64,000 bases of DNA from Naasia sp. (GTDB taxonomy: Bacteria > Actinomycetota > Actinomycetes > Actinomycetales > Microbacteriaceae), in contig NZ_JAODMK010000024.1 of assembly GCF_025465545.1 (NCBI RefSeq), positions 1 to 64,000 of the forward strand, written 5' to 3'. The notes under the pieces were generated by a model that saw only the letters and a list, made by a program, of their open reading frames with translations, did not search any database and was not told where the DNA came from. The position numbers and the translations under genes are program-made. This document shows, in pieces, positions 1-64,000 of the stretch. Every line of letters starts with the position of its first letter. Within the stretch, counting starts at the first letter, position 1.

Positions 1-31
1 CTGACGCGTTACCGGCGCCGACGTTGCGGGC

Positions 32-973
32 TCAGGAAGGGGTGGACGCTCCATCGAGCGCGGTGACGACTCGGGTCACCGATGATCCGAGCCCCCAGTG
101 CACGCCGAGCTCGGCGATCCGTCGCAGCCCGCCGTCGGGGATGCCGATCCGTGAGTCGACGGGGGGAAGCTCGAGGTCGGACGCCACCCGCACCACGGCG
201 GGCGCCTGGGCGAGATAGCCGGCGGAGGCCCGGATCTTGGCCTTGATTCCGGCGGACAGCGGCACGCCGGGGCCGGCCTCGGCTGCCGCGAGGATCCCGT
301 CGAGGTCGCCGAACTCGGCGAGCAGGGACGCGGCCGTCTTCTCGCCGATCCCCGCGACCCCGGGCAGCCCGTCGGACGCGTCGCCGCGGAGGGTCGCGTA
401 GTCCGCGTACTGCGAGGGGCTCACGCCGTACTTGCCGCGGAGGACCTCGCCGGTCACGATCTCCAGCCTGCTCATGCCGCGGGCGGTGTAGATGACGCGC
501 ACGTCGCGCTCGTCGTCGATCACCTGGAACAGGTCGCGGTCGCCCGTGATCACGTCCACCGGCATGGTGGCGGTGGCTGCGTAGGTGCCGATGATGTCGT
601 CGGCCTCGTACTCCGGCCGGCCGACCACGGGGATTCCGAGAGCGGTGAGGGTGTCGCGGATCACGGGCACCTGGACGCTGAGCGGATCGGGCACGACCTC
701 GACGTCCGGCCCCGCCTGGACGACCTCGGCCACCCGGTGGGTCTTGTAGGTCGGCAGCAGGTCGACCCGCCACTGGGGACGCCAGTCATCGTCCCAGCAG
801 GCGATCAGGTCGGTGGGGCGGAACTCGGCGACGAGGCGCGCGATCATGTCGAGGAGCCCGCGGACGGCGTTGACCGGAGTGCCGTCGGGACTCCGTACCG
901 TGTCCGGCACGCCGTAGAAGGCCCGGAAGTACAGCGCGGCCGTGTCCAGCAGCATCAGGCGCCTGTCGCTCAC
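32..973 (-). CDS. 5'-3' exonuclease (PolA N-terminal/FEN-like)
   Basis: A stand-alone 313-aa flap/5'-3' exonuclease of the kind fused to the N-terminus of DNA polymerase I; it would remove RNA primers or flaps in replication and repair. Visible motifs run in family order: an N-terminal metal-binding Asp (LMLLDTAALYFRAFYG), the acidic core YEADDIIGTYA followed by VITGDRDLFQVI, and the helix-3-turn-helix DNA clamp RGDASDGLPGVAGIGEKTA near residue 190. A GTG start at 973 is chosen because the protein then begins VSDRRLMLLD like its relatives; an ATG at 997 would add eight residues. Length fits the stand-alone actinobacterial form. Transcribed toward the window edge with no visible operon partner. 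Confidence 0.9.
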   Translation of the reverse strand: MSDRRLMLLDTAALYFRAFYGVPDTVRSPDGTPVNAVRGLLDMIARLVAEFRPTDLIACWDDDWRPQWRVDLLPTYKTHRVAEVVQAGPDVEVVPDPLSVQVPVIRDTLTALGIPVVGRPEYEADDIIGTYAATATMPVDVITGDRDLFQVIDDERDVRVIYTARGMSRLEIVTGEVLRGKYGVSPSQYADYATLRGDASDGLPGVAGIGEKTAASLLAEFGDLDGILAAAEAGPGVPLSAGIKAKIRASAGYLAQAPAVVRVASDLELPPVDSRIGIPDGGLRRIAELGVHWGLGSSVTRVVTALDGASTPS

Positions 974-1058
974 GGGGCCATTCTGGCGGAAGGGCATGCC
1001 CGGCGGGCGATCGAGCCCACTGGGGGTTCCCGATCAGGTACCGGAGCCCGTCCCGAGG

Positions 1059-2351
1059 TCAGTCCTGCGGCGTCCCATCGCGGCGGACGGGCCACGCACT
1101 GCGGAGGGTCGGGATGCCTCGCCGGCTCAGCCACGGCTCGGTGCTGCGCTCCGCGTGCTCGAGATCCAGCTGCGAGACGAGGTGGTCGATCGCGGCCAGC
1201 ACGGAGCCGTGCAGCATCCAGAGCTGGGTCTGCTCACGCGGGTCGACGTCGAGGAGCGTGAGCTCGGTGAGCACGGCCCGGGTCTCCCGGACGATCTCCA
1301 GCAGCCGGCCGAACGCCTCCTCCGCTCGCTCGCCGCGGTTGCGCCCGTACTCCGCTTCGACGAGGTCGCCGAACGCGCGCAGGCCGTTGGCGACGTCGTT
1401 GAGCACGATCGCGAGGGCGCGCCGAAGCTCCGCTCCGGTGGTGTCAGGAGTGTCCTCGCCCTCGTTCGCCGGGGCCTGCTTGCCAATGGCGACGATCAGG
1501 GCTCGCTCGGCGCTGAACGCGCGGTCGAGCCGGTCGACCGCAGATCGCAGGCCGGGATGCACCAGAGCGGTCGTGAGCGCGCGAGGATTCAGCCGCCGGC
1601 TCTCCCGCGCCGCCTCCACGGCCGCTGCGGCGTCGGCGACCTCGCCGCCGATGTGCTGGGACCAGTCCGACCAGGCGCGCACCTCCTCGGGATGCGGCGG
1701 CCGGTTGCCCAGGGTGAGCGCGATCTCGCCCATCAGCGCCGCCTGCGACCTGGTAACCCGGCGCACCGCCTCGCTCGCCTGCAGGTTGGGGATCGCGACG
1801 GGGACGACAAGGCTGAACGCGACGCCGACGAGCGTGCCGATCAGGGTGTTCGCCACGCGCACCTCGGCGGCGACGCCCGTGGCGACTCCCGGGGCGGAGA
1901 CCGCGAGGATCAGCATGGCGCTGATGGGCGCCTCGAGGGTCTGGTCGCCGAGACGCAGGACCATGGCCACCAGGAGCGAGGCGGCGATCACGAGCGCGAG
2001 GCTCCACCAGGACAGCCCGAGCGAGGCGGATACCCCGACCGCGACCAGGACGCCGGTGAGCACCGCTCCCACACGGACGATGCCCATGAGCAGTGTCCCG
2101 ACCGTCGACGCCTGAACGACGAGCAGCGCGGTCAGCGGCGCGGTGAGGTCGAGGATGCCCGGGAACAGGGCGTCCGCGACGACGTACGCGACGACGGCGG
2201 CGACGGTGAGCCGGGCGATCTGGGTCGCGGCCGGTCGCACCCGGCTCGGAACCTCCGACCATGAGTTCGGCAGGCCCGGCCAGATCCACCACAGCAGCTG
2301 CCGCAGATTCCGCCGAGACCACGGCGGACGCCTCTCGCGCGGTGCAGTCAT
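1059..2351 (-). CDS. FUSC-family membrane protein (aromatic acid exporter-like)
   Basis: A 430-aa protein with an N-terminal block of about six membrane segments (roughly residues 40-200, hydrophobic runs starting VAAVVAYVVADALF and TAPLTALLVVQASTVGTLL) followed by a helical cytoplasmic domain rich in Ala, Glu and Arg. This is the half-size FUSC / aromatic acid exporter architecture, in which the membrane part is thought to export small aromatic acids. Substrate is not deducible. It is a lone gene, 85 nt upstream of the exonuclease gene on the same strand, and the nested palindrome at 2368 lies directly upstream of its start. The family call is firm; the transport role is inferred from the family. 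Confidence 0.8.
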   Translation of the reverse strand: MTAPRERRPPWSRRNLRQLLWWIWPGLPNSWSEVPSRVRPAATQIARLTVAAVVAYVVADALFPGILDLTAPLTALLVVQASTVGTLLMGIVRVGAVLTGVLVAVGVSASLGLSWWSLALVIAASLLVAMVLRLGDQTLEAPISAMLILAVSAPGVATGVAAEVRVANTLIGTLVGVAFSLVVPVAIPNLQASEAVRRVTRSQAALMGEIALTLGNRPPHPEEVRAWSDWSQHIGGEVADAAAAVEAARESRRLNPRALTTALVHPGLRSAVDRLDRAFSAERALIVAIGKQAPANEGEDTPDTTGAELRRALAIVLNDVANGLRAFGDLVEAEYGRNRGERAEEAFGRLLEIVRETRAVLTELTLLDVDPREQTQLWMLHGSVLAAIDHLVSQLDLEHAERSTEPWLSRRGIPTLRSAWPVRRDGTPQD

Positions 2352-2367
2352 GTTCGATCCTCAACCC

Positions 2368-2422
2368 GAGGTGGCACGTGGTGCTGCCACCTCGCCGAGG
2401 TGACAGCACCACGTGCCACCTC
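2368..2422. repeat. Nested palindrome, 26-bp arms around a 3-nt loop
   Basis: The left arm (2368-2393) and right arm (2397-2422) are reverse complements over 26 bp with a single mismatch, separated by GCC. Each arm is also a smaller inverted repeat: GAGGTGG at one end and CCACCTC at the other in the left arm. Both arms contain CACGTG. The element lies just upstream of the FUSC gene start and downstream of nothing obvious, so it does not look like a simple terminator. It resembles a REP/MITE-type dispersed intergenic repeat; copy number elsewhere cannot be seen from this window. Confidence 0.85.
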
Positions 2423-2486
2423 GACAAGCTCGGTGGGGTGACGGGACCATCCTTCCTCGCGCGGGCCGTATTGCACCGTCAAGCGC

Positions 2487-2649
2487 GTGAAGGTCTCGGG
2501 CACGATCGACATGCACGAGTTCCGCGCCACCCTGCTGCCCTCGGCCAGGGCAACCACATGCTCCCCCTCAAAACGCCAAGCTCAAGAAGCTGGTGGGCAA
2601 GGCCGCGGGCGACGAGGTGTCGGTCGGCCTGGAGCGCCGCTTCCCCTGA
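2487..2649 (+). pseudogene. DUF1905-domain gene remnant with two frameshifts
   Basis: Three frames read in succession give the C-terminal part of a DUF1905 domain: KVSGTIDMHEFRATLLPS in the first frame, GQGNHMLPLK in the second, then NAKLKKLVGKAAGDEVSVGL and ERRFP before the stop at 2647-2649. Restoring one G near 2542 and one G near 2573 would rejoin everything into one frame of 54 residues. The N-terminal third of the domain is absent. The 3' end is duplicated by a 22-bp tandem repeat. Either a genuinely decayed gene or two sequencing errors in short homopolymers; the missing N-terminus favours decay. Confidence 0.7.
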
Positions 2650-2672
2650 GCTGGAGCGCCGCTTCCCCTGAG
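2629..2672. repeat. Perfect 22-bp tandem duplication
   Basis: The 22 bases at 2629-2650 (beginning CTGGAGCGCCGC) are repeated exactly at 2651-2672. The first copy contains the stop codon of the DUF1905 remnant, so the duplication lies at and beyond its 3' end, consistent with replication slippage in a non-functional region. Confidence 0.9.
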
Positions 2673-2704
2673 GAGGAGTCGGTCGGCGCGCAGCGACGGC
2701 AGGA

Positions 2705-3556
2705 CTAGCGACTCGACCAGTGCGACGGCCGCACGAAGCCGGCGGGAAGCCGGGTGCCGGAACTTCCCCTGGCACTGTTCACCTGCATCTGGGTGAGGAA
2801 CAGTGTCTCCGACAGGTCCGCGCCGGCGACGTCCGCGTCCCTGAGGTCGGCGCCGATCAGGTCCGCGCCGCGAAGATCCGCGCTGCGGAGGTCGGCGCCC
2901 AGCAGGAGCGCGGCGCGCAGGTCGGTGCCGCGGAGGTCTGCGCCCCGCAGGTTCGCGCCGACCAGGTCCGCTCCCGGCCGGATCGGACGGCCGCCGCCCT
3001 TCCCGAGCGGCTGGGGATACCGCGAGCGCGCGGCCTCGCTGGCGCGGAGGAGCAGAGGTCGCGCCGCGTCGTACTCGTCATCCGTGTCGATCCGGAGCAG
3101 CGCGGCGGCGTCCGAGAGGGTGAGCGCCTCCACCGCGGAGAAGGCGGCGGTCAGCTCTGCGCGCAGCGGGTCGACGCCGGGAAAGGCCAGAGCGGCGTCG
3201 AGGTACCAGAGGAGCTGCTGCAGGCGACGGACGATCGGGAACACCGCGAACATGTCGCCCCGGACGCCGTCCTCGCGCCAGCTTCGGCCGTCGAACGTCT
3301 GCTGGGTGACCTTCTGACCCGCTCCGAAGCAGTCGAAGACGGTGCAGCCCGTGAAGCCGCGCTCGCGCAGGACCGGATGGATCTTGCAGCGGAAGTCCTG
3401 CTCGAGATGCACGCAGGGCTCCCCCGGCTCCTTGTCGTAGGCGAAGGCCGCGCTCCGGTCGAACGCCAGCGCCACGCAGCAGAGGCCGACGCAATTGGCG
3501 CAGTCGGCGCTCAGGTCCGCCCGCCGCCCGAGCTCGACGAACGTCTTGCCTGCCAT
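2705..3556 (-). CDS. Pentapeptide-repeat protein with N-terminal Cys cluster
   Basis: A 283-aa protein in two parts. Residues about 15-75 hold a cysteine-rich cluster: CANCVGLCCV, then single Cys in EPCVHLEQDFRCKIH and FTGCTVFDCFGAG, resembling the metal-binding pattern of the YkgJ family. Residues about 190-260 are A(D/N)LxG pentapeptide repeats (GADLVGANLRGADLRGTDLR and onward), which fold as a right-handed beta-helix. It ends in a tail with LTQMQVNSARG as in many short pentapeptide proteins. ATG at 3556 is preferred because GGAGGGA sits seven bases upstream; a longer open frame continues 5' without coding character. Function unknown; pentapeptide proteins can mimic DNA, but nothing here shows that. 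Confidence 0.8.
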   Translation of the reverse strand: MAGKTFVELGRRADLSADCANCVGLCCVALAFDRSAAFAYDKEPGEPCVHLEQDFRCKIHPVLRERGFTGCTVFDCFGAGQKVTQQTFDGRSWREDGVRGDMFAVFPIVRRLQQLLWYLDAALAFPGVDPLRAELTAAFSAVEALTLSDAAALLRIDTDDEYDAARPLLLRASEAARSRYPQPLGKGGGRPIRPGADLVGANLRGADLRGTDLRAALLLGADLRSADLRGADLIGADLRDADVAGADLSETLFLTQMQVNSARGSSGTRLPAGFVRPSHWSSR

Positions 3557-3725
3557 CGCGGATCCCTCCCGTTCCCGCACAACGCTATCCGGCGGCGCGC
3601 GTGCCGCCGATTTCGGGCTCTGCCCGAGTGCCGTCCGTGCCGCAGAACGGTCGGACTGCGAGCGTCGGCGGGCAGGTCTAGCATCGGCATCCGGAAGACG
3701 GAGGGCTGATGGCCGGGCAACTGCA

Positions 3726-5051
3726 GTGAGCGCCATCGCCCTTCTCCCCGCCGCCAGGCGGATCCAGCGCATCTATCTCGTGCTTCTGCTCGGCAACACC
3801 CTGGCAGCCTCCTTCATCTGGGGCATCAACACGCTCTTCCTCCTCGACGCCGGGCTCTCGAACCTCGAGGCGTTCGCGGCGAACGCCTTCTTCACGGCCG
3901 GAATGGTGATCTTCGAGATCCCGACCGGGGTTATCGCCGACAGCGTCGGCCGCCGCGCCTCCTACCTGCTGGGCACGCTCACCCTGGCGGCGAGCACAGC
4001 CCTCTACTGGCTGATGTGGCTCTGGTCGGCGCCGTTCTGGGGCTGGGCCGTCGTGTCGGTGCTGCTCGGGCTCGGGTTCACCTTCTTCTCCGGCGCGGTC
4101 GAGGCCTGGCTGGTCGACGCCCTCCGCTCGTCCGGCTATGAGGGCGAGCTGGAGCCGGTGTTCGCGAAGGGGATGGTGGTCTCCGGAGTCGCGATGCTCG
4201 TCGGCTCCGTCGCCGGCGGCATCATCGCCCAGGCCACGGATCTGGGCGTGCCCTTCCTCCTCCGGGCGGGCGTGCTCGTCACGATGTTCGTCGTCGCATT
4301 CCTCGTCATGCGCGACCTCGGGTTCACCCCGGACCGGTCGGAGCGCCCCGGGAAGGCCGTCCGAACCCTCTTCCGGTCGTCGCTCACCCACGGGCTGGGC
4401 AATCCGCCGGTGCGCTATCTGATGCTCGCCGCGCCCTTCACGGCCGGGGTCGGCGTCTACGTCTTCTACGCCCTGCAGCCCTATCTGCTCGAGCTCTGGG
4501 GGGACGAGAAGGCCTATTCGGTCGCCGGTCTCGCGGCGGCGATCGTCGCGGCTTCCCAGGTCCTGGGCGGCCTCATCGCCCCCGCCGTCCGGCGGCTGTT
4601 CCGCAAGCGCACGACGACGGTGATCCTGGCAGCCGCGACCTCTGCGGTGCTGCTGCTCAGCCTCGGCCTCACCCGGACCTTCTGGGTGGCACTGCTCCTG
4701 ATGGCCGTCTGGGGCGTCGTCTCGGCGGCCGGCGGTCCGGTGCGCCAGGCGTACCTCAACGACCTCATCCCCTCGAAGCAGCGTGCCACGGTGCTCTCCT
4801 TCGACTCGCTGATGGGCAGCGCAGGCGGCGTGATCGTGCAGCCCGCGCTGGGGCGAAGCGCGGACCTGGGCGGGTACGGGTTCTCGCTCGCGCTGAGCGG
4901 CGCGATCAGCGCTGTGGCCCTCCCCTTCCTCTACCTCAGCCGCCGGCAGAGGGCCGCGGCGGATGTCACTCGGGCCGGCGCCGAGCCGCCGGAGGACTCC
5001 GCGGCCCCTCCGCCGGTGAAGGCGACGGAGCCGTCCGACCCGGACCGCTGA
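3726..5051 (+). CDS. MFS transporter
   Basis: A 441-aa major facilitator with twelve predicted membrane helices. The loop after helix 2 reads IPTGVIADSVGRRASYLLG, the conserved MFS D-x-x-G-R-R motif. The C-terminal ~35 residues are hydrophilic and Pro/Ala/Glu-rich. The substrate cannot be named. GTG at 3726 gives a protein starting VSAIALLPAARRIQRIYLVL just before the first helix; the best Shine-Dalgarno-like stretch (GGAGGG near 3699) is about 20 nt away, so the start is uncertain. Divergent from the pentapeptide gene with about 170 bp between them. Confidence 0.85.
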   Translation: MSAIALLPAARRIQRIYLVLLLGNTLAASFIWGINTLFLLDAGLSNLEAFAANAFFTAGMVIFEIPTGVIADSVGRRASYLLGTLTLAASTALYWLMWLWSAPFWGWAVVSVLLGLGFTFFSGAVEAWLVDALRSSGYEGELEPVFAKGMVVSGVAMLVGSVAGGIIAQATDLGVPFLLRAGVLVTMFVVAFLVMRDLGFTPDRSERPGKAVRTLFRSSLTHGLGNPPVRYLMLAAPFTAGVGVYVFYALQPYLLELWGDEKAYSVAGLAAAIVAASQVLGGLIAPAVRRLFRKRTTTVILAAATSAVLLLSLGLTRTFWVALLLMAVWGVVSAAGGPVRQAYLNDLIPSKQRATVLSFDSLMGSAGGVIVQPALGRSADLGGYGFSLALSGAISAVALPFLYLSRRQRAAADVTRAGAEPPEDSAAPPPVKATEPSDPDR

Positions 5052-5268
5052 GCATTCCGGCCGCGACTGTTCGTTCCCGGAATCCAGGCCGGCGCTGCTG
5101 CGGTCCGGGCCGCGAGCTCGCCCGCAAGCCGGCGTCCCCACGACTCCGCCCGGCGAAGCTCGTCGTCGCCGACCGATCAGGTCGCCGGCAGCACGAAGCC
5201 GGCGGGCGGGGCGAGCTCGGTCCACCCCTTCCTGTTGAGCTTCTTCGCCGGGAACGCCCTGGTGCGGA

Positions 5269-6186
5269 TCAGATGGCCCGTGCCCGGACGACGGCGACCG
5301 GGCATGGCGGCCTGGCGAGGATCTCCCGGCTCGTCGAGCCCAGGAAGAGTCGCTCCTCGGCTGTTCGCCGGTGTGCGCCGACCACGAGGATCTCCTGCCC
5401 GGCGGCCTCCCGGGAGAGGGCGTCTGCAGGATGCGCCTCGGCGACCACCCCGCGAATGTCGAGATCCGTGTCCTCCGCGCGCAGCCGTTCGAGAATCCCG
5501 GCGAGGGCTCGCGTCTGCCTCGCCGCCGCCTCGGCCAGCGAAGAGGGCGACACCCCCGCCAGGGTGCGGACGAAGGGCACCTGCCAGCAGTGCACCACTC
5601 GAAGCCGGCGATGGAGCACCCGCGCCTCGTGCACGGCGAACCGCAGTGCGGGCTGGTCCTCGAGGTCCGCGTCAACGCCGACGACCACCGCCCCATGCCC
5701 GGAGGTCCAACTCCTTGGCACGACGATGGTCGGGCACTCGGAGCTTTCGGCCAGCTTCACCGGGAACGAGCCGCCGAGCAGGCCGGCGAGCCGACCGCCG
5801 CCGCCGCCGCCGACCACGAGAAGGTCGGCCGCCTGCGAGGCGCGGGCGAAACGCTCCCGCGCGTCCCCCCAGGAGACGGACCCGCGCACCTGCGCGGACG
5901 GCGCCACCCGCTCGAGGTACCGCTTCGCCCCGCTCACGACCGAGTCGGCCGCCTCATCGGAGTCGCCGCCCCTGACCTGGGCGGTGAGCCGATCCGCCTC
6001 CACGACGATGCTCACGTCGACATCGACGCGATGATTCCTGGCTCGGTGGGCGATCCACTTCATGGCGCTCGTGCCGCCGGGACCTCCGTCCGTGGCGAGC
6101 ACGACTCGCTCCACGAACGGATCGGCGGGGTGCTCCTCCAAGGCTGGTGCGCGATTCGCTGTCTTGGGTGCGACGAGGTCGAACAT
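5269..6186 (-). CDS. Universal stress protein, two tandem UspA domains
   Basis: A 305-aa protein made of two UspA folds. Domain 1 (about residues 20-155) ends in LLVVGGGGGGRLAGLLGGSF and CPTIVVP; domain 2 (about 165-305) ends in ILVVGAHRRTAEERLFLGST and CPVAVVRA. These are the G-2x-G-9x-G(S/T) nucleotide-binding loops typical of ATP-binding Usp proteins. ATG at 6186 has AGGAG about nine bases upstream. Divergent from the DUF1003 gene and close to a P-type ATPase gene, a stress-type neighbourhood. Two-domain Usps are common in actinobacteria and often respond to dormancy or hypoxia; no regulatory site was seen here. Confidence 0.9.
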   Translation of the reverse strand: MFDLVAPKTANRAPALEEHPADPFVERVVLATDGGPGGTSAMKWIAHRARNHRVDVDVSIVVEADRLTAQVRGGDSDEAADSVVSGAKRYLERVAPSAQVRGSVSWGDARERFARASQAADLLVVGGGGGGRLAGLLGGSFPVKLAESSECPTIVVPRSWTSGHGAVVVGVDADLEDQPALRFAVHEARVLHRRLRVVHCWQVPFVRTLAGVSPSSLAEAAARQTRALAGILERLRAEDTDLDIRGVVAEAHPADALSREAAGQEILVVGAHRRTAEERLFLGSTSREILARPPCPVAVVRARAI

Positions 6187-6366
6187 GGCTTCTTCTCCTG
6201 TCGTCGTTCGCGAGCAGGCTTCCCCCGGCTGATCGCAGTGTCGGGTCCGTCGGGGGGCTGGGGTCAGGGTCGAAGGTCCTCTTCGGAGGCGGTGAGGCGC
6301 GAAGGGCCGGACCGGCGGAGGACTTTCGTCCCGCGCAGCCGGCGCGCGCACGCGCACACTGAGTCC

Positions 6367-6768
6367 ATGACCCGCCCGCTGGTGAACTGGCACGACGACC
6401 ACCTCAAGAACCTGTCTCTCGGGGAGCGCGCGGCCGACCGCCTCCGGAACGGCATGGGCAGCTGGCCGTTCGTCGGCGCCTTTCTCGGGATCATGCTCGT
6501 CTGGGCGGCGATCAACCTCCTCCAGAAGGCGTGGGACCCCTACCCGTTCATCCTGCTCAACCTGTTCCTCAGCATGCTGGCGGGCTTGCAGGGCGCCATC
6601 CTGCTGATCGCCGCGAAGCGGCAGGACGGGATCTCCGCCGCCCTCGCACGCCACGACTACGAGACGAACGTGGCCGCGAAGCGGGAGATCGAGGAGCTGA
6701 TGGAGATCAATCGGCGCCAGCTCGAGCTCCTGACCGAGCTGCACCAGCGGGACACGCTCGGGGTCTGA
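6367..6768 (+). CDS. DUF1003 membrane protein (short form)
   Basis: A 133-aa protein with two membrane helices (WPFVGAFLGIMLVWAAINLL and LLNLFLSMLAGLQGAILLIA) followed by KRQDGISAALARHDYETNVA and a coiled C-terminus (KREIEELMEINRRQLELL). This is the DUF1003 layout: two helices, then a charged segment with a conserved (N/K)RQ. Function is unknown. ATG at 6367 places the start just before the charged N-terminus. It precedes the CtpE-like ATPase by about 100 bp on the same strand and may be co-transcribed. A second, longer DUF1003 protein is encoded at 62747. Confidence 0.85.
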   Translation: MTRPLVNWHDDHLKNLSLGERAADRLRNGMGSWPFVGAFLGIMLVWAAINLLQKAWDPYPFILLNLFLSMLAGLQGAILLIAAKRQDGISAALARHDYETNVAAKREIEELMEINRRQLELLTELHQRDTLGV

Positions 6769-6865
6769 CCGGCTCGCCGGTGGCCATCCCGTTCGACGGG
6801 ACCGGACAGGACGGAAGGACCTATGACCCTGCCGACACGGTGCGGCACCGCCGCATGCTGAGAAC

Positions 6866-9304
6866 ATGACGAGCTCTGCCTTGCCGCTCAGCCCGGCGCC
6901 CGCCGCGGTCCTCGTCGCGAACGCGCTGACCGGTCTGTCGACCAGCGAGGTGCTCGATCGCCGCGCTCGAGGACTGATCAACACGATGCCGGACGACTCC
7001 GGGCGCTCCTTCGCTCGCATCCTCCAGGCCAACCTGTTCACGCTCTTCAACGCGATCGTCGGCGGCAGCTTCCTGCTCCTGCTCGTGCTGGGCGCCTGGC
7101 AGGACGCGCTCTTCGGATTCTTCGTCATCGCGAACACCCTCATCGGGGTGATCCAGGAGTTCCGAGCAAAGGTGACTCTGGCGCGTCTCGCCGTGATCAA
7201 CGCCCCTCGCGCGCTCGTGCGCAGGAACGGCATCGAGAGCGACTGCGAGGTCGGCGCAGTCGTCCTCGACGACCTTCTGGTGCTGCGCCCCGGCGAGCAG
7301 CTGTCGGCCGACGCGGAGCTGGTGGAATGCCGGGAGCTGGAGGTCGACGAGTCGCTGCTCACCGGAGAGGCGGATCCGGTCAGCGTGGGGCTCGGCCGGG
7401 AACTGCTCAGCGGCTCGACCATCGTGACCGGCAGCGGCCTCGCTCGGGTGATCCGCATCGGATCGGACTCCTACGCCGCGCGCATCACCGCCGAAGCCCG
7501 GCAGTTCTCCCTCGTGCGCAGCGAGCTGCGGGCATCGGTCGCTCGCGTCATCCGATGGATATCGATCGCCCTCCTGCCGGTCGGCGCCCTCGTCGTGAAC
7601 GGCCAGATGCAGGCCGCCGGCGGTTGGGCGGAGGCGCTCGCGAGCGGAGCGTGGCGGGACGCGGCCGTGGCTGCGGTCGCCAGCATCATCGCGATGGTGC
7701 CGCAGGGCCTCGTCTTCATGACCTCTCTCGCCCTCGCGCTCGGGGCGGTGAAGCTCGCCCGGAAGCGGGTCCTGGTGCATGAGCTCGCCGCGGTGGAGGG
7801 CCTCGCACGGGTGGACATGCTCTGCGTCGACAAGACCGGCACCCTCACGGACGGCTCGCTCGCACTCGACCGGCTGGAGCCGATCGCGGGCGCGGGCCCC
7901 GGCTGGCAGTCGGCGCTCGCCTGGTTCGCGGCGGACCCGGCGGCCAATGCGACCGCGAGGGCGATCGGCGCCGGAGTGCCGCACGACCAGACGCGGGTCG
8001 GCGCGCCGGACGCGACTGTGCCGTTCTCCAGCCGCCACAAGTGGAGCGCCGCCCACTTTCCCGATTCCGCGATGCCCGGCACCTGGGTGCTCGGCGGCGC
8101 CGATGTCGTGCTCGACGGAGCGGTTGCAGAGTCAGCCGACGTGCTCGCCCGGGTCGCCTCCCTGGCCGATGCGGGCCGGCGAACGCTGGTCCTGGCGCAC
8201 TCCTCGGAGCCGCTTTCGCCGGCGACCCCCTCAGGCGTCCCTGTCCTGCCGACCGAACTCGTCGCTGTCGCGCTGGTCGTGCTGCGCGAACGGGTCCGCG
8301 GCGACGCTGCAGAGGCGATCGGCTACTTCGCCCGCCAAGGGGTCGAGATCTGCGTGATCTCCGGGGACGACCCGCGCACGGTCGGCGCCGTGGCGCGGGA
8401 GGTCGGGCTGGCACCCGACCTCGTGGCGGTGGACGGCCGTTCCCTCCCGTCGGACCCGACGGCACTGGCGGCGGTCCTTCGGCACGAGCGGGTCTTCGGC
8501 CGGGTGACGCCCGCACAGAAGAAGGCCATGGTGCTCGCCCTGCAGTCGCTCGGCTACACCGTCGCGATGACGGGCGACGGCGTCAACGACACGCTCGCCC
8601 TGAAGCACGCCGATCTCGGCATCGCGATGGGCTCCGGGTCGGCAGCGGCGCGCGCGGTGGCGCAGATCGTGCTGCTGGACGGCGCGTTCGTCCGACTGCC
8701 CGGGATCCTCGCTGAGGGGAGGCAGGTCATCGCGAACGTGGAGCGGCTGGCGAAGCTGTTCCTGTCCAAGACCGTCTATGCCATCCTCCTCGCCGGAGTG
8801 TTCGGAGCGCTGCTGTGGCCGTTCCCGTTCCTGCCTCGTCAGCTCTCGATCGTCGACGGCATCAGCATCGGACTTCCCGCCCTCGTCCTCGCCCTGCTGC
8901 CGAACAGCCGGATCTACCGTCCGGGCTTCCTGAGCCGGGCCGCGCGATTCTGTGTCCCGTCAGGAGTGGTGGTCGCGGCAGCGGTCGCCGGCGCCGTCGC
9001 GTACGCGTATGCGGGAAGCGGCGCCCCCGCGGGGCAGGTGCAGACCGTGGCGGTTCTCACCCTCACCCTCAGCGCGCTCTGGGTGCTGGTGATCCTCGCC
9101 CGCCCGTTCACCCGGGCCACCACCGCTGTCGTCCTGGCCGCCTACGCGAGTCTGCCGGTGGTGCTCTCGATCCCCTTCGTGACCGCCTTCCTCGAGCTCG
9201 AGCTGCCTCCGCTCGAGCTCATCCTGGTCGCGCTCGGCGCTTCGGCGGCCGCGAGCCTGGTCCTCGAACTGCTGCATCGCAGGCTGCGGAGGACGCAGGG
9301 ATAG
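6866..9304 (+). CDS. P-type cation ATPase, CtpE-like
   Basis: An 812-aa P-type ATPase. The phosphorylation loop is CVDKTGTLTDG (about residue 320), the actuator motif LLTGEADP (about 164), and the hinge MTGDGVNDTLALKHADLGIA (about 568). The helix-4 metal site reads MVPQGLVFMTSLALALGAVK, then the segment ELAAVEGLARVD, closest in my memory to mycobacterial CtpE, a calcium-uptake ATPase, where the motif is usually PEGL; here Glu is replaced by Gln. There is no N-terminal heavy-metal domain. ATG at 6866. Ion specificity is inferred, and the Glu-to-Gln change could alter it. Confidence 0.85.
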   Translation: MTSSALPLSPAPAAVLVANALTGLSTSEVLDRRARGLINTMPDDSGRSFARILQANLFTLFNAIVGGSFLLLLVLGAWQDALFGFFVIANTLIGVIQEFRAKVTLARLAVINAPRALVRRNGIESDCEVGAVVLDDLLVLRPGEQLSADAELVECRELEVDESLLTGEADPVSVGLGRELLSGSTIVTGSGLARVIRIGSDSYAARITAEARQFSLVRSELRASVARVIRWISIALLPVGALVVNGQMQAAGGWAEALASGAWRDAAVAAVASIIAMVPQGLVFMTSLALALGAVKLARKRVLVHELAAVEGLARVDMLCVDKTGTLTDGSLALDRLEPIAGAGPGWQSALAWFAADPAANATARAIGAGVPHDQTRVGAPDATVPFSSRHKWSAAHFPDSAMPGTWVLGGADVVLDGAVAESADVLARVASLADAGRRTLVLAHSSEPLSPATPSGVPVLPTELVAVALVVLRERVRGDAAEAIGYFARQGVEICVISGDDPRTVGAVAREVGLAPDLVAVDGRSLPSDPTALAAVLRHERVFGRVTPAQKKAMVLALQSLGYTVAMTGDGVNDTLALKHADLGIAMGSGSAAARAVAQIVLLDGAFVRLPGILAEGRQVIANVERLAKLFLSKTVYAILLAGVFGALLWPFPFLPRQLSIVDGISIGLPALVLALLPNSRIYRPGFLSRAARFCVPSGVVVAAAVAGAVAYAYAGSGAPAGQVQTVAVLTLTLSALWVLVILARPFTRATTAVVLAAYASLPVVLSIPFVTAFLELELPPLELILVALGASAAASLVLELLHRRLRRTQG

Positions 9305-9335
9305 GCTCACGCCCATCCGGACGGAAGGAGCGACG

Positions 9336-10301
9336 ATGCCCGGGAGCCCCGCGGTCGAGATCGAGGTCGGCGGGCACAGCGTTCGGGTGTCGAACCCCGA
9401 CCGCGTCTACTTCCCGGATCGAGGGGAGACGAAGCTCGACCTCGTCCACTACTACCTGTCGGTCGGCGAGGGCATCGTCAACGCACTCCGTGAGCGGCCC
9501 TGCATGCTGCACCGCTACCCCACCGGCGTCGGCGGCGAGAAGGTGCACCAGAAGCGCCTGCCGGCCGGGGCGCCGCCGTGGATGGAGACGGTGCGGGTCT
9601 TCTTCCCGCGCTACAGCCGCACCGCTGACGAGCTCTGCGTGACAGAGCTCGCCCACGTGATCTGGGCGGTGCAGATGTCCACCGTCGAGTTCCACCCCTG
9701 GAACAGCCGCCGCCAGGACACCGAGCAGCCCGACGAGTGGCGCATCGACCTCGATCCCATGCCCGAAGCCTCCTACCGCCGGGTGCGGACCGTTGCGCAC
9801 GTCGCCCACGAGGTGCTCGACGAGCTCGGCGCGGTCGGCTGGCCCAAGACCTCAGGCGGCAGCGGGATGCACATCTACGTGCGGATCCGGCCGGAGCACG
9901 GCTTCGAGGATGTCCGGCGGGCTGCGGCCGCCTTCGCCAGAGAGGTCGAGCGGCGAGCCCCGCAGGAGGCGACGACCACGTGGTGGCGTCGCGACCGCGA
10001 TCCGGCCGCGGTCTTCGTCGACTACAACCAGAACACCCGCGACCACACGATCGCCGCGGCCTACTCAGTGCGCGGCAACCCCCAAGGCACGGTCTCCACT
10101 CCCCTGGCATGGAACGAGGTGGACGACGCGAACCCCGAGGACTTCACGATCGCCACCGTGCCCGCGCGCTACGCGGTGAAGGGAGACCTGCACGCCGGCA
10201 TCGACGAGGCCGTGTTCGACCTGGCCCCGCTGCTCGAGTGGGCGGACCGCGACGAGCGCGAAGGCCTCCCCGTGCCGCCGCACGAGGAGGAGCAGGGCTA
10301 G
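9336..10301 (+). CDS. LigD-type polymerase/primase (NHEJ AEP domain)
   Basis: A 321-aa stand-alone archaeo-eukaryotic primase domain of the LigD polymerase family, which fills gaps and adds nucleotides in non-homologous end joining. Catalytic motifs are present: RIDLDPMP (D-x-D, about residue 140), TSGGSGMHIYVRI (S-G-G-x-G-x-H, about 175), and FVDYNQNTRDHTIAAAYSVR with TVSTPLAWNEV near the C-terminus. There is no ligase or phosphoesterase domain, so this is a PolD-only paralog. No Ku or ligase gene lies nearby in the window. It begins 31 bp after the P-type ATPase gene and may be read through from it. Confidence 0.9.
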   Translation: MPGSPAVEIEVGGHSVRVSNPDRVYFPDRGETKLDLVHYYLSVGEGIVNALRERPCMLHRYPTGVGGEKVHQKRLPAGAPPWMETVRVFFPRYSRTADELCVTELAHVIWAVQMSTVEFHPWNSRRQDTEQPDEWRIDLDPMPEASYRRVRTVAHVAHEVLDELGAVGWPKTSGGSGMHIYVRIRPEHGFEDVRRAAAAFAREVERRAPQEATTTWWRRDRDPAAVFVDYNQNTRDHTIAAAYSVRGNPQGTVSTPLAWNEVDDANPEDFTIATVPARYAVKGDLHAGIDEAVFDLAPLLEWADRDEREGLPVPPHEEEQG

Positions 10302-10310
10302 ACCGGCCGA

Positions 10311-10766
10311 TCAGGAGAAGGTGGCCACCGACCGGTCGAGGGCGCCCGCGAGCTCGAGGATCTCGTCGACGTTCTCGGCGGGCACCACCACGAGGGCGTG
10401 AGCCTCGGCGTCGCCGTCATCGAGCTCGAGGAGCCGGCACTCGCCGGCCGCGAGGACTGCGTCCGCGGCTGCCAGCGCCTCGGCGAGGTCGTCCGTGTCG
10501 TTCACCGCCCCCAGGTCGGGCTGCAGGCGGAACACCCGGGGCAGCTGGGCGAGGGCGTCGGCAAGCTCCATGCCGGTGTCCTCCGCGTCGAGGTAGGCGA
10601 GAGCGCCCGCGTCGTCCAGGCCGCCGATGAGCGCCTCCCAGGCATCCCCGTCGTTGTCGCCCTCGTCCTCATCGAGCGCCTCGCGGACGCGCGGCCAGAG
10701 CAGCTCGTCGTCGTCCAGGAGTCCGGTGAGCCGCTTCCATGCCGCCATGTCGTTCACGTCCGCCAT
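10311..10766 (-). CDS. Conserved hypothetical acidic protein
   Basis: A 151-aa very acidic protein (LLDDDELLWPRVREALDEDE near the start, then alternating Asp/Glu-rich helices). It has no membrane segment, signal peptide or metal motif. It may belong to the DUF6630 group, judging only from the pattern GDAWEALIGGLDDAGALAYL; I am not certain. ATG at 10766 is preferred over an upstream start at 10802 because the extra residues have no coding character. Convergent with the LigD-like gene, with nine bases between the stops. Confidence 0.65.
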   Translation of the reverse strand: MADVNDMAAWKRLTGLLDDDELLWPRVREALDEDEGDNDGDAWEALIGGLDDAGALAYLDAEDTGMELADALAQLPRVFRLQPDLGAVNDTDDLAEALAAADAVLAAGECRLLELDDGDAEAHALVVVPAENVDEILELAGALDRSVATFS

Positions 10767-10888
10767 TATCGGCCGCCTGGCTGCATGGCCGCATGGGGCC
10801 ATGCGACCGGCGTCGGTTTCGCCTGTTCTCCCGCGCCGCCCAGGCGCAAGGGCTTCCGGCGCGCCCCCGTTTGGCCCAGGGTGGAGGG

Positions 10889-11227
10889 ATGAGAGTCGTG
10901 TCCTACGCTGACGAGCACTTCAACACCACCGACGCCGTTGCGGTGAAGCTGCTCGAATACTCGGTGGTCCTCGCCAGAACGGGCAACAGCGACGTGGTCC
11001 GCATCCCCGTCGTGGCGAGCGGCAGCTCCACCTGGGCGAACCTCGTCCTCGGCCCGGGAAGCCAGATCACGACCCTCGACGTGAACCAGAACGAGACCGA
11101 GCTCGACGACACCGACGTCCTGCAGGAGCTCGACGCCAAGATGACGCGCCTGGCGCACACGGGGAGTCCGATCGTGCCCGAATCCGACCCGCTGTCACGG
11201 GACGACGACCAGTACTCGGATCTCTAG
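10889..11227 (+). CDS. Conserved hypothetical protein
   Basis: A 112-aa protein starting MRVVSYADEHFNTTDAVAVK. It has a mixed alpha/beta composition with a possible beta-rich core (VVRIPVVASGSSTWANLVLG) and an acidic C-terminus ending DDDQYSDL. No family recognised and no signal peptide. GGAGGG directly precedes the ATG at 10889, supporting this start. It is transcribed away from the acidic protein at 10311. Confidence 0.65.
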   Translation: MRVVSYADEHFNTTDAVAVKLLEYSVVLARTGNSDVVRIPVVASGSSTWANLVLGPGSQITTLDVNQNETELDDTDVLQELDAKMTRLAHTGSPIVPESDPLSRDDDQYSDL

Positions 11228-11275
11228 CAGCACCGCTGCGGCGAGCGCGGCGCGGAGGCTGCCTCAACCTCGTCC

Positions 11276-12085
11276 TCAGTGGCCTGCGACGGGACGGAGT
11301 GTGAGCATCTGCTGCGCCGTGCCGACCTGGCCGGCCAGGTCGTGCAGCACGGTGCTCGTGATCCCCTGACCGGTCGGCCCGAACACCACCGTCGTGTCGA
11401 GGCCCACCCAGCGCCCCTCCGGCTGACGCGACAGGTGGACGGTCAGATCGACGTTGGGAAACACCCACGCGGTGGGCGGCTGCCGTGAGGCGATCCCGTT
11501 GGCGGTGTCGACCAGAGTCAGGTACGACGCGAGCGGGCTGACCGCCTCTCCCGCGAGAAGCTCGGTGCCGGTCGAGAGCCACACAGTCCCGCGCCCCGGC
11601 TCAGGCGGCCGCACGGGCCGCACATCGAGGGAGGCCACATAGCGGCCGGGCCAGAGCGAGGCCATCGGCCAGGACGCGAGCGACTCGGGGTCCGGAAGGC
11701 GCTCGGCACCGCCGCCCTCGATCGAGCCGGTCTGCACCGCGGTCAGGAACCAGGCTCGGGCGCGGATCACGGCTCGGCCTGCGATCCGCACGGTCGCCTC
11801 GACGAGCTCGATGGTCCTGCCTGGCCGCAGGGTCTCCACCTCGACGTCGCAGTCGTCGGTCGCCAGACGCCCCAGGATGTCGAAGCTCAACCGGCTCAGC
11901 AGCAGTCCCCCGCCGGCACCGCCGGCACCGCCGGCACGGTGCCCTTCGATGGCGTGCACGACCAGGCCGGCAAGCGGACTGAAGTGCAGCTCCGCCGGAT
12001 CCCACCCGCCGCTCATCTGCTCGGTGGGCCGGTATCGCTGCTCGCCGACCCGCTCGAAGTAGCTGCCCGGAGTCCCGGCGTTCAC
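11276..12085 (-). CDS. Acyl-CoA thioesterase-like (double hotdog)
   Basis: A 269-aa protein of the thioesterase-family type with two hotdog folds, expected to hydrolyse acyl-CoA thioesters. Recognisable blocks are GGWDPAELHFSPLAGLVVH, the LSRLSFDILGRL strand with VETLRPGRTIELVEA, and a C-terminal half with SYLTLVDTANGIA and WVFPNVDLTVHLSRQPEG. GTG at 12085 is chosen because GAAGGG lies about eight bases upstream; a GTG at 12094 would add three residues but almost abuts the ribosome site. A 9-bp unit (CCGGCACCG) repeats three times near 11915-11938 and encodes Gly/Ala repeats. Tail-facing neighbour of the 112-aa protein. Confidence 0.75.
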   Translation of the reverse strand: MNAGTPGSYFERVGEQRYRPTEQMSGGWDPAELHFSPLAGLVVHAIEGHRAGGAGGAGGGLLLSRLSFDILGRLATDDCDVEVETLRPGRTIELVEATVRIAGRAVIRARAWFLTAVQTGSIEGGGAERLPDPESLASWPMASLWPGRYVASLDVRPVRPPEPGRGTVWLSTGTELLAGEAVSPLASYLTLVDTANGIASRQPPTAWVFPNVDLTVHLSRQPEGRWVGLDTTVVFGPTGQGITSTVLHDLAGQVGTAQQMLTLRPVAGH

Positions 12086-12110
12086 GGAGCCCACCCCTTC
12101 TGGACGCGCA

Positions 12111-12548
12111 TCAGAGCGCGCCGGGAACCAGATCGAAGACGAGGGCGCCCTCGTCGGCGAGAAGCGGCCCCACGAACTCCTTGAAGGCGGCGTGCCCGCC
12201 GTCGAACCAGCGTGGGTCCGGCTGGATTGGCTCCCCCACGTAGTAGTTGCGGTCTCCCTCGGAAGCGAAGGTCACCACGAAAGCATGCTCGAAGCCGTGC
12301 CCTGCCTCCTCGCCGCTCCGCTGCGTCCCCGCGTCGATCGACTGGATGTACGGCTGGCCGTCCTCGCGCGGCGAGTCCGTGAGCGCGAGGAACCGGGACG
12401 CCGTCTCGGCGACGAGGTCCGCGGACACGTCGGACCGGAAGCGGAAGAGCACCAGATGGAGCACTCGGTGCGGTCGGTACTGCCGGGAGGTGAACGCCTC
12501 GGGGCCGACCGCCGCGAGTTCTTCGAGCAGCACAGCACGCTGACTCAT
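12111..12548 (-). CDS. Dabb (stress-responsive alpha/beta-barrel) domain protein
   Basis: A 145-aa protein with the ferredoxin-like dimeric barrel seen in Dabb proteins: VLHLVLFRFRSDVSADLVAE at the start of the domain, the helix ASRFLALTDSP, and HAFVVTFASEGDRNYYVGEP, HAAFKEFVGPLL near the end. Dabb domains occur in stress proteins and in small cyclases or decarboxylases; no catalytic assignment is possible. ATG at 12548 is preceded by AGGAGG at ideal spacing, which decides the start over an upstream frame. It runs in the same direction as the thioesterase-like gene 25 bp downstream, probably as a two-gene operon. Confidence 0.75.
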   Translation of the reverse strand: MSQRAVLLEELAAVGPEAFTSRQYRPHRVLHLVLFRFRSDVSADLVAETASRFLALTDSPREDGQPYIQSIDAGTQRSGEEAGHGFEHAFVVTFASEGDRNYYVGEPIQPDPRWFDGGHAAFKEFVGPLLADEGALVFDLVPGAL

Positions 12549-12667
12549 GTCTTCCTCCTTTGTGACCGCCTCATGCAGCGGCGGCGTCCGCTCTGATTCT
12601 TCCCCACCTCCCAGCACGGGGCGTCCCGGCTCATCTAGCGTTGATCGCACCGATCCTGGACCTCCCT

Positions 12668-13264
12668 ATGCCTGCCAAGCGCCCACGCCCCGACTCCCGT
12701 CTCGCCGCCGCCCGGTACCACGTCGACCGGCTCGGCCAGGAGGGCGAGGACCAGCCCGATCAGGCCTCGGAGGCCGGTCGGCTGACGCCCGAGGCGCACG
12801 GGGCGATCGTCGAGGTCGCGATCCAGCAGGCTCTGCGCCGCGGTGACTTCGACAATCTGCCGGGCGAGGGACGTCCGCTGCCCGGCCTCGGCTTGGCGCA
12901 CGACCCGGACTGGTGGATCCGCCGCAAGATCGAGCGCGAGGGGCTGACCGGACTGGGGCCGCCTGCGCTGACGCTCCGCCGGGAGGACGCAGAGCTCGAC
13001 GCACGGCTCGATGCGCTCGCGAACGAGACGGCGGTCCGCGACCTGCTCACCGGCTTCAACGCGCGCGTCGTGGAGGCGCGCCGCCAGCTGCTCGGCGGCC
13101 CGCCGGTGGTCACCGCACCGCGGGATGTCGAGCGGGAGGTCACCGCCTGGCGCGAGCGCAGGCATTCACGTGCGGAGGAGCTGGAGCGCCGGCAGGAGCA
13201 GGATGCCGCGGCACTCGCCGCGATGTCCTGGCGCGAGCGGCGGCGAGCTCGGCGCGGAAAATGA
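12668..13264 (+). CDS. DUF1992 (DnaJ homologue C28-type) protein
   Basis: A 198-aa protein carrying the DUF1992 domain: VEVAIQQALRRGDFDNLPGE, GRPLPGL, DPDWWIRRKIEREGL and LRREDAELDARLDALANETA. The rest is Arg/Glu-rich and likely helical, ending in a basic tail (RERRRARRGK). Function unknown; in eukaryotes the domain is found in a DnaJ-like protein without a functional J domain. ATG at 12668 begins the conserved region and is preferred over an ATG 27 nt upstream. Divergent from the Dabb gene. Confidence 0.8.
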   Translation: MPAKRPRPDSRLAAARYHVDRLGQEGEDQPDQASEAGRLTPEAHGAIVEVAIQQALRRGDFDNLPGEGRPLPGLGLAHDPDWWIRRKIEREGLTGLGPPALTLRREDAELDARLDALANETAVRDLLTGFNARVVEARRQLLGGPPVVTAPRDVEREVTAWRERRHSRAEELERRQEQDAAALAAMSWRERRRARRGK

Positions 13265-13440
13265 CCGCTCACTCCGGGTGCAGTCCGAGGAGCTGTCGAC
13301 TCGCCGTGGCCGACCCGCCGCAATCCCGTCGGAGGAGCAGCACGACGATCCCGGCCAGGATGGCGGCGAGCCCGGCCCAGGTCCGGTGATCGACCCCCTG
13401 TGCAGCTCCCTCCGGTGGCCCACGAGCTGCCGCGGGTCCT

Positions 13441-13483
13441 CCGGTGATTGAGGAACTGCCCCAGGCGGCGTCTCGAAACCACC
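13441..13483. repeat. Intergenic inverted-repeat element
   Basis: CCGGTGATTGAGGA at the left and TCTCGAAACCACC at the right form an imperfect inverted repeat around a GC-rich centre (CTGCCCCAGGCGGCG). The pattern of GGTGGTTTCGAGAC facing TCCTCAATCACCGG is one I associate with dispersed intergenic repeats in Microbacteriaceae. It sits between the convergent DUF1992 and PLP-enzyme genes, where it may also act as a bidirectional terminator. Confidence 0.6.
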
Positions 13484-13504
13484 CCTCAGACGCCTACGGC
13501 GCCC

Positions 13505-14590
13505 TCAGACCCGGTGGTCGCCCTCCGCCGCATCGAGCGCCTGCGTCAGGTCGCGGGCGAGGTCCTCGATGTGCTCGACGCCGACCGACACCCGCACGAG
13601 TCCTTCGGCGATGGTCGGCGCTTCCCCCGCCCAGCGCCGTCGGCGCTCGAGGGTCGTCTCCACGCCGCCGAGGCTCGTGGCGTGCCGGCAGAGGCGGACC
13701 GACGCGACGAACACGTCCGCGACCGCCGCGTCCTGCAGGACGATGGAGAGGATCGTGCCGAAGCCGGGGTAGCGGAGATCGCGGACCGCGGCGTGGTCGC
13801 CGAGTCGCCGGACCAGCTCCTGCGCGTTCTCCTGCGCGCGCTCAAGCCGGAGCGGCAGAGTGCGCAGGCCGCGGAGGGCGAGGTACGCATCGAGCGGCGA
13901 CGGGATCGCGCCGTAGAGCGACCGGTGCTTGAGCAGCCGGCCGAACAGCGACTCGTCGCGGGTGAGGACCGCTCCCATCAGCACATCGCTGTGGCCGGAG
14001 ATGCCCTTGGTCGCCGAGTGCACCACGATGTCAGCGCCCTCGTCGAGCGGCTGACGGAGGATCGGGGTGGCGAAGGTGTTGTCGGCGGCGACCAGCACGC
14101 CGCGCCCGTGCGCCGCGGAAGCGATCGCGGTGACCTCCGCGAGCTCGAGTGCCGGGTTGGTCGGGTTCTCGATCCAGACCAGCGCGGCTCCGTCGAGGGC
14201 GTCGATGACGGCGGCGGTGTCGGCGACATCCACCCGCGCGACGACCACCCGGCCCTGCTCCTCGGCGTGCCGGAGCTGCGCCAGCGTGCCCTGGTAGGAG
14301 TGGCGCGGGACGACGACACGTCCGCCCTGCGGGACCAGGTCGAGGACCGCGGCGGTCGCGGCGACCCCGGAGGCGAACGCCAGGCAGCGGCCGCCCTCGA
14401 GCGCCCCGAGGGCCTCCTCGAACGCGGACCAGGTCGGGTTGCCGTAGCGGCCGTACTCCATCTCGCCGCCGGCGACGTAGGTGGAGGCGAGCACGATCGG
14501 CGGATTCAGCGGCTGGTCCGGCTCATTCGCCGGCCTGCCGGCCGTGACGGCGATGGTGTCGGGATGGAGGTCGGGCAGGGATTCGGTCAT
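13505..14590 (-). CDS. Cys/Met-metabolism PLP enzyme (cystathionine gamma-synthase/lyase-like)
   Basis: A 361-aa fold-type I PLP enzyme of trans-sulfuration. Family landmarks: YGRYGNPTWSAFEEALGALE at residue ~50, SGVAATAAVLDLV for cofactor phosphate binding, VWIENPTNPALE, DNTFATPILRQPL, and the Schiff-base lysine in VVHSATKGISGHSDV (about 200). The lysine loop is usually TKYLGGHSD; TKGISGHSD is a modest variant. Whether it is a synthase, a gamma-lyase or another member cannot be told. ATG at 14590 precedes MTESLPDLHPDTIAV, the normal N-terminus of the family. The gene stands alone; 14591-14800 upstream shows nothing further. Confidence 0.85.
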   Translation of the reverse strand: MTESLPDLHPDTIAVTAGRPANEPDQPLNPPIVLASTYVAGGEMEYGRYGNPTWSAFEEALGALEGGRCLAFASGVAATAAVLDLVPQGGRVVVPRHSYQGTLAQLRHAEEQGRVVVARVDVADTAAVIDALDGAALVWIENPTNPALELAEVTAIASAAHGRGVLVAADNTFATPILRQPLDEGADIVVHSATKGISGHSDVLMGAVLTRDESLFGRLLKHRSLYGAIPSPLDAYLALRGLRTLPLRLERAQENAQELVRRLGDHAAVRDLRYPGFGTILSIVLQDAAVADVFVASVRLCRHATSLGGVETTLERRRRWAGEAPTIAEGLVRVSVGVEHIEDLARDLTQALDAAEGDHRV

Positions 14591-14800
14591 CCTCCCATCC
14601 TGCCCGTCCCGCTCAGCGGGCAGATGCTCGTCCGGCTGCGCCTGCGGACTCGCTGTCGACCCGCGGGCCGGTCGTGGCGGGCGGAGTTCTTCAGGCATGT
14701 GCCGGCGGACACCATCGCGTGAAGCACGGCTCGGGTCTTCGCCGGAGCCCCTCGCTGCCCGTTCTGACTCGTGCGCCTGATGCCGGGGTCGACAGCGGTG

Positions 14801-16027
14801 TCAGCCCTGCAGGCACTCCTCGAGCACGGCGAGCCCCTCCGCCACCTCGGCGAACGAGGTGCTGAGCGGGGACGGGCCGATCCGGATGCCGTACGGGCCG
14901 CGGAAGTCGGGGATCACCCCACGCTCCCAGGCGCGGGCGGTGGCGGCACGCGCCTCCGGATGCTCGAGCGTCACGTGCCCGCCGCGCCGAGCCGGGTCTC
15001 GCGTCGTCGCGAGCGTCACCCCTGCGGAGGCGAGTGCCGAGTCCGCGATCTCCACGACGAATTGCGTGAGCCGCATCGACTTCTTCCGGATCTCCACCAT
15101 GCCCGCCTGCTCGATCACGTCGAGCATGTCCTGCATCGGGTGCATCGCGACGATCGATGGTGTGCCGCTGAGGAAGCGCCGAATGCCCGCCGCCGGCTCG
15201 TAGCGCGGGCCCATGTCGAAGGGCGCGGCCGATCCCATCCAGCCGGCGATGGGCTGCTCCAGCACGTCCTGCAGGTCGTCCCGCACGTACGCGAAGGCCG
15301 GCGATCCCGGGCCGCCGCCCAGGTACTTGTAGGTGCACCCGACCGCCAGGTCCACGCCCCATGCATCGAGGTCGAGAGGGACGGAGCCGACCGAGTGGCA
15401 GACGTCCCACAGCACGAGGGCGCCTGCGTCGTGCGCCACCGCCGTGATCGCTTCCGCGTCCGCGAGGTGACTCGAGCGGTAGGAGATGTGGCTCAGCAGG
15501 ACGACAGCGGTCCGGTCGCCCACCGCCTCCTCCACCTGGTCGACCTCGACTCCGGCATGCCGGTCCACCCGAAGCCAGCGAACGGTGAGCCCGAGCTCGG
15601 CCGCGACCGCCTGCACGACGAACCTGTCGGTGGGGAAGTTGTCGTCGTCGATGACGATCTCGTTGCGGCCCGGACGGGCGGCGAGCGCCGCCCGCAGCAG
15701 CTTGTAGAGCACGACCGTGGTGGAGTCGGCGACGACGACCTGACCGGGAGCCGCTCCGAGGGTCAGCGCGCCGATTCGGTCGCCGACCGTTTCGGGCAGC
15801 GCCATCCAGCTCTCGTCCCAGCCGCGGATGAGGCGCGAGGACCAGGTGTCGACCAACCCGGCCAGCCGGTCCCTCGTGGCCCGCAGCGGCCGGCCCAGCG
15901 AGTTGCCGTCGAAGTAGGCGAGCACGCCGGGCGCCGGGAGGAAGTGCTCGCGGAAGGACCCCAGCGGATCCTCCGCGTCCAGTTCGTGTGCCCGATCCCC
16001 GTGCGGTGTTCTCGCTGCGACGCCCAT
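14801..16027 (-). CDS. kynU: Kynureninase
   Basis: A 408-aa PLP enzyme that cleaves L-kynurenine to anthranilate and alanine in tryptophan breakdown. Typical segments: YFDGNSLGRPLRATRDRLAG near residue 40, the kynureninase-type VVVADSTTVVLYKLLRAAL, DVCHSVGSVPLDL, and the PLP lysine in GCTYKYLGGGPGSPAF (about 240), followed by GWMGSAAPFDM and the C-terminal GIRIGPSPLSTSF. ATG at 16027 has GAGGAGGAG upstream. No tryptophan dioxygenase is adjacent, so it seems to be an isolated gene. The cyclase-family gene at 32393 is unlikely to be its formamidase partner. Confidence 0.88.
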   Translation of the reverse strand: MGVAARTPHGDRAHELDAEDPLGSFREHFLPAPGVLAYFDGNSLGRPLRATRDRLAGLVDTWSSRLIRGWDESWMALPETVGDRIGALTLGAAPGQVVVADSTTVVLYKLLRAALAARPGRNEIVIDDDNFPTDRFVVQAVAAELGLTVRWLRVDRHAGVEVDQVEEAVGDRTAVVLLSHISYRSSHLADAEAITAVAHDAGALVLWDVCHSVGSVPLDLDAWGVDLAVGCTYKYLGGGPGSPAFAYVRDDLQDVLEQPIAGWMGSAAPFDMGPRYEPAAGIRRFLSGTPSIVAMHPMQDMLDVIEQAGMVEIRKKSMRLTQFVVEIADSALASAGVTLATTRDPARRGGHVTLEHPEARAATARAWERGVIPDFRGPYGIRIGPSPLSTSFAEVAEGLAVLEECLQG

Positions 16028-16182
16028 GCGACTCCTCCTCGCGCTCGGTCCAGTATTCGGGTTCGCGCAGACTTCCTCGGAACGGGAATGTCCGCACCGG
16101 CCGTCACCTGCACTCATTGCAACCTGGGGCGTTGCGGCCGGCCAGCAGCACGCCCGGTCCTGCACGCCCTCGGCGCGGGGCC

Positions 16183-16345
16183 TCGCTGTGGTTCCCCTTT
16201 CTCGCGATGTTCCTGATCGGCCTCGGCCGGCTGATGCAGAGCCTCACGCTCGCCTCGCAGGCGTCGGTGGCGGCTCGCGACATGGGTGTGGCGACCACTG
16301 GGGCGACTTTCTTCCGCCTGGGTGCGGCCGGGACTTCAGCGGCGA
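16183..16345 (+). pseudogene. Fragment of an MFS drug-efflux transporter
   Basis: About 54 codons read SLWFPFLAMFLIGLGRLMQ, then SLTLASQASVAARDMGVATT and GATFFRLG, matching the late helices of EmrB/DHA2-type transporters, where the usual pattern is GxGLGLxxQxLxLAxQN...GVATSAATFFR. No start codon, upstream helices or downstream part remain; the frame runs into the 3' end of the opposing EamA gene. This is the only gene trace in 16028-16351, and the first 150 bases of that gap show nothing else. Confidence 0.6.
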
Positions 16346-16351
16346 CCTGTC

Positions 16352-17263
16352 CTAACCGGCGGCGACGTCGATCGCACCGGGCGGCTCCGGCGATATCAGG
16401 GGCGCCCTCCGGCGCCGCGTCACGAGGAACGAGCCGGCGAGCACGAGCACGAAGCCGACGACCGTCCAGATCGTGACGCGCTCGCCGAGCACGAGGGCTC
16501 CCGCGACGATGGCGATCGCGGGATTCACATAGGTGATGGTCGTCGTCCGCACGGGACCGATCTCCGTGATCAGGGCGAACATGATCAGGAACGCCGCCGC
16601 GCTGCACACGACCGCGAGGGTGATCACGGACGCCAGGGCGGGCGCGGAGGGCCACTGTGTCGGCCAGGCACCGGTGAGCGGCACGACCGGCAGGTAGACG
16701 AGGGCCGCGAGCACGAGCGACACCGCGACGACGCCCGTGCCGGGCAGATCCGACATCCGGCGCGACAGGATCACCGGCCCGATCGCGTAGCCGACCACCA
16801 CGATGCCGACCTCCGCCACCGCGGACAGGTCTGAGCCGGCCACATCGAGCCCGACGAGGGCCGCCACGCCCAGCATGCCGAGCAGGATTCCGATCCAGTT
16901 GCCTCCCGAGAACCGCTCGGGCCGACCGGTCAGGAATGCGAGGGCGACCCCGACGAGGGGGACGGCCGCGAGCAGGAGGCCGGCGGTCGAGCTGGGCAGC
17001 CGCTGCTCAGCCGAGGTGAGGAAGTACCAGGGCAGGACGATCTCGGCCACCGTGTAGGCGAGCAGCGGCCGCCACCGGCGCAGAACGGGAAGCACCTGTC
17101 CGCGAGCCAGCGCGAGCGGAAGCAGGATCAGTCCGCCGAGCGCACTCCGGCCGAAGACGACCAGGGCCGGATCGAGTTCGGTGACCGCGACCTTGATGAG
17201 CAGGTAGGGGATCCCCCACGCGATGCCCAGAGCGGCGAACAGGACCATGGCGCGAGGACTCAC
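16352..17263 (-). CDS. EamA/DMT-family transporter
   Basis: A 303-aa protein with ten predicted helices and two EamA repeats: the first begins LFAALGIAWGIPYLLIKVAV, the second near VILSRRMSDLPGTGVVAV, with ITYVNPAIAIVAGALVLGER in helix 9 as is characteristic. The family exports amino acids, metabolites or drugs; the substrate is not deducible. Its 3' end faces the MFS remnant. Divergent from the large secreted protein gene, with about 226 bp between the starts and no strong regulatory motif seen there. Confidence 0.85.
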   Translation of the reverse strand: MSPRAMVLFAALGIAWGIPYLLIKVAVTELDPALVVFGRSALGGLILLPLALARGQVLPVLRRWRPLLAYTVAEIVLPWYFLTSAEQRLPSSTAGLLLAAVPLVGVALAFLTGRPERFSGGNWIGILLGMLGVAALVGLDVAGSDLSAVAEVGIVVVGYAIGPVILSRRMSDLPGTGVVAVSLVLAALVYLPVVPLTGAWPTQWPSAPALASVITLAVVCSAAAFLIMFALITEIGPVRTTTITYVNPAIAIVAGALVLGERVTIWTVVGFVLVLAGSFLVTRRRRAPLISPEPPGAIDVAAG

Positions 17264-17489
17264 CGGGAGATCCTTCCATCAGACCGGGGGCTCGGGCTGC
17301 GGGAGGAGCAAGGCTGGCACGTTCCCGAGGAAGCGCGTCCCGTCGTCGTGCCATCCGTGCTCGCGCTCGACGGTGTGGCGGCCCCTCCAACTGGGGCCAG
17401 CACGGGCCTCACCTCCCACCGAAGCCTGACCGATAGTTCCCCTAGAGACCGAGAAGGCTGCGCGACGGTCAGCCTTCCGCTGGGGAGAA

Positions 17490-20400
17490 ATGGTTCGATC
17501 AGGCAGCACGACGGGCGCCATGCGTGCCCGCGTCGCTTGGCTGCGCGCGCGGCTCGGCCGGAAGCCGAGCCTTCGGCGGGCAACTGCCGTCACGGCTGCG
17601 ACCCTCGGCGCCGCGATGCTCGGCGGCGTGGTCTTCGCCTCCGCCGGCTCGGGCGGCACCACCGCACTCTGGACCGGCTCGGTCGAGGTGGCGCCGCAGA
17701 CCGTCACGGCCGGCTCGATCGTTCCCACGATCACCGGCTCCTCCAGCCTGAGCGAGGCCTTCACACGTGACGCCCTGGTGAAGACCGGCTACGTCACCAT
17801 CGGCAACTCCGGAACGGTCAATGCCTCCGCCGCCGTGTCCGTCAGCATCGCAGGAAGCAGGTCGACGACCCTCGCGGACTCCATCGTCCTGACCCTGTGG
17901 CCATCGACGAACGGTGGAGCGGACTGCACGGACGTGGCCACACCGTCTGCCGGGTACGCGGTCACCGCAACCTGGGCGTCGATCCCGGCCAACTCGCAGA
18001 CCGTACCCGCCGGGAGCAGCTTCACGTACTGCATCCGCACCCGTCTGGCGGCCTCAGCACTCTCCACGACGGCATCCCTGACCCCGGTCGCCACGGTGAC
18101 CATGACGATCCCGGGGACTTCGTGGAGCGCCTCCGCCACCGCGGAAGTGACCCAGCGCGTGGTCGCCGACCCATCCGTCGCCAGCGACTACACCAACGCG
18201 GTCCGCAACGACGGTGCAACCCACTTCTGGCGCCTGGGCGAGGCGAGGGGCAGCATCCTGTACGACTGGATCGGCATGGACGACGCGTATGCCGGCTCGG
18301 GCGTCATCCGGGGCGCCCCGGGCGCCGTCGGCGGAGACAGCAACACCGCGACGACCTTCTCCGGGGACGCCAACGGGACCGCCGGCACGCGCACCCTCAC
18401 CAACTCCACCGACAGCTTGGCGGTGGAGGCCTGGTTCAAGACGACCAGTACCACCGGCGGACGGATCGTGGGCTTCAGCAGCAGCAGCACCGGACTGTCC
18501 AGCAACTACGACCGGCACATCTACCTCGACCCCGATGGCCACGTGTCGTTCGGCGCGTGGCCGAGCTACGCCAGCGTCGTGGCGACCGGCGGCGCATACA
18601 ACGACGGCCAGTGGCACCAGGTCGTCGGCAACCTGGGACCCAGCGGCCAGTACCTGTACATCGACGGGCTCCTCGTGGGCAGCCTCGCCAACACCGCGGG
18701 CTATTCCTACCCGGGCTACTGGCGGATCGGCGGTGACTCCACGTGGAGCGGGGACCCCTGGTTCGACGGCGTCATCGACGACGTTGCGGTCTATTCGGCG
18801 CCCCTGACTGCGTCCGCCATCGCCCAGCACTTCACGATCTCCGGCAGGGACGCCTCCCCAGCAGCGGTGAGCGACCCCTACGGCACGGCCGTCTCAGCGG
18901 ACACCCCGACGCTGTACTGGCGCCTCGGCGAGAACAGCGCCACGACGGCTCTGGACTCGAGCCCGAACGCCCACCCGGGCTTCTACTCCGGCAGCGTGAC
19001 CACCGGTGCGACCGGGGCCGTCCAGGGCACCCGAAACTCCGCGGCGTCGTTCGGCGGAACCAGCGGCCTCGTCACCAGCAGTGAGCGCTTCACGAACCCC
19101 CAAACGTACTCGGCAGAACTCTGGTTCAACACGACCTCGACGACGGGCGGCAAGCTGATCGGCTTCGGCGGCTCCCAGACCGGCACATCCCAGGACTACG
19201 ACCGGCACGTCTACCTTCAGAACGACGGCAAGATCGTGTTCGGCGCCAACCCGGGCCCTGTCACAACGATCACCTCGGGCGAGTCCTACAACAACGGTCA
19301 GTGGCACCACGTGGTCGCCACCGAGTCCGCCGCGACGGGCCTGCGGCTCTTCGTCGATGGGCAGATCATCGGCACGATCGCCGCAGCGGCCGCCCAGGTC
19401 TATGACGGCTACTGGCGCGTCGGCGGCGACAACCTCGCAGGGTGGCCGAACGTCCCGACCACCGCCTACGTGACCGCCAACATCGATGAGGTCGCCGTGT
19501 ACGGCTCCGTCCTGACGGCGGCCCAGGTGAAGAAGCACTACTCGGTCGGCACGGGCACTCCCACCGCTGCGTTCACCTCGACCATGTCCGGCCAAGTCGC
19601 CTCGGTCGACGGCTCCACCTCGATCGACTACGACGGCACCATCGCGAGCTACTCGTGGAACTGGGGCGACGGCTCGGCGGCCGGCAGCGGCGCGACCGCC
19701 GCGCACACCTACTCCGCACCCGGCACCTACGCGGTCACCCTCTCGGTCAGCGACAACGCAGGCAAGACCGACAGCGTCACCGGTTCAGTCGTCGCGAACG
19801 ACATCACGGCGCCGAGCGCACCCACGAACGTCGTCGTCACCGACAACTCGGACGCGGGGGTGACGCTCAGCTGGACCGCCTCGAGCGACAACGTGGGGGT
19901 GGTGCGCTACCAGGCCTACCGGAACGAGATCGCGACCAAGGACGTGTCCACCGGCACAACGGCCGACGACGCAGCGAAGTTCCTCACTCCGGGCGCCACC
20001 TACACCTACACGGTCAAGGCGTTCGACGCGGCCGGCAACGTGTCCGCCGCGTCGGCTTCGGTCTCAGTGACCAGACCGTGGACGGTCAGCAGCACCGCGT
20101 GGTACCAGGTGAAGCCGCAGAGCGCGGGCACGCTGTGCGTCAACTCGCCGGCGCTGTCCGATTTCACGATCATCACGCAGGACGCCTGCGCGACCTCCAC
20201 GATGCAGAACTGGCAGTTCGTGGCGGCAACGACGAGCGGCTATGTCAAGGCGACGCTGCGCGCTCAGCCGGTGTCGCTCTGGAACGTCAACGGCACCAGC
20301 ATGGAACCGGGCGCGAACATCATCCTCTACCACTCCGTCGGAGCGGCCAACGAGGAATGGCTGATCACGGTTGTGAACCCGAACGTCGTCACCTTCACGG

Positions 20401-20525
20401 CCCGGCACAGCAACCTCTGCCTCACGGTGCCCGGATCGTCGGGGACTGCCGGAACTGCGCTCAGCCAGGACGTCTGCACCGCGGGGGCGCTGAATCAGCA
20501 GTTCACCCTGGTGGTGGCGCCGTAG
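17490..20525 (+). CDS. Secreted multidomain LamG/PKD/FN3/ricin-lectin protein
   Basis: A 1011-aa exported protein. Residues 1-60 form a basic signal region (LRRATAVTAATLGAAMLGGV) followed by TTALWTGSVEV, resembling SipW-dependent or TasA-like leaders. Then a beta-sandwich (60-220), two LamG/concanavalin-like domains (about 230-445 and 455-680, each with a YWRLGE or FWRLGE opening, DGQWHQVV/NGQWHHVV and a FDGVIDDVAVY/NIDEVAVY end), a PKD domain (690-770, SYSWNWGDGS), an FN3 domain (772-862) and a C-terminal ricin-type lectin (865-1011, ending LNQQFTLVV). There is no LPXTG or transmembrane anchor and no catalytic domain. Likely a carbohydrate-binding surface or matrix protein. GGGGAGAA precedes the ATG. 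Confidence 0.85.
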   Translation: MVRSGSTTGAMRARVAWLRARLGRKPSLRRATAVTAATLGAAMLGGVVFASAGSGGTTALWTGSVEVAPQTVTAGSIVPTITGSSSLSEAFTRDALVKTGYVTIGNSGTVNASAAVSVSIAGSRSTTLADSIVLTLWPSTNGGADCTDVATPSAGYAVTATWASIPANSQTVPAGSSFTYCIRTRLAASALSTTASLTPVATVTMTIPGTSWSASATAEVTQRVVADPSVASDYTNAVRNDGATHFWRLGEARGSILYDWIGMDDAYAGSGVIRGAPGAVGGDSNTATTFSGDANGTAGTRTLTNSTDSLAVEAWFKTTSTTGGRIVGFSSSSTGLSSNYDRHIYLDPDGHVSFGAWPSYASVVATGGAYNDGQWHQVVGNLGPSGQYLYIDGLLVGSLANTAGYSYPGYWRIGGDSTWSGDPWFDGVIDDVAVYSAPLTASAIAQHFTISGRDASPAAVSDPYGTAVSADTPTLYWRLGENSATTALDSSPNAHPGFYSGSVTTGATGAVQGTRNSAASFGGTSGLVTSSERFTNPQTYSAELWFNTTSTTGGKLIGFGGSQTGTSQDYDRHVYLQNDGKIVFGANPGPVTTITSGESYNNGQWHHVVATESAATGLRLFVDGQIIGTIAAAAAQVYDGYWRVGGDNLAGWPNVPTTAYVTANIDEVAVYGSVLTAAQVKKHYSVGTGTPTAAFTSTMSGQVASVDGSTSIDYDGTIASYSWNWGDGSAAGSGATAAHTYSAPGTYAVTLSVSDNAGKTDSVTGSVVANDITAPSAPTNVVVTDNSDAGVTLSWTASSDNVGVVRYQAYRNEIATKDVSTGTTADDAAKFLTPGATYTYTVKAFDAAGNVSAASASVSVTRPWTVSSTAWYQVKPQSAGTLCVNSPALSDFTIITQDACATSTMQNWQFVAATTSGYVKATLRAQPVSLWNVNGTSMEPGANIILYHSVGAANEEWLITVVNPNVVTFTARHSNLCLTVPGSSGTAGTALSQDVCTAGALNQQFTLVVAP

Positions 20526-20574
20526 GCTCCGCGGCACGCCGGTGAACCGACCGCGGAGGCGAGCAGACGACGCG

Positions 20575-21228
20575 TCACGCCAGGGGAGCGCGAGCGGCGC
20601 CGAGGATGTGCCGAAGGGGCGGCCAGCCGCCTGGGGCGAAGCCGAAGCTGCGGACGTCCGTGACCTCGAAGCCCGCCGCGCCGATGGCGGCGAGCGTGTC
20701 CCGGTTGGGATGGCAGTTCCCGGCCATCCGCCGCCAGAGCGGAGTCACGGCATCCTCCACGAGGCCCAGCAGGGGGCGGGTAGACCGGACGTGCTCGTAG
20801 AAGAGCAGCGTTGCCCCCGGCCGGAGCACGCGCCGGCTCTCTCGAAGCGCGAGCCGCACATCCGTGACGCTGCACAGCACCAGGCTGGCGACGACCGTGT
20901 CCGCCGACGAGTCCGGCACCGGAAGCGCCTCGGCGACGCCGCCTCCGACCTCCACCGCAACGGGAGCGGAAGCGGCCGCCTCGGCGGAGAGGGAACGGAG
21001 GTACGGGTCGGGCTCGAACGCGAGCACTCGCGTGACGCCGGCGGGATAGTGCGTGAAGTTCGTTCCCGCCCCGGAGCCGACCTCCACCACCACGCCGGTC
21101 GCCCGCTCGAGAAGCGCCCGCCGGTGTTCCTGCCCGCCCCGCCGGTCCATCCGGGGAACGGCTCGCGCGAATGCACGAGCGAACCGCGGGTGCCCCGGGG
21201 CGCCGAGAGATGAGGAGGTGCTGGGCAT
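20575..21228 (-). CDS. Class I SAM-dependent methyltransferase
   Basis: A 217-aa Rossmann-type methyltransferase. Motif I is VVVEVGSGAGTNFTHYP (about residue 48), with the acidic ribose contact in VLAFEPDPY and post-motifs SADTVVASLVLCSV and RVLRPGATLLFYEHV. It resembles UbiE/phospholipid N-methyltransferase-like small enzymes; the C-terminal part has the HPNRDTLAAIGAAGFEV block seen in that group. The substrate is unknown. ATG at 21228 is preferred over 21237 because GGAGA lies nine bases upstream of it and abuts the other. Convergent with the large secreted protein gene. Confidence 0.85.
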   Translation of the reverse strand: MPSTSSSLGAPGHPRFARAFARAVPRMDRRGGQEHRRALLERATGVVVEVGSGAGTNFTHYPAGVTRVLAFEPDPYLRSLSAEAAASAPVAVEVGGGVAEALPVPDSSADTVVASLVLCSVTDVRLALRESRRVLRPGATLLFYEHVRSTRPLLGLVEDAVTPLWRRMAGNCHPNRDTLAAIGAAGFEVTDVRSFGFAPGGWPPLRHILGAARAPLA

Positions 21229-21355
21229 GCGGCTCATTCTCCGGCTTCGCAGCCCCCTCGCTCCCCTGCTTCCGCCCGAGCTCGCCGAACGCGCAGGAGA
21301 ATCTGCGCGCGCGCAAGCGGGTGCCCGGAACGCCGCCCCGCTCTAGCGTGGAAGC

Positions 21356-21439
21356 ATGCGCAGAGCACTCGCCGCCGGCACGGTCGGCCTCCTCACGGTC
21401 CTCAGCCTGAGCGGCTGCGTCTTCGTCTGGTGGGGCTGA
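21356..21439 (+). CDS. Putative 27-aa lipopeptide
   Basis: The short frame starts MRRALAAGTVGLLTVLSLSG and ends CVFVWWG. It has a basic n-region, a hydrophobic core and a lipobox LSGC, so processing by signal peptidase II would leave a seven-residue lipidated peptide. A TAGCGT element lies about 12 bp upstream, which could be a -10 for a leaderless or short-leader message; no strong ribosome site is seen. It is too short to be proved by sequence alone. It stands between the divergent methyltransferase and spermidine-synthase-like genes. Confidence 0.4.
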   Translation: MRRALAAGTVGLLTVLSLSGCVFVWWG

Positions 21440-21567
21440 CCGAAGGACGGCCGACCCCCGCGCGTCCGCGCGACGCCTTCGTGACAGGCTTGACCCGACC
21501 ATGACCGCAGAGGCGGCGAGAACAGCCGACCAGGCCGGGCGGGGACAGTAGTGGAGAGGGCGGCGGG

Positions 21568-22290
21568 ATGAGAGCGGGCTTTGCGGAACTCGGCTGGGAG
21601 GAGACCCCGCTGGGAACGCTCACTCTGCGACGAAGGACGGACCCCCAGCTGCATGTGGACGTCTTCGAGGTGAAGCTCGGCGACGAGTTCCTCATGTCGA
21701 GTCTGTTCACCGTGGCCGAGATCGAGCTGGCGCGCCTCGGGCTCGCGGAGCTCGACGGCGACCACCTGGATGTCGCGGTCGGCGGTCTGGGCCTCGGCTA
21801 CACCGCACGCGCGGCCCTCACGGACCCTCGCGTCAGCCGGGTCACCGTTCTGGAGCTGCTCGCTCCGGTGATCCGATGGCACGAGGAGGGCCTGCTGCCG
21901 GTCTCCCGCGAACTCACCTCGGACCCGCGCACGAGGCTCCGTCAGGCCGACTTCTTCGCCGTCATGCGCGGGGAGCCGGACGAGCGCTGGCACGCCATCC
22001 TGCTCGACATCGATCACTCCCCTCGCCACCTCCTCGACCGTGAGAGCTCCCGGTTCTACACCCCGGAGGGGCTCGCCGAGGCGGCCCGCCACCTGCACGA
22101 CGGCGGCGTCCTGGCGGTGTGGTCAGACGACCCACCCGACGAGAGCTTCCTGCTCGCGCTGCGATCGGTGTTCGCCGCTGCGAGCGCCACCGTCGTGAGC
22201 TTCGACAATCCGCTCACCGGCGGCCAGTCCGCCAACACGGTGTACGTGGCGACGCACCGCCGGAGCATCTCCCGCCCGGCCCGGGGCTGA
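21568..22290 (+). CDS. Spermidine synthase-like protein
   Basis: A 240-aa protein with the spermidine/spermine synthase Rossmann fold. The nucleotide loop is DVAVGGLGLGYTARAALT and the aspartate-bearing strand VTVLELLAPVIRWH; ILLDIDHSPRHLL occupies the site of the catalytic D-x-x-D region. The usual putrescine-binding Asp/Tyr residues are not clearly preserved, so it may act on another acceptor or lack aminopropyltransferase activity. ATG at 21568 follows a GAGGGCGGCGGG stretch. It is the only gene on its strand until the sugar regulator. Confidence 0.75.
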   Translation: MRAGFAELGWEETPLGTLTLRRRTDPQLHVDVFEVKLGDEFLMSSLFTVAEIELARLGLAELDGDHLDVAVGGLGLGYTARAALTDPRVSRVTVLELLAPVIRWHEEGLLPVSRELTSDPRTRLRQADFFAVMRGEPDERWHAILLDIDHSPRHLLDRESSRFYTPEGLAEAARHLHDGGVLAVWSDDPPDESFLLALRSVFAAASATVVSFDNPLTGGQSANTVYVATHRRSISRPARG

Positions 22291-22427
22291 CTACCGGCCA
22301 GCGCCGCCTCAGGTCTGGGCGACGGGCCCGGACCGACCCCCGGCGGGAGCTCCGGATCTCCATCGAGGCAGAGGACGCTCCCCGCCGAGGAGAGGCGCCG
22401 GCAAGCTGTCTGCCGTCCTGCGCGAGG

Positions 22428-23072
22428 TCAGCTGGAAGACGGATCGGTGCTGGTGACGCGGCGGATCAGTTCGATCGAGCTGCGGAGGATGGGATGGGGA
22501 TTCCCGGTGAAGCCGCTGGTCGACCACCGGCGCATGACGTAGTGCATCACGCCGGTGGTGAGTGACACGACCATGCGTGCTTCCTCCTCAAGGGAAGCCT
22601 CATCACGACCACGCCGCGCCTCGGCGTGGAGTCGCCGCGACACGATGCGCACAAACTGGTCCTCGAGCTCGGCCATGCGCCCTGACTCCTTGTTGAAGAG
22701 TTCAGGCGTTCTCTGGATCAGCGCCCTCCGTGAGCGGAACATCTCCGGGTCGGGCTGGTGTTCGGTGAATGACGTGGTGATCAGTCCGACGAAGTCGCCG
22801 AGCACGCTCGATCCGGCCATGTCGACGAAGCCGTCGATCTCGTCTTCGCTCGGCATCGGCGGTGTCAGGCCGAGGACCGCGCCTTCTTTGGAGCCGAAGT
22901 AGTTGAAGAAGGTGCGCTGCGACACCATGCTCGCGTCGCAGATCATGTCGACCGTCACACCGTCGTAGCCGTGTTCCGTTGCCAGGTCGAGTGCGGTGCG
23001 CTCGATCGCTGCGATGAGCGCAGCCCGCTTGCGCTCGCGCAGTCCCTCGGGAGTTTGCGTCACGTCACTCAT
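22428..23072 (-). CDS. TetR-family transcriptional regulator
   Basis: A 214-aa repressor. The N-terminal helix-turn-helix is RTALDLATEHGYDGVTVDMI with CDASMVSQRTFFNYFGSKEG, the standard TetR DNA-binding unit (residues 25-70). The C-terminal ligand domain is helical and family-specific. The gene is last in an operon: its ATG at 23072 overlaps the end of the ABC permease gene by eight bases. It probably represses its own operon and hence a small-molecule exporter; palindromes at 25121-25148 upstream of the ATPase gene are candidate operators. The effector is unknown. Confidence 0.88.
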   Translation of the reverse strand: MSDVTQTPEGLRERKRAALIAAIERTALDLATEHGYDGVTVDMICDASMVSQRTFFNYFGSKEGAVLGLTPPMPSEDEIDGFVDMAGSSVLGDFVGLITTSFTEHQPDPEMFRSRRALIQRTPELFNKESGRMAELEDQFVRIVSRRLHAEARRGRDEASLEEEARMVVSLTTGVMHYVMRRWSTSGFTGNPHPILRSSIELIRRVTSTDPSSS

Positions 23073-24369
23073 AGCGCAGCGCATCGATCGGGTTCTGGCG
23101 GGCGGCCCGACGTGCGGGGAGCGTTCCTGCAAGGAAGGCGATGAGCATGACCACGCCGATGATGAGCGCGACAGGTCCCGGCGCGAACTGCATGATCTGC
23201 AGACCTTCGAGGTCTGCGAGGAGTGTGCTCGCGAGAGCGCCGCTGATGAGAGAGCCGACGCCGATCGCGACCAGTGCGCCGATCGCGCTGCCGAGGAAGC
23301 CGATGAAGACGGCCTCGGCGCTGAACAGCGCGTAGATCTTGCCGCCGCTCATCCCCATCGCCTTCATCAGGCCGATCTCACGGGTGCGCTCCTGCACACT
23401 CATGAGGAGGGTGTTGATGATGCCGAAGCCGGCCGCGATGAGGGCGATCACGGCGAAGGCATTCAGCACTCCCACGATTCCACTGATCACCGTCTCGATC
23501 GTCCCGATCTGGTCCGACACCGTCTGGCCCCGATACCCGTCCGCGGCGAGATCCGCCTTGATTGCGTCGATCTGCTCCTGGCTGGCGTTCGAGTCGATGT
23601 GGGCGGTCGCGGCGAAGTACGTACGGCCGGGGCCGGCGGGCTTGCCGGTGTCCTGGACCGCCACGAGCGCGTCCGTCAGACGCTGGCCCAGACCCGCGCC
23701 GCTGCCGAACAGCGACTCGTTCTGCACTCCGACGACGGTCGCCTCGACCTCGTGCATCTTGGCCTGGTAGTCGGGAATGCCTATCGTCACGGTCTCCCCG
23801 ACCGCGGACTCGGCATCGCCGAAGCCCAGGTTCTCCAGGTAGGAGGTCGGCAGCAGAATCTGGTTCGTGTCGGCATCGCTGCTCAGTTGTACGCCCGCTG
23901 CGAGGTCGGGCTTGGTGACCGCCGATGTCGCGTTCACGCTCAACTCGTACTTGCCGTTGCCGCCGTATTCGATGTAGCTGGGCGAGACGGAGACGACAGG
24001 ATTCACGTCGAGGATGCCCGCGGTCCCCGCGATCGTGTCCACGTCCTTGTCGGTGAGCATGGCGAACGAGAGGCCCGCTCCACCGCCGGGGAACCCGCCG
24101 CCCGACGTGGCAGCGTTGGGGTCATATTCGGCTGGACCGTTGTCCGCCGCTGCCCCCTGATCCTCGGGCGCCTTGCTGATCTGAAGCACGTCGCTCGCGC
24201 CGATGGAGGCGATCTGCGTGTCGATGTAGCTGGAGATCCCGGTGCCGATGGCGCTCGTGATCGTCAGGGTGAAGGCGCCGATGAAGATGGCGACCACGGT
24301 GAGCGTGGTGCGCAGCTTGCTGCGGAAGCTGTTGGCGACGGCCGTGCGGAGAACATCGACGAAATTCAT
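23065..24369 (-). CDS. ABC transporter permease (MacB/FtsX type)
   Basis: A 434-aa permease: one N-terminal helix (LTVVAIFIGAFTLTITSAIG), an extracytoplasmic domain of about 230 residues (MacB periplasmic core type, with a Gly-rich loop SGGGFPGGGAGLSF), then three C-terminal helices (VLNAFAVIALIAAGFGIINT, the stretch around AEAVFIGFLGSAIGALVAIG, and VALIIGVVMLIAFLAGTLPA). It ends in ARRAARQNPIDALRYE, the typical FtsX tail. Its ATG overlaps the ATPase stop by four bases (ATGA). With the ATPase it should form an export or mechanotransmission complex. Confidence 0.9.
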   Translation of the reverse strand: MNFVDVLRTAVANSFRSKLRTTLTVVAIFIGAFTLTITSAIGTGISSYIDTQIASIGASDVLQISKAPEDQGAAADNGPAEYDPNAATSGGGFPGGGAGLSFAMLTDKDVDTIAGTAGILDVNPVVSVSPSYIEYGGNGKYELSVNATSAVTKPDLAAGVQLSSDADTNQILLPTSYLENLGFGDAESAVGETVTIGIPDYQAKMHEVEATVVGVQNESLFGSGAGLGQRLTDALVAVQDTGKPAGPGRTYFAATAHIDSNASQEQIDAIKADLAADGYRGQTVSDQIGTIETVISGIVGVLNAFAVIALIAAGFGIINTLLMSVQERTREIGLMKAMGMSGGKIYALFSAEAVFIGFLGSAIGALVAIGVGSLISGALASTLLADLEGLQIMQFAPGPVALIIGVVMLIAFLAGTLPARRAARQNPIDALRYE

Positions 24370-25094
24370 GATGCGGAGCCCGTCGTGATCGTCGGACGGT
24401 GCTCCTCGAGTCCGTCGCGGAGGAATATCTGACGGTCGCAGCGCGCCGCCAGTTCGACATCGTGGGTGACGATGACGAGCGTGATCCCTCGCTTGTTCAG
24501 GTCGAAGAGGATGTCCTCGACCAGGCCCCCGGTCACGGTGTCGAGGTTTCCGGTCGGCTCGTCGGCGAAGATCACCTTGGGGCTGCCCACGAGCGCGCGG
24601 GCGATGACCACGCGCTGCTTCTGTCCTCCCGAGAGGTTGACAGCCTTGCTCTTGGCCTTGTCGGCGAGTTCCAGCTGAGCCAGTGCGGCCATTCCGCGCT
24701 CTCTGCGCTCCCTCGGGGGAACCCCTGCGATCTTCAGCGGCAGCACGACGTTGTCGAGCACCGATGCGTTGGGGGTGAGGAAGAACTGTTGGAAGACGAA
24801 ACCGAAATCCTCGTTCCGCAGGCGGTTGATCTCCTTGGGCTTCAGGTCAGCGGCGTTCGAGCCCTCGACAAGAAGCACTCCCTCATCCGGACTGTCCAGC
24901 AGCGCGAGCAGGTGCATGAGCGTGGACTTGCCGGATCCGCTCTTGCCGACGATGGCAACCGACTCGCCCGCGTGGACCGTCAGCGACACGCCCTTCAGGG
25001 CGTCGAAGCGAGCAGCGCCCCTCCCGTAGGACTTTCGGATGTCCTGTGCCTGCAGCATCGGTGTGCTCACTCTGGTCCTCGCCGTCTCGGGCAT
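24366..25094 (-). CDS. ABC transporter ATP-binding protein (LolD/MacB type)
   Basis: A 242-aa ATPase with Walker A GKSGSGKST (about residue 50), Q-loop FGFVFQQFFLTPNASV, signature NLSGGQKQRVVIARALVG, Walker B KVIFADEPTGNLD and the switch histidine in VIVTHDVEL. The ADEPTGNLD form is typical of the MacB/LolD class that pairs with FtsX-like permeases. The ATG at 25094 is the first in frame; a GTG at 25067 would remove nine residues and cannot be excluded. First gene of a three-gene operon with the permease and the TetR regulator. Confidence 0.92.
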   Translation of the reverse strand: MPETARTRVSTPMLQAQDIRKSYGRGAARFDALKGVSLTVHAGESVAIVGKSGSGKSTLMHLLALLDSPDEGVLLVEGSNAADLKPKEINRLRNEDFGFVFQQFFLTPNASVLDNVVLPLKIAGVPPRERRERGMAALAQLELADKAKSKAVNLSGGQKQRVVIARALVGSPKVIFADEPTGNLDTVTGGLVEDILFDLNKRGITLVIVTHDVELAARCDRQIFLRDGLEEHRPTITTGSAS

Positions 25095-25120
25095 CCGGGT
25101 TCCCGAAGCGATCCCGGATT

Positions 25121-25148
25121 GCAGCTACAGCATAGTTGCAGTCACTAT
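25121..25148. promoter_or_regulatory. Overlapping palindromes, candidate TetR operators
   Basis: Upstream of the ABC operon, GCAGCTA-CAGCA-TAGTTGC (25121-25139) is an inverted repeat with six of seven arm positions matching. Overlapping it, ATAGT-TGCAGTC-ACTAT (25132-25148) has perfect 5-bp arms. On the minus strand TATGCT (25134-25129) and TATAGT (25149-25144) are possible -10 elements inside these palindromes. A repressor binding here would occlude the promoter. The stretch 25121-25160 is noticeably AT-richer than its surroundings. Confidence 0.5.
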
Positions 25149-25154
25149 AGAAAT

Positions 25155-25286
25155 TCAGTTTCTGCACCACGGTCGCTCCGCGTCCGTGACCGTGATGGGC
25201 TTGAGGTGGGCGGGCACGCCGAACGCGTCGACGATCCGCTGACGGCCCGCCGGCCCATGGTCCATCAACGAGTTCTCGATGGCCAC
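25155..25286 (-). CDS. 43-aa ORF coupled to the kinase gene
   Basis: The kinase stop TAG overlaps a GTG (TAGTG), opening a 43-codon frame that starts VAIENSLMDHGPAGRQRIVD and continues AFGVPAHLKPITVTDAERPW. The same TAGTG arrangement joins the preceding dehydrogenase and kinase genes. The peptide has a normal amino-acid composition for this genome and no membrane or signal segment. I do not recognise the family. It may be a small partner protein or the remnant of a longer last operon gene. Confidence 0.45.
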   Translation of the reverse strand: MAIENSLMDHGPAGRQRIVDAFGVPAHLKPITVTDAERPWCRN

Positions 25287-26614
25287 TAAGCGCCGAGCGC
25301 GACCGGACTGCCGCCGGGATTCCCGGACATCGCGCCGACCGCGTCCGGGACGTTCGCGAACCACCCCGTGGCGACACCGGCCAACATGGCGGCCCCTCGC
25401 GTTTCGGCGTCGGCCTCATGCCGTACCCGCGCAGGGATGCCGAAACGGTCCTCGATCCCCGCGACGATCCCCTTCACTCGTGCTGCGCCGCCCGTCACCG
25501 TCAGAGCTGACCACGGCGCAGGCGAGACGTGCTGCAGGAGCTCCGCTTTCTCAACCAGGTCCGTCATTGCGGTATCCACTATTGCGAGCGCCTGCACATC
25601 GCGCTCGCTACCGGCCGGGAGCCCTGCCGCGCGACTTCTGAGCCTGTCGTCGAGGTGGGAGAAATCCGGCGTCGCAGTCCAGACGCTCGCCGCGTCCCTG
25701 ACCCGGGTTCCGAAGCCCCACGCGACTGCCATGACGAGGTTGTCCGAGGCTCCCGGGAGCGCACATGACAGCGTCCCCACCGGCGTCTGCCATTCGGGAG
25801 ACGCCGTCAGTGCTCTCGCGGTCGTCCCCAGAATGAGAACCAGTTCGCCTTGCACCGGGCCTCCGACACCGAACGCCGCGGCGACCGAATCCATCGCCCC
25901 CACGGTGACCGGGATGCCACCGGGCAACCCGAGCTCGCCGGCGGGGCCCGCCCGAAGCGTCCCCGTGATCTCGGAGCCGTCGACGAGTCTCGGCAACCAG
26001 CTCGTCGGAATGTGGAATCGGTCAGCGACCTGGTCGTCCCAGTCGCGGTGCTCTCTGTCGAAGAGAAGGGTGGTCGAGGCGCGGGAGCTGTCCACGGCTG
26101 CCACCCCGGTCATCCGCAGACACACCCAGCCACTCGGAAAGAGGAGACCGTGAAGTCGGCGCCAGCGGTCGGGTTCGTGTCTGGACAGCCACAGGAGTGT
26201 GGGCAGCCAGTGCGGTCCGGCCTGCGGGCGCGCGTACAGGCGGCCCGGCTCGGGGTCACCGGCCATGCTGCGCTCGACGTCCTCCGCCTCCTGCACAGCC
26301 CGGCGGTCCAGCTGCATGATGGCCGGACCGAGCGCTGCGCCGTCTCGGTCGACGAGAACCAGGGCGTTCGCTGAGCTGAGCCCCACCGCCGCGACACGGT
26401 CGGGCTGCACCCCTCGCATCGCCTCCCTGGTCGCCGCCACCGTAGCCGACCACCAGCGTTCCGGGTCCTGCTCGACGAAGGATTCCTGGGGTCGAATCAG
26501 CTCATAGCCGCCATAACCGGCGCCGACCGCTTGGCCTCCCTGGGTGAAGAGGGTGGCTTTGCACCCGCTGGTGCCGATATCGATTCCCAGCAGAAGCCGT
26601 TCCCCGGGCACCAC
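25286..26614 (-). CDS. FGGY-family carbohydrate kinase (xylulokinase-like)
   Basis: A 442-aa sugar kinase expected to phosphorylate a ketose or polyol with ATP. The N-terminal nucleotide loop LLLGIDIGTSGCKATLFTQG and the substrate-side ESFVEQDPERWW are typical; the catalytic Asp is in VTVGAMDSVAAAFG (about residue 230), and LILGTTARAL and VTGGAARVKGIVAGI form the C-terminal ATP site. Somewhat shorter than usual for xylulokinases. GTG at 26614 overlaps the upstream stop by one base; a GTG at 26611 is also possible. Part of the LacI-linked operon, so its substrate is probably the ketose made by the co-encoded dehydrogenases. Confidence 0.88.
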   Translation of the reverse strand: MVPGERLLLGIDIGTSGCKATLFTQGGQAVGAGYGGYELIRPQESFVEQDPERWWSATVAATREAMRGVQPDRVAAVGLSSANALVLVDRDGAALGPAIMQLDRRAVQEAEDVERSMAGDPEPGRLYARPQAGPHWLPTLLWLSRHEPDRWRRLHGLLFPSGWVCLRMTGVAAVDSSRASTTLLFDREHRDWDDQVADRFHIPTSWLPRLVDGSEITGTLRAGPAGELGLPGGIPVTVGAMDSVAAAFGVGGPVQGELVLILGTTARALTASPEWQTPVGTLSCALPGASDNLVMAVAWGFGTRVRDAASVWTATPDFSHLDDRLRSRAAGLPAGSERDVQALAIVDTAMTDLVEKAELLQHVSPAPWSALTVTGGAARVKGIVAGIEDRFGIPARVRHEADAETRGAAMLAGVATGWFANVPDAVGAMSGNPGGSPVALGA

Positions 26615-27630
26615 TAGTCCCCGGTCGAGATGAGCACCTTGAGACCAGCCGCGTCGGCCTTCATATCGAAACCCCTCTTCCATTCGTCCATCGGCAGCAC
26701 GTCGGAGACGACTGCTTCCAGGTCCAAACGGCCCTCGTCGACGTAGCGGAGCACCTCAGCCTGGAGCTGCGGGGTGGATCCAGAGGAGCCGACGAGGTCG
26801 ATCTCGCCGTAGTGGATCCTGTTCGGGTCCACGAGAACCGGCGAGTTCTCCGGCATCCCGGCGAAGACGACGCACTTGCCGCCCTTCCTCAACACGGCGA
26901 TGGCGTCGCTCACCAGGGAGGGGATACCGGCATCGATGAAGACGACGTCGACCTGCCCGGTGACGGTGTCCGCGAGCTCGGAGGGATGGATGGCCACGTC
27001 GGCTCCGAACCTGAGGCCTTGATCACGACGACCCTCGTCCGGCTCGGACAGGATCACCTGATTGGCACCGAACAGCTGGCTGTGCTGGATGTGGGCGACG
27101 CCGAGCGGGCCTCCTCCCATCACGAGGACATTCCGGCCGCTCAACTCGCCTGCGCGACGCACGCCCTGCAGCGCGGCCGCTGCCGGCTCCGACGCTGCGG
27201 CCGCGATGTCGGACACTCCCGAAGGGACCGGGACGACGTTGCCGCCTTGTACGGCAGCTGCAGGAACCGTGACGTACTCGGCGAACCCGCCATCGATCTC
27301 GTAGCCCAGGGTTCGGCGATTCACGCAGATGTTCTCGCGCCCCGCCTGACAGGCGTAACAGTGTCCACACGCGATGATCGGGTAGACGACGACTCGCTCC
27401 CCCAGGTCGTACCCCGTCACGCCCGGCCCGATCTCGGAGATGGTTCCGAAGAACTCGTGTCCGATGATCCGAGGGCCGTCGACTCTCTTGATCCCGCGGA
27501 AGATCCTGAGATCCGTCCCGCAGATGCCGGCCAGCGAGATGTGGATGCGGATCTCCCCGGGAAGCAGCGGGTGCGTCGCCACTTGGGTCAGCTCCATGTT
27601 GCCGGGGCCGTGGAATACCAGTGCTCTCAT
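26614..27630 (-). CDS. Zinc-dependent MDR dehydrogenase (sorbitol/threonine DH-like)
   Basis: A 338-aa medium-chain dehydrogenase that would oxidise a secondary alcohol with NAD(P). Catalytic zinc ligands appear in GICGTDLRIF and IIGHEFFGTI; the structural zinc site has four cysteines in CGHCYACQAGRENIC; the Rossmann loop is VLVMGGGPLGVAHIQ (about residue 160). ATG at 27630 overlaps the aldolase stop by four bases. This is one of two distinct zinc MDRs in the operon; they differ in sequence and are not recent duplicates. The substrate is inferred only from the context of a sugar operon. Confidence 0.88.
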   Translation of the reverse strand: MRALVFHGPGNMELTQVATHPLLPGEIRIHISLAGICGTDLRIFRGIKRVDGPRIIGHEFFGTISEIGPGVTGYDLGERVVVYPIIACGHCYACQAGRENICVNRRTLGYEIDGGFAEYVTVPAAAVQGGNVVPVPSGVSDIAAAASEPAAAALQGVRRAGELSGRNVLVMGGGPLGVAHIQHSQLFGANQVILSEPDEGRRDQGLRFGADVAIHPSELADTVTGQVDVVFIDAGIPSLVSDAIAVLRKGGKCVVFAGMPENSPVLVDPNRIHYGEIDLVGSSGSTPQLQAEVLRYVDEGRLDLEAVVSDVLPMDEWKRGFDMKADAAGLKVLISTGD

Positions 27631-28286
27631 GCCGATACCTCTATCTCTTTCTGCTTGGGCCATGCGTCCGCTTCATAGAGCGGCTTGGCACGTCCTTCTG
27701 TGATCACATAGACGGTGAGCGCGTCGAGCAGCTCGTCTGCGGTGTTGAAAGCCGACTCGATGGTGTCCCCGACCGTGATGAAGCCGTGATTCTGAAGGAG
27801 GATCGCCTTCGTGTCCCCAGTGGCGACCTCCGATACCGCTGCCGCCAGTTCTGCCGACCCCGACGAGAAGTAGGGGATGAGCGGCAGCCGGCCGACACGC
27901 GCCAGGTAGCCGGCCGTGTACACGGGAAAAGCGTTGACCGGGTGCGGCGAGAGGAGCGTGGACGCGGCCACCGCGTACGGGGAATGTCCGTGGATGACGC
28001 AGTTCACCTCTGGGCGGGCGCGGTAGATGCCCAGGTGGAACGGCACCTCCTTGCTCGGCCGCCCGCTGCCCGTCGCGTCCCCACGGGAATCGACCTCGAC
28101 CAGCTCTTCCGGAGAGAGGTCGGCCAGGGACCGGCCCGTGGGCGTGATGAGGACGGTGCTCGAGCGGCGCACACTCGCGTTCCCGCCCGTGGAGCTCACC
28201 AGACCGCGCTGATAGAGCTGTGCGCCGAGCCGCGCAAGGTCCTCCGCGTCACTCACGACGTTCCCCTTTCCTGTCAGCGGGCTCAT
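27627..28286 (-). CDS. Class II aldolase/adducin-family protein (FucA-like)
   Basis: A 219-aa zinc aldolase or decarboxylase of the FucA/AraD fold. Zinc histidines are in NCVIHGHSPYA and LLQNHGFITVGD; the catalytic Glu lies in SKEVPFHLGIY as in L-fuculose-phosphate aldolase; the phosphate-binding region starts STGGNASVR and LITPTGRSL. These residues indicate an active enzyme cleaving a ketose phosphate or decarboxylating a related acid. ATG at 28286 overlaps the preceding stop (ATGA), but a GTG at 28256 has a better ribosome site (AGGAAAGGGG), so the true start may be there. Confidence 0.85.
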   Translation of the reverse strand: MSPLTGKGNVVSDAEDLARLGAQLYQRGLVSSTGGNASVRRSSTVLITPTGRSLADLSPEELVEVDSRGDATGSGRPSKEVPFHLGIYRARPEVNCVIHGHSPYAVAASTLLSPHPVNAFPVYTAGYLARVGRLPLIPYFSSGSAELAAAVSEVATGDTKAILLQNHGFITVGDTIESAFNTADELLDALTVYVITEGRAKPLYEADAWPKQKEIEVSA

Positions 28287-29323
28287 GACCGGTCCTCCGG
28301 AATCACGAGGACCTTGCCCGAGTCGCCGATCCCGGCGATCGCGGAGGGCAGCGCATCGAGGGGGATCCGGTCGTCGATGAAGCCGGCGAGCTCCAGGCGG
28401 CCAGTGCTCACCAGCTCGCCGAGGGTCTCCCAGGTCTCCCAGAGCCGTCTTCCGAACACGCCGCGCAGCGTGAGGTAGCGAACGTTGATGAGCTTCGAGA
28501 TATCGACCGAGACGGCTCCGGGGTGCCCCACCGTCACGACATCCCCCGCGACCCTCACGGACTCCAGCACCGGACCGAGCGCCCGGGGAGAACCGGAAGC
28601 CTCGAACGCGACGTCGACACCTTGGCGACGCGGGGTGAGTCGTGCCACTTCGGTCGGAACGTCCACCGCGGCCGGGTCGAGCGTGATCGCGCCCCGCCTC
28701 TCCGCCAGGAGTCGACGACCAGGACTGAGCTCGGTGGCGATGACGCGGGAAGCGCCGGCGATCCGCGCCAGTTCGATGAGGAACAGTCCGATGGGCCCGC
28801 ATCCGCTCACAAGCACGGACTGCCCCAGGAGAGACGGGGCGCGCTGAAGCGCGTGCACGGCGACCCCCGCCGGCTCGAAGAGCGCCGCCTCCTCCAGGGA
28901 CACCCCGTCCGGGATGGGGTAGCAGGCGGAAGCGGGGACGGCGACCCTCTGCGCGAAGGCCCCGTCACGACTGAGCCCGAGGATGGTCTGCCGGGAGCAG
29001 AGGTGGGCGTTCCCGGTCCTGCATTCCATGCAGCTTCCGCAGACCAGGTGCGACTCCAGTGCGACGCGATCTCCGACCGAGATCGACTGGACCGCTGCCC
29101 CCACCTCGATCACCACTCCGGCCGTCTCGTGGCCCGGAATCCGGGGCAACGTCGGAACGAACGCCTGGCCGGCCTGATCCCAGTCGTAGACATGCCGATC
29201 CACGCCGCAGAGTGAGGTGGCCGCGACCTTGACCAGAACATCGGCGGGACCGACCTGAGGGTCGGGGGCATCGAGCAAGAAGTCGAAGCCGGGCCCCGGG
29301 CGGGACTTGACGATGGCGTGCAT
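28283..29323 (-). CDS. Zinc-dependent MDR dehydrogenase
   Basis: A 346-aa MDR enzyme. Catalytic zinc residues are in SLCGVDRHVYDWD and RIPGHETAGVV, the structural zinc cysteines in CGSCMECRTGNAHLC, and the NAD loop in VLVSGCGPIGLFLIELA. The spacing CGVDRHVYDWD resembles L-threonine 3-dehydrogenase, which has CGTDxHIYxWD, but the operon suggests a polyol or sugar acid substrate. ATG at 29323; its stop overlaps the aldolase start. It follows the SDR gene by 30 bases. Confidence 0.88.
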   Translation of the reverse strand: MHAIVKSRPGPGFDFLLDAPDPQVGPADVLVKVAATSLCGVDRHVYDWDQAGQAFVPTLPRIPGHETAGVVIEVGAAVQSISVGDRVALESHLVCGSCMECRTGNAHLCSRQTILGLSRDGAFAQRVAVPASACYPIPDGVSLEEAALFEPAGVAVHALQRAPSLLGQSVLVSGCGPIGLFLIELARIAGASRVIATELSPGRRLLAERRGAITLDPAAVDVPTEVARLTPRRQGVDVAFEASGSPRALGPVLESVRVAGDVVTVGHPGAVSVDISKLINVRYLTLRGVFGRRLWETWETLGELVSTGRLELAGFIDDRIPLDALPSAIAGIGDSGKVLVIPEDRS

Positions 29324-29353
29324 GGGTACCTTTCGTCGCTCGGACGAGCCGAG

Positions 29354-30157
29354 TCAGTATTCGGGATTGGGCAGGGTCAGCTTGGCTGTGAGCCCGGCGT
29401 CGACGGGAAGCGTCACCGCGGTGATCCATCTCGCGCTGTCGCTGGCGAGGAACAGCACGGCATCCGCGACGTCCCAGGCCGTTCCCTCGGTGGCGAGCAT
29501 CCCCGCGTCGCGGCGAGCAGCACGCATCTCGGCGGAGGACCGCTCGACCATGGGGCTGTACACCATGCCCGGCGCCACGCAGTTGACGCGGATGCCCTGC
29601 TTTCCGTGGTGCAGGGCCATGGACTTCGTCATCATGATCACGGCGGCCTTCGACGCCGGGTAGAGGAGGCTGGGCAGTCCCGCGAACATGCCGGCCACCG
29701 AGGCGATGTTCACGATCGCGCCTCCCCCGCCACGCTCCATGTGCGGGACGGCGAACCTCGCCATCAGCATCATCGAGGTCGTGTTGGCCCGCAGCCCGTC
29801 CTCCCAGCCGTTCACATCCACGTGCACGGCGTCGCCCAGAGCTCCTTCGGTCCCCACGACATTGACGAGCACGTCGAGGCCACCGAACCGCTCCACCGTC
29901 GTCTCGACGGCCCGACGGCAGTCGGACTCCGACGAGACGTCCCCGACCACCGACACCGCCGCCGCCCCGAGTGCCTCTACTTCCTGGTGGGTCTGTTCGA
30001 GCGGCGCCGTGCTGCGGTTCATCAGACCCAATTTGGCGCCGGCAGCCGCGAATCGGAGCGCAGTGGCCTTCCCGATACCGGTTCCCTCACCGCGGGAGCC
30101 TGCGCCCGTCACGAGAACCACCTTGTCGCGCATGCCGGCGAGTGCTGGAACGCTCAT
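29354..30157 (-). CDS. SDR-family oxidoreductase
   Basis: A 267-aa classical short-chain dehydrogenase. The cofactor loop is VLVTGAGSRGEGTGIGKATA, slightly longer than the usual TGxxxGIG; the catalytic Ser is in IVNIASVAG and Tyr/Lys in YPASKAAVIMMTKSMA (about residue 165); the C-terminal GITRWITAVTLPVDAG-like end (SARWITAVTLPVDAGL) is normal. ATG at 30157 overlaps the stop of the upstream gene by four bases. It probably oxidises a hydroxyl of the operon's substrate. Confidence 0.88.
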   Translation of the reverse strand: MSVPALAGMRDKVVLVTGAGSRGEGTGIGKATALRFAAAGAKLGLMNRSTAPLEQTHQEVEALGAAAVSVVGDVSSESDCRRAVETTVERFGGLDVLVNVVGTEGALGDAVHVDVNGWEDGLRANTTSMMLMARFAVPHMERGGGGAIVNIASVAGMFAGLPSLLYPASKAAVIMMTKSMALHHGKQGIRVNCVAPGMVYSPMVERSSAEMRAARRDAGMLATEGTAWDVADAVLFLASDSARWITAVTLPVDAGLTAKLTLPNPEY

Positions 30158-31062
30158 GGGCGAGCGATGTCCCGGTTGGCGAGGCGCTCGTACACCCGCG
30201 AAAGGGCCTGATTGCCGTTGCCCCCCTCGCCGTGCGCGACCGCCTCCAGGTACATGTTCAGCACGCCGGACGCTGCAGGAAGTGGCGCACCCGCGTCGGC
30301 TGCTGCATCGAGGGCGAGGCGGAGGTCCTTCACCTGCAGCACTATCCGGAATCCCGCGGAATCGTCTCCGGCGAGCATCTGGGGTCCGAGGTTGTCGAGC
30401 ACCCAGCTGGCGGTCGCGCCGCCCATCATCGCCTCGCGCAATCGCCCCAGATCGACGCCCAGCGCCCGTCCCAGGGTGAATGCTTCGCAGACGGCTTGAA
30501 TGTTGATGGCCACCGCAACCTGATTGCAGACCTTCGTGGCCTGCCCGGTGCCGACCGGTCCCATGTGCGTGATCCGGGAGGACATCGGCTGCAGGATGGC
30601 GCGAGCACGCTCGACACTGTCGGCGTCGCCGCCCGCCATGACCGAGAGGGTGCCGGCGACGGCGCCTTTCACTCCGCCGCTGACGGGCGCGTCGACGAAG
30701 CGGATTTGACGCTCCTGGAGAGCCGAGTGGATGGCGAGGGTGCCCTGAGGCGAGATGCTGCTCATATCGACCATCAAGGTGCCCGGGGCCGATCTGGCGA
30801 GCACCCCGTCAGCACCGTGGACGACCGATTCCACGTGCGGCGTGTTCGGCAGCATCGTGACCACGACGTCGGACTGCTCCAAGAGCGCACCGAGGTCGTC
30901 GGCGACCGGTATGCCGCGTTCTCCGGCTGCGTTTCGGGCCGCCGGGCTGAGGTCGTACCCCGTCACCGCTGTGCCCGAGCGGTGCAGGTTGGTGACCATG
31001 GGCAGGCCCATGACCCCGAGGCCGATGAACGCGACGACCGGCGTCGTCGCCCCAGCCTCCAT
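30154..31062 (-). CDS. Beta-hydroxyacid dehydrogenase (HIBADH/GarR/LtnD family)
   Basis: A 302-aa NAD(P)-dependent dehydrogenase of the 3-hydroxyisobutyrate/tartronate-semialdehyde reductase family. Dinucleotide loop VAFIGLGVMGLPMVTNL; substrate loop FVDAPVSGGVKGAVAGTL; catalytic Lys in GTGQATKVCNQVAVAIN, where the usual NN is NQ. Family members act on 3-hydroxyacids, including L-threonate (LtnD), which would fit a sugar-acid branch. ATG at 31062 overlaps the RpiB stop by one base (TGATG). Confidence 0.87.
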   Translation of the reverse strand: MEAGATTPVVAFIGLGVMGLPMVTNLHRSGTAVTGYDLSPAARNAAGERGIPVADDLGALLEQSDVVVTMLPNTPHVESVVHGADGVLARSAPGTLMVDMSSISPQGTLAIHSALQERQIRFVDAPVSGGVKGAVAGTLSVMAGGDADSVERARAILQPMSSRITHMGPVGTGQATKVCNQVAVAINIQAVCEAFTLGRALGVDLGRLREAMMGGATASWVLDNLGPQMLAGDDSAGFRIVLQVKDLRLALDAAADAGAPLPAASGVLNMYLEAVAHGEGGNGNQALSRVYERLANRDIARP

Positions 31063-31562
31063 CACCGCAGTCCCCCCGCCTCGATCGGCTGCTGGGCACG
31101 CCCGAGCAGCTCGAGGGCGCCCGACAACTCCAGTTGATGAAGCTTCTCCACCCGCCGCTGGGTGTCCTCGTCCGCGTCGAAGGTCGCCGCCAGGAAGGCG
31201 GTGATGGTCTCCGTGGCGATGGCCGGGCCGATGAGCCACGCGCCGAGCACGATGCAATTGGCGTCGTCATGCTCCACGCTCTGATGAGCGGAGTACACGT
31301 CGTGCCCCAGGGCCGCTCGGATGCCGGGGATCTTGTTGGCGGCCATCACCGCCCCCACGCCGGTTCCGCAGATGAGGACCGCCCGCTCTGCGATCCCTCG
31401 CCTGACCACTTCGCACGTTGCGGCGGTGATGTCCGGGAAGTCGACCGGACTGTCGTCCCGCGTGCCGTGATCGAGCACCTCGTGCCCGAGCGAATGCAGA
31501 ACGTTGACCACGTGCTCTTTGAGCGCGAACCCGGCGTGATCGTTTCCCAGCGAAATCCTCAT
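31062..31562 (-). CDS. RpiB/LacAB-family sugar-phosphate isomerase
   Basis: A 166-aa isomerase that interconverts aldose and ketose phosphates. The active-site motifs are ISLGNDHAGFALKEHV (Asp, His) and ERAVLICGTGVGAVMAANK (catalytic Cys), with SAHQSVEHDDANCIVLGAWL in the middle. Ribose-5-phosphate isomerase B is the best-known member, but close relatives isomerise erythrulose-4-phosphate, galactose-6-phosphate or allose-6-phosphate. In an operon with a FGGY kinase and an aldolase the substrate is likely a pathway-specific sugar phosphate. ATG at 31562; the ABC ATPase gene ends 34 bases upstream. Confidence 0.9.
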   Translation of the reverse strand: MRISLGNDHAGFALKEHVVNVLHSLGHEVLDHGTRDDSPVDFPDITAATCEVVRRGIAERAVLICGTGVGAVMAANKIPGIRAALGHDVYSAHQSVEHDDANCIVLGAWLIGPAIATETITAFLAATFDADEDTQRRVEKLHQLELSGALELLGRAQQPIEAGGLR

Positions 31563-31596
31563 CGGGTACCTCTTCCCATTGTCCTCATCGCGCCCG

Positions 31597-32373
31597 TCAC
31601 GCTCCCCGTCCTCGTGGGACGGCAGCGCCGGTGATCCAGGCGATGATCTCCTCGATGCTCACGTCGCCCGGAGCCAGGTCCGCCACGGTGGTGCCGCGGT
31701 AGAGGACGATGACGCGGTCGCAGAGCTCATGCACTTGAGGCAGGTTGTGGCTGACGAGCAAGACCGACGTCCCCTGCGAGCGGATCCGGGTGATCAACTC
31801 GCCGACCTGGTGCTGCTGCTCGACTCCGAGCGCGGCGGTCGGCTCGTCCATCAGCACCAGCTTGCTGCCGAAAGCGGCGGCTCGTGCGACCGCGACCGCC
31901 TGACGCTGGCCCCCGGACAGCTCGCCACACTGAGATGCGACCGACGGGATCCTGATCTTGATCTTGTCGAGCTCGGCGCGAGCCTGGTCCTCGGCCGCTC
32001 GGTGGTCGAGCACCCCGAGTCTTCCGAGCAGTCCCGGTCGAAGCCGCTCACGACCGAAGTAGAGATTCTCTGCGACCGACAGGTTGCTGGCCAGCGCCAG
32101 ATCCTGGTAGACGGTCTCTATCCCGGCCCGCTGGGCATCCCGTGGTCGGTGGAATTCGACGGGCTCGCCTTCGATGAGCAGGCGTCCTGTGGTGGGCTGG
32201 AGCGCACCGGCCAGCGTCTTCAACAGCGTCGACTTGCCGGCCCCGTTGTCCCCCACGAGGCCGACGACCTCGCCGTGACCGACGGAGAAGGTGGCATCGC
32301 GGAGCGCGTGGATGCTGCCGTAGTGCTTGGCGAGGCCCTCGGCGTGAAGCAGTGGCCGGATGTTGTCCGTCAT
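31597..32373 (-). CDS. Sugar ABC transporter ATPase, single domain (FrcA-like)
   Basis: A 258-aa CUT2-family ATPase with one nucleotide-binding domain: Walker A GDNGAGKST, signature ELSGGQRQAVAVARAAAF, Walker B LVLMDEPTAALG and switch VSHNLPQVHELCDR. RbsA/XylG-type ATPases are usually about 500 aa with two domains; the single-domain form resembles FrcA of the fructose system and would work as a homodimer. ATG at 32373 follows GAGGGA at about ten bases. The cyclase gene separates it from the permease gene. Confidence 0.9.
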   Translation of the reverse strand: MTDNIRPLLHAEGLAKHYGSIHALRDATFSVGHGEVVGLVGDNGAGKSTLLKTLAGALQPTTGRLLIEGEPVEFHRPRDAQRAGIETVYQDLALASNLSVAENLYFGRERLRPGLLGRLGVLDHRAAEDQARAELDKIKIRIPSVASQCGELSGGQRQAVAVARAAAFGSKLVLMDEPTAALGVEQQHQVGELITRIRSQGTSVLLVSHNLPQVHELCDRVIVLYRGTTVADLAPGDVSIEEIIAWITGAAVPRGRGA

Positions 32374-32392
32374 GAATGAATCCCTCGTTGAA

Positions 32393-33313
32393 TCAGACGA
32401 TGGCGATGGGGTCGACCATGGCCGCACTCGCGCCGCGGATCTTGACCGGAGCGACGATGAGCAGGAATTCGTAGCGGCGGTCCTCTGCCAGCTGCTCGAG
32501 GGCCAGCATCTCGATCATCGGCATTCCTCGTTCTCTCAGAAGCGCCGTGTGCACCGGATGGGGGTTGCCCGGCACGGCGCTCGGAAGCTGCTCGATCCCC
32601 TCTGTGTCGGCGCCGATCCCGGCTATGCCCTGGGCGATCAGCCACTCCGCGGCTTCGAGGGTGATCCCTGAGCCGCTGTGCTGTTCGATGAGGTCCCTGT
32701 GAGGCCACACCCTCCCATAACCCGTGCGAAGCAGCACCACGTCGCCGGCGCTCAGCGAGACCCCCTCCGAACGCAGGGTCTGCTCGAGATCTTCCCGGGT
32801 GATGCCGTAGCCCTTCGGCAGGACATCCTCGTTCCGGTACGCCGCAACGTCGATCAGCACTCCCCTGGACACCATGGGGGTCAGCTGGCTGCCGTCGCTC
32901 GCGAGCAGTCCGAAGTCCCCGAGGCCGGTGAGCTCATCCCCTCCGTACCAGCTGGCAGGGGTACCCACTGCGACGTGCCCTGCCGCGTCGATGTGCGCAC
33001 CGGTGTGCATCGACGCCGTGACGACGTCCGAGGTGAACGTGACATCGACCGTGTTCGCCTCGCCACTGGGCCAGACGGAACTCGGCTCCGACCGAAGCCC
33101 GTGCGGTGTCCGGTAGGGCAGGACCACGAGCTGCGGGTGCATGACGGGAAGCGGCATTCCCGGGAAGCGAACTCGGGCCAGGTCGTAGACGACCCCTTCC
33201 CGCACGAGGCGGAGTGCGGCGAGGATCCCTGCTGAGGACAGGGTCGGGACCACGGGGACCGCTCCCGGTTGAAGCGGATCGATCCTGCGAAGCGACGGAC
33301 TGGACGACGTCAT
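32393..33313 (-). CDS. Cyclase-family (kynurenine formamidase-like) hydrolase
   Basis: A 306-aa metal-dependent hydrolase of the cyclase family. The signature H-x-G-x-H-x-D-x-x-x-H is present in SMHTGAHIDAAGHVAVG (about residue 105), with other conserved blocks GVLIDVAAYRNEDVLP, LSAGDVVLLRTGYGRVW and SAVPGNPHPVHTALLRERG. Members open amides, lactones or cyclic intermediates. Here it sits between the permease and ATPase genes of a sugar transporter, so it may hydrolyse a lactone or ester of the imported compound rather than formylkynurenine. ATG at 33313 overlaps the permease stop by four bases. Confidence 0.85.
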   Translation of the reverse strand: MTSSSPSLRRIDPLQPGAVPVVPTLSSAGILAALRLVREGVVYDLARVRFPGMPLPVMHPQLVVLPYRTPHGLRSEPSSVWPSGEANTVDVTFTSDVVTASMHTGAHIDAAGHVAVGTPASWYGGDELTGLGDFGLLASDGSQLTPMVSRGVLIDVAAYRNEDVLPKGYGITREDLEQTLRSEGVSLSAGDVVLLRTGYGRVWPHRDLIEQHSGSGITLEAAEWLIAQGIAGIGADTEGIEQLPSAVPGNPHPVHTALLRERGMPMIEMLALEQLAEDRRYEFLLIVAPVKIRGASAAMVDPIAIV

Positions 33314-34497
33314 CCCCGGACCCTTCGCTTCTTCAGAACCGTGTCGAGTGCGACTGCACCGACGAGGACCAGCCCCTGCACCACGAACTGCAGGTAGGTC
33401 GAGACTCCCGCCAGCTGCATGCCGTTCGCCAGGCTGCCGAGGAGGATCGCCCCCAGGAGTGTCCCGCGCACCGTTCCGATGCCGCCGAAGAGGCTGGTGC
33501 CTCCGATGATCACAGCGGTGATCGCGTTCAGTTCGAGGAACAGGGCAGGGTCCGGCGGTGCCCCGTTGAGGCGGGCGGCGAGCATGATCCCATCCAGGGA
33601 GTAGATGACTCCCATGCCGAGAAAGAGGAAGAACACATAGGCCTTCACGTTCACGCCCACGCGCCGCGCGGACTCCGGGTTGTCCCCGATCGCGTAGAGG
33701 CGACGCCCGTAGAAGGTGTGGCGTGCGATCAGGCCGAGGACGACGGCCAGCACGGCGACCACGACTGCCGGCATCGGTATGCCCTGGTAGGCGATCGCGG
33801 CCCACGCCAGCAGTGCGAGCAGCAGCAGGACCGGCACCGAGTCCGACACGAAGCGGCCGCCGTCATCCATCCCCGCTCGCCTTCGCGCGTTCCTGCTCTG
33901 CACGAGGACGCTCCAGATGATTCCTGCCGCCACCAGCACGCACAGGATCACCGAGGGAACGCGGCCAATGGTCATCAGCGTGAAAGCGTGCAGCGCGTCG
34001 TCCACCGGGCCCAGCGTCTGACCCTCGGTGATCACATAGGTGATTCCGCGGAAGGTGAGCATGCCTCCAAGGGTGACGATGAACGCCGGCACGCCCACTA
34101 CCGCTACCCAGAACCCCTGCCAGGCGCCGAGGACCAGTCCCACCATGACGACCACCGCGATCATGGCGGGGATGCCGAGGTCCAGCTGCGACTGCAGCCC
34201 CGCGGCGACCGTCGCGGTGAGGCCGACCGCTGATCCCACCGACAGGTCGATGTGACCGGCGACCATGACGAGCATCATGCCGAGCGCCGCGATGGCGAGG
34301 ATGACGCTCTGCACCAGCAGCAGCGAGATGTTCCTTCCGGTCAGGAACAGTCCACCGGTCAGTATCGCGAAAGCGAGCCATACCGCGGCGACGCCGAAGA
34401 TGAGGCCGTAGACATTCCAGTTGAACGGAGTTCTCGCGCCGTCATCATGCTTCTGCGTGGCCGACGGCTTCGCAGCTGCAACAGAGGGGCGACTCAT
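33310..34497 (-). CDS. Sugar ABC transporter permease (XylH-like)
   Basis: A 395-aa CUT2 permease with about ten helices. Family signature segments are VMVAGHIDLSVGSAVGLTAT, FIVTLGGMLTFRGITYVITE, YAIGDNPESARRVGVNVKAY and IGGTSLFGGIGTVRGTLLGA. The long middle loop (residues 200-230) and total size fit XylH (xylose) better than RbsC (ribose, about 320 aa). It starts 56 bases after the binding-protein gene; no clear hairpin was seen in that gap. Confidence 0.92.
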   Translation of the reverse strand: MSRPSVAAAKPSATQKHDDGARTPFNWNVYGLIFGVAAVWLAFAILTGGLFLTGRNISLLLVQSVILAIAALGMMLVMVAGHIDLSVGSAVGLTATVAAGLQSQLDLGIPAMIAVVVMVGLVLGAWQGFWVAVVGVPAFIVTLGGMLTFRGITYVITEGQTLGPVDDALHAFTLMTIGRVPSVILCVLVAAGIIWSVLVQSRNARRRAGMDDGGRFVSDSVPVLLLLALLAWAAIAYQGIPMPAVVVAVLAVVLGLIARHTFYGRRLYAIGDNPESARRVGVNVKAYVFFLFLGMGVIYSLDGIMLAARLNGAPPDPALFLELNAITAVIIGGTSLFGGIGTVRGTLLGAILLGSLANGMQLAGVSTYLQFVVQGLVLVGAVALDTVLKKRRVRG

Positions 34498-34553
34498 GGC
34501 TGGTCCTTTCCGGGATTATCGCGAGGGGTGAGTGCTGAAGGGCGTCTCGGAAC

Positions 34554-35648
34554 TCAGGACGCCGGGCACTCGGTCGCGGCCTGGTCGCCGTAGACCTCCT
34601 CGGCCGTGTAGTAGCCGTACTGGTTGATCCAGTCGCACACCGTGTCCTGGGTGACGTTGATGGTCTCCATCACCACAGTGGGCTTCTCGCCGTTCGTGTA
34701 CTTGACGCTCTGGACGTTCGGCACGTCGAGGTCCGTACCGGTTGCGGCGGCGTACGCGGCGTCTGCGGCGTAGGTGCCCATGAGGCTGTAATCAGTCCAG
34801 ATGCTGAGGGTCTGGGTGCCCTGCACGATCGCCTGCACATTGAGCAGGTCGGCGTCGACTCCCGAGACGAACACGCCCTTGAGCTTCTGCGCCTGCAGCG
34901 CCGTGATCGCGCCGGTGGCCATACCGTCGTTGTTGGAGAGGATCGCGCTCACGTCGTCCTTGGCAGCCACGAGGGCTTCCTCGACCTGCTGTTGCGCCGT
35001 CTGAGGGCTCCACCCGGCGTTGTACTGCTGAGAGACGATCGTGATGTCACCGGCGTCGACGGCTGGCTGGAGCGCGTCAAGGTATCCGGCTGTGGTGTCC
35101 TGAGCGACGCTGCTCGCGGGGTCACCCCCGATGATGATGTAGTTCCCGGTCGGGTGCGCCTCGAGCGCCGACTCCGCCGTCTGCTTGCCGTAGTCGCGAG
35201 CGCTGCGGGTGATCGCGTAGTCGAACTCCGCATCCGGCGCGATGAAGTTGTAGTCGATCACCGGGATTCCGGCGTCGCTGGCGATGGCGAACGAGGACGC
35301 CGCGGTGTCCGCGTTGACGGGGGCGATGATCAGCGCATCGACTCCCTGCGTGACCATGTTCTCGATCGCGCTCCTCTGCTTCTGATCGTCGCTCTCCGCG
35401 GAGACGACGATGGACTTCGCCCCGAGCTTCTTCAGCTGGTCCTCGATGCCCTGCTGGTCGAACTTCCATCGGGAGACGAGGGTCTGCGACAGCACCACGC
35501 CGACGGTGACGTCGTCGGGGGCGGCCGATCCCCCACCCGAGGCTCCCCCTTCATTGAGGGAGGAGCACCCGCTCAGGAGTGCTGTCGCGCCCACCAGCAG
35601 CACGCTGGCGCCGGCGAGGAAACTGCGGTGGTGAAGGTGGTCTGCCAT
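34554..35648 (-). CDS. Sugar ABC transporter substrate-binding lipoprotein
   Basis: A 364-aa periplasmic-binding-protein-type lipoprotein. The signal region ends in the lipobox LLSGCSS (Cys about residue 28), followed by a Gly/Ser linker. The mature part has the ribose/xylose-binding fold: VGVVLSQTLVSRWKFDQQGI, VDALIIAPVNADTAA, IPVIDYNFIAPD and AILSNNDGMATGAITALQ. The asparagine-aspartate pair NNDGMA is typical of type I sugar-binding proteins. First gene of the eleven-gene operon. ATG at 35648 is chosen because it directly precedes the signal peptide; GGAG lies five bases upstream. Confidence 0.92.
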   Translation of the reverse strand: MADHLHHRSFLAGASVLLVGATALLSGCSSLNEGGASGGGSAAPDDVTVGVVLSQTLVSRWKFDQQGIEDQLKKLGAKSIVVSAESDDQKQRSAIENMVTQGVDALIIAPVNADTAASSFAIASDAGIPVIDYNFIAPDAEFDYAITRSARDYGKQTAESALEAHPTGNYIIIGGDPASSVAQDTTAGYLDALQPAVDAGDITIVSQQYNAGWSPQTAQQQVEEALVAAKDDVSAILSNNDGMATGAITALQAQKLKGVFVSGVDADLLNVQAIVQGTQTLSIWTDYSLMGTYAADAAYAAATGTDLDVPNVQSVKYTNGEKPTVVMETINVTQDTVCDWINQYGYYTAEEVYGDQAATECPAS

Positions 35649-35710
35649 GGTGACTCCGTTGTCTGCTGTCGCACTGTGATCGAGGCGCATCTCGGCCTCT
35701 CAGCCGCATT

Positions 35711-35724
35711 TGGAATCGTTTCCA
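35711..35724. promoter_or_regulatory. LacI-family operator
   Basis: TGGAATCGTTTCCA is a 14-bp palindrome with TGGAA/TTCCA arms and a central CG, the classic LacI/GalR-family operator form. It lies between the divergent lacI-type gene and the sugar operon, about 15 bases downstream of the operon's predicted -10, so a bound repressor would block transcription at roughly +9 to +22. Confidence 0.8.
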
Positions 35725-35739
35725 CGGGCCGTCGGGATG

Positions 35740-35769
35740 AGCATGTGGCACGCGCTAGGAGGTTGTCAA
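35740..35769 (-). promoter_or_regulatory. Predicted promoter of the sugar operon
   Basis: On the minus strand TTGACA (35769-35764) and CATGCT (35745-35740) are separated by 18 bases. The -35 is a perfect sigma-A consensus; the -10 matches at several positions. The predicted start site is near 35733, giving an untranslated leader of about 85 bases that contains the operator. Confidence 0.55.
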
Positions 35770-35834
35770 GTCGGGCTCCAGTGCGGTGCCGCTAGCATCG
35801 GATCGACAGTCGGCTCACAGGCGGAGGTTCAACC

Positions 35835-36821
35835 ATGGTGACCCTCCATGACGTCGCGAAGTTCTCCGGGACGTCCGTCGGAACCGTCTCGCGCGTCCTC
35901 AATGGCAGCCCACACGTGAGCGAGGTCGCCCGTCTGCGCGTCCTCCGCGCGATCGACGAACTGAACTTCACGCCGAACCGGGCTGCCCAGTCGCTCCGCA
36001 CCTCTCGCACCACCCTGGCGGGCCTCATCGTGCCCGACATCACCAATTCGTTCTTCGGCGCTCTCGCGCGAGCGCTCGCGCGAGAGCTCTGGGCACACGA
36101 CTACGGCCTGATCCTCGCTGACACGGCCGAATCGCTCGAGAAGCAGACGGAGGCACTGGACGCCCTCGGCAAGCGCGGAGTGGATGGGCTTTTCCTCGTC
36201 CCCACGACCTCGACTCGCGACATCGCGAATCCACTCAACATCCCCCTGGTCACTCTCGACCGCACCTTGGCCGATCTTCCCGGCGTCACCAGTGACAACC
36301 GGCAGGGCACCTCGCTCGCCGTGTCCTACCTGCATGGCTGGGGACACCGCAGGATCGCCACGATCGTCGGGCCGACGACGTGCTCCACCGCCGCCGAGCG
36401 CCTGGAAGGATATGCCACCACCACGCGCGCGTTGGGCATCTATTCCCGCAGCTTGATCAGGGAAGGCCCGTTCAGCTACGCCTTCGGCAAACAGGCCATG
36501 GAGGAGCTCCTCGATGAGCCGACCCGCCCTACCGCAGTGATCGCGAGCAACGACTCTCAAGCGATCGGCGCCCTGCACGCCTGCGCCGGCCGGGGATTAC
36601 GCGTTCCGCAGGACATCTCGATCTGCGGATTCGACGGGAGCGAACTGGCCTCGCATCTCTCGCCTTCGCTGACCTCGGTGAAACAGCCGATCAGCACCAT
36701 GGCCACCCACGGGGCTCGTCTGATGCTCGAACTGATCGAGACCGGCACAGCCGGCTCCGGGGCGGTTCTCCTCACCGACCTCACGATCGGTGAGTCGTGC
36801 TCGGTCCCTCCGAGTCACTGA
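35835..36821 (+). CDS. LacI-family transcriptional regulator
   Basis: A 328-aa repressor. The N-terminal helix-turn-helix VTLHDVAKFSGTSVGTVSRV and hinge helix NRAAQSLRTSRTTLAGLIVP are complete; the C-terminal sugar-sensing domain has the periplasmic-binding fold (NSFFGALARALARELWAHDY, TAVIASNDSQAIGALHACAG, ISICGFDGSELASHLSPSLT). GGAGG lies ten bases before the ATG. Divergent from the transport/catabolic operon, which it very probably represses through the palindrome at 35711. The ligand is probably the imported sugar or a phosphorylated intermediate. Confidence 0.93.
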   Translation: MVTLHDVAKFSGTSVGTVSRVLNGSPHVSEVARLRVLRAIDELNFTPNRAAQSLRTSRTTLAGLIVPDITNSFFGALARALARELWAHDYGLILADTAESLEKQTEALDALGKRGVDGLFLVPTTSTRDIANPLNIPLVTLDRTLADLPGVTSDNRQGTSLAVSYLHGWGHRRIATIVGPTTCSTAAERLEGYATTTRALGIYSRSLIREGPFSYAFGKQAMEELLDEPTRPTAVIASNDSQAIGALHACAGRGLRVPQDISICGFDGSELASHLSPSLTSVKQPISTMATHGARLMLELIETGTAGSGAVLLTDLTIGESCSVPPSH

Positions 36822-37098
36822 GGCGCCACCCCAGATCAGCGGCCAGCCGCCGCGCATGCGCCCCAGAGAGCCGCGCGCTCAGGGCGGTCAACGGGGCAGT
36901 GACGATGGCCGTGCTGCCACCGGCCAGCCTGGTCGAGGAAGTCGGACAACTTCGTGCGCGAGCCAGAGGAACCGGACGAGGCGGAGCGCCGGACGCGCCT
37001 GATGGTAGGGCGCTTGGAGTGTGCCAGGCGCAACGCGTGATGCGAGCGGCGGGTATACCAACGCCATCGCGGCGGGAGACCAGCTAAGCGCAAGCAGG

Positions 37099-37128
37099 AA
37101 GGCCCGGAACCATGCGGTTCCGGGCCTT
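37099..37128 (-). terminator. Terminator hairpin after tRNA-fMet
   Basis: A perfect 13-bp stem (AAGGCCCGGAACC with its complement) and a 4-nt loop lies six bases after the tRNA CCA end. On the minus strand it is followed by a moderately T-rich CCTGCTTG stretch, so termination efficiency is uncertain. The rest of 36822-37098 shows no gene I can support. Confidence 0.8.
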
Positions 37129-37133
37129 CTCTT

Positions 37134-37210
37134 TGGTTGCGGGGACAGGATTTGAACCTGCGACCTCTGGGTTATGAGCCCAGCGAGCTACCGAACTGCT
37201 CCACCCCGCG
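37134..37210 (-). tRNA. Initiator tRNA-fMet (CAT)
   Basis: The 77-nt gene begins CGCGGGGTGGAGCAG and ends in an encoded CCA. The anticodon loop is CTCATAA. Two initiator hallmarks are visible: base 1 (C) and base 72 (A) do not pair, and the anticodon stem has three consecutive G-C pairs (GGG/CCC). The T-arm GGTTCAAATCC is normal. Confidence 0.97.
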
Positions 37211-37347
37211 ATGCATCTGCAACTCTATCAGAGTCCTCGGGGGTGTCGGTCCGGTGTGGGCCACGCAGGCAGAGCACACCGGCCCGAGACGCACCCGGGA
37301 CGGGGGCGCTTCTCGGGCCGGAGGTCTGTCGGCAGCGTCAGGCTGGG

Positions 37348-40236
37348 CTAGGAACCGGACGCGGCGAGGGCTCGCTGCACCGCGTCCTGCAGGCGGGCGT
37401 CCGCCTCCGCAGCGGCGACCAGGTCGTTCTTCGCGTACGCAGCGGCGCGGTCCTGGAGCGCCTGGTTGGCGTCGGCGAGAGCCTTCTGCAGGTCCGGGTT
37501 GTCGGTCGGCGTGGTCGGTGTGGTCGGCGTGGTCGGCGTGGTCGTGCCCCCATCGGGCGGAGTCACGGGCGGGACGTCGCCGTCACCGGCAGCCGCGCCA
37601 GAGTCGCCCCCGAACAGCTCGTCGAGCGCGCCGTCCAGCGTGTCCTGGAACGCGATCTTGTCGCCGAACGACACGAGCACCTTGCGCAGCAGCGGGTACT
37701 GCGTCTCACCGCTGGAGCGGACGTACACCGGCTGCACGTAGAGCAGGCCGCCGCCGACGGGAAGGGTCAGCAGGTTGCCCTGGAGCACAGAGGTGTCCCC
37801 TCGGCGCAGCAGGGCCAGCTGGTTGGCCACCTCCGTGTCGGTGTTGAACGTGCTCTGCACCTGCCCGGGCCCCGGCACGTTGTCCGGCAGCGACAGCAGG
37901 CTCAGCTTCCCGTAGCCCGCGGCCACCTTGCCGTCCTGGGACCCCGCGTCCGAGTCGACCGCGAGGTAGCCGGTGAGGATGCTGCGGCTCTCCGATCCGG
38001 TGCGGTTCGGGATGAACGTGGAGTACAGCGAATAGGCGGGCGCGTCCGTGCCCGGGATCTGCATCGTCAGGTAATACGGCGGCTGCAGCGTGGTGCTCGA
38101 GGCGGGCGAGGTGGGGTCGTTCGGAGCCCGCCAGGCGTCGTCACGCTGGTACCACGACCCCGGATCGGTCACGTGGTACTGCCCGAGCACCGACCGCTGA
38201 ACCTTGAAGAGGTCGGCGGGGTACCGCACGTGGCTGATCAGGTCGCCGGACATCTCCGACAGCGGCTTGAGCTCGTTGGGGAACACCTTCTGCCAGGACT
38301 GGATGATCGGGTCGGACTGGTCCCAGGCGTAGAGGATGACCTTGCCGGTGTATGCGTCGACCGTTGCCTTGACCGAGTTGCGGATGTAGTTGATGTCGTC
38401 AACGGCATACGCGGGCGTCGGCGTGTAGGTGTCCGCGATCGAGTCGCTCAGGCTGCGGGTGCTCGAGTACGGGTAGGAGGACGACGTGGTGTAGCCGTCG
38501 ATGATCCACTGGATCCGGCCGTCGACCACGGCAGGGTACGGGTCGGAGTCCAGGGTCAGATACGGAGCCACCTTCTCCACCCGGGTCTTCGGGTCGCGGT
38601 CGTACAGGATCTGTGAGTCGGCATTGACCGCGTTGGAGAGGAAGACCTGCTCCGACTGGAACTTGAGCGCGTAGATGAGCCGCTTGAACCAGTTGTCGAG
38701 CTTGGGTCCGCCGTTCCCCTCGAAGGTCGTCGACACCTGTGAGGCGTCCTCGCCGGAGCCGGACGGGTAGTCGAGCTCGATCGGGTCGGTCGACTTGGGT
38801 GCCCCGACGATCGAGTAGGCGGGCGAGTTCTCGCCGAAGTAGACCCGTGGCTCGAAGTCGCCCAGCTTGCCGCTCGACGGAATGCCCGACTCCATGAAGA
38901 CGGGCTGGCCGTCGGCGGAGCGCTGATTCCCGTACGCGGCGACGAGCCCGTAGCCGTGGGTGTAGACGACCGTGCGGTTGTACCAGGTCTGGCCCTCGCC
39001 GAGACCGTCCTGGTTCAGCTCACGGATCGCCACCACGGTGTCGGTGGTCTCGCCGTCGATCGTGTAGCGGTCGACGTCGAGGTCGCGGTGGAACGCGTAG
39101 TACTGCTTGAACTGCTGGAACTGGCCGAAGGCCGGCGACACGATCGCGGGATCCAGGATGCGGATGTTCGCGGTGGTCACGGCGTCCGAGCGCAGCGCCC
39201 CCGGCTCGGTCTGGGTCGTCGCCTGATACGGCGTCTCCTTGACGTCCGCGACACCGTACGCGTCGCGGGTCATGTCGATGTTCTTCTGGATGTACGGCCG
39301 CTCGAGGCTCAGCTCGCTCGGGTCCACCTGGAACCGCTGCTGCACCCACGGGTACACGGAGCCGATGATGAGGCTCGCCACGATGAGCAGCGCGGTGCCG
39401 ATCGCGGGCAGGCGCCAGCGGCCGATGAACGCGGTGATGAGGAAGAGCACGGCCACGATGCCCGCGGCGAGCGCGAGGATCGCCCGGCCGGGAATCACCG
39501 CGTTCACGTCGGTGTAGCTGGCACCGGTGATCAGCCCGCCGCTGGAGGAGAGCGTGAGGTACTGGTCGAGGAAGATGCTGATCGCCTGCAGGGCGAGGTA
39601 GACCGCGGCCGTGATCGCGATCTGCACCCGTGCGCCGCGCGAGATGCGCACCTCACGGCCGGCCACCCGCACGGCTCCGTACAGGTAGCTCGTCGCGATC
39701 GCGGCGAGCCCGGACAGCAGGACCACCGCGGAGGCGAAGCCGACGAGGCCGTGCAGGAACGGCAGCTCGAACAGGTAGAAGGAGACGTCGAGCTTGAACT
39801 GCGGGTCCACGCGCCCGGACGGGGTGCGGTTGAAGTAGAGCAGCACGGTCTGCCAGCGGGTCGACGCGGAGACCCCCGCGAAGAGGCCGACGAGCGCCGG
39901 GATGCCGAACATGGCCAGCCGGCGCAGCGGCTCGATGACCTGCTGGTAGCGGTCCAGCTGCGAGTTGAGCCGGGCATAGATCGGACGGAACCGGTAGGCG
40001 AGCAGGATGCTCGCGAAGACCGGGAGGGCCATCCCGAGGAAGCCCGCGAAGAAGAGGCCGATTCCGGAGCCCCATTCGGTGAGCAGCACCGGCAGGAAGC
40101 CCAGCTGGTCATACCAGAGCACGTCGGCGAAGAGCCCGGCGAAGATGAAGAAGAGGATGAGGAGTGCCGCGACGATGCCCGCGGTGATCGCGAGAGTTGC
40201 GCGATTTCGGCGGGGCGCGGCGGCTGTGGACGTCAC
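37348..40236 (-). CDS. UPF0182 family membrane protein
   Basis: A 962-aa integral membrane protein with seven or so N-terminal helices (first IVAALLILFFIFAGLFADVL, with WYDQLGFLPVLLTEWG after it) and a large extracytoplasmic part. Conserved UPF0182 blocks include NIDMTRDAYGVADVKETPYQ, NRTVVYTHGYGLVAAYGNQ and RLIYALKFQSEQVFLSNAVN. The tail is acidic and contains a Pro-Thr repeat (GTTTPTTPTTPTTPTDNP). Function unknown, conserved across actinobacteria. It is downstream of the PDZ/Lon-like gene on the same strand with ten bases between them, so probably co-transcribed. Confidence 0.92.
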   Translation of the reverse strand: MTSTAAAPRRNRATLAITAGIVAALLILFFIFAGLFADVLWYDQLGFLPVLLTEWGSGIGLFFAGFLGMALPVFASILLAYRFRPIYARLNSQLDRYQQVIEPLRRLAMFGIPALVGLFAGVSASTRWQTVLLYFNRTPSGRVDPQFKLDVSFYLFELPFLHGLVGFASAVVLLSGLAAIATSYLYGAVRVAGREVRISRGARVQIAITAAVYLALQAISIFLDQYLTLSSSGGLITGASYTDVNAVIPGRAILALAAGIVAVLFLITAFIGRWRLPAIGTALLIVASLIIGSVYPWVQQRFQVDPSELSLERPYIQKNIDMTRDAYGVADVKETPYQATTQTEPGALRSDAVTTANIRILDPAIVSPAFGQFQQFKQYYAFHRDLDVDRYTIDGETTDTVVAIRELNQDGLGEGQTWYNRTVVYTHGYGLVAAYGNQRSADGQPVFMESGIPSSGKLGDFEPRVYFGENSPAYSIVGAPKSTDPIELDYPSGSGEDASQVSTTFEGNGGPKLDNWFKRLIYALKFQSEQVFLSNAVNADSQILYDRDPKTRVEKVAPYLTLDSDPYPAVVDGRIQWIIDGYTTSSSYPYSSTRSLSDSIADTYTPTPAYAVDDINYIRNSVKATVDAYTGKVILYAWDQSDPIIQSWQKVFPNELKPLSEMSGDLISHVRYPADLFKVQRSVLGQYHVTDPGSWYQRDDAWRAPNDPTSPASSTTLQPPYYLTMQIPGTDAPAYSLYSTFIPNRTGSESRSILTGYLAVDSDAGSQDGKVAAGYGKLSLLSLPDNVPGPGQVQSTFNTDTEVANQLALLRRGDTSVLQGNLLTLPVGGGLLYVQPVYVRSSGETQYPLLRKVLVSFGDKIAFQDTLDGALDELFGGDSGAAAGDGDVPPVTPPDGGTTTPTTPTTPTTPTDNPDLQKALADANQALQDRAAAYAKNDLVAAAEADARLQDAVQRALAASGS

Positions 40237-40246
40237 GGTGTCGAGA

Positions 40247-41383
40247 CTACCCGGCGCGGCATGGGGGAAGCCCCGAGGGGTCTACGCCGTCAGCGATAGC
40301 CTTCAGCGCCGCGAGAGCGTCGTCGAGGGTGGCGACCGCGATCACATTCACGCCGTCGGGAACATGCCCCACGACCTCGTCGCAGTTGGACCGGGGCGCG
40401 AGGAACCATCGGGCGCCCGCGCGCTGGGCGCCGTGCAGCTTCTGCCGGATGCCGCCGATGGCACCGACCGCGCCCTGGGCGTCGATCGTGCCGGTTCCCG
40501 CCACCCGGGCGCCGCCGGTGAGTGCTCCCGGCGTGAGCTTGTCGTAGAGCCCGAGCGCGAACATCATGCCGGCGCTCGGACCGCCCACGTTCTCCAGCTG
40601 GATGTCGACCTGGAAGGGGAGGTCGTAGCTGACGGCGATCCCGACGCCGACCACGACCGCCCCGTTGTGCTCGTACGGGGTGACGCGGATGGTTCCCGCG
40701 GTGCCGTCGCGCACGAAGCCGATCGTCGCCTCATGGCCGGTGCCGTTGGCCGCGACGAGCTCACGGAGGCGCGGCAGATCGGTGGCCTCCTGACCGTTGA
40801 TGCTCGTGATCCGGTCCCCCTGCTTGAGTTCGCCGGCGGCAGGCGAGCCGTCGAGGAGGGACTGCACGGAGAGGGTGCGCGGGATGTCGTAGCCCAGCTC
40901 GGTCAGGGCGGCCGCGATGGCCTCCTGCTGCGAGTTCTCCATCTGCAGCCGGCTCTCGTCGTCGCGCTGCTCGGAGGTGGTGCCCGAGGGATAGATCGCC
41001 GAGAGCGGCTGCACCGACTTGCTCGGATCGAACCAGGCGAGCGCGACCTGGAGCAGGTCGGGAGGCGCCGCCGGCGTTCCCACCACCGACACGGTGAGCA
41101 GGTCGAGCGTGCCCTTCGTCGGGTAGGTCTTCTGGCCCGGCACGTCGATGAGCGGCACGTTCTCCCCGGCGTGCTCGGTCTCGCCGAGGGTGTCGTAGAC
41201 GGGACCCGGCTGCTCGATCACATACGCGGAGGGGCTGAGCGCCATCAGCACCACGAGGACCAGCGCGAGCGTGAGGAGCAGCCAGCCGATCCAGGAGCGG
41301 TCGGTCCGGCCGGTCGGTCGGGCGCTGAACGGCAGCTCTCGCTCCTCGCGCGGATCGATGGGGGTGCTCACGGCGTCTTTCAT
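40247..41383 (-). CDS. Membrane-anchored PDZ and Lon-like (S16) protease
   Basis: A 378-aa protein: an N-terminal membrane helix (WIGWLLLTLALVLVVLMALS), a PDZ domain (about residues 170-250, LKQGDRITSINGQEATDLPR) and a C-terminal S16 protease domain. The catalytic Ser is in VGGPSAGMMFALGLYDKLTP and the Lys in GAVGAIGGIRQK, the Lon dyad. This is the YlbL/SdrC-like layout, acting outside the membrane on unknown targets. ATG at 41383 removes a non-conserved extension. Its promoter region is shared with the divergent DUF2342 gene. Confidence 0.88.
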   Translation of the reverse strand: MKDAVSTPIDPREERELPFSARPTGRTDRSWIGWLLLTLALVLVVLMALSPSAYVIEQPGPVYDTLGETEHAGENVPLIDVPGQKTYPTKGTLDLLTVSVVGTPAAPPDLLQVALAWFDPSKSVQPLSAIYPSGTTSEQRDDESRLQMENSQQEAIAAALTELGYDIPRTLSVQSLLDGSPAAGELKQGDRITSINGQEATDLPRLRELVAANGTGHEATIGFVRDGTAGTIRVTPYEHNGAVVVGVGIAVSYDLPFQVDIQLENVGGPSAGMMFALGLYDKLTPGALTGGARVAGTGTIDAQGAVGAIGGIRQKLHGAQRAGARWFLAPRSNCDEVVGHVPDGVNVIAVATLDDALAALKAIADGVDPSGLPPCRAG

Positions 41384-41544
41384 GTGGATGCCGGTGTTCG
41401 CGGCGGGCAGAAGCGGAAGAGGCTCACTGTAGGGCAAATGCCGGACAGGGCTGATCGCCCGGCGCTACCGTGGATTCTGCCCGATTGCCCCTGGGAAACC
41501 CGCTTGAGCGGGCCTCCCAGAGGGGCACGGCGAGAGGAGCGCTC

Positions 41545-42867
41545 ATGGCCGCCGATGAACGGGATCCGGACCCCGAGAACGAGCTGCGCGAGATCCTGCG
41601 CGAGCTGCTCTCCGGTGGTGCCGGCGTCGATCCCGCCAAGCTGGCCGGGGCGGCCGGCCTGCCGTCCGACCCGGAGAGCATGGCTCGGCTGCTCGCCCAG
41701 CTGCAGGGTGCGATCGCCAACTCGGACAAGGGCATCGACTGGAAGCTCTCCGTCGACCAGGCCAAGGCCTTCGCCTCACGCACGAGCTTCACCCCCACCG
41801 ACCAGCAGCGCCGCGACCTCGACCAGGCCCTCCACGTGGCCTCGCTCTGGCTCGATGAGGCCACCACCGTGTCCGCCCTGCCCGACCCGCCGCGGCTCAT
41901 GAGCCGGGTGGAGTGGATCGAGCAGACGATGCCGTTCTGGAGCCAGCTCGCCGAGCCGGTCGCCACCAGCATCGCGGGCGCGCTCACGGCCGTCCTGCGC
42001 GAGCAGGCGCCCGAGGAGATGGCTTCGATCGCCGGGCAGCTCGTGCGCGGCGTCGGCGGAACCCTCTTCGCCGTGCAGCTCGGTCAGGTGGTCGGGCAGC
42101 TGAGCGCCGAGGTCGTCTCCGGCGGCGATGTGGGCATCCCGCTGCTCGACGAGCGGGCAGGGGTGATCCCGCAGAACCTCGAAGCGTTCGGCGAGGGCCT
42201 CGACATCGCTCCCGACCAGATCTCCCTCTACCTCGCGGTGCGGGAACTCGCCCACGCCCGCCTGTTCCGGCACGCACGCTGGCTGCGGCTGCAGTTCGTG
42301 TCCGCGATCACCGACTTCGCGCACGGCATCAGCATCGACACGAGCCGCGTCGAGGAGCTCGCCGCCAACTTCGACCCGAACGACCCCGAGAGCCTGCGCC
42401 AGGCGCTGGCCACCGGTGCGCTCATCCCCCCGAAGACCCCCGCGCAGCTGGCCGCACTCGCGCGCCTCGAGACGATGCTCGCGCTCGTCGAGGGCTGGGT
42501 CGACGTCGTCACCGCCGAGGCGACCGCGAGGCTGCCGAAGTCGGATGCGATCGCCGAGTCGGTCCGCCGACGCCGTGCCACCGGCGGTCCCGCCGAATCC
42601 GCGTTCGCGACCCTGGTCGGGCTGGAGCTGCGGCCCCGGCGCCTGCGCGACGCGGCCCGGATGTGGCAGATCGTCGGGGACTCGCTCGGCAACGAGAAGC
42701 GGGACGAGCTGTGGTCGCACCCGGACCTGCTGCCCGGTTCCGCCGACATCGACGACCCGGAGGCTCTCGTGCGCCGGCTCAGCGCGCCCGCCAGCGACGA
42801 CGACGTGGACCAGGCCATCGAGGAGCTGCTGCGCGGCGACGGCCCGGACCGCCCCGTCGAGGACTGA
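41545..42867 (+). CDS. DUF2342 zinc-metalloprotease-like protein
   Basis: A 440-aa protein of the actinobacterial DUF2342 family, annotated as zinc-dependent metalloprotease or F420-biosynthesis-associated. Conserved blocks are LMSRVEWIEQTMPFWSQLAE, VGGTLFAVQLGQVVGQLSAE and LYLAVRELAHARLFRHARWL. The canonical HEXXH is not present; the E-x-x-H and nearby His residues of RELAHARLFRHARWLR occupy that place, so protease activity is doubtful. GAGAGGAG lies just upstream of the ATG at 41545. Divergent from the PDZ protease gene, the same arrangement I recall in mycobacteria. Confidence 0.85.
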   Translation: MAADERDPDPENELREILRELLSGGAGVDPAKLAGAAGLPSDPESMARLLAQLQGAIANSDKGIDWKLSVDQAKAFASRTSFTPTDQQRRDLDQALHVASLWLDEATTVSALPDPPRLMSRVEWIEQTMPFWSQLAEPVATSIAGALTAVLREQAPEEMASIAGQLVRGVGGTLFAVQLGQVVGQLSAEVVSGGDVGIPLLDERAGVIPQNLEAFGEGLDIAPDQISLYLAVRELAHARLFRHARWLRLQFVSAITDFAHGISIDTSRVEELAANFDPNDPESLRQALATGALIPPKTPAQLAALARLETMLALVEGWVDVVTAEATARLPKSDAIAESVRRRRATGGPAESAFATLVGLELRPRRLRDAARMWQIVGDSLGNEKRDELWSHPDLLPGSADIDDPEALVRRLSAPASDDDVDQAIEELLRGDGPDRPVED

Positions 42868-42902
42868 CCGGCTCCGCACGGTTGCCGAAGTGCCCTGCCC
42901 TG

Positions 42903-42983
42903 TCGCTCAGCAGGCGGAAAGCACTCCAGCAGGCGGAACATGGCCGACACGCCGGGGTGTCGGATTTTCTGCCTGCTGAGCGA
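42903..42983. repeat. Intergenic nested inverted repeat
   Basis: TCGCTCAGCAGGCGGAAA (42903-42920) and TTTTCTGCCTGCTGAGCGA (42965-42983) are inverted copies with about 17 of 19 positions matching. Between them are a direct repeat of CAGCAGGCGGAA and a hairpin CCGACAC/GTGTCGG. The element fills the gap between the DUF2342 and E1-like genes and looks like a dispersed palindromic repeat family. It could fold into a long cruciform or transcript stem and may also stop transcription. Confidence 0.75.
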
Positions 42984-43085
42984 GAGGCGGGGCGGCAAGG
43001 TCACGCCTGCTCGGGACGGACGGCGCCGGGAGCGGGCCTGGGGAGAACGCGCGCGCGAAGGCGCGAGGTCCGGCACCATTCGCGG

Positions 43086-43994
43086 ATGGTTCTCCGCATC
43101 GACCCCGACCTCAGCGTCGTCTGGCGCTCCCCGCACTGCGTGCAGCTCGGCGCCGAGCGGCCGGTCGCGGTGCTCGCGCTGACCGGCCCGGGCGAGGAGC
43201 GGCTGCTCGCGGCGCTCCGGATCGGCACGACGAGGAGCGCGCTGGAGGTCCTCGCCGCCGAGCTGCCGGGACCGCCACCCGATGTCGGCAGCCTCCTCGC
43301 TCGGCTCGGCCCCGCGCTCACCAGTGCCGCGGTCCAGTCCTCCCCCCAGGCCGTCGTGGTGGAGCTCTTCGGCAAGGAGGGCGCCGTCGCTGACGCGGCA
43401 GCATTCCTCGCGACGGCGCTGCGCGATGCCGGCTTCCCCGCCGGTCAGCCGGCCGATGCGACAGGACCCGCCTGCGGCGCGGACCGGCCTTCCGCCCTCG
43501 GGGTGCTGACCGCCGCGCACGTCGTGCCCCCGGCGGCGGCGGCCCGCTGGCTGTCGCTCGACCGCCCGCACCTGCCCGTCGTGTTCGGCGACGTCTCGGT
43601 CGAGATCGGTCCCCTCGTCCTCGCCGGCGCAACCGCCTGCCTGCACTGCGTGGAGCGGCACCGCATGGCACGAGCGCCGTTCCGCCACGCGATCGCGGCT
43701 CAGCTTCTCGCGGGCACGCATCCGGCAGCCGCGGCCTCGCGGCCCGCGCTGGTGCTGCAGGCCGCGTCGCTCGTGGTGCGGGCCGCGGAGGCGGTCCGCG
43801 ATGGGGACCCCACCGCCTTCGCGGGGAGGTCCCTGCGGGTGCAGCCGGACGGATCGGTCAGGCGAGCACTCTGGCGGCCGCATCCGGGATGCTCGTGCCG
43901 AGCTCTGTCAGGAACCGCGACCGCTCCCGGGGGGCGGCACGGTGCGGTCCCACCGCGGCCCAGGACAGCCGCAGCGTCGACCGCGCCCGCGTGA
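43086..43994 (+). CDS. TOMM cyclodehydratase-like/E1-like protein (orphan)
   Basis: A 302-aa protein resembling the leader-peptide-binding E1-like part of azole-peptide (TOMM) cyclodehydratases. The zinc motif is present as GATACLHCVERHRMARAPF (CxxC) together with HPGCSCRAL near the C-terminus (CxC); the N-terminal half has VVWRSPHCVQLGAERPVAVL. No YcaO partner, dehydrogenase or precursor peptide is seen nearby, so it is an orphan. Synteny suggests the equivalent of a conserved hypothetical found next to uvrD2 in mycobacteria. Its last 137 bases overlap the 3' end of uvrD2 on the other strand. ATG at 43086. Confidence 0.65.
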   Translation: MVLRIDPDLSVVWRSPHCVQLGAERPVAVLALTGPGEERLLAALRIGTTRSALEVLAAELPGPPPDVGSLLARLGPALTSAAVQSSPQAVVVELFGKEGAVADAAAFLATALRDAGFPAGQPADATGPACGADRPSALGVLTAAHVVPPAAAARWLSLDRPHLPVVFGDVSVEIGPLVLAGATACLHCVERHRMARAPFRHAIAAQLLAGTHPAAAASRPALVLQAASLVVRAAEAVRDGDPTAFAGRSLRVQPDGSVRRALWRPHPGCSCRALSGTATAPGGRHGAVPPRPRTAAASTAPA

Positions 43995-45582
43995 TGCCCA
44001 CGTAGAGCAGCCGCCGCTCCTCCTCCACCGCCTCGGGAGTGCGCGCATAGCCGATCGGCAGGTACCCCTCGGAGACACCGGCGAGGTAGACCGTGTCCCA
44101 CTCGAGGCCCTTGGCGGAGTGGAAGGTGGCGAGGGTCACGGCATCCACCGTCGGCTCATGCTGAGCCGCCTGGCGCTCGGCGAGGTCCTCGACGAACTGG
44201 GGCAGCGTCGTTCCCGCCTCGGCCTCCTCGGCCAGGCTCATCAGGGTGTCGAGGGAGTCCCACCGCTCGCGCACCGCGCCCCGAGTCTCCGGCGGCTGCT
44301 GCGACCAGCCGAGGGAGCGGAGCACATCGCTCACGGTCTTGAACAGGGGATCCTGGCTCTGCGTCAGGGCGGCGGCGCGGAGCATCATCAGGGCCTCCTT
44401 CACCTCCCGCCGCTCGAAGAAGCGCGCCGATCCGCGCACCGTGTAGGCCACGTCGCGCTCGGCGAGCGCCGTCTCGAACCCGGCCGACTGCGAGTTGATG
44501 CGGTAGAGCACCGCGATGTCGCGCGGGCGCTCCCCCGCGGCGATCCTCTCGGCAATCGCGTCAGCGATCGATCTGGCCTCAGCCGGCTCGGTCGGATAGC
44601 CGGCCAGCTCCACCGAGCTCGCGTCGGACATGGGCGGCCCTTCGGCCCCGGCAGGCAGCAGGGTGAGGGCTCCGGGCCGGTCCCGCATCAGGCGGTTGGC
44701 CACCGCGATGACGGCCGGCACCGATCGGTAGTTGCGCTCGAGCCGAATGACCTCGGCGTCGGGATGCCGAGCGCCGAAGTCGAGCAGGTAGTCCGCCTTG
44801 GCGCCCGCGAAGGAGTAGATGGTCTGGCTCGCGTCGCCGACGACGCAGAGGTCCCGGTGATCGCCCATCCAGGCGGCGAGCAGCTGGTTCTGCAGCGGCG
44901 ACACGTCCTGGTACTCATCGACGACGAAGAACCGGTACTGCTCCCGCACGTGCTGGGCCACGCGCGGCTCCTCCTCGATCATGCCGATCGTCGCGAGCAG
45001 CACGTCCTCGAAATCGAGCTGGCGGCGCGCGTCCTTCAGCTCCTCGTACGCCCGCTGGATGGCGACCGCCCGGGGCGCGTCCACCCCGTTGGGCAGCGGC
45101 CGGGTCTCAGCGCGGCGCTCGTACTCGTCCAGCGAGACGCCGCTGACCTTGCGCCACTCGATCTCGGCCGCGATGTCCCGCAGCGCCGCGGTGTCCACGT
45201 TCACGTGCACGCTCTCGGCCGCCTGCGCCAGCAGCCGCGCCTTGCTGTCCAGCACGCGGGGCAGCGTGCCTCCGACCACCTGCGGCCAGAAGTAGCTGAG
45301 CTGCGACAGTGCCGCCGAGTGGAAGGTGCGCGCCTGCACGCCCGCGGCGCCGAGCGCCCGGAGCCGGCTGCGCAGCTCCCCCGCGGCCCGCGTGGTGAAG
45401 GTGAGCGCCATCACCCGGCCGGGCGGGTACACGCCGGACGCGACTCCGTACGCGATCCGGTGCGTGATCGCCCGCGTCTTGCCGGTGCCGGCCCCGGCCA
45501 GCAGGCACACCGGCCCGAGCAGCGTCTCGGCCGCCTTGCGCTGCTCCGGATCGAGCCCGGCCAGCAGATCCTCTGCGGTCAT
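43858..45582 (-). CDS. uvrD2: DNA helicase UvrD2-like
   Basis: A 574-aa superfamily 1A helicase. Motifs in order: LLAGAGTGKTRAITHRIA (Walker A), RFFVVDEYQDVSPLQNQ (II), GDASQTIYSFAGAKADY (III), RLERNYRS (IV), TFHSAKGLEWDTVYLAGV (V) and RRLLYVGITRARSTL (VI). Mycobacterial UvrD2 (about 700 aa) carries a C-terminal HRDC domain and a tetracysteine segment; both are absent here, and the protein ends soon after motif VI. Position next to nudC and adnAB matches mycobacterial order. ATG at 45582. Confidence 0.88.
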   Translation of the reverse strand: MTAEDLLAGLDPEQRKAAETLLGPVCLLAGAGTGKTRAITHRIAYGVASGVYPPGRVMALTFTTRAAGELRSRLRALGAAGVQARTFHSAALSQLSYFWPQVVGGTLPRVLDSKARLLAQAAESVHVNVDTAALRDIAAEIEWRKVSGVSLDEYERRAETRPLPNGVDAPRAVAIQRAYEELKDARRQLDFEDVLLATIGMIEEEPRVAQHVREQYRFFVVDEYQDVSPLQNQLLAAWMGDHRDLCVVGDASQTIYSFAGAKADYLLDFGARHPDAEVIRLERNYRSVPAVIAVANRLMRDRPGALTLLPAGAEGPPMSDASSVELAGYPTEPAEARSIADAIAERIAAGERPRDIAVLYRINSQSAGFETALAERDVAYTVRGSARFFERREVKEALMMLRAAALTQSQDPLFKTVSDVLRSLGWSQQPPETRGAVRERWDSLDTLMSLAEEAEAGTTLPQFVEDLAERQAAQHEPTVDAVTLATFHSAKGLEWDTVYLAGVSEGYLPIGYARTPEAVEEERRLLYVGITRARSTLRLSWAAVGPHRAAPRERSRFLTELGTSIPDAAARVLA

Positions 45583-45615
45583 CGTCCCCTCCCCCGAGTG
45601 GTCGGGGAGCCTCGA

Positions 45616-46563
45616 TCAGGGAGCGTCGAGCGGCCCGCCGAACCACTGCTCGATGATCGCACGGGCGATCGACGCCCGGCTCGGGATGCCGATCGTGCGC
45701 CTCCCATCGGCCAGCTCCTCGCGGCTGAACCAGCGCAGGTCCAGAATCTCGGCACCGTCGGGCACCGGTTCGGTGCCGTGCGCCGGATCCACCCGGGCCC
45801 GGAAGCCGATCATGATCGACGCCGGGAACGGCCAGGGCTGGGAGCCGACGTACATCGGGTCGACGACGGTGAGGCCCGACTCCTCGCGGATCTCCCGAAG
45901 CACGGCGGCCTCGAGGGACTCGCCGGGCTCCACGAAGCCCGCGAGGATCGAGTACCGCTCGCCGCCCCACAGGGCATTCGCGCCGAGGAGCAGCCGGTCC
46001 TGCGGATCGGTCACGCCGACGATGACCGCGGGGTCCGTGCGCGGGAAGACGTGCTGCCCGCTCGCCTCCTCGGTGTGCCCGTCGGGATGCCGCACCCAGC
46101 CGCCCTGTGCCGGCAGCGTCGGCTCGCCGGTGCGAGGCGAGAAGCCGTGCGAGGCGTGCCAGTTGGTGATGGCGAGCGCCTGCGTGAAGAGCCCGGCATC
46201 GAGGGCGTCGAGCTCGGCGCCGATGTGGCGCAGGTCGCCCCACAGCACGCGATCCGGCTGCAGCTGCTCGGCGCCGGCGTCGTCGAGCACCACGGCAACG
46301 ACCGGCGCTCCCGGGTCGGGCTCACCCAGCGCGCGGCCGAGATAGACCAGCAGCACCCCGCCCGGCACCTCCGCGAGGCGTCGCAGCGCGAGCCGCGGCG
46401 GCGTGGCGGACTCGAGCAGGGCGTGACCGCGCGAGAGCAGGACGGCTCGAGTGGTGGGGTCGCCCCGGAGCTCGTCGAGCAATCCGGGCCGTGACCTGGC
46501 CAGGTAGTCGCGGTCGATGGCAGACCGGGACAGCGGCAGCCGCGAAGTGAGGGATCCGGGCAT
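45616..46563 (-). CDS. nudC: NADH pyrophosphatase (NUDIX)
   Basis: A 315-aa NudC-type hydrolase that splits NADH and can remove NAD caps from RNA. The Nudix box GFVEPGESLEAAVLREIREESG and the NADH-specific SQPWPFPASIMIGF are present. The central zinc ribbon (normally CxxC...CxxC) has lost its cysteines: the region reads SPRTGEPTLPAQGGWVRHPD. ATG at 46563 is chosen over an upstream extension. It follows uvrD2 with 33 bases between them, probably in the same operon. Confidence 0.9.
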   Translation of the reverse strand: MPGSLTSRLPLSRSAIDRDYLARSRPGLLDELRGDPTTRAVLLSRGHALLESATPPRLALRRLAEVPGGVLLVYLGRALGEPDPGAPVVAVVLDDAGAEQLQPDRVLWGDLRHIGAELDALDAGLFTQALAITNWHASHGFSPRTGEPTLPAQGGWVRHPDGHTEEASGQHVFPRTDPAVIVGVTDPQDRLLLGANALWGGERYSILAGFVEPGESLEAAVLREIREESGLTVVDPMYVGSQPWPFPASIMIGFRARVDPAHGTEPVPDGAEILDLRWFSREELADGRRTIGIPSRASIARAIIEQWFGGPLDAP

Positions 46564-46626
46564 CGACCTGCGCAATCTGCGTGGCGAACGTCTGAGGAGC
46601 CGGGATGCCGACCTACCCTGTGCGGT

Positions 46627-47685
46627 ATGGCCCGATCCCACCTCACTCTAGCCGCGCTGGCGACATCCGCCGTCCCGGGGCTCGACGTCGCGGCGGCCCA
46701 GCCGTTCACGTCGAATCGGCACGGGGATTTCGACACCGCACTGCTCACGGCTCGGGACGGCAGCCACTACCTCGTCCGCGTCCCCAACTCTCCCGCGGCC
46801 GAGGCCGCGCAGAACGCGGAGCTCACCGCGCTGGCCTCGCTGAGCTCCGGCGTGCGATCCCGCCTGCCCTTCACTCTGTCCACGTTCATCGGCCAGTCGG
46901 TCGTGCGCTCCCCCGCCGGTGCGCCTGCCCGCCGCGCCACCGTCTACGAGTTCGTGTACGGCCGCCGGGTGCGGCTGGAGCGGCTGTATCCGGGCCCTCT
47001 CGCCGAGTCGATCGGCTCCGCGATCGCCGCGGTGCACGGCCTCCCCACCAGCTTCGTGATCGACGCGGGGCTCCCGGTCGTGACCGCCATCGACAGCCTC
47101 CGCTCGGTGGTCGGGATCATGGACCGCGCGGCGGCCACCTCCCGGGTGCCCGCCGCCCTGCTGTCCCGCTGGGAGAGCGCAACGGACGACACTTCCCTCT
47201 GGCAGTACCAGCCCACCGTCATCCACGGCGCCATGAACGCCGACGCGCTCCTGCATTCGGCTGACTCGGAGGACCGGATCGTCGGCGTCATCGGCTGGTC
47301 CGACCTCCGCGTCGGCGACCCCGCGCGCGACCTGTCCTGGATCCTCTCGGCCCCGAGCGCCGACACGGTCGACCTCGTGCTCGACACCTACGGCGAGGCC
47401 CGGAAGGGCGCCGGCGTGCAGGAGCTGCGCCGCCGCGCCATGCTCTACGCCGAGCTGGAGCTCGCCAAGTGGCTGCTCCACGGGATCGACACCCAGGACT
47501 CCCGGATCGTCGACGACGCCGTCGACATGCTCGATGTGCTCGTGCAGAGCGTGCGGGGCGACACCGCCGGCGAGCTCGCGCACGAGACGGGGCCGATCCT
47601 CGACGTCGACGAGGTGCAGCGGATGCTCGACGAGCGTCCTCAGGTCGCGTTCGACCAGCGCTCGAGGAGCTCCTTCTCCGAGTAG
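46627..47685 (+). CDS. Phosphotransferase-family protein, probable pseudokinase
   Basis: A 352-aa protein of the aminoglycoside/macrolide phosphotransferase fold. The catalytic loop, usually HGDxxxxN, reads TVIHGAMNADALL, so the catalytic Asp is Ala; the metal-binding Asp of the I-D-W motif is Gly in GVIGWSDLRVGDPARDLSWI. Both changes suggest loss of phosphotransfer. The overall fold is otherwise complete. It lies divergent from nudC and tail to tail with adnB, overlapping it by 46 bases. Its location inside a repair block suggests a structural or regulatory role, though this is guesswork. Confidence 0.75.
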   Translation: MARSHLTLAALATSAVPGLDVAAAQPFTSNRHGDFDTALLTARDGSHYLVRVPNSPAAEAAQNAELTALASLSSGVRSRLPFTLSTFIGQSVVRSPAGAPARRATVYEFVYGRRVRLERLYPGPLAESIGSAIAAVHGLPTSFVIDAGLPVVTAIDSLRSVVGIMDRAAATSRVPAALLSRWESATDDTSLWQYQPTVIHGAMNADALLHSADSEDRIVGVIGWSDLRVGDPARDLSWILSAPSADTVDLVLDTYGEARKGAGVQELRRRAMLYAELELAKWLLHGIDTQDSRIVDDAVDMLDVLVQSVRGDTAGELAHETGPILDVDEVQRMLDERPQVAFDQRSRSSFSE

Positions 47686-50600
47686 AGCCGCTCGGGCCGG
47701 ATCACCCGGTCCTCCGCCACGAAGTAGAACGCGGCGTCGATCGAGTCGGGATCGACGCCCTGCCAGGCGGCGAACGCCAGCCGGTAGAGGGCCAGCTGGA
47801 ACTGCTTCTGAGCCAGGTCGTCGTCGTCCTTCGGGGACTTGCCCGTCTTCCAGTCGACGATCTCGTATCGCCCGTTCCGCTCGAACACGCCGTCGATCTT
47901 GCAGATCACGATGCGGTCCGCGAACGGCAGGTGGATCTCGAGCTCCACGGCGAGCGGCCGCAGCTCTGCCCACTCCGACCGCTCGAAGAAGCCCTGCAGC
48001 CGCTCGAGCTCGTCGCTCTCCACCAGGTCCTCGAGGTCGAGGTCGCGGTCGCCGGGCAGAGCGTCGACCAGGTCGTCGAGCCCGCCCAGGCCGTACCGCC
48101 GCTCGACCCACGAGTGGAACAGCGTGCCGAGCCGCGTCTGCCGATACGGCCGCTGCGGCATCGGACGGCGGAGCGAGGCGGCGACCTGCGTCGGAGCCGT
48201 CACGTAGTCCTTGAACGCGGAGGCGGAGATGCGCACCGGCAGCTCGACGAGCTCGGCGTCGCGCTGCCGGCGGTCGCGCTCCTGGATGAGCAGGTCCAGA
48301 TGGTCGTCCCAGGGTGTGGAGGCGCTCGCGTCGGCGTCCCGCACCGCTTCGGCGGCCGCTGCCACCCGGTCGCGGCGGGTGCCGAGCGGATCGCTCGGCC
48401 AGGGCACATGGGTCACGAGCTCGTCGAGCGGGTTCTCCTCGTCCTCCGGGGCGTCGGGCAGCGCCTCGGGCGGGATCAGGCCGGCGTCCCGCAGCTCCTG
48501 CAGGAAGCGGCCGGGCGAACGGGGCTTGCGCTGGGTCCACCAGAACGAGCCGGTGAGCAGCAGGGCACGCTTGGCGCGGGTCACGGCCACGTAGGCGAGC
48601 CGGCGCTGCTCGGCGGCGTGCGCGTCGACCACTCCGTCGCAGTAGGCGGAGTATGCGTCGTCGAACTCCTTGCCGCTGTCGGCCGACCGCCAGCCGAGGG
48701 TGGGCAGGTCGAACCAGTCGCCGCGGAACTCGTAGGGCAGCTCCCCGAAGGCCAGCCAGCCCTGCTTGCTGCGGGGCGGGGCGGGCAGCTCGCCCTCGAC
48801 CATGCGCGGCACCGCGACGGCGTCCCATTCGAGGCCCTTGGCGCCGTGGATGGTGAGGATCTGCACGGTGCCCGGCTCGGGCTCCTCGGTGCGCGGGCTG
48901 AGGTTCTCCCGCTCCTCGGCCAGCTCCAGCCAGGAGAGGAAGGAGCCGAGCCCCGCGGAGGCGTCGCCGGCCACGAAGTCGGCGACGAGCTCGGTGAAGC
49001 CGTCCAGCCCGCCCCGGCCGAGCGGCGCCGACTCGTTCGCGGCGACCTCCACATCGAGGAGCAGCTGCTGCTGCACGAGCGCGACGAGGTCGAGCAGGTC
49101 GAGACCCACCCGGGAGCGCAGGGAGGCGAGCTCGGCGCCGAGCAGGCGGAGGCGCCGAAGGCCCTCCGCGCTGAACTCGCGGAGCGCGCCGTGCCCCTCC
49201 GCCGCGGTGCTGAGGAAGTCGAGCGCGTCGACGAGGGAGGCTCCCTCGTCGAGGGCGATGGATGCCCGAAGCAGGTCGCGCACGTTCTGCGGCAGCTGCT
49301 GCTGGCCGGCATCGCGGGCCGCGAGCCAGGAGGCGAGATCGCGGAGCGCCTTGACGTCGCGCACGCCGATGCGCCACCGGGCGCCGGTGAGCAGCCGCAG
49401 CAGGTACGGCCCCGCGCTCGGGTCGTGCAGCACCCGGAGGGTGGCCACCAGGTCGACCACCGCCGGGTCCTCGAGGAGTCCGCCGACGCCGAGCACATGG
49501 AAGCGGATGCCGCGGTCGGCCAGTGCCCGGGTGAACACGGCCACCTTCTTGAGAGACCGGCAGAGCATCGCCGCGGTCGGCACCGGGGCGCCGTCGGGCA
49601 CGGTCAGGCGTTCGCCGAACCAGTCGGCGACGGCCGCAGCCTCGTCGAGCACCGTCTGCCCGAACTTCACGGTCAGCTCGCCGTCCCCGGACCCCGGTCG
49701 GCGCTCCAGGCGCTCCACCGGGACGCTCGAGGCGGCCGAGAGGGGGGCGACCAGGGCGTTGGCGGCGTCGAGCACGCGGCCGGGGTTCCGCCAGCTGGTC
49801 GAGAGGGCGAAGGCGGCCGAGCCGTCCGTCGCGCCGCCGAAGTCGCGGGAGAAGCGGGCGAGGTTGCTCGCGCTCGCTCCGCGCCAGCCGTAGATGGACT
49901 GGTGCGGGTCGCCGACCGCCATGACGCCGCTGCCCGCGAAGAGGTCGGCGAGCAGCCGGGTCTGCACCACGCTCGTGTCCTGGTACTCGTCGAGGAGGAC
50001 GACTCGGAACCGCGACCGGTACTCCTCGGCCACTCGGGGCACCCGGCGGCAGATCTCGAGGGCCAGGGCGATCTGGTCGGAGAACTCGATGAGCCCGCGG
50101 CGCACCTTCTGCCGGGAGTACTCCTCGGCGAGCGCGAGCAGCGGGGGCAGCGTGCCGACGATCGACACGGCGTCCCGCAGCGACCGGTACTGCTGCTTCA
50201 CGCGGGAGTTGCCGTACGGCAGCTCGCCGAGGCGGCCGAAGTCCTCGACCATCCGCCGCACGTCGGCGGGTTCCGTGATGTTGTCCGCCAGCGCGCGACT
50301 GAGCGCCAGCACGCCCTCCGTGACCCGGTCCACGGACTTCTCGAGCCCCACGAGCCGGTCGTCATCGCTCTCCAGCACCACCCGGCGGGCCAGCTGCCAG
50401 GCGGACGCCTCGCCGAGCACCAGCGCGTCCGGCTCGCGGCCGATCGCGAGGGCGTGCTCCCGGAAGATGGTGCTCGCGAAGGAGTTGTAGGTCGCGATGG
50501 TCGGCGCGTCGAACGGATCCACCTCGCCCACGCCGAGCTCGCTCCGGGTGAGCGCGTCCACTCGCCGGGTGACCCGCTCGCCGAGCTCCCCCGCCGCCTT

Positions 50601-50810
50601 GCGGGTGAAGGTGAGGCCGAGGATCTCGCTCGGCTCGACGGCGCCGTTGGCGAGCAGGTAGACCACGCGGTTCGCCATCGTCTCGGTCTTGCCGCTGCCC
50701 GCGCCCGCGACCACGAGGCTCGGCGTGAGACCGGCCTCGATCACGGCGCGCTGCTGCGGCGTGGGTTCCGGCAGCCCGAGGACCCGGGCGATCTCGAAGG
50801 CGCTCGTCAT
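47640..50810 (-). CDS. adnB: AdnB-like helicase-nuclease subunit
   Basis: A 1056-aa protein with an N-terminal UvrD-type motor (Walker A VVAGAGSGKTETMANRVVYL, motif II VVLLDEYQDTSVVQTRLL, motif III VGDPHQSIYGWRGASASN, motif V TIHGAKGLEWDAVAVPRM) and a C-terminal RecB-type nuclease (VFERNGRYEIVDWKTGKSP near residue 980, then QLALYRLAFA). This is the AdnB architecture of the AdnAB double-strand-break resection complex. Both motor and nuclease key residues are intact. ATG at 50810 overlaps the adnA stop by four bases. Confidence 0.88.
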   Translation of the reverse strand: MTSAFEIARVLGLPEPTPQQRAVIEAGLTPSLVVAGAGSGKTETMANRVVYLLANGAVEPSEILGLTFTRKAAGELGERVTRRVDALTRSELGVGEVDPFDAPTIATYNSFASTIFREHALAIGREPDALVLGEASAWQLARRVVLESDDDRLVGLEKSVDRVTEGVLALSRALADNITEPADVRRMVEDFGRLGELPYGNSRVKQQYRSLRDAVSIVGTLPPLLALAEEYSRQKVRRGLIEFSDQIALALEICRRVPRVAEEYRSRFRVVLLDEYQDTSVVQTRLLADLFAGSGVMAVGDPHQSIYGWRGASASNLARFSRDFGGATDGSAAFALSTSWRNPGRVLDAANALVAPLSAASSVPVERLERRPGSGDGELTVKFGQTVLDEAAAVADWFGERLTVPDGAPVPTAAMLCRSLKKVAVFTRALADRGIRFHVLGVGGLLEDPAVVDLVATLRVLHDPSAGPYLLRLLTGARWRIGVRDVKALRDLASWLAARDAGQQQLPQNVRDLLRASIALDEGASLVDALDFLSTAAEGHGALREFSAEGLRRLRLLGAELASLRSRVGLDLLDLVALVQQQLLLDVEVAANESAPLGRGGLDGFTELVADFVAGDASAGLGSFLSWLELAEERENLSPRTEEPEPGTVQILTIHGAKGLEWDAVAVPRMVEGELPAPPRSKQGWLAFGELPYEFRGDWFDLPTLGWRSADSGKEFDDAYSAYCDGVVDAHAAEQRRLAYVAVTRAKRALLLTGSFWWTQRKPRSPGRFLQELRDAGLIPPEALPDAPEDEENPLDELVTHVPWPSDPLGTRRDRVAAAAEAVRDADASASTPWDDHLDLLIQERDRRQRDAELVELPVRISASAFKDYVTAPTQVAASLRRPMPQRPYRQTRLGTLFHSWVERRYGLGGLDDLVDALPGDRDLDLEDLVESDELERLQGFFERSEWAELRPLAVELEIHLPFADRIVICKIDGVFERNGRYEIVDWKTGKSPKDDDDLAQKQFQLALYRLAFAAWQGVDPDSIDAAFYFVAEDRVIRPERLYSEKELLERWSNAT

Positions 50811-53800
50811 GCCGACACCGCCGGCACAAGGTGGATGCGGTACGCGTAGCGGGCGTAAGGGTCGCGCTCCTCGAGCCCGTCCGTGCCGGGGAAGAGGGTG
50901 CCCGCCATCGTCTCGGCGGCGGCCTTGACGCGATCCCGGAACGCCTCGAGGGCCTCCGGCTCGAGCACCTGCTGCGTCGCCTCGCGGTAGAGCCGACCGG
51001 CCACTCCGTCCGCGACGAAGAGCAGCTTGGCGCCGCCCGAGGGCGCGTCGCGCGGCAGGGTCTCAAGCGCTCCGTCGACGCTCGCCAGCTGGTAGAGACC
51101 CAGCTGGGCGTGCCCCGGCAGCTCGTCCTTGGTGGGCCAGCGGCGGCCGGTCTTGAGGTCCACGATCACGACGGCGCCGTCCGCGGTCCGCTCGACCCGG
51201 TCGATCGTGCCCCGCACCAGCGCGGCGCCCACCTCGAACTCGAACTCCGTCTCGGCGCCCAGCAGCCGGTGCCCCTCGCTCTCGAAGCCCGAGAGGTAGT
51301 CGGAGAGTCCCTCCGCGAGCCGGGTGGTGCGCCGCCGCTCGTACTCCTCCACCCAGGGCGACTCGAAGGAGAACTCGCTCCAGCGCTCGTCCACCGCCGC
51401 CATCACGGCCTGCGGCGACAGGTCGGCCCCCGGGGTGGTCGACAGCTTCTCCATCGCGGCGTGCAGCACGGTGCCGATGCTGGCGGCCATCCCGGACGGG
51501 CTCGCGGCCATCACGTCCACGAACCAGCCGAGCGGGGACTTCTCCACGGTGGCGAGGCGGGACGGGGACACCGCCACGCGGGCTTCCGGATCGGTGAGGT
51601 CGACCAGCGGCCGGTCGCTGCTCGGGGCGAGCAGCCCGTACCAGGAGGCCGGATCTGCGCCCGGGACCTGTTCCCGCGCCAGCCGGGCGAGGGCCGATGC
51701 CGCCGGCGACAGCGGGTTGCCGGCGAGGTCGCGCCGGAGGGAGCCAACCATGCCGCGCAGCGTGAGCGGCGTCCGATCCGCCGAGACGTCGACGGGGGTG
51801 TCGGGGGGCAGCAGCCGCAGGAGTGACGAGGGCTGCTCGTCGACGTTCGACACGGCGGTGAAGAGCAGCCGGGAGCGCGCCCGCGAGACCGCCAGGGCGA
51901 ACATCCGCAGCTCGTCGTCGAGCACGGCCCGGCGCGAGTCGAGCTCGGCGACCGGCAGACCCTCGAGCGCCTGGCTGAGGCGGCCCGCGTGCAGCAGCGT
52001 TCCGCGCAGCCGGAGGTTGGGCCAGGTGCCCTCCTGGAGCCCCGAGACCGCGACCACGTCGAACTCGGTGCCGAGCAGGGCGGTGGGCGCACACACGAGC
52101 ACCGCGTCCGCTCCGGAGCGGGGGGCGAGGGTGTCCTCGGGCAGGTCCGCGCCGAGCACCTCGGTGAGGAAGTCGGTGGCGGGCGACCCCGGCGAGCGCT
52201 CCACGAAGCGCTGCGCAGCGGTGAACAGGGCGACGACCGAGTCGAGGTGGCGGTTCGCCTCGTCGGCGAGCACGCCGGTGCCCTGCGCCTGGGCGCCCCA
52301 GCTGCGGGCGAGCCCGCTGCGCTCCCACAGCTGCCAGAGCAGCTCCTCGATCGAGCCACCGGCGGCATGCGCCGTGCGGACCAGGGCGAGGCTCTCCGCG
52401 AGCCGCCCTGCTCGACGGGCCGGCATCGCGTCGATCGTCTGCAGTCGACCGGCGGCGGCCATCGCCTCGATCAGCAGCTCGTCCGCGGGCCGCGCGCCGT
52501 CGCCCGCGAGCTCCTCCTGGCGGAGCGCGAGGCGGAGCCGGCGCAGAGCGACGGCGTCCAGTCCCCCGAGGGGTCCGAGCAGCAGTCCCGCGAGCGCCGG
52601 GGCATCGGCCGGCACCGTGCCCACCGCGACGGCCACCGCGTCGACGAGGTGCCTCGCCGCCCACTCCTCCCGCAGGGGACGGGCCGCGAGGCTCGTCCGG
52701 GTCGGCACCTCGCCGATGGCGAGCCCGCGAGCGAAGGACGGCACGAGCCGGCCGGACCGGACGACGACCGCCATCCGGTGCCAGGGGATCTCCTGCCGGA
52801 TGTGCAGCTCGCGCAGCTTGTGGGCGAGCCGGGCGATCTCCTCCGGGCGGCCGGGCGCCTCGATGCGCAGGACGGGCGGCGAGGCCGGCGCATCGCGGTC
52901 CCCGCCCGGCGTCGGTTCGATGCCCGCCGCGGCGTCCGTGCCCGTATCCGAGGGTGGTGCAGGTGCGGGGCGGTACCGGTGGCGGCCGAACCCCGCGGCA
53001 CCGATCCTGCTCGTGACCGCAGAGGTCACCTCGCGCAGTTCCGGGTCGGCCCGGTGCCCGGTGGCGAGCAGCAGGGTGCGCAGGCGCGGCAGGCGCAGCT
53101 CGATCCCCAGCCGCGCGAGGAGGTCCGCCCGGCCGCCGCGGAAGCCGGTGCTCGCGATGTCGGGGTCGCCGAATGCGATCACCGCACTCCCGCGGGCGAC
53201 CCAGGCCGCGAGCAGCTCGACCGTTCCCGCGCCGAGCTCTTGAGCGTCGTCGACGAGTACCAGGCGGGGCGGGTCCGCCGACCCGCCGGAGCGGACGAGC
53301 GCCGACGCCTCCGCGAGGAGGTCTGCCGCGTCGTAGGACGAGGAGCGATAGCTGTCGAGCACCTCGTGGTACTCCTCGGCGAACGCGCCCGCCGCCTCCC
53401 ACTCGGGAATCCCGTCCCGGCGGCCCAGCGCGGCGAGTTCGGCCGGCGCGAGGTTCGCCTCCGTGGCGCGGGACAGCAGTTCCCGCAGTTCGGTGCGGAA
53501 CGCCGGAAGGCGGCGGACGTCGGCGTCGAGCTGCTCCGGCCACGCCGGGCCGGAGCCGCCGGCCGCACTGCCGTCCCGGTCGCTCTCGCCGTGGCCCTCG
53601 AGGAGTGCCGCGAGGATGCCGTCCTGCTCCGCGCCGGTGAGCAGCCGTGGCTGGTCGTCGCCGTTGCGGGCCGCCTCGGCGCGCACGATCTCGAAGGCGA
53701 CCGAGACGGCGGTGCGCGCCAGCGGTCCGCCCGTCGGAACCCCGAGGCGCAGGGCGATCCGGTCGCGGAGCCGGGTGGCCGCCTGGCGCGAGGGCGCGAG

Positions 53801-54004
53801 CACGAGGAAGTCGGCGGGAGCCTGACCCGCCGCAACGCGCGCGGCGACCAGTTCGACCAGCGTGGTCGTCTTGCCGGACCCGGGAGGTCCCACGACCACC
53901 GCGCTCTCCCCCGCCGGAAGCTGCAGCACGGCGGTCTGCGCGGGGTCGAGGGCGACGCCCCCACCTCCTCCGGGCGACGAGTCCCGGAACCCCTCGATTC
54001 CCAC
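50807..54004 (-). CDS. adnA: AdnA-like helicase-nuclease subunit
   Basis: A 1065-aa partner of AdnB. Walker A is intact (VVVGPPGSGKTTTLVELVAA), but motif II reads LVLVDDAQELGAGTVELL, with DDAQ instead of DE(Y/F)Q, as expected for the weaker motor. The C-terminal nuclease is intact: GTIDRVERTADGAVVIVDLK and TGRR (about residue 948), then GHAQLGLYQLASV. Gly/Pro- and Ala-rich low-complexity stretches occur near residues 340-370. GTG start at 54004. First gene of an operon with adnB and possibly nothing else; the divergent DUF3107 gene lies 113 bases away. Confidence 0.85.
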   Translation of the reverse strand: MGIEGFRDSSPGGGGGVALDPAQTAVLQLPAGESAVVVGPPGSGKTTTLVELVAARVAAGQAPADFLVLAPSRQAATRLRDRIALRLGVPTGGPLARTAVSVAFEIVRAEAARNGDDQPRLLTGAEQDGILAALLEGHGESDRDGSAAGGSGPAWPEQLDADVRRLPAFRTELRELLSRATEANLAPAELAALGRRDGIPEWEAAGAFAEEYHEVLDSYRSSSYDAADLLAEASALVRSGGSADPPRLVLVDDAQELGAGTVELLAAWVARGSAVIAFGDPDIASTGFRGGRADLLARLGIELRLPRLRTLLLATGHRADPELREVTSAVTSRIGAAGFGRHRYRPAPAPPSDTGTDAAAGIEPTPGGDRDAPASPPVLRIEAPGRPEEIARLAHKLRELHIRQEIPWHRMAVVVRSGRLVPSFARGLAIGEVPTRTSLAARPLREEWAARHLVDAVAVAVGTVPADAPALAGLLLGPLGGLDAVALRRLRLALRQEELAGDGARPADELLIEAMAAAGRLQTIDAMPARRAGRLAESLALVRTAHAAGGSIEELLWQLWERSGLARSWGAQAQGTGVLADEANRHLDSVVALFTAAQRFVERSPGSPATDFLTEVLGADLPEDTLAPRSGADAVLVCAPTALLGTEFDVVAVSGLQEGTWPNLRLRGTLLHAGRLSQALEGLPVAELDSRRAVLDDELRMFALAVSRARSRLLFTAVSNVDEQPSSLLRLLPPDTPVDVSADRTPLTLRGMVGSLRRDLAGNPLSPAASALARLAREQVPGADPASWYGLLAPSSDRPLVDLTDPEARVAVSPSRLATVEKSPLGWFVDVMAASPSGMAASIGTVLHAAMEKLSTTPGADLSPQAVMAAVDERWSEFSFESPWVEEYERRRTTRLAEGLSDYLSGFESEGHRLLGAETEFEFEVGAALVRGTIDRVERTADGAVVIVDLKTGRRWPTKDELPGHAQLGLYQLASVDGALETLPRDAPSGGAKLLFVADGVAGRLYREATQQVLEPEALEAFRDRVKAAAETMAGTLFPGTDGLEERDPYARYAYRIHLVPAVSA

Positions 54005-54117
54005 CCGAACACGCTAGCGCCGTGCGCCGACAGAGAACGGGAGCGGGCCGGTTCCGGCCCCTGCCGTAGGCTTTCCCGGACGAACGGGACCCTCCGGGTC
54101 CGGACAGGAAGGCCATC

Positions 54118-54342
54118 GTGGAGATTCGCATCGGCATCATCAACAGCGGCCGGGAGCTCAGCTTCGAGTCGGCTCAGTCGAGCTCGGAGATCGAGAAGAC
54201 GGTCGCCGAGGGGCTCGAGTCGGGCGCCAAGTTCCTGCGTCTCGCGGACGAGTCCGGCAAGCTCTACCTGGTTCCCGCCGCCTCGCTCGCCTACGTCGAG
54301 GTGGGGTCGGAGAAGACCCGCCGCGTCGGCTTCGTGGCCTGA
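54118..54342 (+). CDS. DUF3107 small protein
   Basis: A 74-aa conserved actinobacterial protein: VEIRIGIINSGRELSFESAQ, then IEKTVAEGLESGAKFLRLAD and LYLVPAASLAYVEVG. It corresponds to the small protein next to rhlE in mycobacteria (DUF3107, ATP-binding by annotation only). Function unknown. GTG start with GGAAGG at proper spacing. Divergent from adnA. Confidence 0.85.
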   Translation: MEIRIGIINSGRELSFESAQSSSEIEKTVAEGLESGAKFLRLADESGKLYLVPAASLAYVEVGSEKTRRVGFVA

Positions 54343-54349
54343 CACTCCC

Positions 54350-54694
54350 GTGGAGCTGCTCTTCGTCACCCTCGGCGGCGTGCTCCTCGGGCTCCTCGCC
54401 CGCTACTCGCTGCCCCGCCGCACCACGAGCGGTGTGCTGCTCGTGCCGGCGATCGGTGCCGCCGTCGCCGCAGTGGTCTGGGTCGCACTGACCTGGGCCG
54501 GCCTGCCGTGGGACGACCCGCTGATCTGGCTCATCACGTTCCTGGTCACCGCAGCCGCGGTCGTCCTGGTGGCGCTCCGCTTGGGCGCGAACCGCAGCCG
54601 TCACGACGAGGAGCGTCTCCGCACGCTCGCCAAGGCAGGCGCGGTGCCCTCACGGGCGCGCTCCGGCTCGGTCGCCACGACCGCTCGGCGCTAG
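54350..54694 (+). CDS. Small membrane protein
   Basis: A 114-aa protein starting VELLFVTLGGVLLGLLARYS with three or four membrane helices (second GVLLVPAIGAAVAAVVWVAL, third around LIWLITFLVTAAAVVLVALR) and a basic tail (NRSRHDEERLRTLAKAGAV). GTG at 54350 lies eight bases after the DUF3107 stop, so the genes are almost certainly co-transcribed. No function recognised; a similarly placed small membrane protein exists next to DUF3107 in mycobacteria. Confidence 0.75.
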   Translation: MELLFVTLGGVLLGLLARYSLPRRTTSGVLLVPAIGAAVAAVVWVALTWAGLPWDDPLIWLITFLVTAAAVVLVALRLGANRSRHDEERLRTLAKAGAVPSRARSGSVATTARR

Positions 54695-54747
54695 GCGATC
54701 TCCCCCACTCAGCGCGGGCTTCGGCCGTCCGAGCTGGGCGGGAAGCG

Positions 54748-55458
54748 CTAGGCGGTGAGCCCGAGGCGGTCCATCCGCCGGGTGTGCTCCGCCATCAGCT
54801 CCGTGAGGATGGGCTCGATCCGGCGCTCCTTGGGCGCGGGGCCGGCAGGCAGCGCGGAGCGCGCGAGCAGCAGGGTGTCCCCCACCAGACGCCGGCCCCA
54901 GACCGCCAGCCGCGAGGCGAGCGTCGGAGTGGCGGCGATGCCCTCGCTCAGCAGGTCGACGATCGCCGCCATGCCGTTGTCGCCGGAGATGATCGCGGCC
55001 ACACGCTCCCCGGTGTCGGGGATGCCGGAGGCGAGGCGGGCGAAGAAGTCGTCGAGCAGGCCGGTGGTCAGGTAGATGCTCGTGAGCGCCTCGTACCAGT
55101 CGGCACCGGCGACCTTCTCGATGAAGGCGTCGGTGGCCAGGCGGTGGGGAGCCATCGCCGTGGCCGGATCCGCACCGCGACGCCGCAGCTCGTCGGAGAG
55201 GGCCCGGTGCTTGGCGAGCACCAGGCCAGCGGAGGCGGAGAGCGCGGCCTTGGCGGGCAGCGCGGACGAGGCGGAGGCGGCACGCCCGAGCGCCTCGAAC
55301 AGCGCCAGCTGCAGATAGGCGGCCTGCCCGAGCACGGCGATCGGCTCCGGCCGGAGCGCCTCGATGCTCACCCGATCGATCGGCAGAGCAGCGGACGCGC
55401 GTCCCCTTGCCCGCGGGAACTCGGCGCCGTCGCCGTGTCGTCCGAACCAGGAGATCAC
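54748..55458 (-). CDS. Ferritin-like-fold protein
   Basis: A 236-aa mostly helical protein of the group annotated 'ferritin-like fold-containing', found between the small membrane protein and rhlE in actinobacteria. Helical blocks are VLGQAAYLQLALFEALG, LVLAKHRALSDELRRRGADP and YEALTSIYLTTGLLDDFFAR. Candidate metal ligands (Glu/His in LALFEALG, LAKHRALSDEL, WYEALTS, ELMAEHTRRMD) are spaced as in MiaE/ferritin-like diiron proteins, but not all positions are certain. The start lies divergent from the DEAD-box gene. Confidence 0.7.
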   Translation of the reverse strand: MISWFGRHGDGAEFPRARGRASAALPIDRVSIEALRPEPIAVLGQAAYLQLALFEALGRAASASSALPAKAALSASAGLVLAKHRALSDELRRRGADPATAMAPHRLATDAFIEKVAGADWYEALTSIYLTTGLLDDFFARLASGIPDTGERVAAIISGDNGMAAIVDLLSEGIAATPTLASRLAVWGRRLVGDTLLLARSALPAGPAPKERRIEPILTELMAEHTRRMDRLGLTA

Positions 55459-55635
55459 CGCCCCAGCTTAGGGCGCGGAGGGGGCGCGGGCGGCGGGGAG
55501 GCGCGGCCCCTCGGAGAGGACGCCCGGCGCGCTCCGGGCACGCCAGGTAGACTGAGGGGACTTCCGCGCCATCTTGCCGGAAGAGACGAGCGCCTAGGTC
55601 CAACGGGCGCGAACCAGAACAGGCGCATCTCCTTC

Positions 55636-57135
55636 GTGACTTTCATTGAACTCGGCGTCGATTCCGACATCGCCGACGCACTCACCAGCACGGGCATCAA
55701 CGAGCCCTTCCCCATCCAGACCCAGACGATCCCCCTCGGTCTCGCCGGCCAGGACATCATCGGCCAGGCCAAGACCGGAACGGGCAAGACGCTCGGCTTC
55801 GGCATCCCCATCGTGCAGCGGCTCGGCTTCGAACCGGCGCCGGGCGTGCAGGTCCTCGTCGTCGTCCCCACCCGCGAGCTGTGCGTGCAGGTGACCGAAG
55901 ACCTCGAGGTCATCACCAAGAACCGGCCCACCACCGTCGTCTCCATCTACGGCGGCAAGGCGTACGAGGGCCAGATCGAGCAGCTCAAGGCGGGCGCACA
56001 GATCGTGGTCGGCACGCCGGGCCGGCTCCTCGACCTCGCCGGCCAGCGTCTCCTCTCGCTCGCGAACGTGCGCGAGATGGTGCTCGACGAGGCCGACAAG
56101 ATGCTCGACCTCGGCTTCCTCTCGGACATCGAGAAGCTGTTCGCGCAGACCCCCGCCACGCGACACACCATGCTCTTCTCGGCCACCATGCCGGGCCCGA
56201 TCGTGGCGCTCGCCCGCCGGTTCATGAACCGCCCGGTGCACATCCGGGCGACCGACCCCGACGAAGGTCTCACCCAGGCCAACATCAAGCACCTCGTCTA
56301 CCGCGCCCACTCCCTGGACAAGGACGAGATCATCGCCCGGATGCTCCAGTCCGAGGGCCGCGGCAAGACCGTCATCTTCACGCGCACCAAGCGCGCGGCC
56401 GCGAAGCTCGTCGAGGAGCTCAGCGACCGCGGCTTCAACGCGGCCGCCGTGCATGGCGACCTCACCCAGGAGCAGCGCGAGCGCGCCATGGCCGCGTTCA
56501 AGGCCGGCAAGCGCGACGTGCTCATCGCGACCGACGTGGCCGCCCGCGGCATCGACGTCGACGACGTGACCCACGTGATCAACCACACGATCCCGGACGA
56601 CGACAAGGCGTACCTGCACCGCGTCGGCCGGACCGGGCGCGCGGGCAAGACCGGCATCGCCGTGACGTTCGTGGACTGGGAGGACCTGCACAAGTGGTCC
56701 CTCATCAACCGGGCCCTCGAATTCGGGCAGCCGGAGCCGACGGAGACGTACTCGTCATCGCCGCACCTCTATGCGGACCTCGGCATCCCCGCCGGCACGC
56801 GCGGCCGCCTCGCCTCTGCCCGCGCCGCCGCCCAGCCGCCGCGCGCGGCCGCCGCGACCGGGGGCACCGGTGCGGGTTCTGCGTCTGGCTCCGGCTCGCG
56901 ATCCGGCTCTGCTGCCGGTTCTGGTTCGGGTTCCGGCTCCGGCTCAGAGGGCGACTCGGAGGAGCGCCGCGCCCGCTCGCGCCGCCGCACCCACTCCTCG
57001 CCGACCGGCGGAGCAGCCGCCCCGCAGGGGGCGCACGCCGAGCACGCGTCCGGCTCCGGAGCCCACGACGGCGCAGGATCGGCTCCGCGCCGCCGTCGCC
57101 GCGGGGGCGGCCAGCGCCCGGCCCAGTCCGCGTAA
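55636..57135 (+). CDS. DEAD-box RNA helicase (RhlE-like)
   Basis: A 499-aa helicase. Motifs: Q motif EPFPIQTQTIPLGL, Walker A AKTGTGKTLGFGIP, motif Ib GTPGRLLDLA, DEAD in MVLDEADKMLDLGF, SAT in MLFSATMPGP, motif V DVAARGIDVDDVTHVIN and VI HRVGRTGRAGKTG. After residue ~400 comes a tail of about 100 residues: Ala/Gly/Ser-rich (SGSGSRSGSAAGSGSGSG) and ending basic (PRRRRRGGGQRPAQSA), likely an RNA-binding disordered region. GTG at 55636 is the likely start; no strong ribosome site is visible, so initiation could be leaderless or weak. Confidence 0.9.
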   Translation: MTFIELGVDSDIADALTSTGINEPFPIQTQTIPLGLAGQDIIGQAKTGTGKTLGFGIPIVQRLGFEPAPGVQVLVVVPTRELCVQVTEDLEVITKNRPTTVVSIYGGKAYEGQIEQLKAGAQIVVGTPGRLLDLAGQRLLSLANVREMVLDEADKMLDLGFLSDIEKLFAQTPATRHTMLFSATMPGPIVALARRFMNRPVHIRATDPDEGLTQANIKHLVYRAHSLDKDEIIARMLQSEGRGKTVIFTRTKRAAAKLVEELSDRGFNAAAVHGDLTQEQRERAMAAFKAGKRDVLIATDVAARGIDVDDVTHVINHTIPDDDKAYLHRVGRTGRAGKTGIAVTFVDWEDLHKWSLINRALEFGQPEPTETYSSSPHLYADLGIPAGTRGRLASARAAAQPPRAAAATGGTGAGSASGSGSRSGSAAGSGSGSGSGSEGDSEERRARSRRRTHSSPTGGAAAPQGAHAEHASGSGAHDGAGSAPRRRRRGGGQRPAQSA

Positions 57136-57267
57136 CCCTCCGCGACTCGAGCTCGCGCAACTCCCCCAATCCGGCGAATGCGCCCCGAGACGCCGACCGC
57201 GCCCCGTCTACGAGTCGCGCTCGGTGTTTCGAGGCGCGCTCGGTGATGCCGACGCCGCGCGACGCGC

Positions 57268-58125
57268 CTAGGAGCCGATGACCGGCGCCCACCCCGTCGC
57301 GCGGGCGATGAGGCGCTCCAGCACCTCCGGGGAGGTGGTGTGCTCGCCCAGACGGTTGAGCTTTCCGGTGCCGTGGTAGTCGCTCGAGCCGGTGACCGCC
57401 AGGTCGTACTTCGCCGCGAGCTCGAGGAGGCGCGTGGCGCCGGCCTCGCTGTTGTCCCGGTGGTGCACCTCGAGCCCGAACAGGCCCTCGTCGACGAGTC
57501 GGCGCAGGTAGTCCTCGGGGAGCATCCGCTCGCGACTCACGGCTGGGTGCGCGATGACGGGGACGCCACCGGCTGCCACCACCAGCCGCACGCCTTCGAG
57601 CGGCTCGGGGGCGTAGTGCGGCTCGTAGTATCCGGCCCGCCAGTGCAGGATCGTCGCGAAGGCCTCCCCTCGGTCGTTCACGTGGCCGCGGGCGATGAGG
57701 GCGTCGGCGATGTGCGGCCGCCCGATCGTCGCGCCGGGAGTCGTCTGGGCGAGCACGTCGCCCCACTCGAGCTCGTAGTCGTGCGCGATGCGCGTGACCA
57801 TCGCCTCGGCGCGCGTCGACCGGTCGCTGCGGATGCGTTCCGTCTCGGCCAGGATGCTCGGGTCGGCCGGATCGAAGAGGTAGCCGAGGAGGTGCACGCT
57901 CTGCCAGCCGAGACGGGTGCTCAGCTCCATGCCGGGGATCAGATCGACCCCGTTCGCGCGTGCCGCCTCGCTCGCCTCCGCCCAGCCGGTGGTCGAGTCA
58001 TGGTCGGTGAGGGCGAGCGTCCCGAGTTTCGCTGCGGCGGCGGCGGCGACGAGCTCCGCCGGCGACTCGGTTCCGTCGGACACCCGCGAGTGGGTGTGCA
58101 GATCGGCCGGTCCCCGCACACGCAT
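57268..58125 (-). CDS. PHP-domain phosphoesterase
   Basis: A 285-aa member of the PHP superfamily (YciV/RNase AM type). Metal ligands are present in ADLHTHSRVSDG, LALTDHDSTTG, IPGMELST, GVPVIAHPAVSRE and VTGSSDYHGTG. Relatives act on 3',5'-phosphorylated nucleotides or RNA 5' ends; the exact substrate is not determined here. Start preceded by a GGGGGG stretch. Its 3' end lies 132 bases from the convergent DEAD-box gene. Confidence 0.88.
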   Translation of the reverse strand: MRVRGPADLHTHSRVSDGTESPAELVAAAAAAKLGTLALTDHDSTTGWAEASEAARANGVDLIPGMELSTRLGWQSVHLLGYLFDPADPSILAETERIRSDRSTRAEAMVTRIAHDYELEWGDVLAQTTPGATIGRPHIADALIARGHVNDRGEAFATILHWRAGYYEPHYAPEPLEGVRLVVAAGGVPVIAHPAVSRERMLPEDYLRRLVDEGLFGLEVHHRDNSEAGATRLLELAAKYDLAVTGSSDYHGTGKLNRLGEHTTSPEVLERLIARATGWAPVIGS

Positions 58126-58214
58126 CCCCCCATGGTAGGCGGGCGGCTGCGGCTCGCCATCGACACGATCTCGCCGCTCCCGGCGGCCTTGCGCCCCTCC
58201 GTTAGGTTGATGGC

Positions 58215-59249
58215 GTGATCCGCCGGGTCCTCGCGGCCGCAGTGGTGCTCGCGCTGGCGGGCACGCTCGTCGTGCTCGCGTGGCCGCAGCTCCTCACGCT
58301 GCAGCGGACCGCCCCCGTCGCCCAGGCGATCTCCTTCCGCGCGGCGCTGGCGGGCGGCGCAGTGCTGGCGGCGGTCCTCGGCACGCTGCTCGCGCTGCTC
58401 GTGCGCTCGGGTCGCCGGTTCTTCGCCACCGTGGCCGCCCTGCTGCTGGCCTTCGCCGGCCTGCAGGCCGCCGTCCTCGCCTCCCGCGGCTTCGGCGGAC
58501 CCGGCTTCGAGGCCGAGTCGGAGACGTCGATCACGGTGCTCAGCTGGAACACCCTGGGCGACGCGCCGGGCGTGAAGGGCATCACCGAGCTCGTGCTGGA
58601 GACGGAGCCCGACATCGTGGCGCTGCCCGAGACCACTGCGGCGACCGCGGAGGAGGTGGCCTCCAGCGCTCGGGACGCCGGCCTTCCCCTGGTGGCCTAC
58701 ACGGTCGCCTACGACGACGTGTCCACGGCGCGATCGACCTCGCTCCTGATCAGCTCCGATCTCGGCCCCTATGTGATCGGCGAGGGCCGGTCGAACACGT
58801 CGGTCCTGCCGAGCGTGGTGGCGACGCCCACCGGGGCGGGACCCACGATCATCGCCGCGCATGCGGTCGCGCCGCTGCCCGAGTACCTGCCCGAGTGGCG
58901 CAGCGACCTCGCCTGGCTCGCCGCCCGGTGCCAGGAGGCGGACGTGATCGTGGCGGGCGACTTCAACGCGACCCTCGACCACTTCAGCGGGCTGTCGACG
59001 GGGGCGGCGGACGTGGATGGCGACCGTGCCTTCACCGACCTCGGCGCCTGCCGCGACGCCGCCCGTCAGTCGCAGGCGGGCGCGATGGGGACCTGGCCCA
59101 CGCAGCTTCCGGCGCTGCTCGGCACCGCGATCGACCACGTGCTCGCCACGCCGTCGTGGCGGGTCAGCGGGTTCCGGGTGGTCGGCGACCGGGACGGCGC
59201 GGGCAGCGACCACCGGCCGATCCTCGCTCAGCTGACCCGAGCGGGCTGA
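58215..59249 (+). CDS. Membrane-anchored endonuclease/exonuclease/phosphatase protein
   Basis: A 344-aa protein with three N-terminal helices (VLAAAVVLALAGTLVVLAWP; AALAGGAVLAAVLGTLLALL; FFATVAALLLAFAGLQAAVL) and an extracytoplasmic EEP domain. Catalytic motifs: TVLSWNTLGDAPG, DIVALPETT, VIVAGDFNATLDHF and GAGSDHRPILAQL. Probably an outward-facing phosphodiesterase acting on nucleic acids or lipids; the substrate is unknown. Followed by an aminopeptidase P gene on the same strand. Confidence 0.88.
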   Translation: MIRRVLAAAVVLALAGTLVVLAWPQLLTLQRTAPVAQAISFRAALAGGAVLAAVLGTLLALLVRSGRRFFATVAALLLAFAGLQAAVLASRGFGGPGFEAESETSITVLSWNTLGDAPGVKGITELVLETEPDIVALPETTAATAEEVASSARDAGLPLVAYTVAYDDVSTARSTSLLISSDLGPYVIGEGRSNTSVLPSVVATPTGAGPTIIAAHAVAPLPEYLPEWRSDLAWLAARCQEADVIVAGDFNATLDHFSGLSTGAADVDGDRAFTDLGACRDAARQSQAGAMGTWPTQLPALLGTAIDHVLATPSWRVSGFRVVGDRDGAGSDHRPILAQLTRAG

Positions 59250-59278
59250 CCGCCGCTGCAAGGAGGAGAATGGGAGCC

Positions 59279-60715
59279 ATGGAGAGCGAAGAGTCCGCCC
59301 TGTCCGCCCCTGACCTCCAGGCCCCCGGGGCGTCGCCGGCGGACGAGGCGCCGCGCGCGACCCCCAACCGCGCCGCCCCCTGGCCGGAGTCGTTCGGCGC
59401 GTACATCGGCACCGGCTGGGCGGACCGCGTGCGGGTGACTCCCCCGACCCGGGACCAGGCTCCCTACGCCGCGGAGCGCCGGCGGCGGCTGTCGGCCGCC
59501 TACCCCGGAGTCCGCCTCGTCGTGCGTGCCGGCAGCCGGAAGGTGCGCTCCAACGACACCGACTTCCCGTTCCGTCCCGACTCCGCCTTCTCCTGGCTCA
59601 CGGGCTGGGGCGCGGACGCCGAGCCGGACTCCGTGCTGGTGCTCGAGCCGGCCGGCGACGGGCACCTCTCCACCCTCTACTTCCGCCCGGCGGCCGGCCG
59701 TGACTCGGACGAGTTCTACGCGAACCCCGAGGTCGGCGAGTTCTGGATCGGTCCTCGGCCTTCGCTTGAGCAGGTCTCCGCGGAGCTGGGCGTGGCCACT
59801 GCCCCCCTCGCCGAGCTGGAGTCGGCGGACGGCGAGCTGGACGCGGACAAGGACGAGGACCTGGCCCGCACCCTGAGCGAGTATCGGCTGGTGAAGGACG
59901 AGTACGAGATCGGCCAGATGCGGGAGGCCATCGCCGCCACCGCCCTCGGCTTCGAGGACGTGATCGCCGACCTGCCGCGCATCCAGCAGCACGTGCGCGG
60001 CGAGCGGCTCGTCGAGGGCGTCTTCTACACGCGGGCTCGCGCCGACGGGAACTACGTCGGCTACGACACCATCGCCGCGTCGGGCCCGCACGCCTGCATC
60101 CTGCACTGGACCCGCAACGACGGGCCGGTGGTGCCGGGCGACCTGATGCTGATGGACGCCGGAGTCGAGCTGCCGAGCCTGTACACGGCGGACATCACCC
60201 GCACCCTGCCGATCGACGGCCGCTTCACGCCTACCCAGCGACTCGTCTATGAGGCCGTCCGCGAGGCGGCCGACGCGGCGTTCGCCGTGGCCCGGCCGGG
60301 CGTCCGCTTCCTCGACATGCACGACGCGGCGATGGCCGTCATCGCGCGCAAGACGGCCGAGTGGGGCCTCCTGCCGGTGTCGGCGGAGGAGGCGATGGAG
60401 CCCGAGAACCAGCAGCACCGCCGCTACATGGTCCACGGCACGAGCCACCACCTGGGGATCGACGTGCACGACTGCGCGAAGGCGCGTCGTGAGCTCTACC
60501 GCGAGGGGCTGCTCGAGCCGGGCATGGTCTTCACGATCGAGCCGGGCCTCTACTTCCAGCCGGACGACCTGACGGTGCCCGAGGAGTTCCGCGGCATCGG
60601 CGTGCGGATCGAGGACGACGTGCTCGTCACCGAGGACGGCGTGGAGAACCTCTCCGCCGCCATCCCGCGCACCGCGGACGAGGTCGAGGAGTGGATCCGC
60701 CGCATCGTCGGCTGA
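59279..60715 (+). CDS. pepP: Xaa-Pro aminopeptidase (aminopeptidase P)
   Basis: A 478-aa metallopeptidase removing N-terminal residues before proline. The five metal ligands are visible: Asp in MLMDAGVELPSLYTADITRT (both), His in VHGTSHHLGIDVHDC, Glu in VFTIEPGLYF and Glu in GVRIEDDVLVTEDGVENL. The N-terminal domain (residues 60-230) is the creatinase-N fold. Two starts are possible: ATG 59270 and ATG 59279; AGGAGGAG ends at 59268, so 59279 is slightly better spaced. The first 40 residues are Ala/Pro/Glu-rich and likely disordered. Confidence 0.92.
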   Translation: MESEESALSAPDLQAPGASPADEAPRATPNRAAPWPESFGAYIGTGWADRVRVTPPTRDQAPYAAERRRRLSAAYPGVRLVVRAGSRKVRSNDTDFPFRPDSAFSWLTGWGADAEPDSVLVLEPAGDGHLSTLYFRPAAGRDSDEFYANPEVGEFWIGPRPSLEQVSAELGVATAPLAELESADGELDADKDEDLARTLSEYRLVKDEYEIGQMREAIAATALGFEDVIADLPRIQQHVRGERLVEGVFYTRARADGNYVGYDTIAASGPHACILHWTRNDGPVVPGDLMLMDAGVELPSLYTADITRTLPIDGRFTPTQRLVYEAVREAADAAFAVARPGVRFLDMHDAAMAVIARKTAEWGLLPVSAEEAMEPENQQHRRYMVHGTSHHLGIDVHDCAKARRELYREGLLEPGMVFTIEPGLYFQPDDLTVPEEFRGIGVRIEDDVLVTEDGVENLSAAIPRTADEVEEWIRRIVG

Positions 60716-60798
60716 CCCGGAGGTCGGGTCGCCCTGGGGGAAAGCGCGAACCCGCAGGTCGACGGAGGGGAGACCGCCCGCCGCGAAGTCAGAAGCGC

Positions 60799-61341
60799 TC
60801 AGAGGGCGGCGGGGGGCGTCCGCTCGTCGGGCACTTCGGCGATGGGCAGCGCCTCGCCCTCGTTGAGCAGGGCTCGCGCCCGTGCCGCAGTGGAGGGCTC
60901 CACCACCAGGGCATAGCTCGAGGCGACGACCGCCCGGGTCGACGTGAAGTCCCGGATGCGGCGGGTGAAGGCGTAGCTGGCGAGTGCGAAGAGCATGCCG
61001 AAGCCGGCGCCGATGAGCGCGGCGGCGAGCGCGACCCCGAGCACGTTCGGGCTCGTCGGGGAGAACAGCAGCAGCACGACGCCGAAGAAGACGCCCAGCC
61101 AGAGGCCGGACAGCGCACCGGCACCCGCGGCTCGGCCGTAGGTGAGGCGACCGGTCACATGCTCGACGCTCTTGAGGTCGTTGCCGACGATCGCGACGTC
61201 GCGCACGGTGAAGTCGACCTTGACGAGCTTGTCGATCGCCTGCTGCGCCTCGGCGTAGGTCTCGTAGCTCGCCACGATCTCTCCGCGCGGCAGGGTGGGC
61301 TCGCTCGGGCGGCGACCGGAGAACGGGGAGGGACTGGTCAT
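60799..61341 (-). CDS. General stress protein-like membrane protein
   Basis: A 180-aa protein: N-terminal domain with GEIVASYETYAEAQQAIDKL and FTVRDVAIVGNDLKSVEHVT, as in 'general stress protein 17M-like' proteins, then two membrane helices (LSGLWLGVFFGVVLLLFS and LGVALAAALIGAGFGMLFAL) and a C-terminal VVASSYALVVEPSTAARARA. ATG at 61341 is chosen; an ATG nine bases upstream is possible. Divergent from the MgtE-N protein, with about 90 bp between the starts. Function unknown. Confidence 0.8.
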   Translation of the reverse strand: MTSPSPFSGRRPSEPTLPRGEIVASYETYAEAQQAIDKLVKVDFTVRDVAIVGNDLKSVEHVTGRLTYGRAAGAGALSGLWLGVFFGVVLLLFSPTSPNVLGVALAAALIGAGFGMLFALASYAFTRRIRDFTSTRAVVASSYALVVEPSTAARARALLNEGEALPIAEVPDERTPPAAL

Positions 61342-61418
61342 GCCCTCCATTCTGGCGGATCCGCCTGCCGACGCGGCGGCCCGCTCGGCATCCTCCCCGG
61401 CACTGCATGGCTCAGCAG

Positions 61419-61424
61419 TAGATT
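61419..61424 (+). promoter_or_regulatory. -10 element of a leaderless transcript
   Basis: TAGATT lies seven bases upstream of the GTG at 61432, so transcription from it would start at or next to the start codon. No Shine-Dalgarno sequence is present there, in agreement with leaderless expression of the MgtE-N/CBS gene. Confidence 0.5.
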
Positions 61425-61431
61425 TGGTGCC

Positions 61432-62763
61432 GTGAGTGCGAGCAGGGTCTTCGTCGCCCGTCTGGTGGGCTGCACGGTCTTCGACCCCCAGGGCGACCGC
61501 GTCGGCAAGGTGCGCGACGTCCTGGTCGTCTACCGACGGTCCGATCCGCCGCGCGTGGTGGGCCTCGTCGTCGAGATCCCCGGCAAGCGCCGCGTGTTCG
61601 TCTCCATCGGCCGGGTCACCAGCATCGGCTCCGGCCAGATCATCACGACCGGGCTCATCAACGTGCGCCGGTTCGAGCAGCGTGCCAGCGAGGTGCGGGT
61701 GATCGCCGAGATGCTCGGCCGCCGGGTGGTGCTCGCGGACGGCTCGGGCGAGGCGACGATCGAGGACGTCGCGATCGAGGAGGTCGGCGTGGGCGAGTGG
61801 GAGGTCGGTCAGCTCTTCGTGCGGAAGCCGAAGACCAGCCCCAGTCCGTTCGCCAAGGGGCCGACCCTGTTCGTGGCGTGGGACGCGGTCAGCGAGCGCG
61901 CGACCAAGGGACAGAGCCAGTCGGCCACCCAGCTCATCGCGAGCTACTCGGATCTCAAGCCGGCGGACCTCGCCAGCACGATGCTCGACCTGCCCGAGCA
62001 GCGCATGCTCGAGGTGGCGCAGGAGCTGCCCGACGAGCGCCTCGCCGACGTGCTCGAGGAGATGCCCGAGAACGAGCAGGTGAACATCCTCGCCGGCCTC
62101 AGCGACGATCGTGCCGCCGACGTGCTGGACGCGATGCAGCCCGACGACGCCGCCGACCTGGTCGCCCAGCTGCCCGGCGACCGCGGCGAGGCGCTCCTCG
62201 GGCTGATGCAGCCGGAGGAGGCCGACGACGTGCGCCGCCTGCTCGAGTACGAGCCGGACACCGCAGGAGGCCTGATGACGCCGGAGCCGATCATCCTGTC
62301 CGCCGACGCGACCGTGGCGGAGGGGCTCGCGCTGATCCGCCGGCACGAGCTCGCGCCCGCCCTGGGTGCCGCGGTCTGCATCACCCTCCCGCCGTACGAG
62401 CCGCCGACCGGCCGATTCCTCGGCATGGTGCACTTCCAGCGGATGCTCCGCTACCCGCCGCACGAGCGGCTCGGCACGCTCCTCGACCAGGGACTGGAGC
62501 CGGTGCACGCCGACACGTCCGCGGCCGAGGTCTCCCGCATCCTCGCCAGCTACAACCTGGTGAGCGTTCCCGTCGTCGACGCCAACTCGCGCCTGGTGGG
62601 CGTCGTCACGATCGACGACGTGCTCGACCATCTGCTCCCCGACGACTGGCGCAATCCGGAGTCCACCCGCGCCCACAAGACGCGGGCGGCCGCCGTGCGC
62701 CGGGGCGATGCCCCCTCCCCCATGACGCGCGGCAGGAGGTGGCGCAATGGCGCGGCCGACTGA
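61432..62763 (+). CDS. PRC-barrel/MgtE-N/CBS domain protein
   Basis: A 443-aa soluble protein. Residues 1-85 resemble a PRC barrel (VGCTVFDPQGDRVGKVRDVL), about 155-280 an MgtE N-domain (TMLDLPEQRMLEVAQELPDE, DDAADLVAQLPGDRGEALLG), and about 280-410 a pair of CBS domains (GLMTPEPIILSADATV and VSVPVVDANSRLVGVVTIDD). The magnesium-channel membrane domain of MgtE is absent. It may sense Mg2+ or adenine nucleotides and regulate another protein, perhaps the DUF1003 partner encoded next, whose start overlaps this gene by 17 bases. Confidence 0.85.
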   Translation: MSASRVFVARLVGCTVFDPQGDRVGKVRDVLVVYRRSDPPRVVGLVVEIPGKRRVFVSIGRVTSIGSGQIITTGLINVRRFEQRASEVRVIAEMLGRRVVLADGSGEATIEDVAIEEVGVGEWEVGQLFVRKPKTSPSPFAKGPTLFVAWDAVSERATKGQSQSATQLIASYSDLKPADLASTMLDLPEQRMLEVAQELPDERLADVLEEMPENEQVNILAGLSDDRAADVLDAMQPDDAADLVAQLPGDRGEALLGLMQPEEADDVRRLLEYEPDTAGGLMTPEPIILSADATVAEGLALIRRHELAPALGAAVCITLPPYEPPTGRFLGMVHFQRMLRYPPHERLGTLLDQGLEPVHADTSAAEVSRILASYNLVSVPVVDANSRLVGVVTIDDVLDHLLPDDWRNPESTRAHKTRAAAVRRGDAPSPMTRGRRWRNGAAD

Positions 62764-63301
62764 GCAGCATCGCGGCCGAGAGCCGCGACTGGATGCCCCG
62801 AAGGGCATGCGCACGTCGGTCCTGCCGCTGCGCAACCGCACCAGCAGGGACCGCTTCGGCCGGTTCACCGAATTCGTGGCCCGCGCGATGGGCACCCCGG
62901 GCTTCCTGTTCGGGCTGACCCTGTTCGTGGTGGCCTGGATCGTCTTCAACAGCGCCGCCCCCGAGCGGCTGCGCTTCGACTCCGCCGCCATCGGCTTCAC
63001 GGCGCTGACGCTGATCCTGTCCCTGCAGGCCTCCTACGCCGCCCCGCTGATCCTGCTCGCACAGAACCGCCAGGACGACCGCGACCGGGTCCAGTTCGAG
63101 CAGGACCGTCAGCGCGCCGAGCGGAACCTCGCCGACACCGAGTACCTCGCCCGCGAGGTGGTCGCCCTCCGGCTGCTCGTGCGCGACATGGCGTCGAAGG
63201 ACTTCATCCGCAGCGAGCTGCGCGCCCTGCTCGAAGAGCTGGAGAAGCGCGACGACGCCGACGAGGGCCGCGCGGGAAGCCCCGGAACGCGGTCGGCGTG
63301 A
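62747..63301 (+). CDS. DUF1003 membrane protein (long form)
   Basis: A 184-aa protein: basic N-terminus, two helices (MGTPGFLFGLTLFVVAWIVF and AIGFTALTLILSLQASYAAP) and the DUF1003 signature LILLAQNRQDDRDRVQFEQD, then a coiled C-terminus (REVVALRLLVRDMASKDF). Encoded in frame overlap with the MgtE-N protein; the GTG of mrp overlaps its stop. The three form an operon conserved in order with mycobacteria. Function unknown. Confidence 0.88.
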   Translation: MARPTEQHRGREPRLDAPKGMRTSVLPLRNRTSRDRFGRFTEFVARAMGTPGFLFGLTLFVVAWIVFNSAAPERLRFDSAAIGFTALTLILSLQASYAAPLILLAQNRQDDRDRVQFEQDRQRAERNLADTEYLAREVVALRLLVRDMASKDFIRSELRALLEELEKRDDADEGRAGSPGTRSA

Positions 63302-64000
63302 CGGTTCTCCCGCCTGAGGCGCTCGTCGCGGACCAGGTCTCCCTCAATCTGCTGCAGGTCATCGATCCGGAGATCCGCAAGCCGATCCCCGAGCTCGACA
63401 TGGTCGACGGGGTCAGCGTCGACGCCGACGGCCATGCCACGGTCGGCCTCAAGCTGACGATCGTCGGCTGCCCGGCCGCCGACCGCATCGAGCAGGACGT
63501 GCGCAGGGCGGTCCTCGGCACCCCCGGCGTCACCTCGGTCGACGTGCTGCTCAGTGTGATGACGCCCGAGCAGCGGCACGCCCTCACCCTCAAGCTCCGC
63601 GGGCCTCGGGCGCGTGGCGCCCAGTTCGGCCGGGACTCGCTCACCCGGGTGATCGCGGTCACGAGCGGCAAGGGCGGCGTGGGCAAGAGCACCCTGACCG
63701 CGAACCTCGGCGTCGCCCTGGCCGCCCGCGGGCTCGCCGTCGGCATCGTGGATGTGGACGTGCACGGCTTCTCGATCCCCGGCCTGCTCGGGATCCCGGC
63801 CGATGCGACGCCGACCCGGGTGGACCAGATGATGCTGCCGCCGGTCGCCTACGGGGTGAAGGCCATCTCGATCGGGATGTTCCTCACCCCCGAGCAGCGC
63901 GGGCAGGCGGTGGCCTGGCGCGGGCCCATGCTGCACCGCACGGTCGCACAGTTCCTCACCGACGTGTTCTTCGGCGAGCTCGACGTGCTGCTGCTCGACC
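63298..64000 (+). CDS. mrp: Mrp/NBP35-type P-loop ATPase (partial)
   Basis: The first 234 residues of an Mrp/ApbC-family Fe-S cluster carrier; the gene runs off the right edge. The N-terminal DUF59-like part (EALVADQVSLNLLQVIDPEI) is followed by the deviant Walker A in VTSGKGGVGKSTLTANLGVA, VGIVDVDVHGFSIPGLLGIP, SIGMFLTPEQRGQAVAWRGP and the start of Walker B (ELDVLLLD). The usual Walker-B continuation and the CxxC of the C-terminus lie outside. GTG at 63298 overlaps the DUF1003 stop (GTGA). Confidence 0.92.
   Translation, partial: MTVLPPEALVADQVSLNLLQVIDPEIRKPIPELDMVDGVSVDADGHATVGLKLTIVGCPAADRIEQDVRRAVLGTPGVTSVDVLLSVMTPEQRHALTLKLRGPRARGAQFGRDSLTRVIAVTSGKGGVGKSTLTANLGVALAARGLAVGIVDVDVHGFSIPGLLGIPADATPTRVDQMMLPPVAYGVKAISIGMFLTPEQRGQAVAWRGPMLHRTVAQFLTDVFFGELDVLLLD

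Follow-up and report, generated by a model that had tools for sequence, protein, structure and literature searches.

An eleven-gene LacI-controlled operon with an arginine-poor RpiB-family isomerase that probably degrades a sugar via sugar acids

Eleven genes on the minus strand of the window (the whole 64,000-nucleotide stretch of Naasia sp. DNA analyzed here), running from 35648 to 25286 opposite a divergent LacI-family gene, constitute an operon that probably takes up a sugar and degrades it by way of sugar acids. Its RpiB- and HIBADH-family enzymes form a conserved pair, and the RpiB-family protein is one of a group in which two arginines of the phosphate site have been lost. The reading that we tentatively prefer, at less than an even chance, is an acid-sugar operon of the threonate type under LacI regulation, in which the RpiB-family enzyme would replace OtnI and the FGGY kinase would replace a DUF1537 kinase.

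Architecture of the Operon

All twelve open reading frames were present, and no in-frame stop was found in the eleven operon genes or in the regulator gene (35835 to 36821, plus strand; PF00356/PF13377). The original prediction had described eleven genes facing a LacI regulator and overlapping mostly by 1–4 nt, and this description was borne out: six of the ten junctions overlap (−4, −1, −4, −4, −4, and −1 nt), the remaining four gaps span 19–56 nt, and the named families were recovered in all ten proteins on whose profile scan the assignments rest, the permease and the ATPase lying outside this Pfam/NCBIfam scan. The GC content at third codon positions is 0.80–0.89 in these genes and 0.81–0.94 in five flanking genes. 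Between the operon and the LacI gene lies a putative LacI-type palindrome, TGGAATCGTTTCCA (35711 to 35724), with perfect 5-nt arms and a central CG. The pattern TGGAANCGNTTCCA, picked after the sequence had been viewed, has a single exact match in the window and genome, which is this putative operator.

The RpiB-Family Isomerase Lacks Two Phosphate-Site Arginines

In RpiB, the phosphate is contacted by R113, R137, R141, and a histidine, as described in PMC4783025, where some of the contacts come from homology modeling and docking, and in PMC3755991. These arginine columns were checked on the T. cruzi chain 3k7o, whose numbering agrees once an offset of 20 is applied. In the window protein (31062 to 31562, minus strand; PF02502), R113 is replaced by W and R137 by D, so that R141 alone is kept, and both the catalytic cysteine C65 and the ring-opening histidine H98 are present. 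The same two arginines are absent from 13 plasmid relatives, which fall together with the window protein on one side of a branch with support 97/98; this arginine-poor group retains R141 and His9. Of ten rows from outside the group, five keep all three arginines, the DerI-type rows (L041, L158, and L163) keep R113 only, one (L162) is without R113, and the LacB row (L164) is without all three. Within the phylum, 181 of 396 genomes had a match (the genome itself included), and 29 non-self loci were aligned. The two nearest (56%–59% identity) are without both R113 and R137, and among the other 27, R137 is kept in every one and R113 in 24. Phylum loci L191 and L192 are absent from the tree. A second RpiB in the same genome has all three arginines.

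The window protein scores 112.5 bits against the DerI model NF051858 (cut-off 240) and 121.6 against the rpiB equivalog TIGR01120 (cut-off 138.65), while passing the subfamily cut-offs of PRK05571 and TIGR00689; two members of the arginine-poor group that were tested both pass the rpiB equivalog cut-off. The original prediction had noted that erythritol/threitol routes use a kinase plus RpiB. The window protein is not of this DerI/EryI type, as judged by the NF051858 score, the phosphate site, and the tree, where it stands apart from the DerI-type rows; this makes the parallel with tetritol routes weaker and favors an acid-sugar reading.

TRAP transporters mostly carry acids, and TRAP genes were found at seven of the ten arginine-poor loci fetched through RpiB; the others have a sugar ABC transporter with an RraA-like protein, an MFS gene, and no identified transporter, respectively. 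In one cassette of the group (L166), RpiB is the sole enzyme. The substrate of DhuI, another member of the family, is unphosphorylated; DerI and LacAB act on phosphates, and arginine loss alone is therefore no proof of an unphosphorylated substrate. Given the loss of both R113 and R137, the group may handle unphosphorylated sugar acids. Analogous at the level of the family, DhuI is reported in PMC12838403 as an RpiB-family isomerase of a uronate, an acid sugar.

A Conserved RpiB-HIBADH Pair and the Other Dehydrogenases

The adjoining gene (30154 to 31062, minus strand) encodes a β-hydroxyacid dehydrogenase of the HIBADH family, assigned to an RpiB-linked subfamily from TIGR01505 and from its 48%–53% identity to RpiB-linked proteins of Alphaproteobacteria. 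It lies below every equivalog cut-off listed, with 275 bits against TIGR01505 (cut-off 340.8) and 191.8 against the LtnD equivalog (cut-off 350), and the lysine at what we take to be the catalytic position is present in the alignment. RpiB and HIBADH genes co-occur in all five fetched alphaproteobacterial cassettes (L052–L056), where the partners share 54%–58% and 47%–53% identity, respectively, with the window proteins, and the HIBADH proteins have signatures in common with that of the window. These uncharacterized cassettes, which combine FadR, RpiB, HIBADH, and an amino-acid-type ABC transporter, differ from the window in transporter and kinase (a ribokinase/PfkB gene occurs in four of the five), and neither the aldolase nor the cyclase of the window has a match in them.

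The SDR dehydrogenase (29354 to 30157, minus strand; PF13561) has its TG...GxG and YxxxK motifs. Two zinc MDR dehydrogenases follow on the same strand, of which MDR1 (28283 to 29323) is TDH-like, and MDR2 (26614 to 27630; PF08240/PF00107) carries the zinc cysteines. The best plasmid relative of MDR1 (49% identity) lies in a cluster with a RuBisCO-like protein and DUF1537, adjoining the former and a kinase nearest to OiaK (197 bits, cut-off 700).

Transporter and Cyclase-Family Hydrolase

The substrate-binding lipoprotein (34554 to 35648, minus strand; possible alternative start at 35690) is of the CUT2 type and XylF-like, as judged by TIGR02634, PDB entries 4ywh and 3m9w, and a comparison of the pocket. 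It scores 230.5 bits against the xylF equivalog TIGR02634 (cut-off 389.6). At the positions that we take to be the XylF contacts, D90N, R91F, N137V, and K242T are changed, and R16, W169, N196, and D222 are kept. A D-xylose operon is disfavored by the scores of the binding protein and the kinase. The CUT2 permease (33310 to 34497, minus strand), identified from its reading frame and from tblastn matches with the permease genes at CUT2-type loci, overlaps the next gene by 4 nt. The ATPase (31597 to 32373, minus strand; Walker A/B, LSGGQ) is a protein of 258 residues with one domain only. The transporter class is of the sugar type and not of the acid type, which counts against an acid-sugar reading.

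Between permease and ATPase, and thus within the transporter set, sits the gene for a cyclase-family metal hydrolase (32393 to 33313, minus strand; PF04199, 89.7 bits) with an intact HxGxHxDxxxH motif. Among 12 loci of its relatives (L040–L051), CUT2 genes lie directly beside the cyclase gene in three (L046, L048, and L050) and within 10 kb in two (L040 and L043); none were seen in the other seven. That the hydrolase acts as a lactonase is our guess.

Aldolase and a Divergent FGGY Kinase

The class II aldolase (27627 to 28286, minus strand), in which the glutamate and three histidines are kept, is nearest to OtnC. This model (NF043034) is its best at 159.9 bits (cut-off 250; next model 111.6), the fuculose-phosphate aldolase models give 104.8, 99.0, and 98.0, and every equivalog cut-off listed lies above its scores. 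Elsewhere in the genome (C20), a 3-oxo-tetronate (DUF1537) kinase, the sole genomic match to that kinase, has an OtnC-like neighbor that scores 196.5 against the same cut-off of 250 and is 41% identical to the window aldolase.

The last gene (25286 to 26614, minus strand) encodes a shortened FGGY-family kinase of 442 residues, most plausibly starting at the GTG at 26614. The N-terminal domain (PF00370) scores 169 bits and the C-terminal domain (PF02782) 20 against a cut-off of 27. The kinase lacks the GERxP segment in an alignment for which 57 relatives were collected and 25 rows aligned (18 distinct, since overlapping loci repeat), and residues 299–329 of the predicted model have pLDDT <50. 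The overall FGGY fold is kept in the model and fold search (structure alignment with 30 of the 38 listed relatives), as is D242, which we presume to be catalytic. A frameshift in the C-terminal domain was considered and rejected, as no GERxP piece occurs in other frames. The claim that all catalytic residues are intact is therefore not fully right: it stands for the metal or catalytic motifs of the cyclase, SDR, both MDRs, aldolase, and ATPase, the RpiB cysteine and histidine, and the HIBADH lysine, but not for the two RpiB arginines and the kinase C-terminal domain. The abnormal C-terminal domain, like the failure to find an ortholog of the whole set, was counted against an acid-sugar reading.

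A Candidate Acid-Sugar Route

In the route that we infer, the XylF-like transporter would import a sugar or lactone of pentose size, with D-xylose an improbable candidate. A lactone, either imported or produced by one of the MDR or SDR dehydrogenases, would be opened by the cyclase-family hydrolase, and the resulting aldonic acid would be oxidized, either by the HIBADH-family enzyme or by MDR1. The keto-acid, still unphosphorylated, would then have its carbonyl shifted by the RpiB-family enzyme and would be phosphorylated by the FGGY-like kinase. Decarboxylation of the 3-oxo-acid phosphate by the class II aldolase would yield DHAP or a tetrulose phosphate. It is possible, if somewhat doubtful, that the arginine-poor "RpiB" group as a whole consists of keto-acid isomerases of unphosphorylated acid sugars, one of which would here replace OtnI in a new pathway with an FGGY kinase, starting from an imported sugar or from a lactone opened by the PF04199 hydrolase. 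Such acids are supplied by plant cell walls and by ascorbate breakdown. If the group does consist of such isomerases, the RpiB label of this group, found here mainly on alphaproteobacterial plasmids, would be a misnomer pointing to undescribed sugar-acid catabolism, its arginine signature would be a direct way to select members, and the RpiB-HIBADH pair would be small enough for assay with a panel of acids.

No characterized pathway fits the operon, in agreement with the original prediction, which had also noted threonate-like modules without a DUF1537 kinase; none was found among the ten scanned proteins. The L-threonate pathway, given as LtnD-OtnI-OtnK-OtnC in PMC12540250, likewise unites in one operon a dehydrogenase of the HIBADH superfamily, an isomerase, a kinase, and a decarboxylase-like protein of the Aldolase_II family, whereas the window has RpiB in place of OtnI, FGGY in place of DUF1537, and in addition the CUT2 sugar transporter, the cyclase-family hydrolase, the SDR, and two MDRs. 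The D-apiose/apionate OiaX cluster of a Rhizobium (L158) shares a CUT2-type transporter, an RpiB-family protein, and acid-sugar logic with the window, but it has the RuBisCO-like OiaX and a DUF1537 kinase, and its RpiB passes the DerI cut-off (255.7) and lies elsewhere in the tree. The OiaX pathway was rejected, as the operon proteins that were scanned include neither a RuBisCO-like protein nor OiaK nor the product of a PGDH_C-type gene. An operon of the erythritol/threitol type (L163), with Dak kinase, TIM-like, and RpiB genes, resembles the window in joining an RpiB-family protein to a sugar kinase; the window is without the TIM-like and Dak genes and its RpiB is of a different type, and the DerI score and tree disfavor this pathway. 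That the operon is nevertheless a known tetritol or threonate pathway under unusual annotation is very improbable: gene families are shared, but the scanned proteins include neither a Dak kinase nor an LerI-type or DUF1537 protein, and no equivalog cut-off for those pathways was reached.

Isomerase, FGGY kinase, and class II aldolase together make up a classical set, and the operon could be read in these terms. RpiB would convert an unphosphorylated aldose into a ketose, which would be phosphorylated by the kinase and then cleaved by the aldolase, as in fucose or rhamnose routes, the dehydrogenases acting on related polyols and the aldehyde product. The match to that set, the sugar-type transporter, and the PfkB/ribokinase genes at group loci L052, L053, L055, L056, L156, and L221, which allow an isomerase before a kinase, speak for this reading. 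We consider it rather unlikely, however, as the aldolase is nearer OtnC than the fuculose-phosphate aldolases, the HIBADH and cyclase are left unexplained, and most group loci fetched through RpiB have TRAP genes. Decarboxylation could instead come before isomerization, with a C5 3-oxo-acid 5-phosphate giving D-erythrulose 4-phosphate and RpiB acting as DerI to yield erythrose 4-phosphate. This is consistent with the presence of RpiB in the same operon as an OtnC-like aldolase, with the loss of R137 and R141 in DerI-type rows too, and with a step served by an RpiB-family protein in the OiaX and tetritol clusters (by annotation and gene context). The low DerI score, the separate parts of the tree, the retention of R113 in DerI-type rows and its loss in the window group, and the cassette with RpiB as its only enzyme make it unlikely. 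The poorly modeled kinase segment, the lack of GERxP in the kinase, and the 3-oxo-tetronate kinase elsewhere in the genome might also reflect a composite or decaying operon, in which kinase function is lost, the oxidoreductases carry out partial oxidation, and other enzymes such as the C20 kinase finish the route; we regard this as improbable, since the kinase frame is intact and overlaps its neighbor and D242 and the fold are kept.

Search for the Same Gene Set

The original prediction had proposed a genome-neighborhood search for the same combination. No scanned locus holds the set, and it was not found among the loci fetched with the cyclase, kinase, aldolase, HIBADH, RpiB, binding-protein, and MDR queries; for binding-protein and MDR matches the neighborhood was viewed at H61 only, and kinase and aldolase gave no plasmid matches at 1e-30. 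The titles and abstract openings listed from open-licence PMC included none that dealt with this gene set or with the arginine-poor RpiB group, and the passages of PMC9007349 were not relevant; such a paper may exist in print. A scan of genome contigs with six exact 8-residue patterns from one protein, which misses relatives below an estimated 60% identity or so, returned 50 loci with identity ≤38%. In a comparison of the window proteins against 129 non-self loci, many of just 3.5–4 kb, the two best had five query families each: L092 the kinase (36% identity), the SDR, a single gene matched by both MDR queries, and the ATPase; L048 the cyclase (42%), the permease, the ATPase, LacI, and the SDR.

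Operon Organization

The original prediction of an eleven-gene, one-strand operon opposite a LacI regulator proved real: eleven genes lie on the minus strand (35648–25286) and the lacI gene (35835–36821, plus strand) is divergent. The window belongs to contig 46 (92,881 bases) of a 2.76 Mb genome, probably that of a high-GC actinobacterium. In order, the operon encodes a binding protein, a permease, a cyclase-family hydrolase, a single-domain ATPase, RpiB (31062–31562), a HIBADH-family dehydrogenase (30154–31062), an SDR, the zinc dehydrogenase MDR1 (28283–29323), a class II aldolase, a second zinc dehydrogenase, MDR2 (26614–27630), and an FGGY kinase; 1–4 nt overlaps were found at 6 of the 10 junctions. 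The gap separating lacI from the operon contains TGGAATCGTTTCCA. When the window and the whole genome were scanned for the exact pattern TGGAANCGNTTCCA, picked post hoc with the sequence already seen, a single site was found, between lacI and the operon; with two mismatches allowed, there was still one site in the window versus 0.92 in shuffles. Genes judged by eye to encode an ABC ATPase and an FtsX-like permease follow downstream in the same orientation (23065–25094) and apparently form a separate unit.

Arginine Loss in RpiB

Passages in PMC4783025 (partly a homology model and docking) and PMC3755991 place R113, R137, R141, and a histidine in the RpiB phosphate site. With columns assigned via the T. 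cruzi chain 3k7o, whose numbering fits at an offset of 20, the window RpiB carries W, D, and R at the three arginine positions. R113 and R137 are also missing in twelve plasmid relatives (53%–58% identity) and in one further relative, L156 (48.6%). Among the ten remaining rows compared, five keep all three arginines; three DerI-type rows (tetritol-type RpiB) keep R113 alone, only R113 is missing in L162, and LacB lacks all three. In a 24-row tree, the arginine-poor proteins all fall to one side of a single branch (support 97/98). RpiB matches were present in 181 of 396 phylum genomes (own included), from which the best 29 non-self loci were aligned: 27 keep R137, 24 of them with R113 as well, and two, at 56%–59% identity, lack both. 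The change shows an altered ligand site; since phosphates are the substrates of DerI and LacAB, it does not alone prove an unphosphorylated ligand. The arginine-poor group is a more general finding than the operon itself.

Gene Context of the Operon Proteins

Ten arginine-poor loci were fetched through RpiB (L150–L154, L156, L165, L166, L220, and L221), and seven of them carry genes for TRAP transporters, systems whose cargo is mostly carboxylates. L152 has a sugar ABC transporter and an RraA-like protein, and in L156 a ribokinase accompanies an MFS gene. Two of the relatives come from the same phylum. In L221 (G373:C6), RpiB is found with GntR, TRAP, a PfkB kinase, and a gene of the ADP-ribosylglycohydrolase family; in L220, where no transporter gene was identified, it adjoins an aldo/keto reductase and two genes of the enolase superfamily. 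The L166 cassette consists of FadR, TRAP, and RpiB with unrelated genes on either side; in L221, L166, and L153, a GntR/FadR-TRAP-RpiB mini-cassette encodes at most a few further enzymes. A passage in PMC12838403 describes DhuI as an acid-sugar isomerase inside the RpiB family.

A plasmid search with the HIBADH protein gave 22 records at 1e-50. In all five best matches (47.5%–52.8% identity), the gene shares a cassette with a FadR regulator, rpiB, and an amino-acid-type ABC transporter, and four of the five cassettes also have a ribokinase/PfkB gene. Their RpiB proteins are 54%–58% identical to that of the window. The motifs SW[VM]L and HGEGxNGNQAL are common to the HIBADH proteins of window and cassettes and are absent, by alignment, from tartronate semialdehyde reductase (1vpd).

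The predicted kinase model retains the FGGY fold (pTM 0.85; residues 299–329 unreliable), with E. coli xylulokinase as the top fold match. The kinase lacks the GERxP stretch, which all 25 rows of the alignment have (they represent 18 distinct proteins, one of which reads GEK). The binding protein matches XylF at 102 of 302 residues, and several of the XylF sugar contacts are changed. CUT2 genes directly adjoin the cyclase gene at 3 of 12 cyclase loci and lie within 10 kb at two more. One cyclase relative (L048, G647:C142; 43% identity) sits inside a LacI-CUT2 cluster, another candidate sugar or acid pathway, which also encodes SDR, 3-hydroxyacyl-CoA-dehydrogenase-type (3HCDH), and histidinol-dehydrogenase-type proteins.

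The best plasmid relative of MDR1 (Rhodococcus, 49% identity) adjoins a RuBisCO-like protein and a kinase nearest to OiaK (197 bits, cut-off 700). For the window aldolase, the top-scoring model was OtnC of the L-threonate pathway (159.9, cut-off 250; next model 111.6). Elsewhere in the genome, a DUF1537 kinase scores 412.5 on the 3-oxo-tetronate kinase model, above the cut-off of 350; the adjoining aldolase reaches 196.5 on the OtnC model and shares 41% identity with the window aldolase. This side-by-side pair (L187, C20:77385–79309) is an acid-sugar locus in the same genome, separate from the operon; its neighbors include an FGGY kinase, a gene that by eye resembles DeoR, and others.

Proposed Pathway and Distribution

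No known pathway fitted in any test made here, as had been predicted, and the operon is best filed as a variant form of acid-sugar catabolism. In the mechanism we favor, whose order and substrate we infer, the substrate would be taken up and oxidized to a lactone, which the cyclase-family enzyme would hydrolyze; the resulting acid would be oxidized, RpiB would shift the carbonyl ahead of phosphorylation, and the kinase would then act, followed by decarboxylation. Its two main rivals, either of which may hold instead, are a free-sugar trio and a DerI-like end step. Neither the TRAP count nor the nearness of CUT2 genes to cyclase genes carries the favored reading by itself.

The operon appears accessory, to judge from the genomes sampled, because matches to its cyclase, kinase, and HIBADH proteins are sparse or distant. 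The cyclase matches 40 of 299 family-sample genomes at 1e-20 (best identity 41%) and 3 of 396 phylum-sample genomes at 1e-40 (best identity 44%), own included in both. The family sample lists five genomes from the same genus; weaker cyclase homologs occur in two of them (37% and 32%), the other three have none at 1e-20, and a close homolog was found in none of the five. At 1e-40, kinase matches occur in 26 of 396 genomes (own included; ≤41% identity), and HIBADH at 1e-65 matched none of the 396 besides its own. Next to lacI, at that end of the operon, is a tRNA-Met gene (37134–37210); acquired DNA commonly inserts at tRNA genes.
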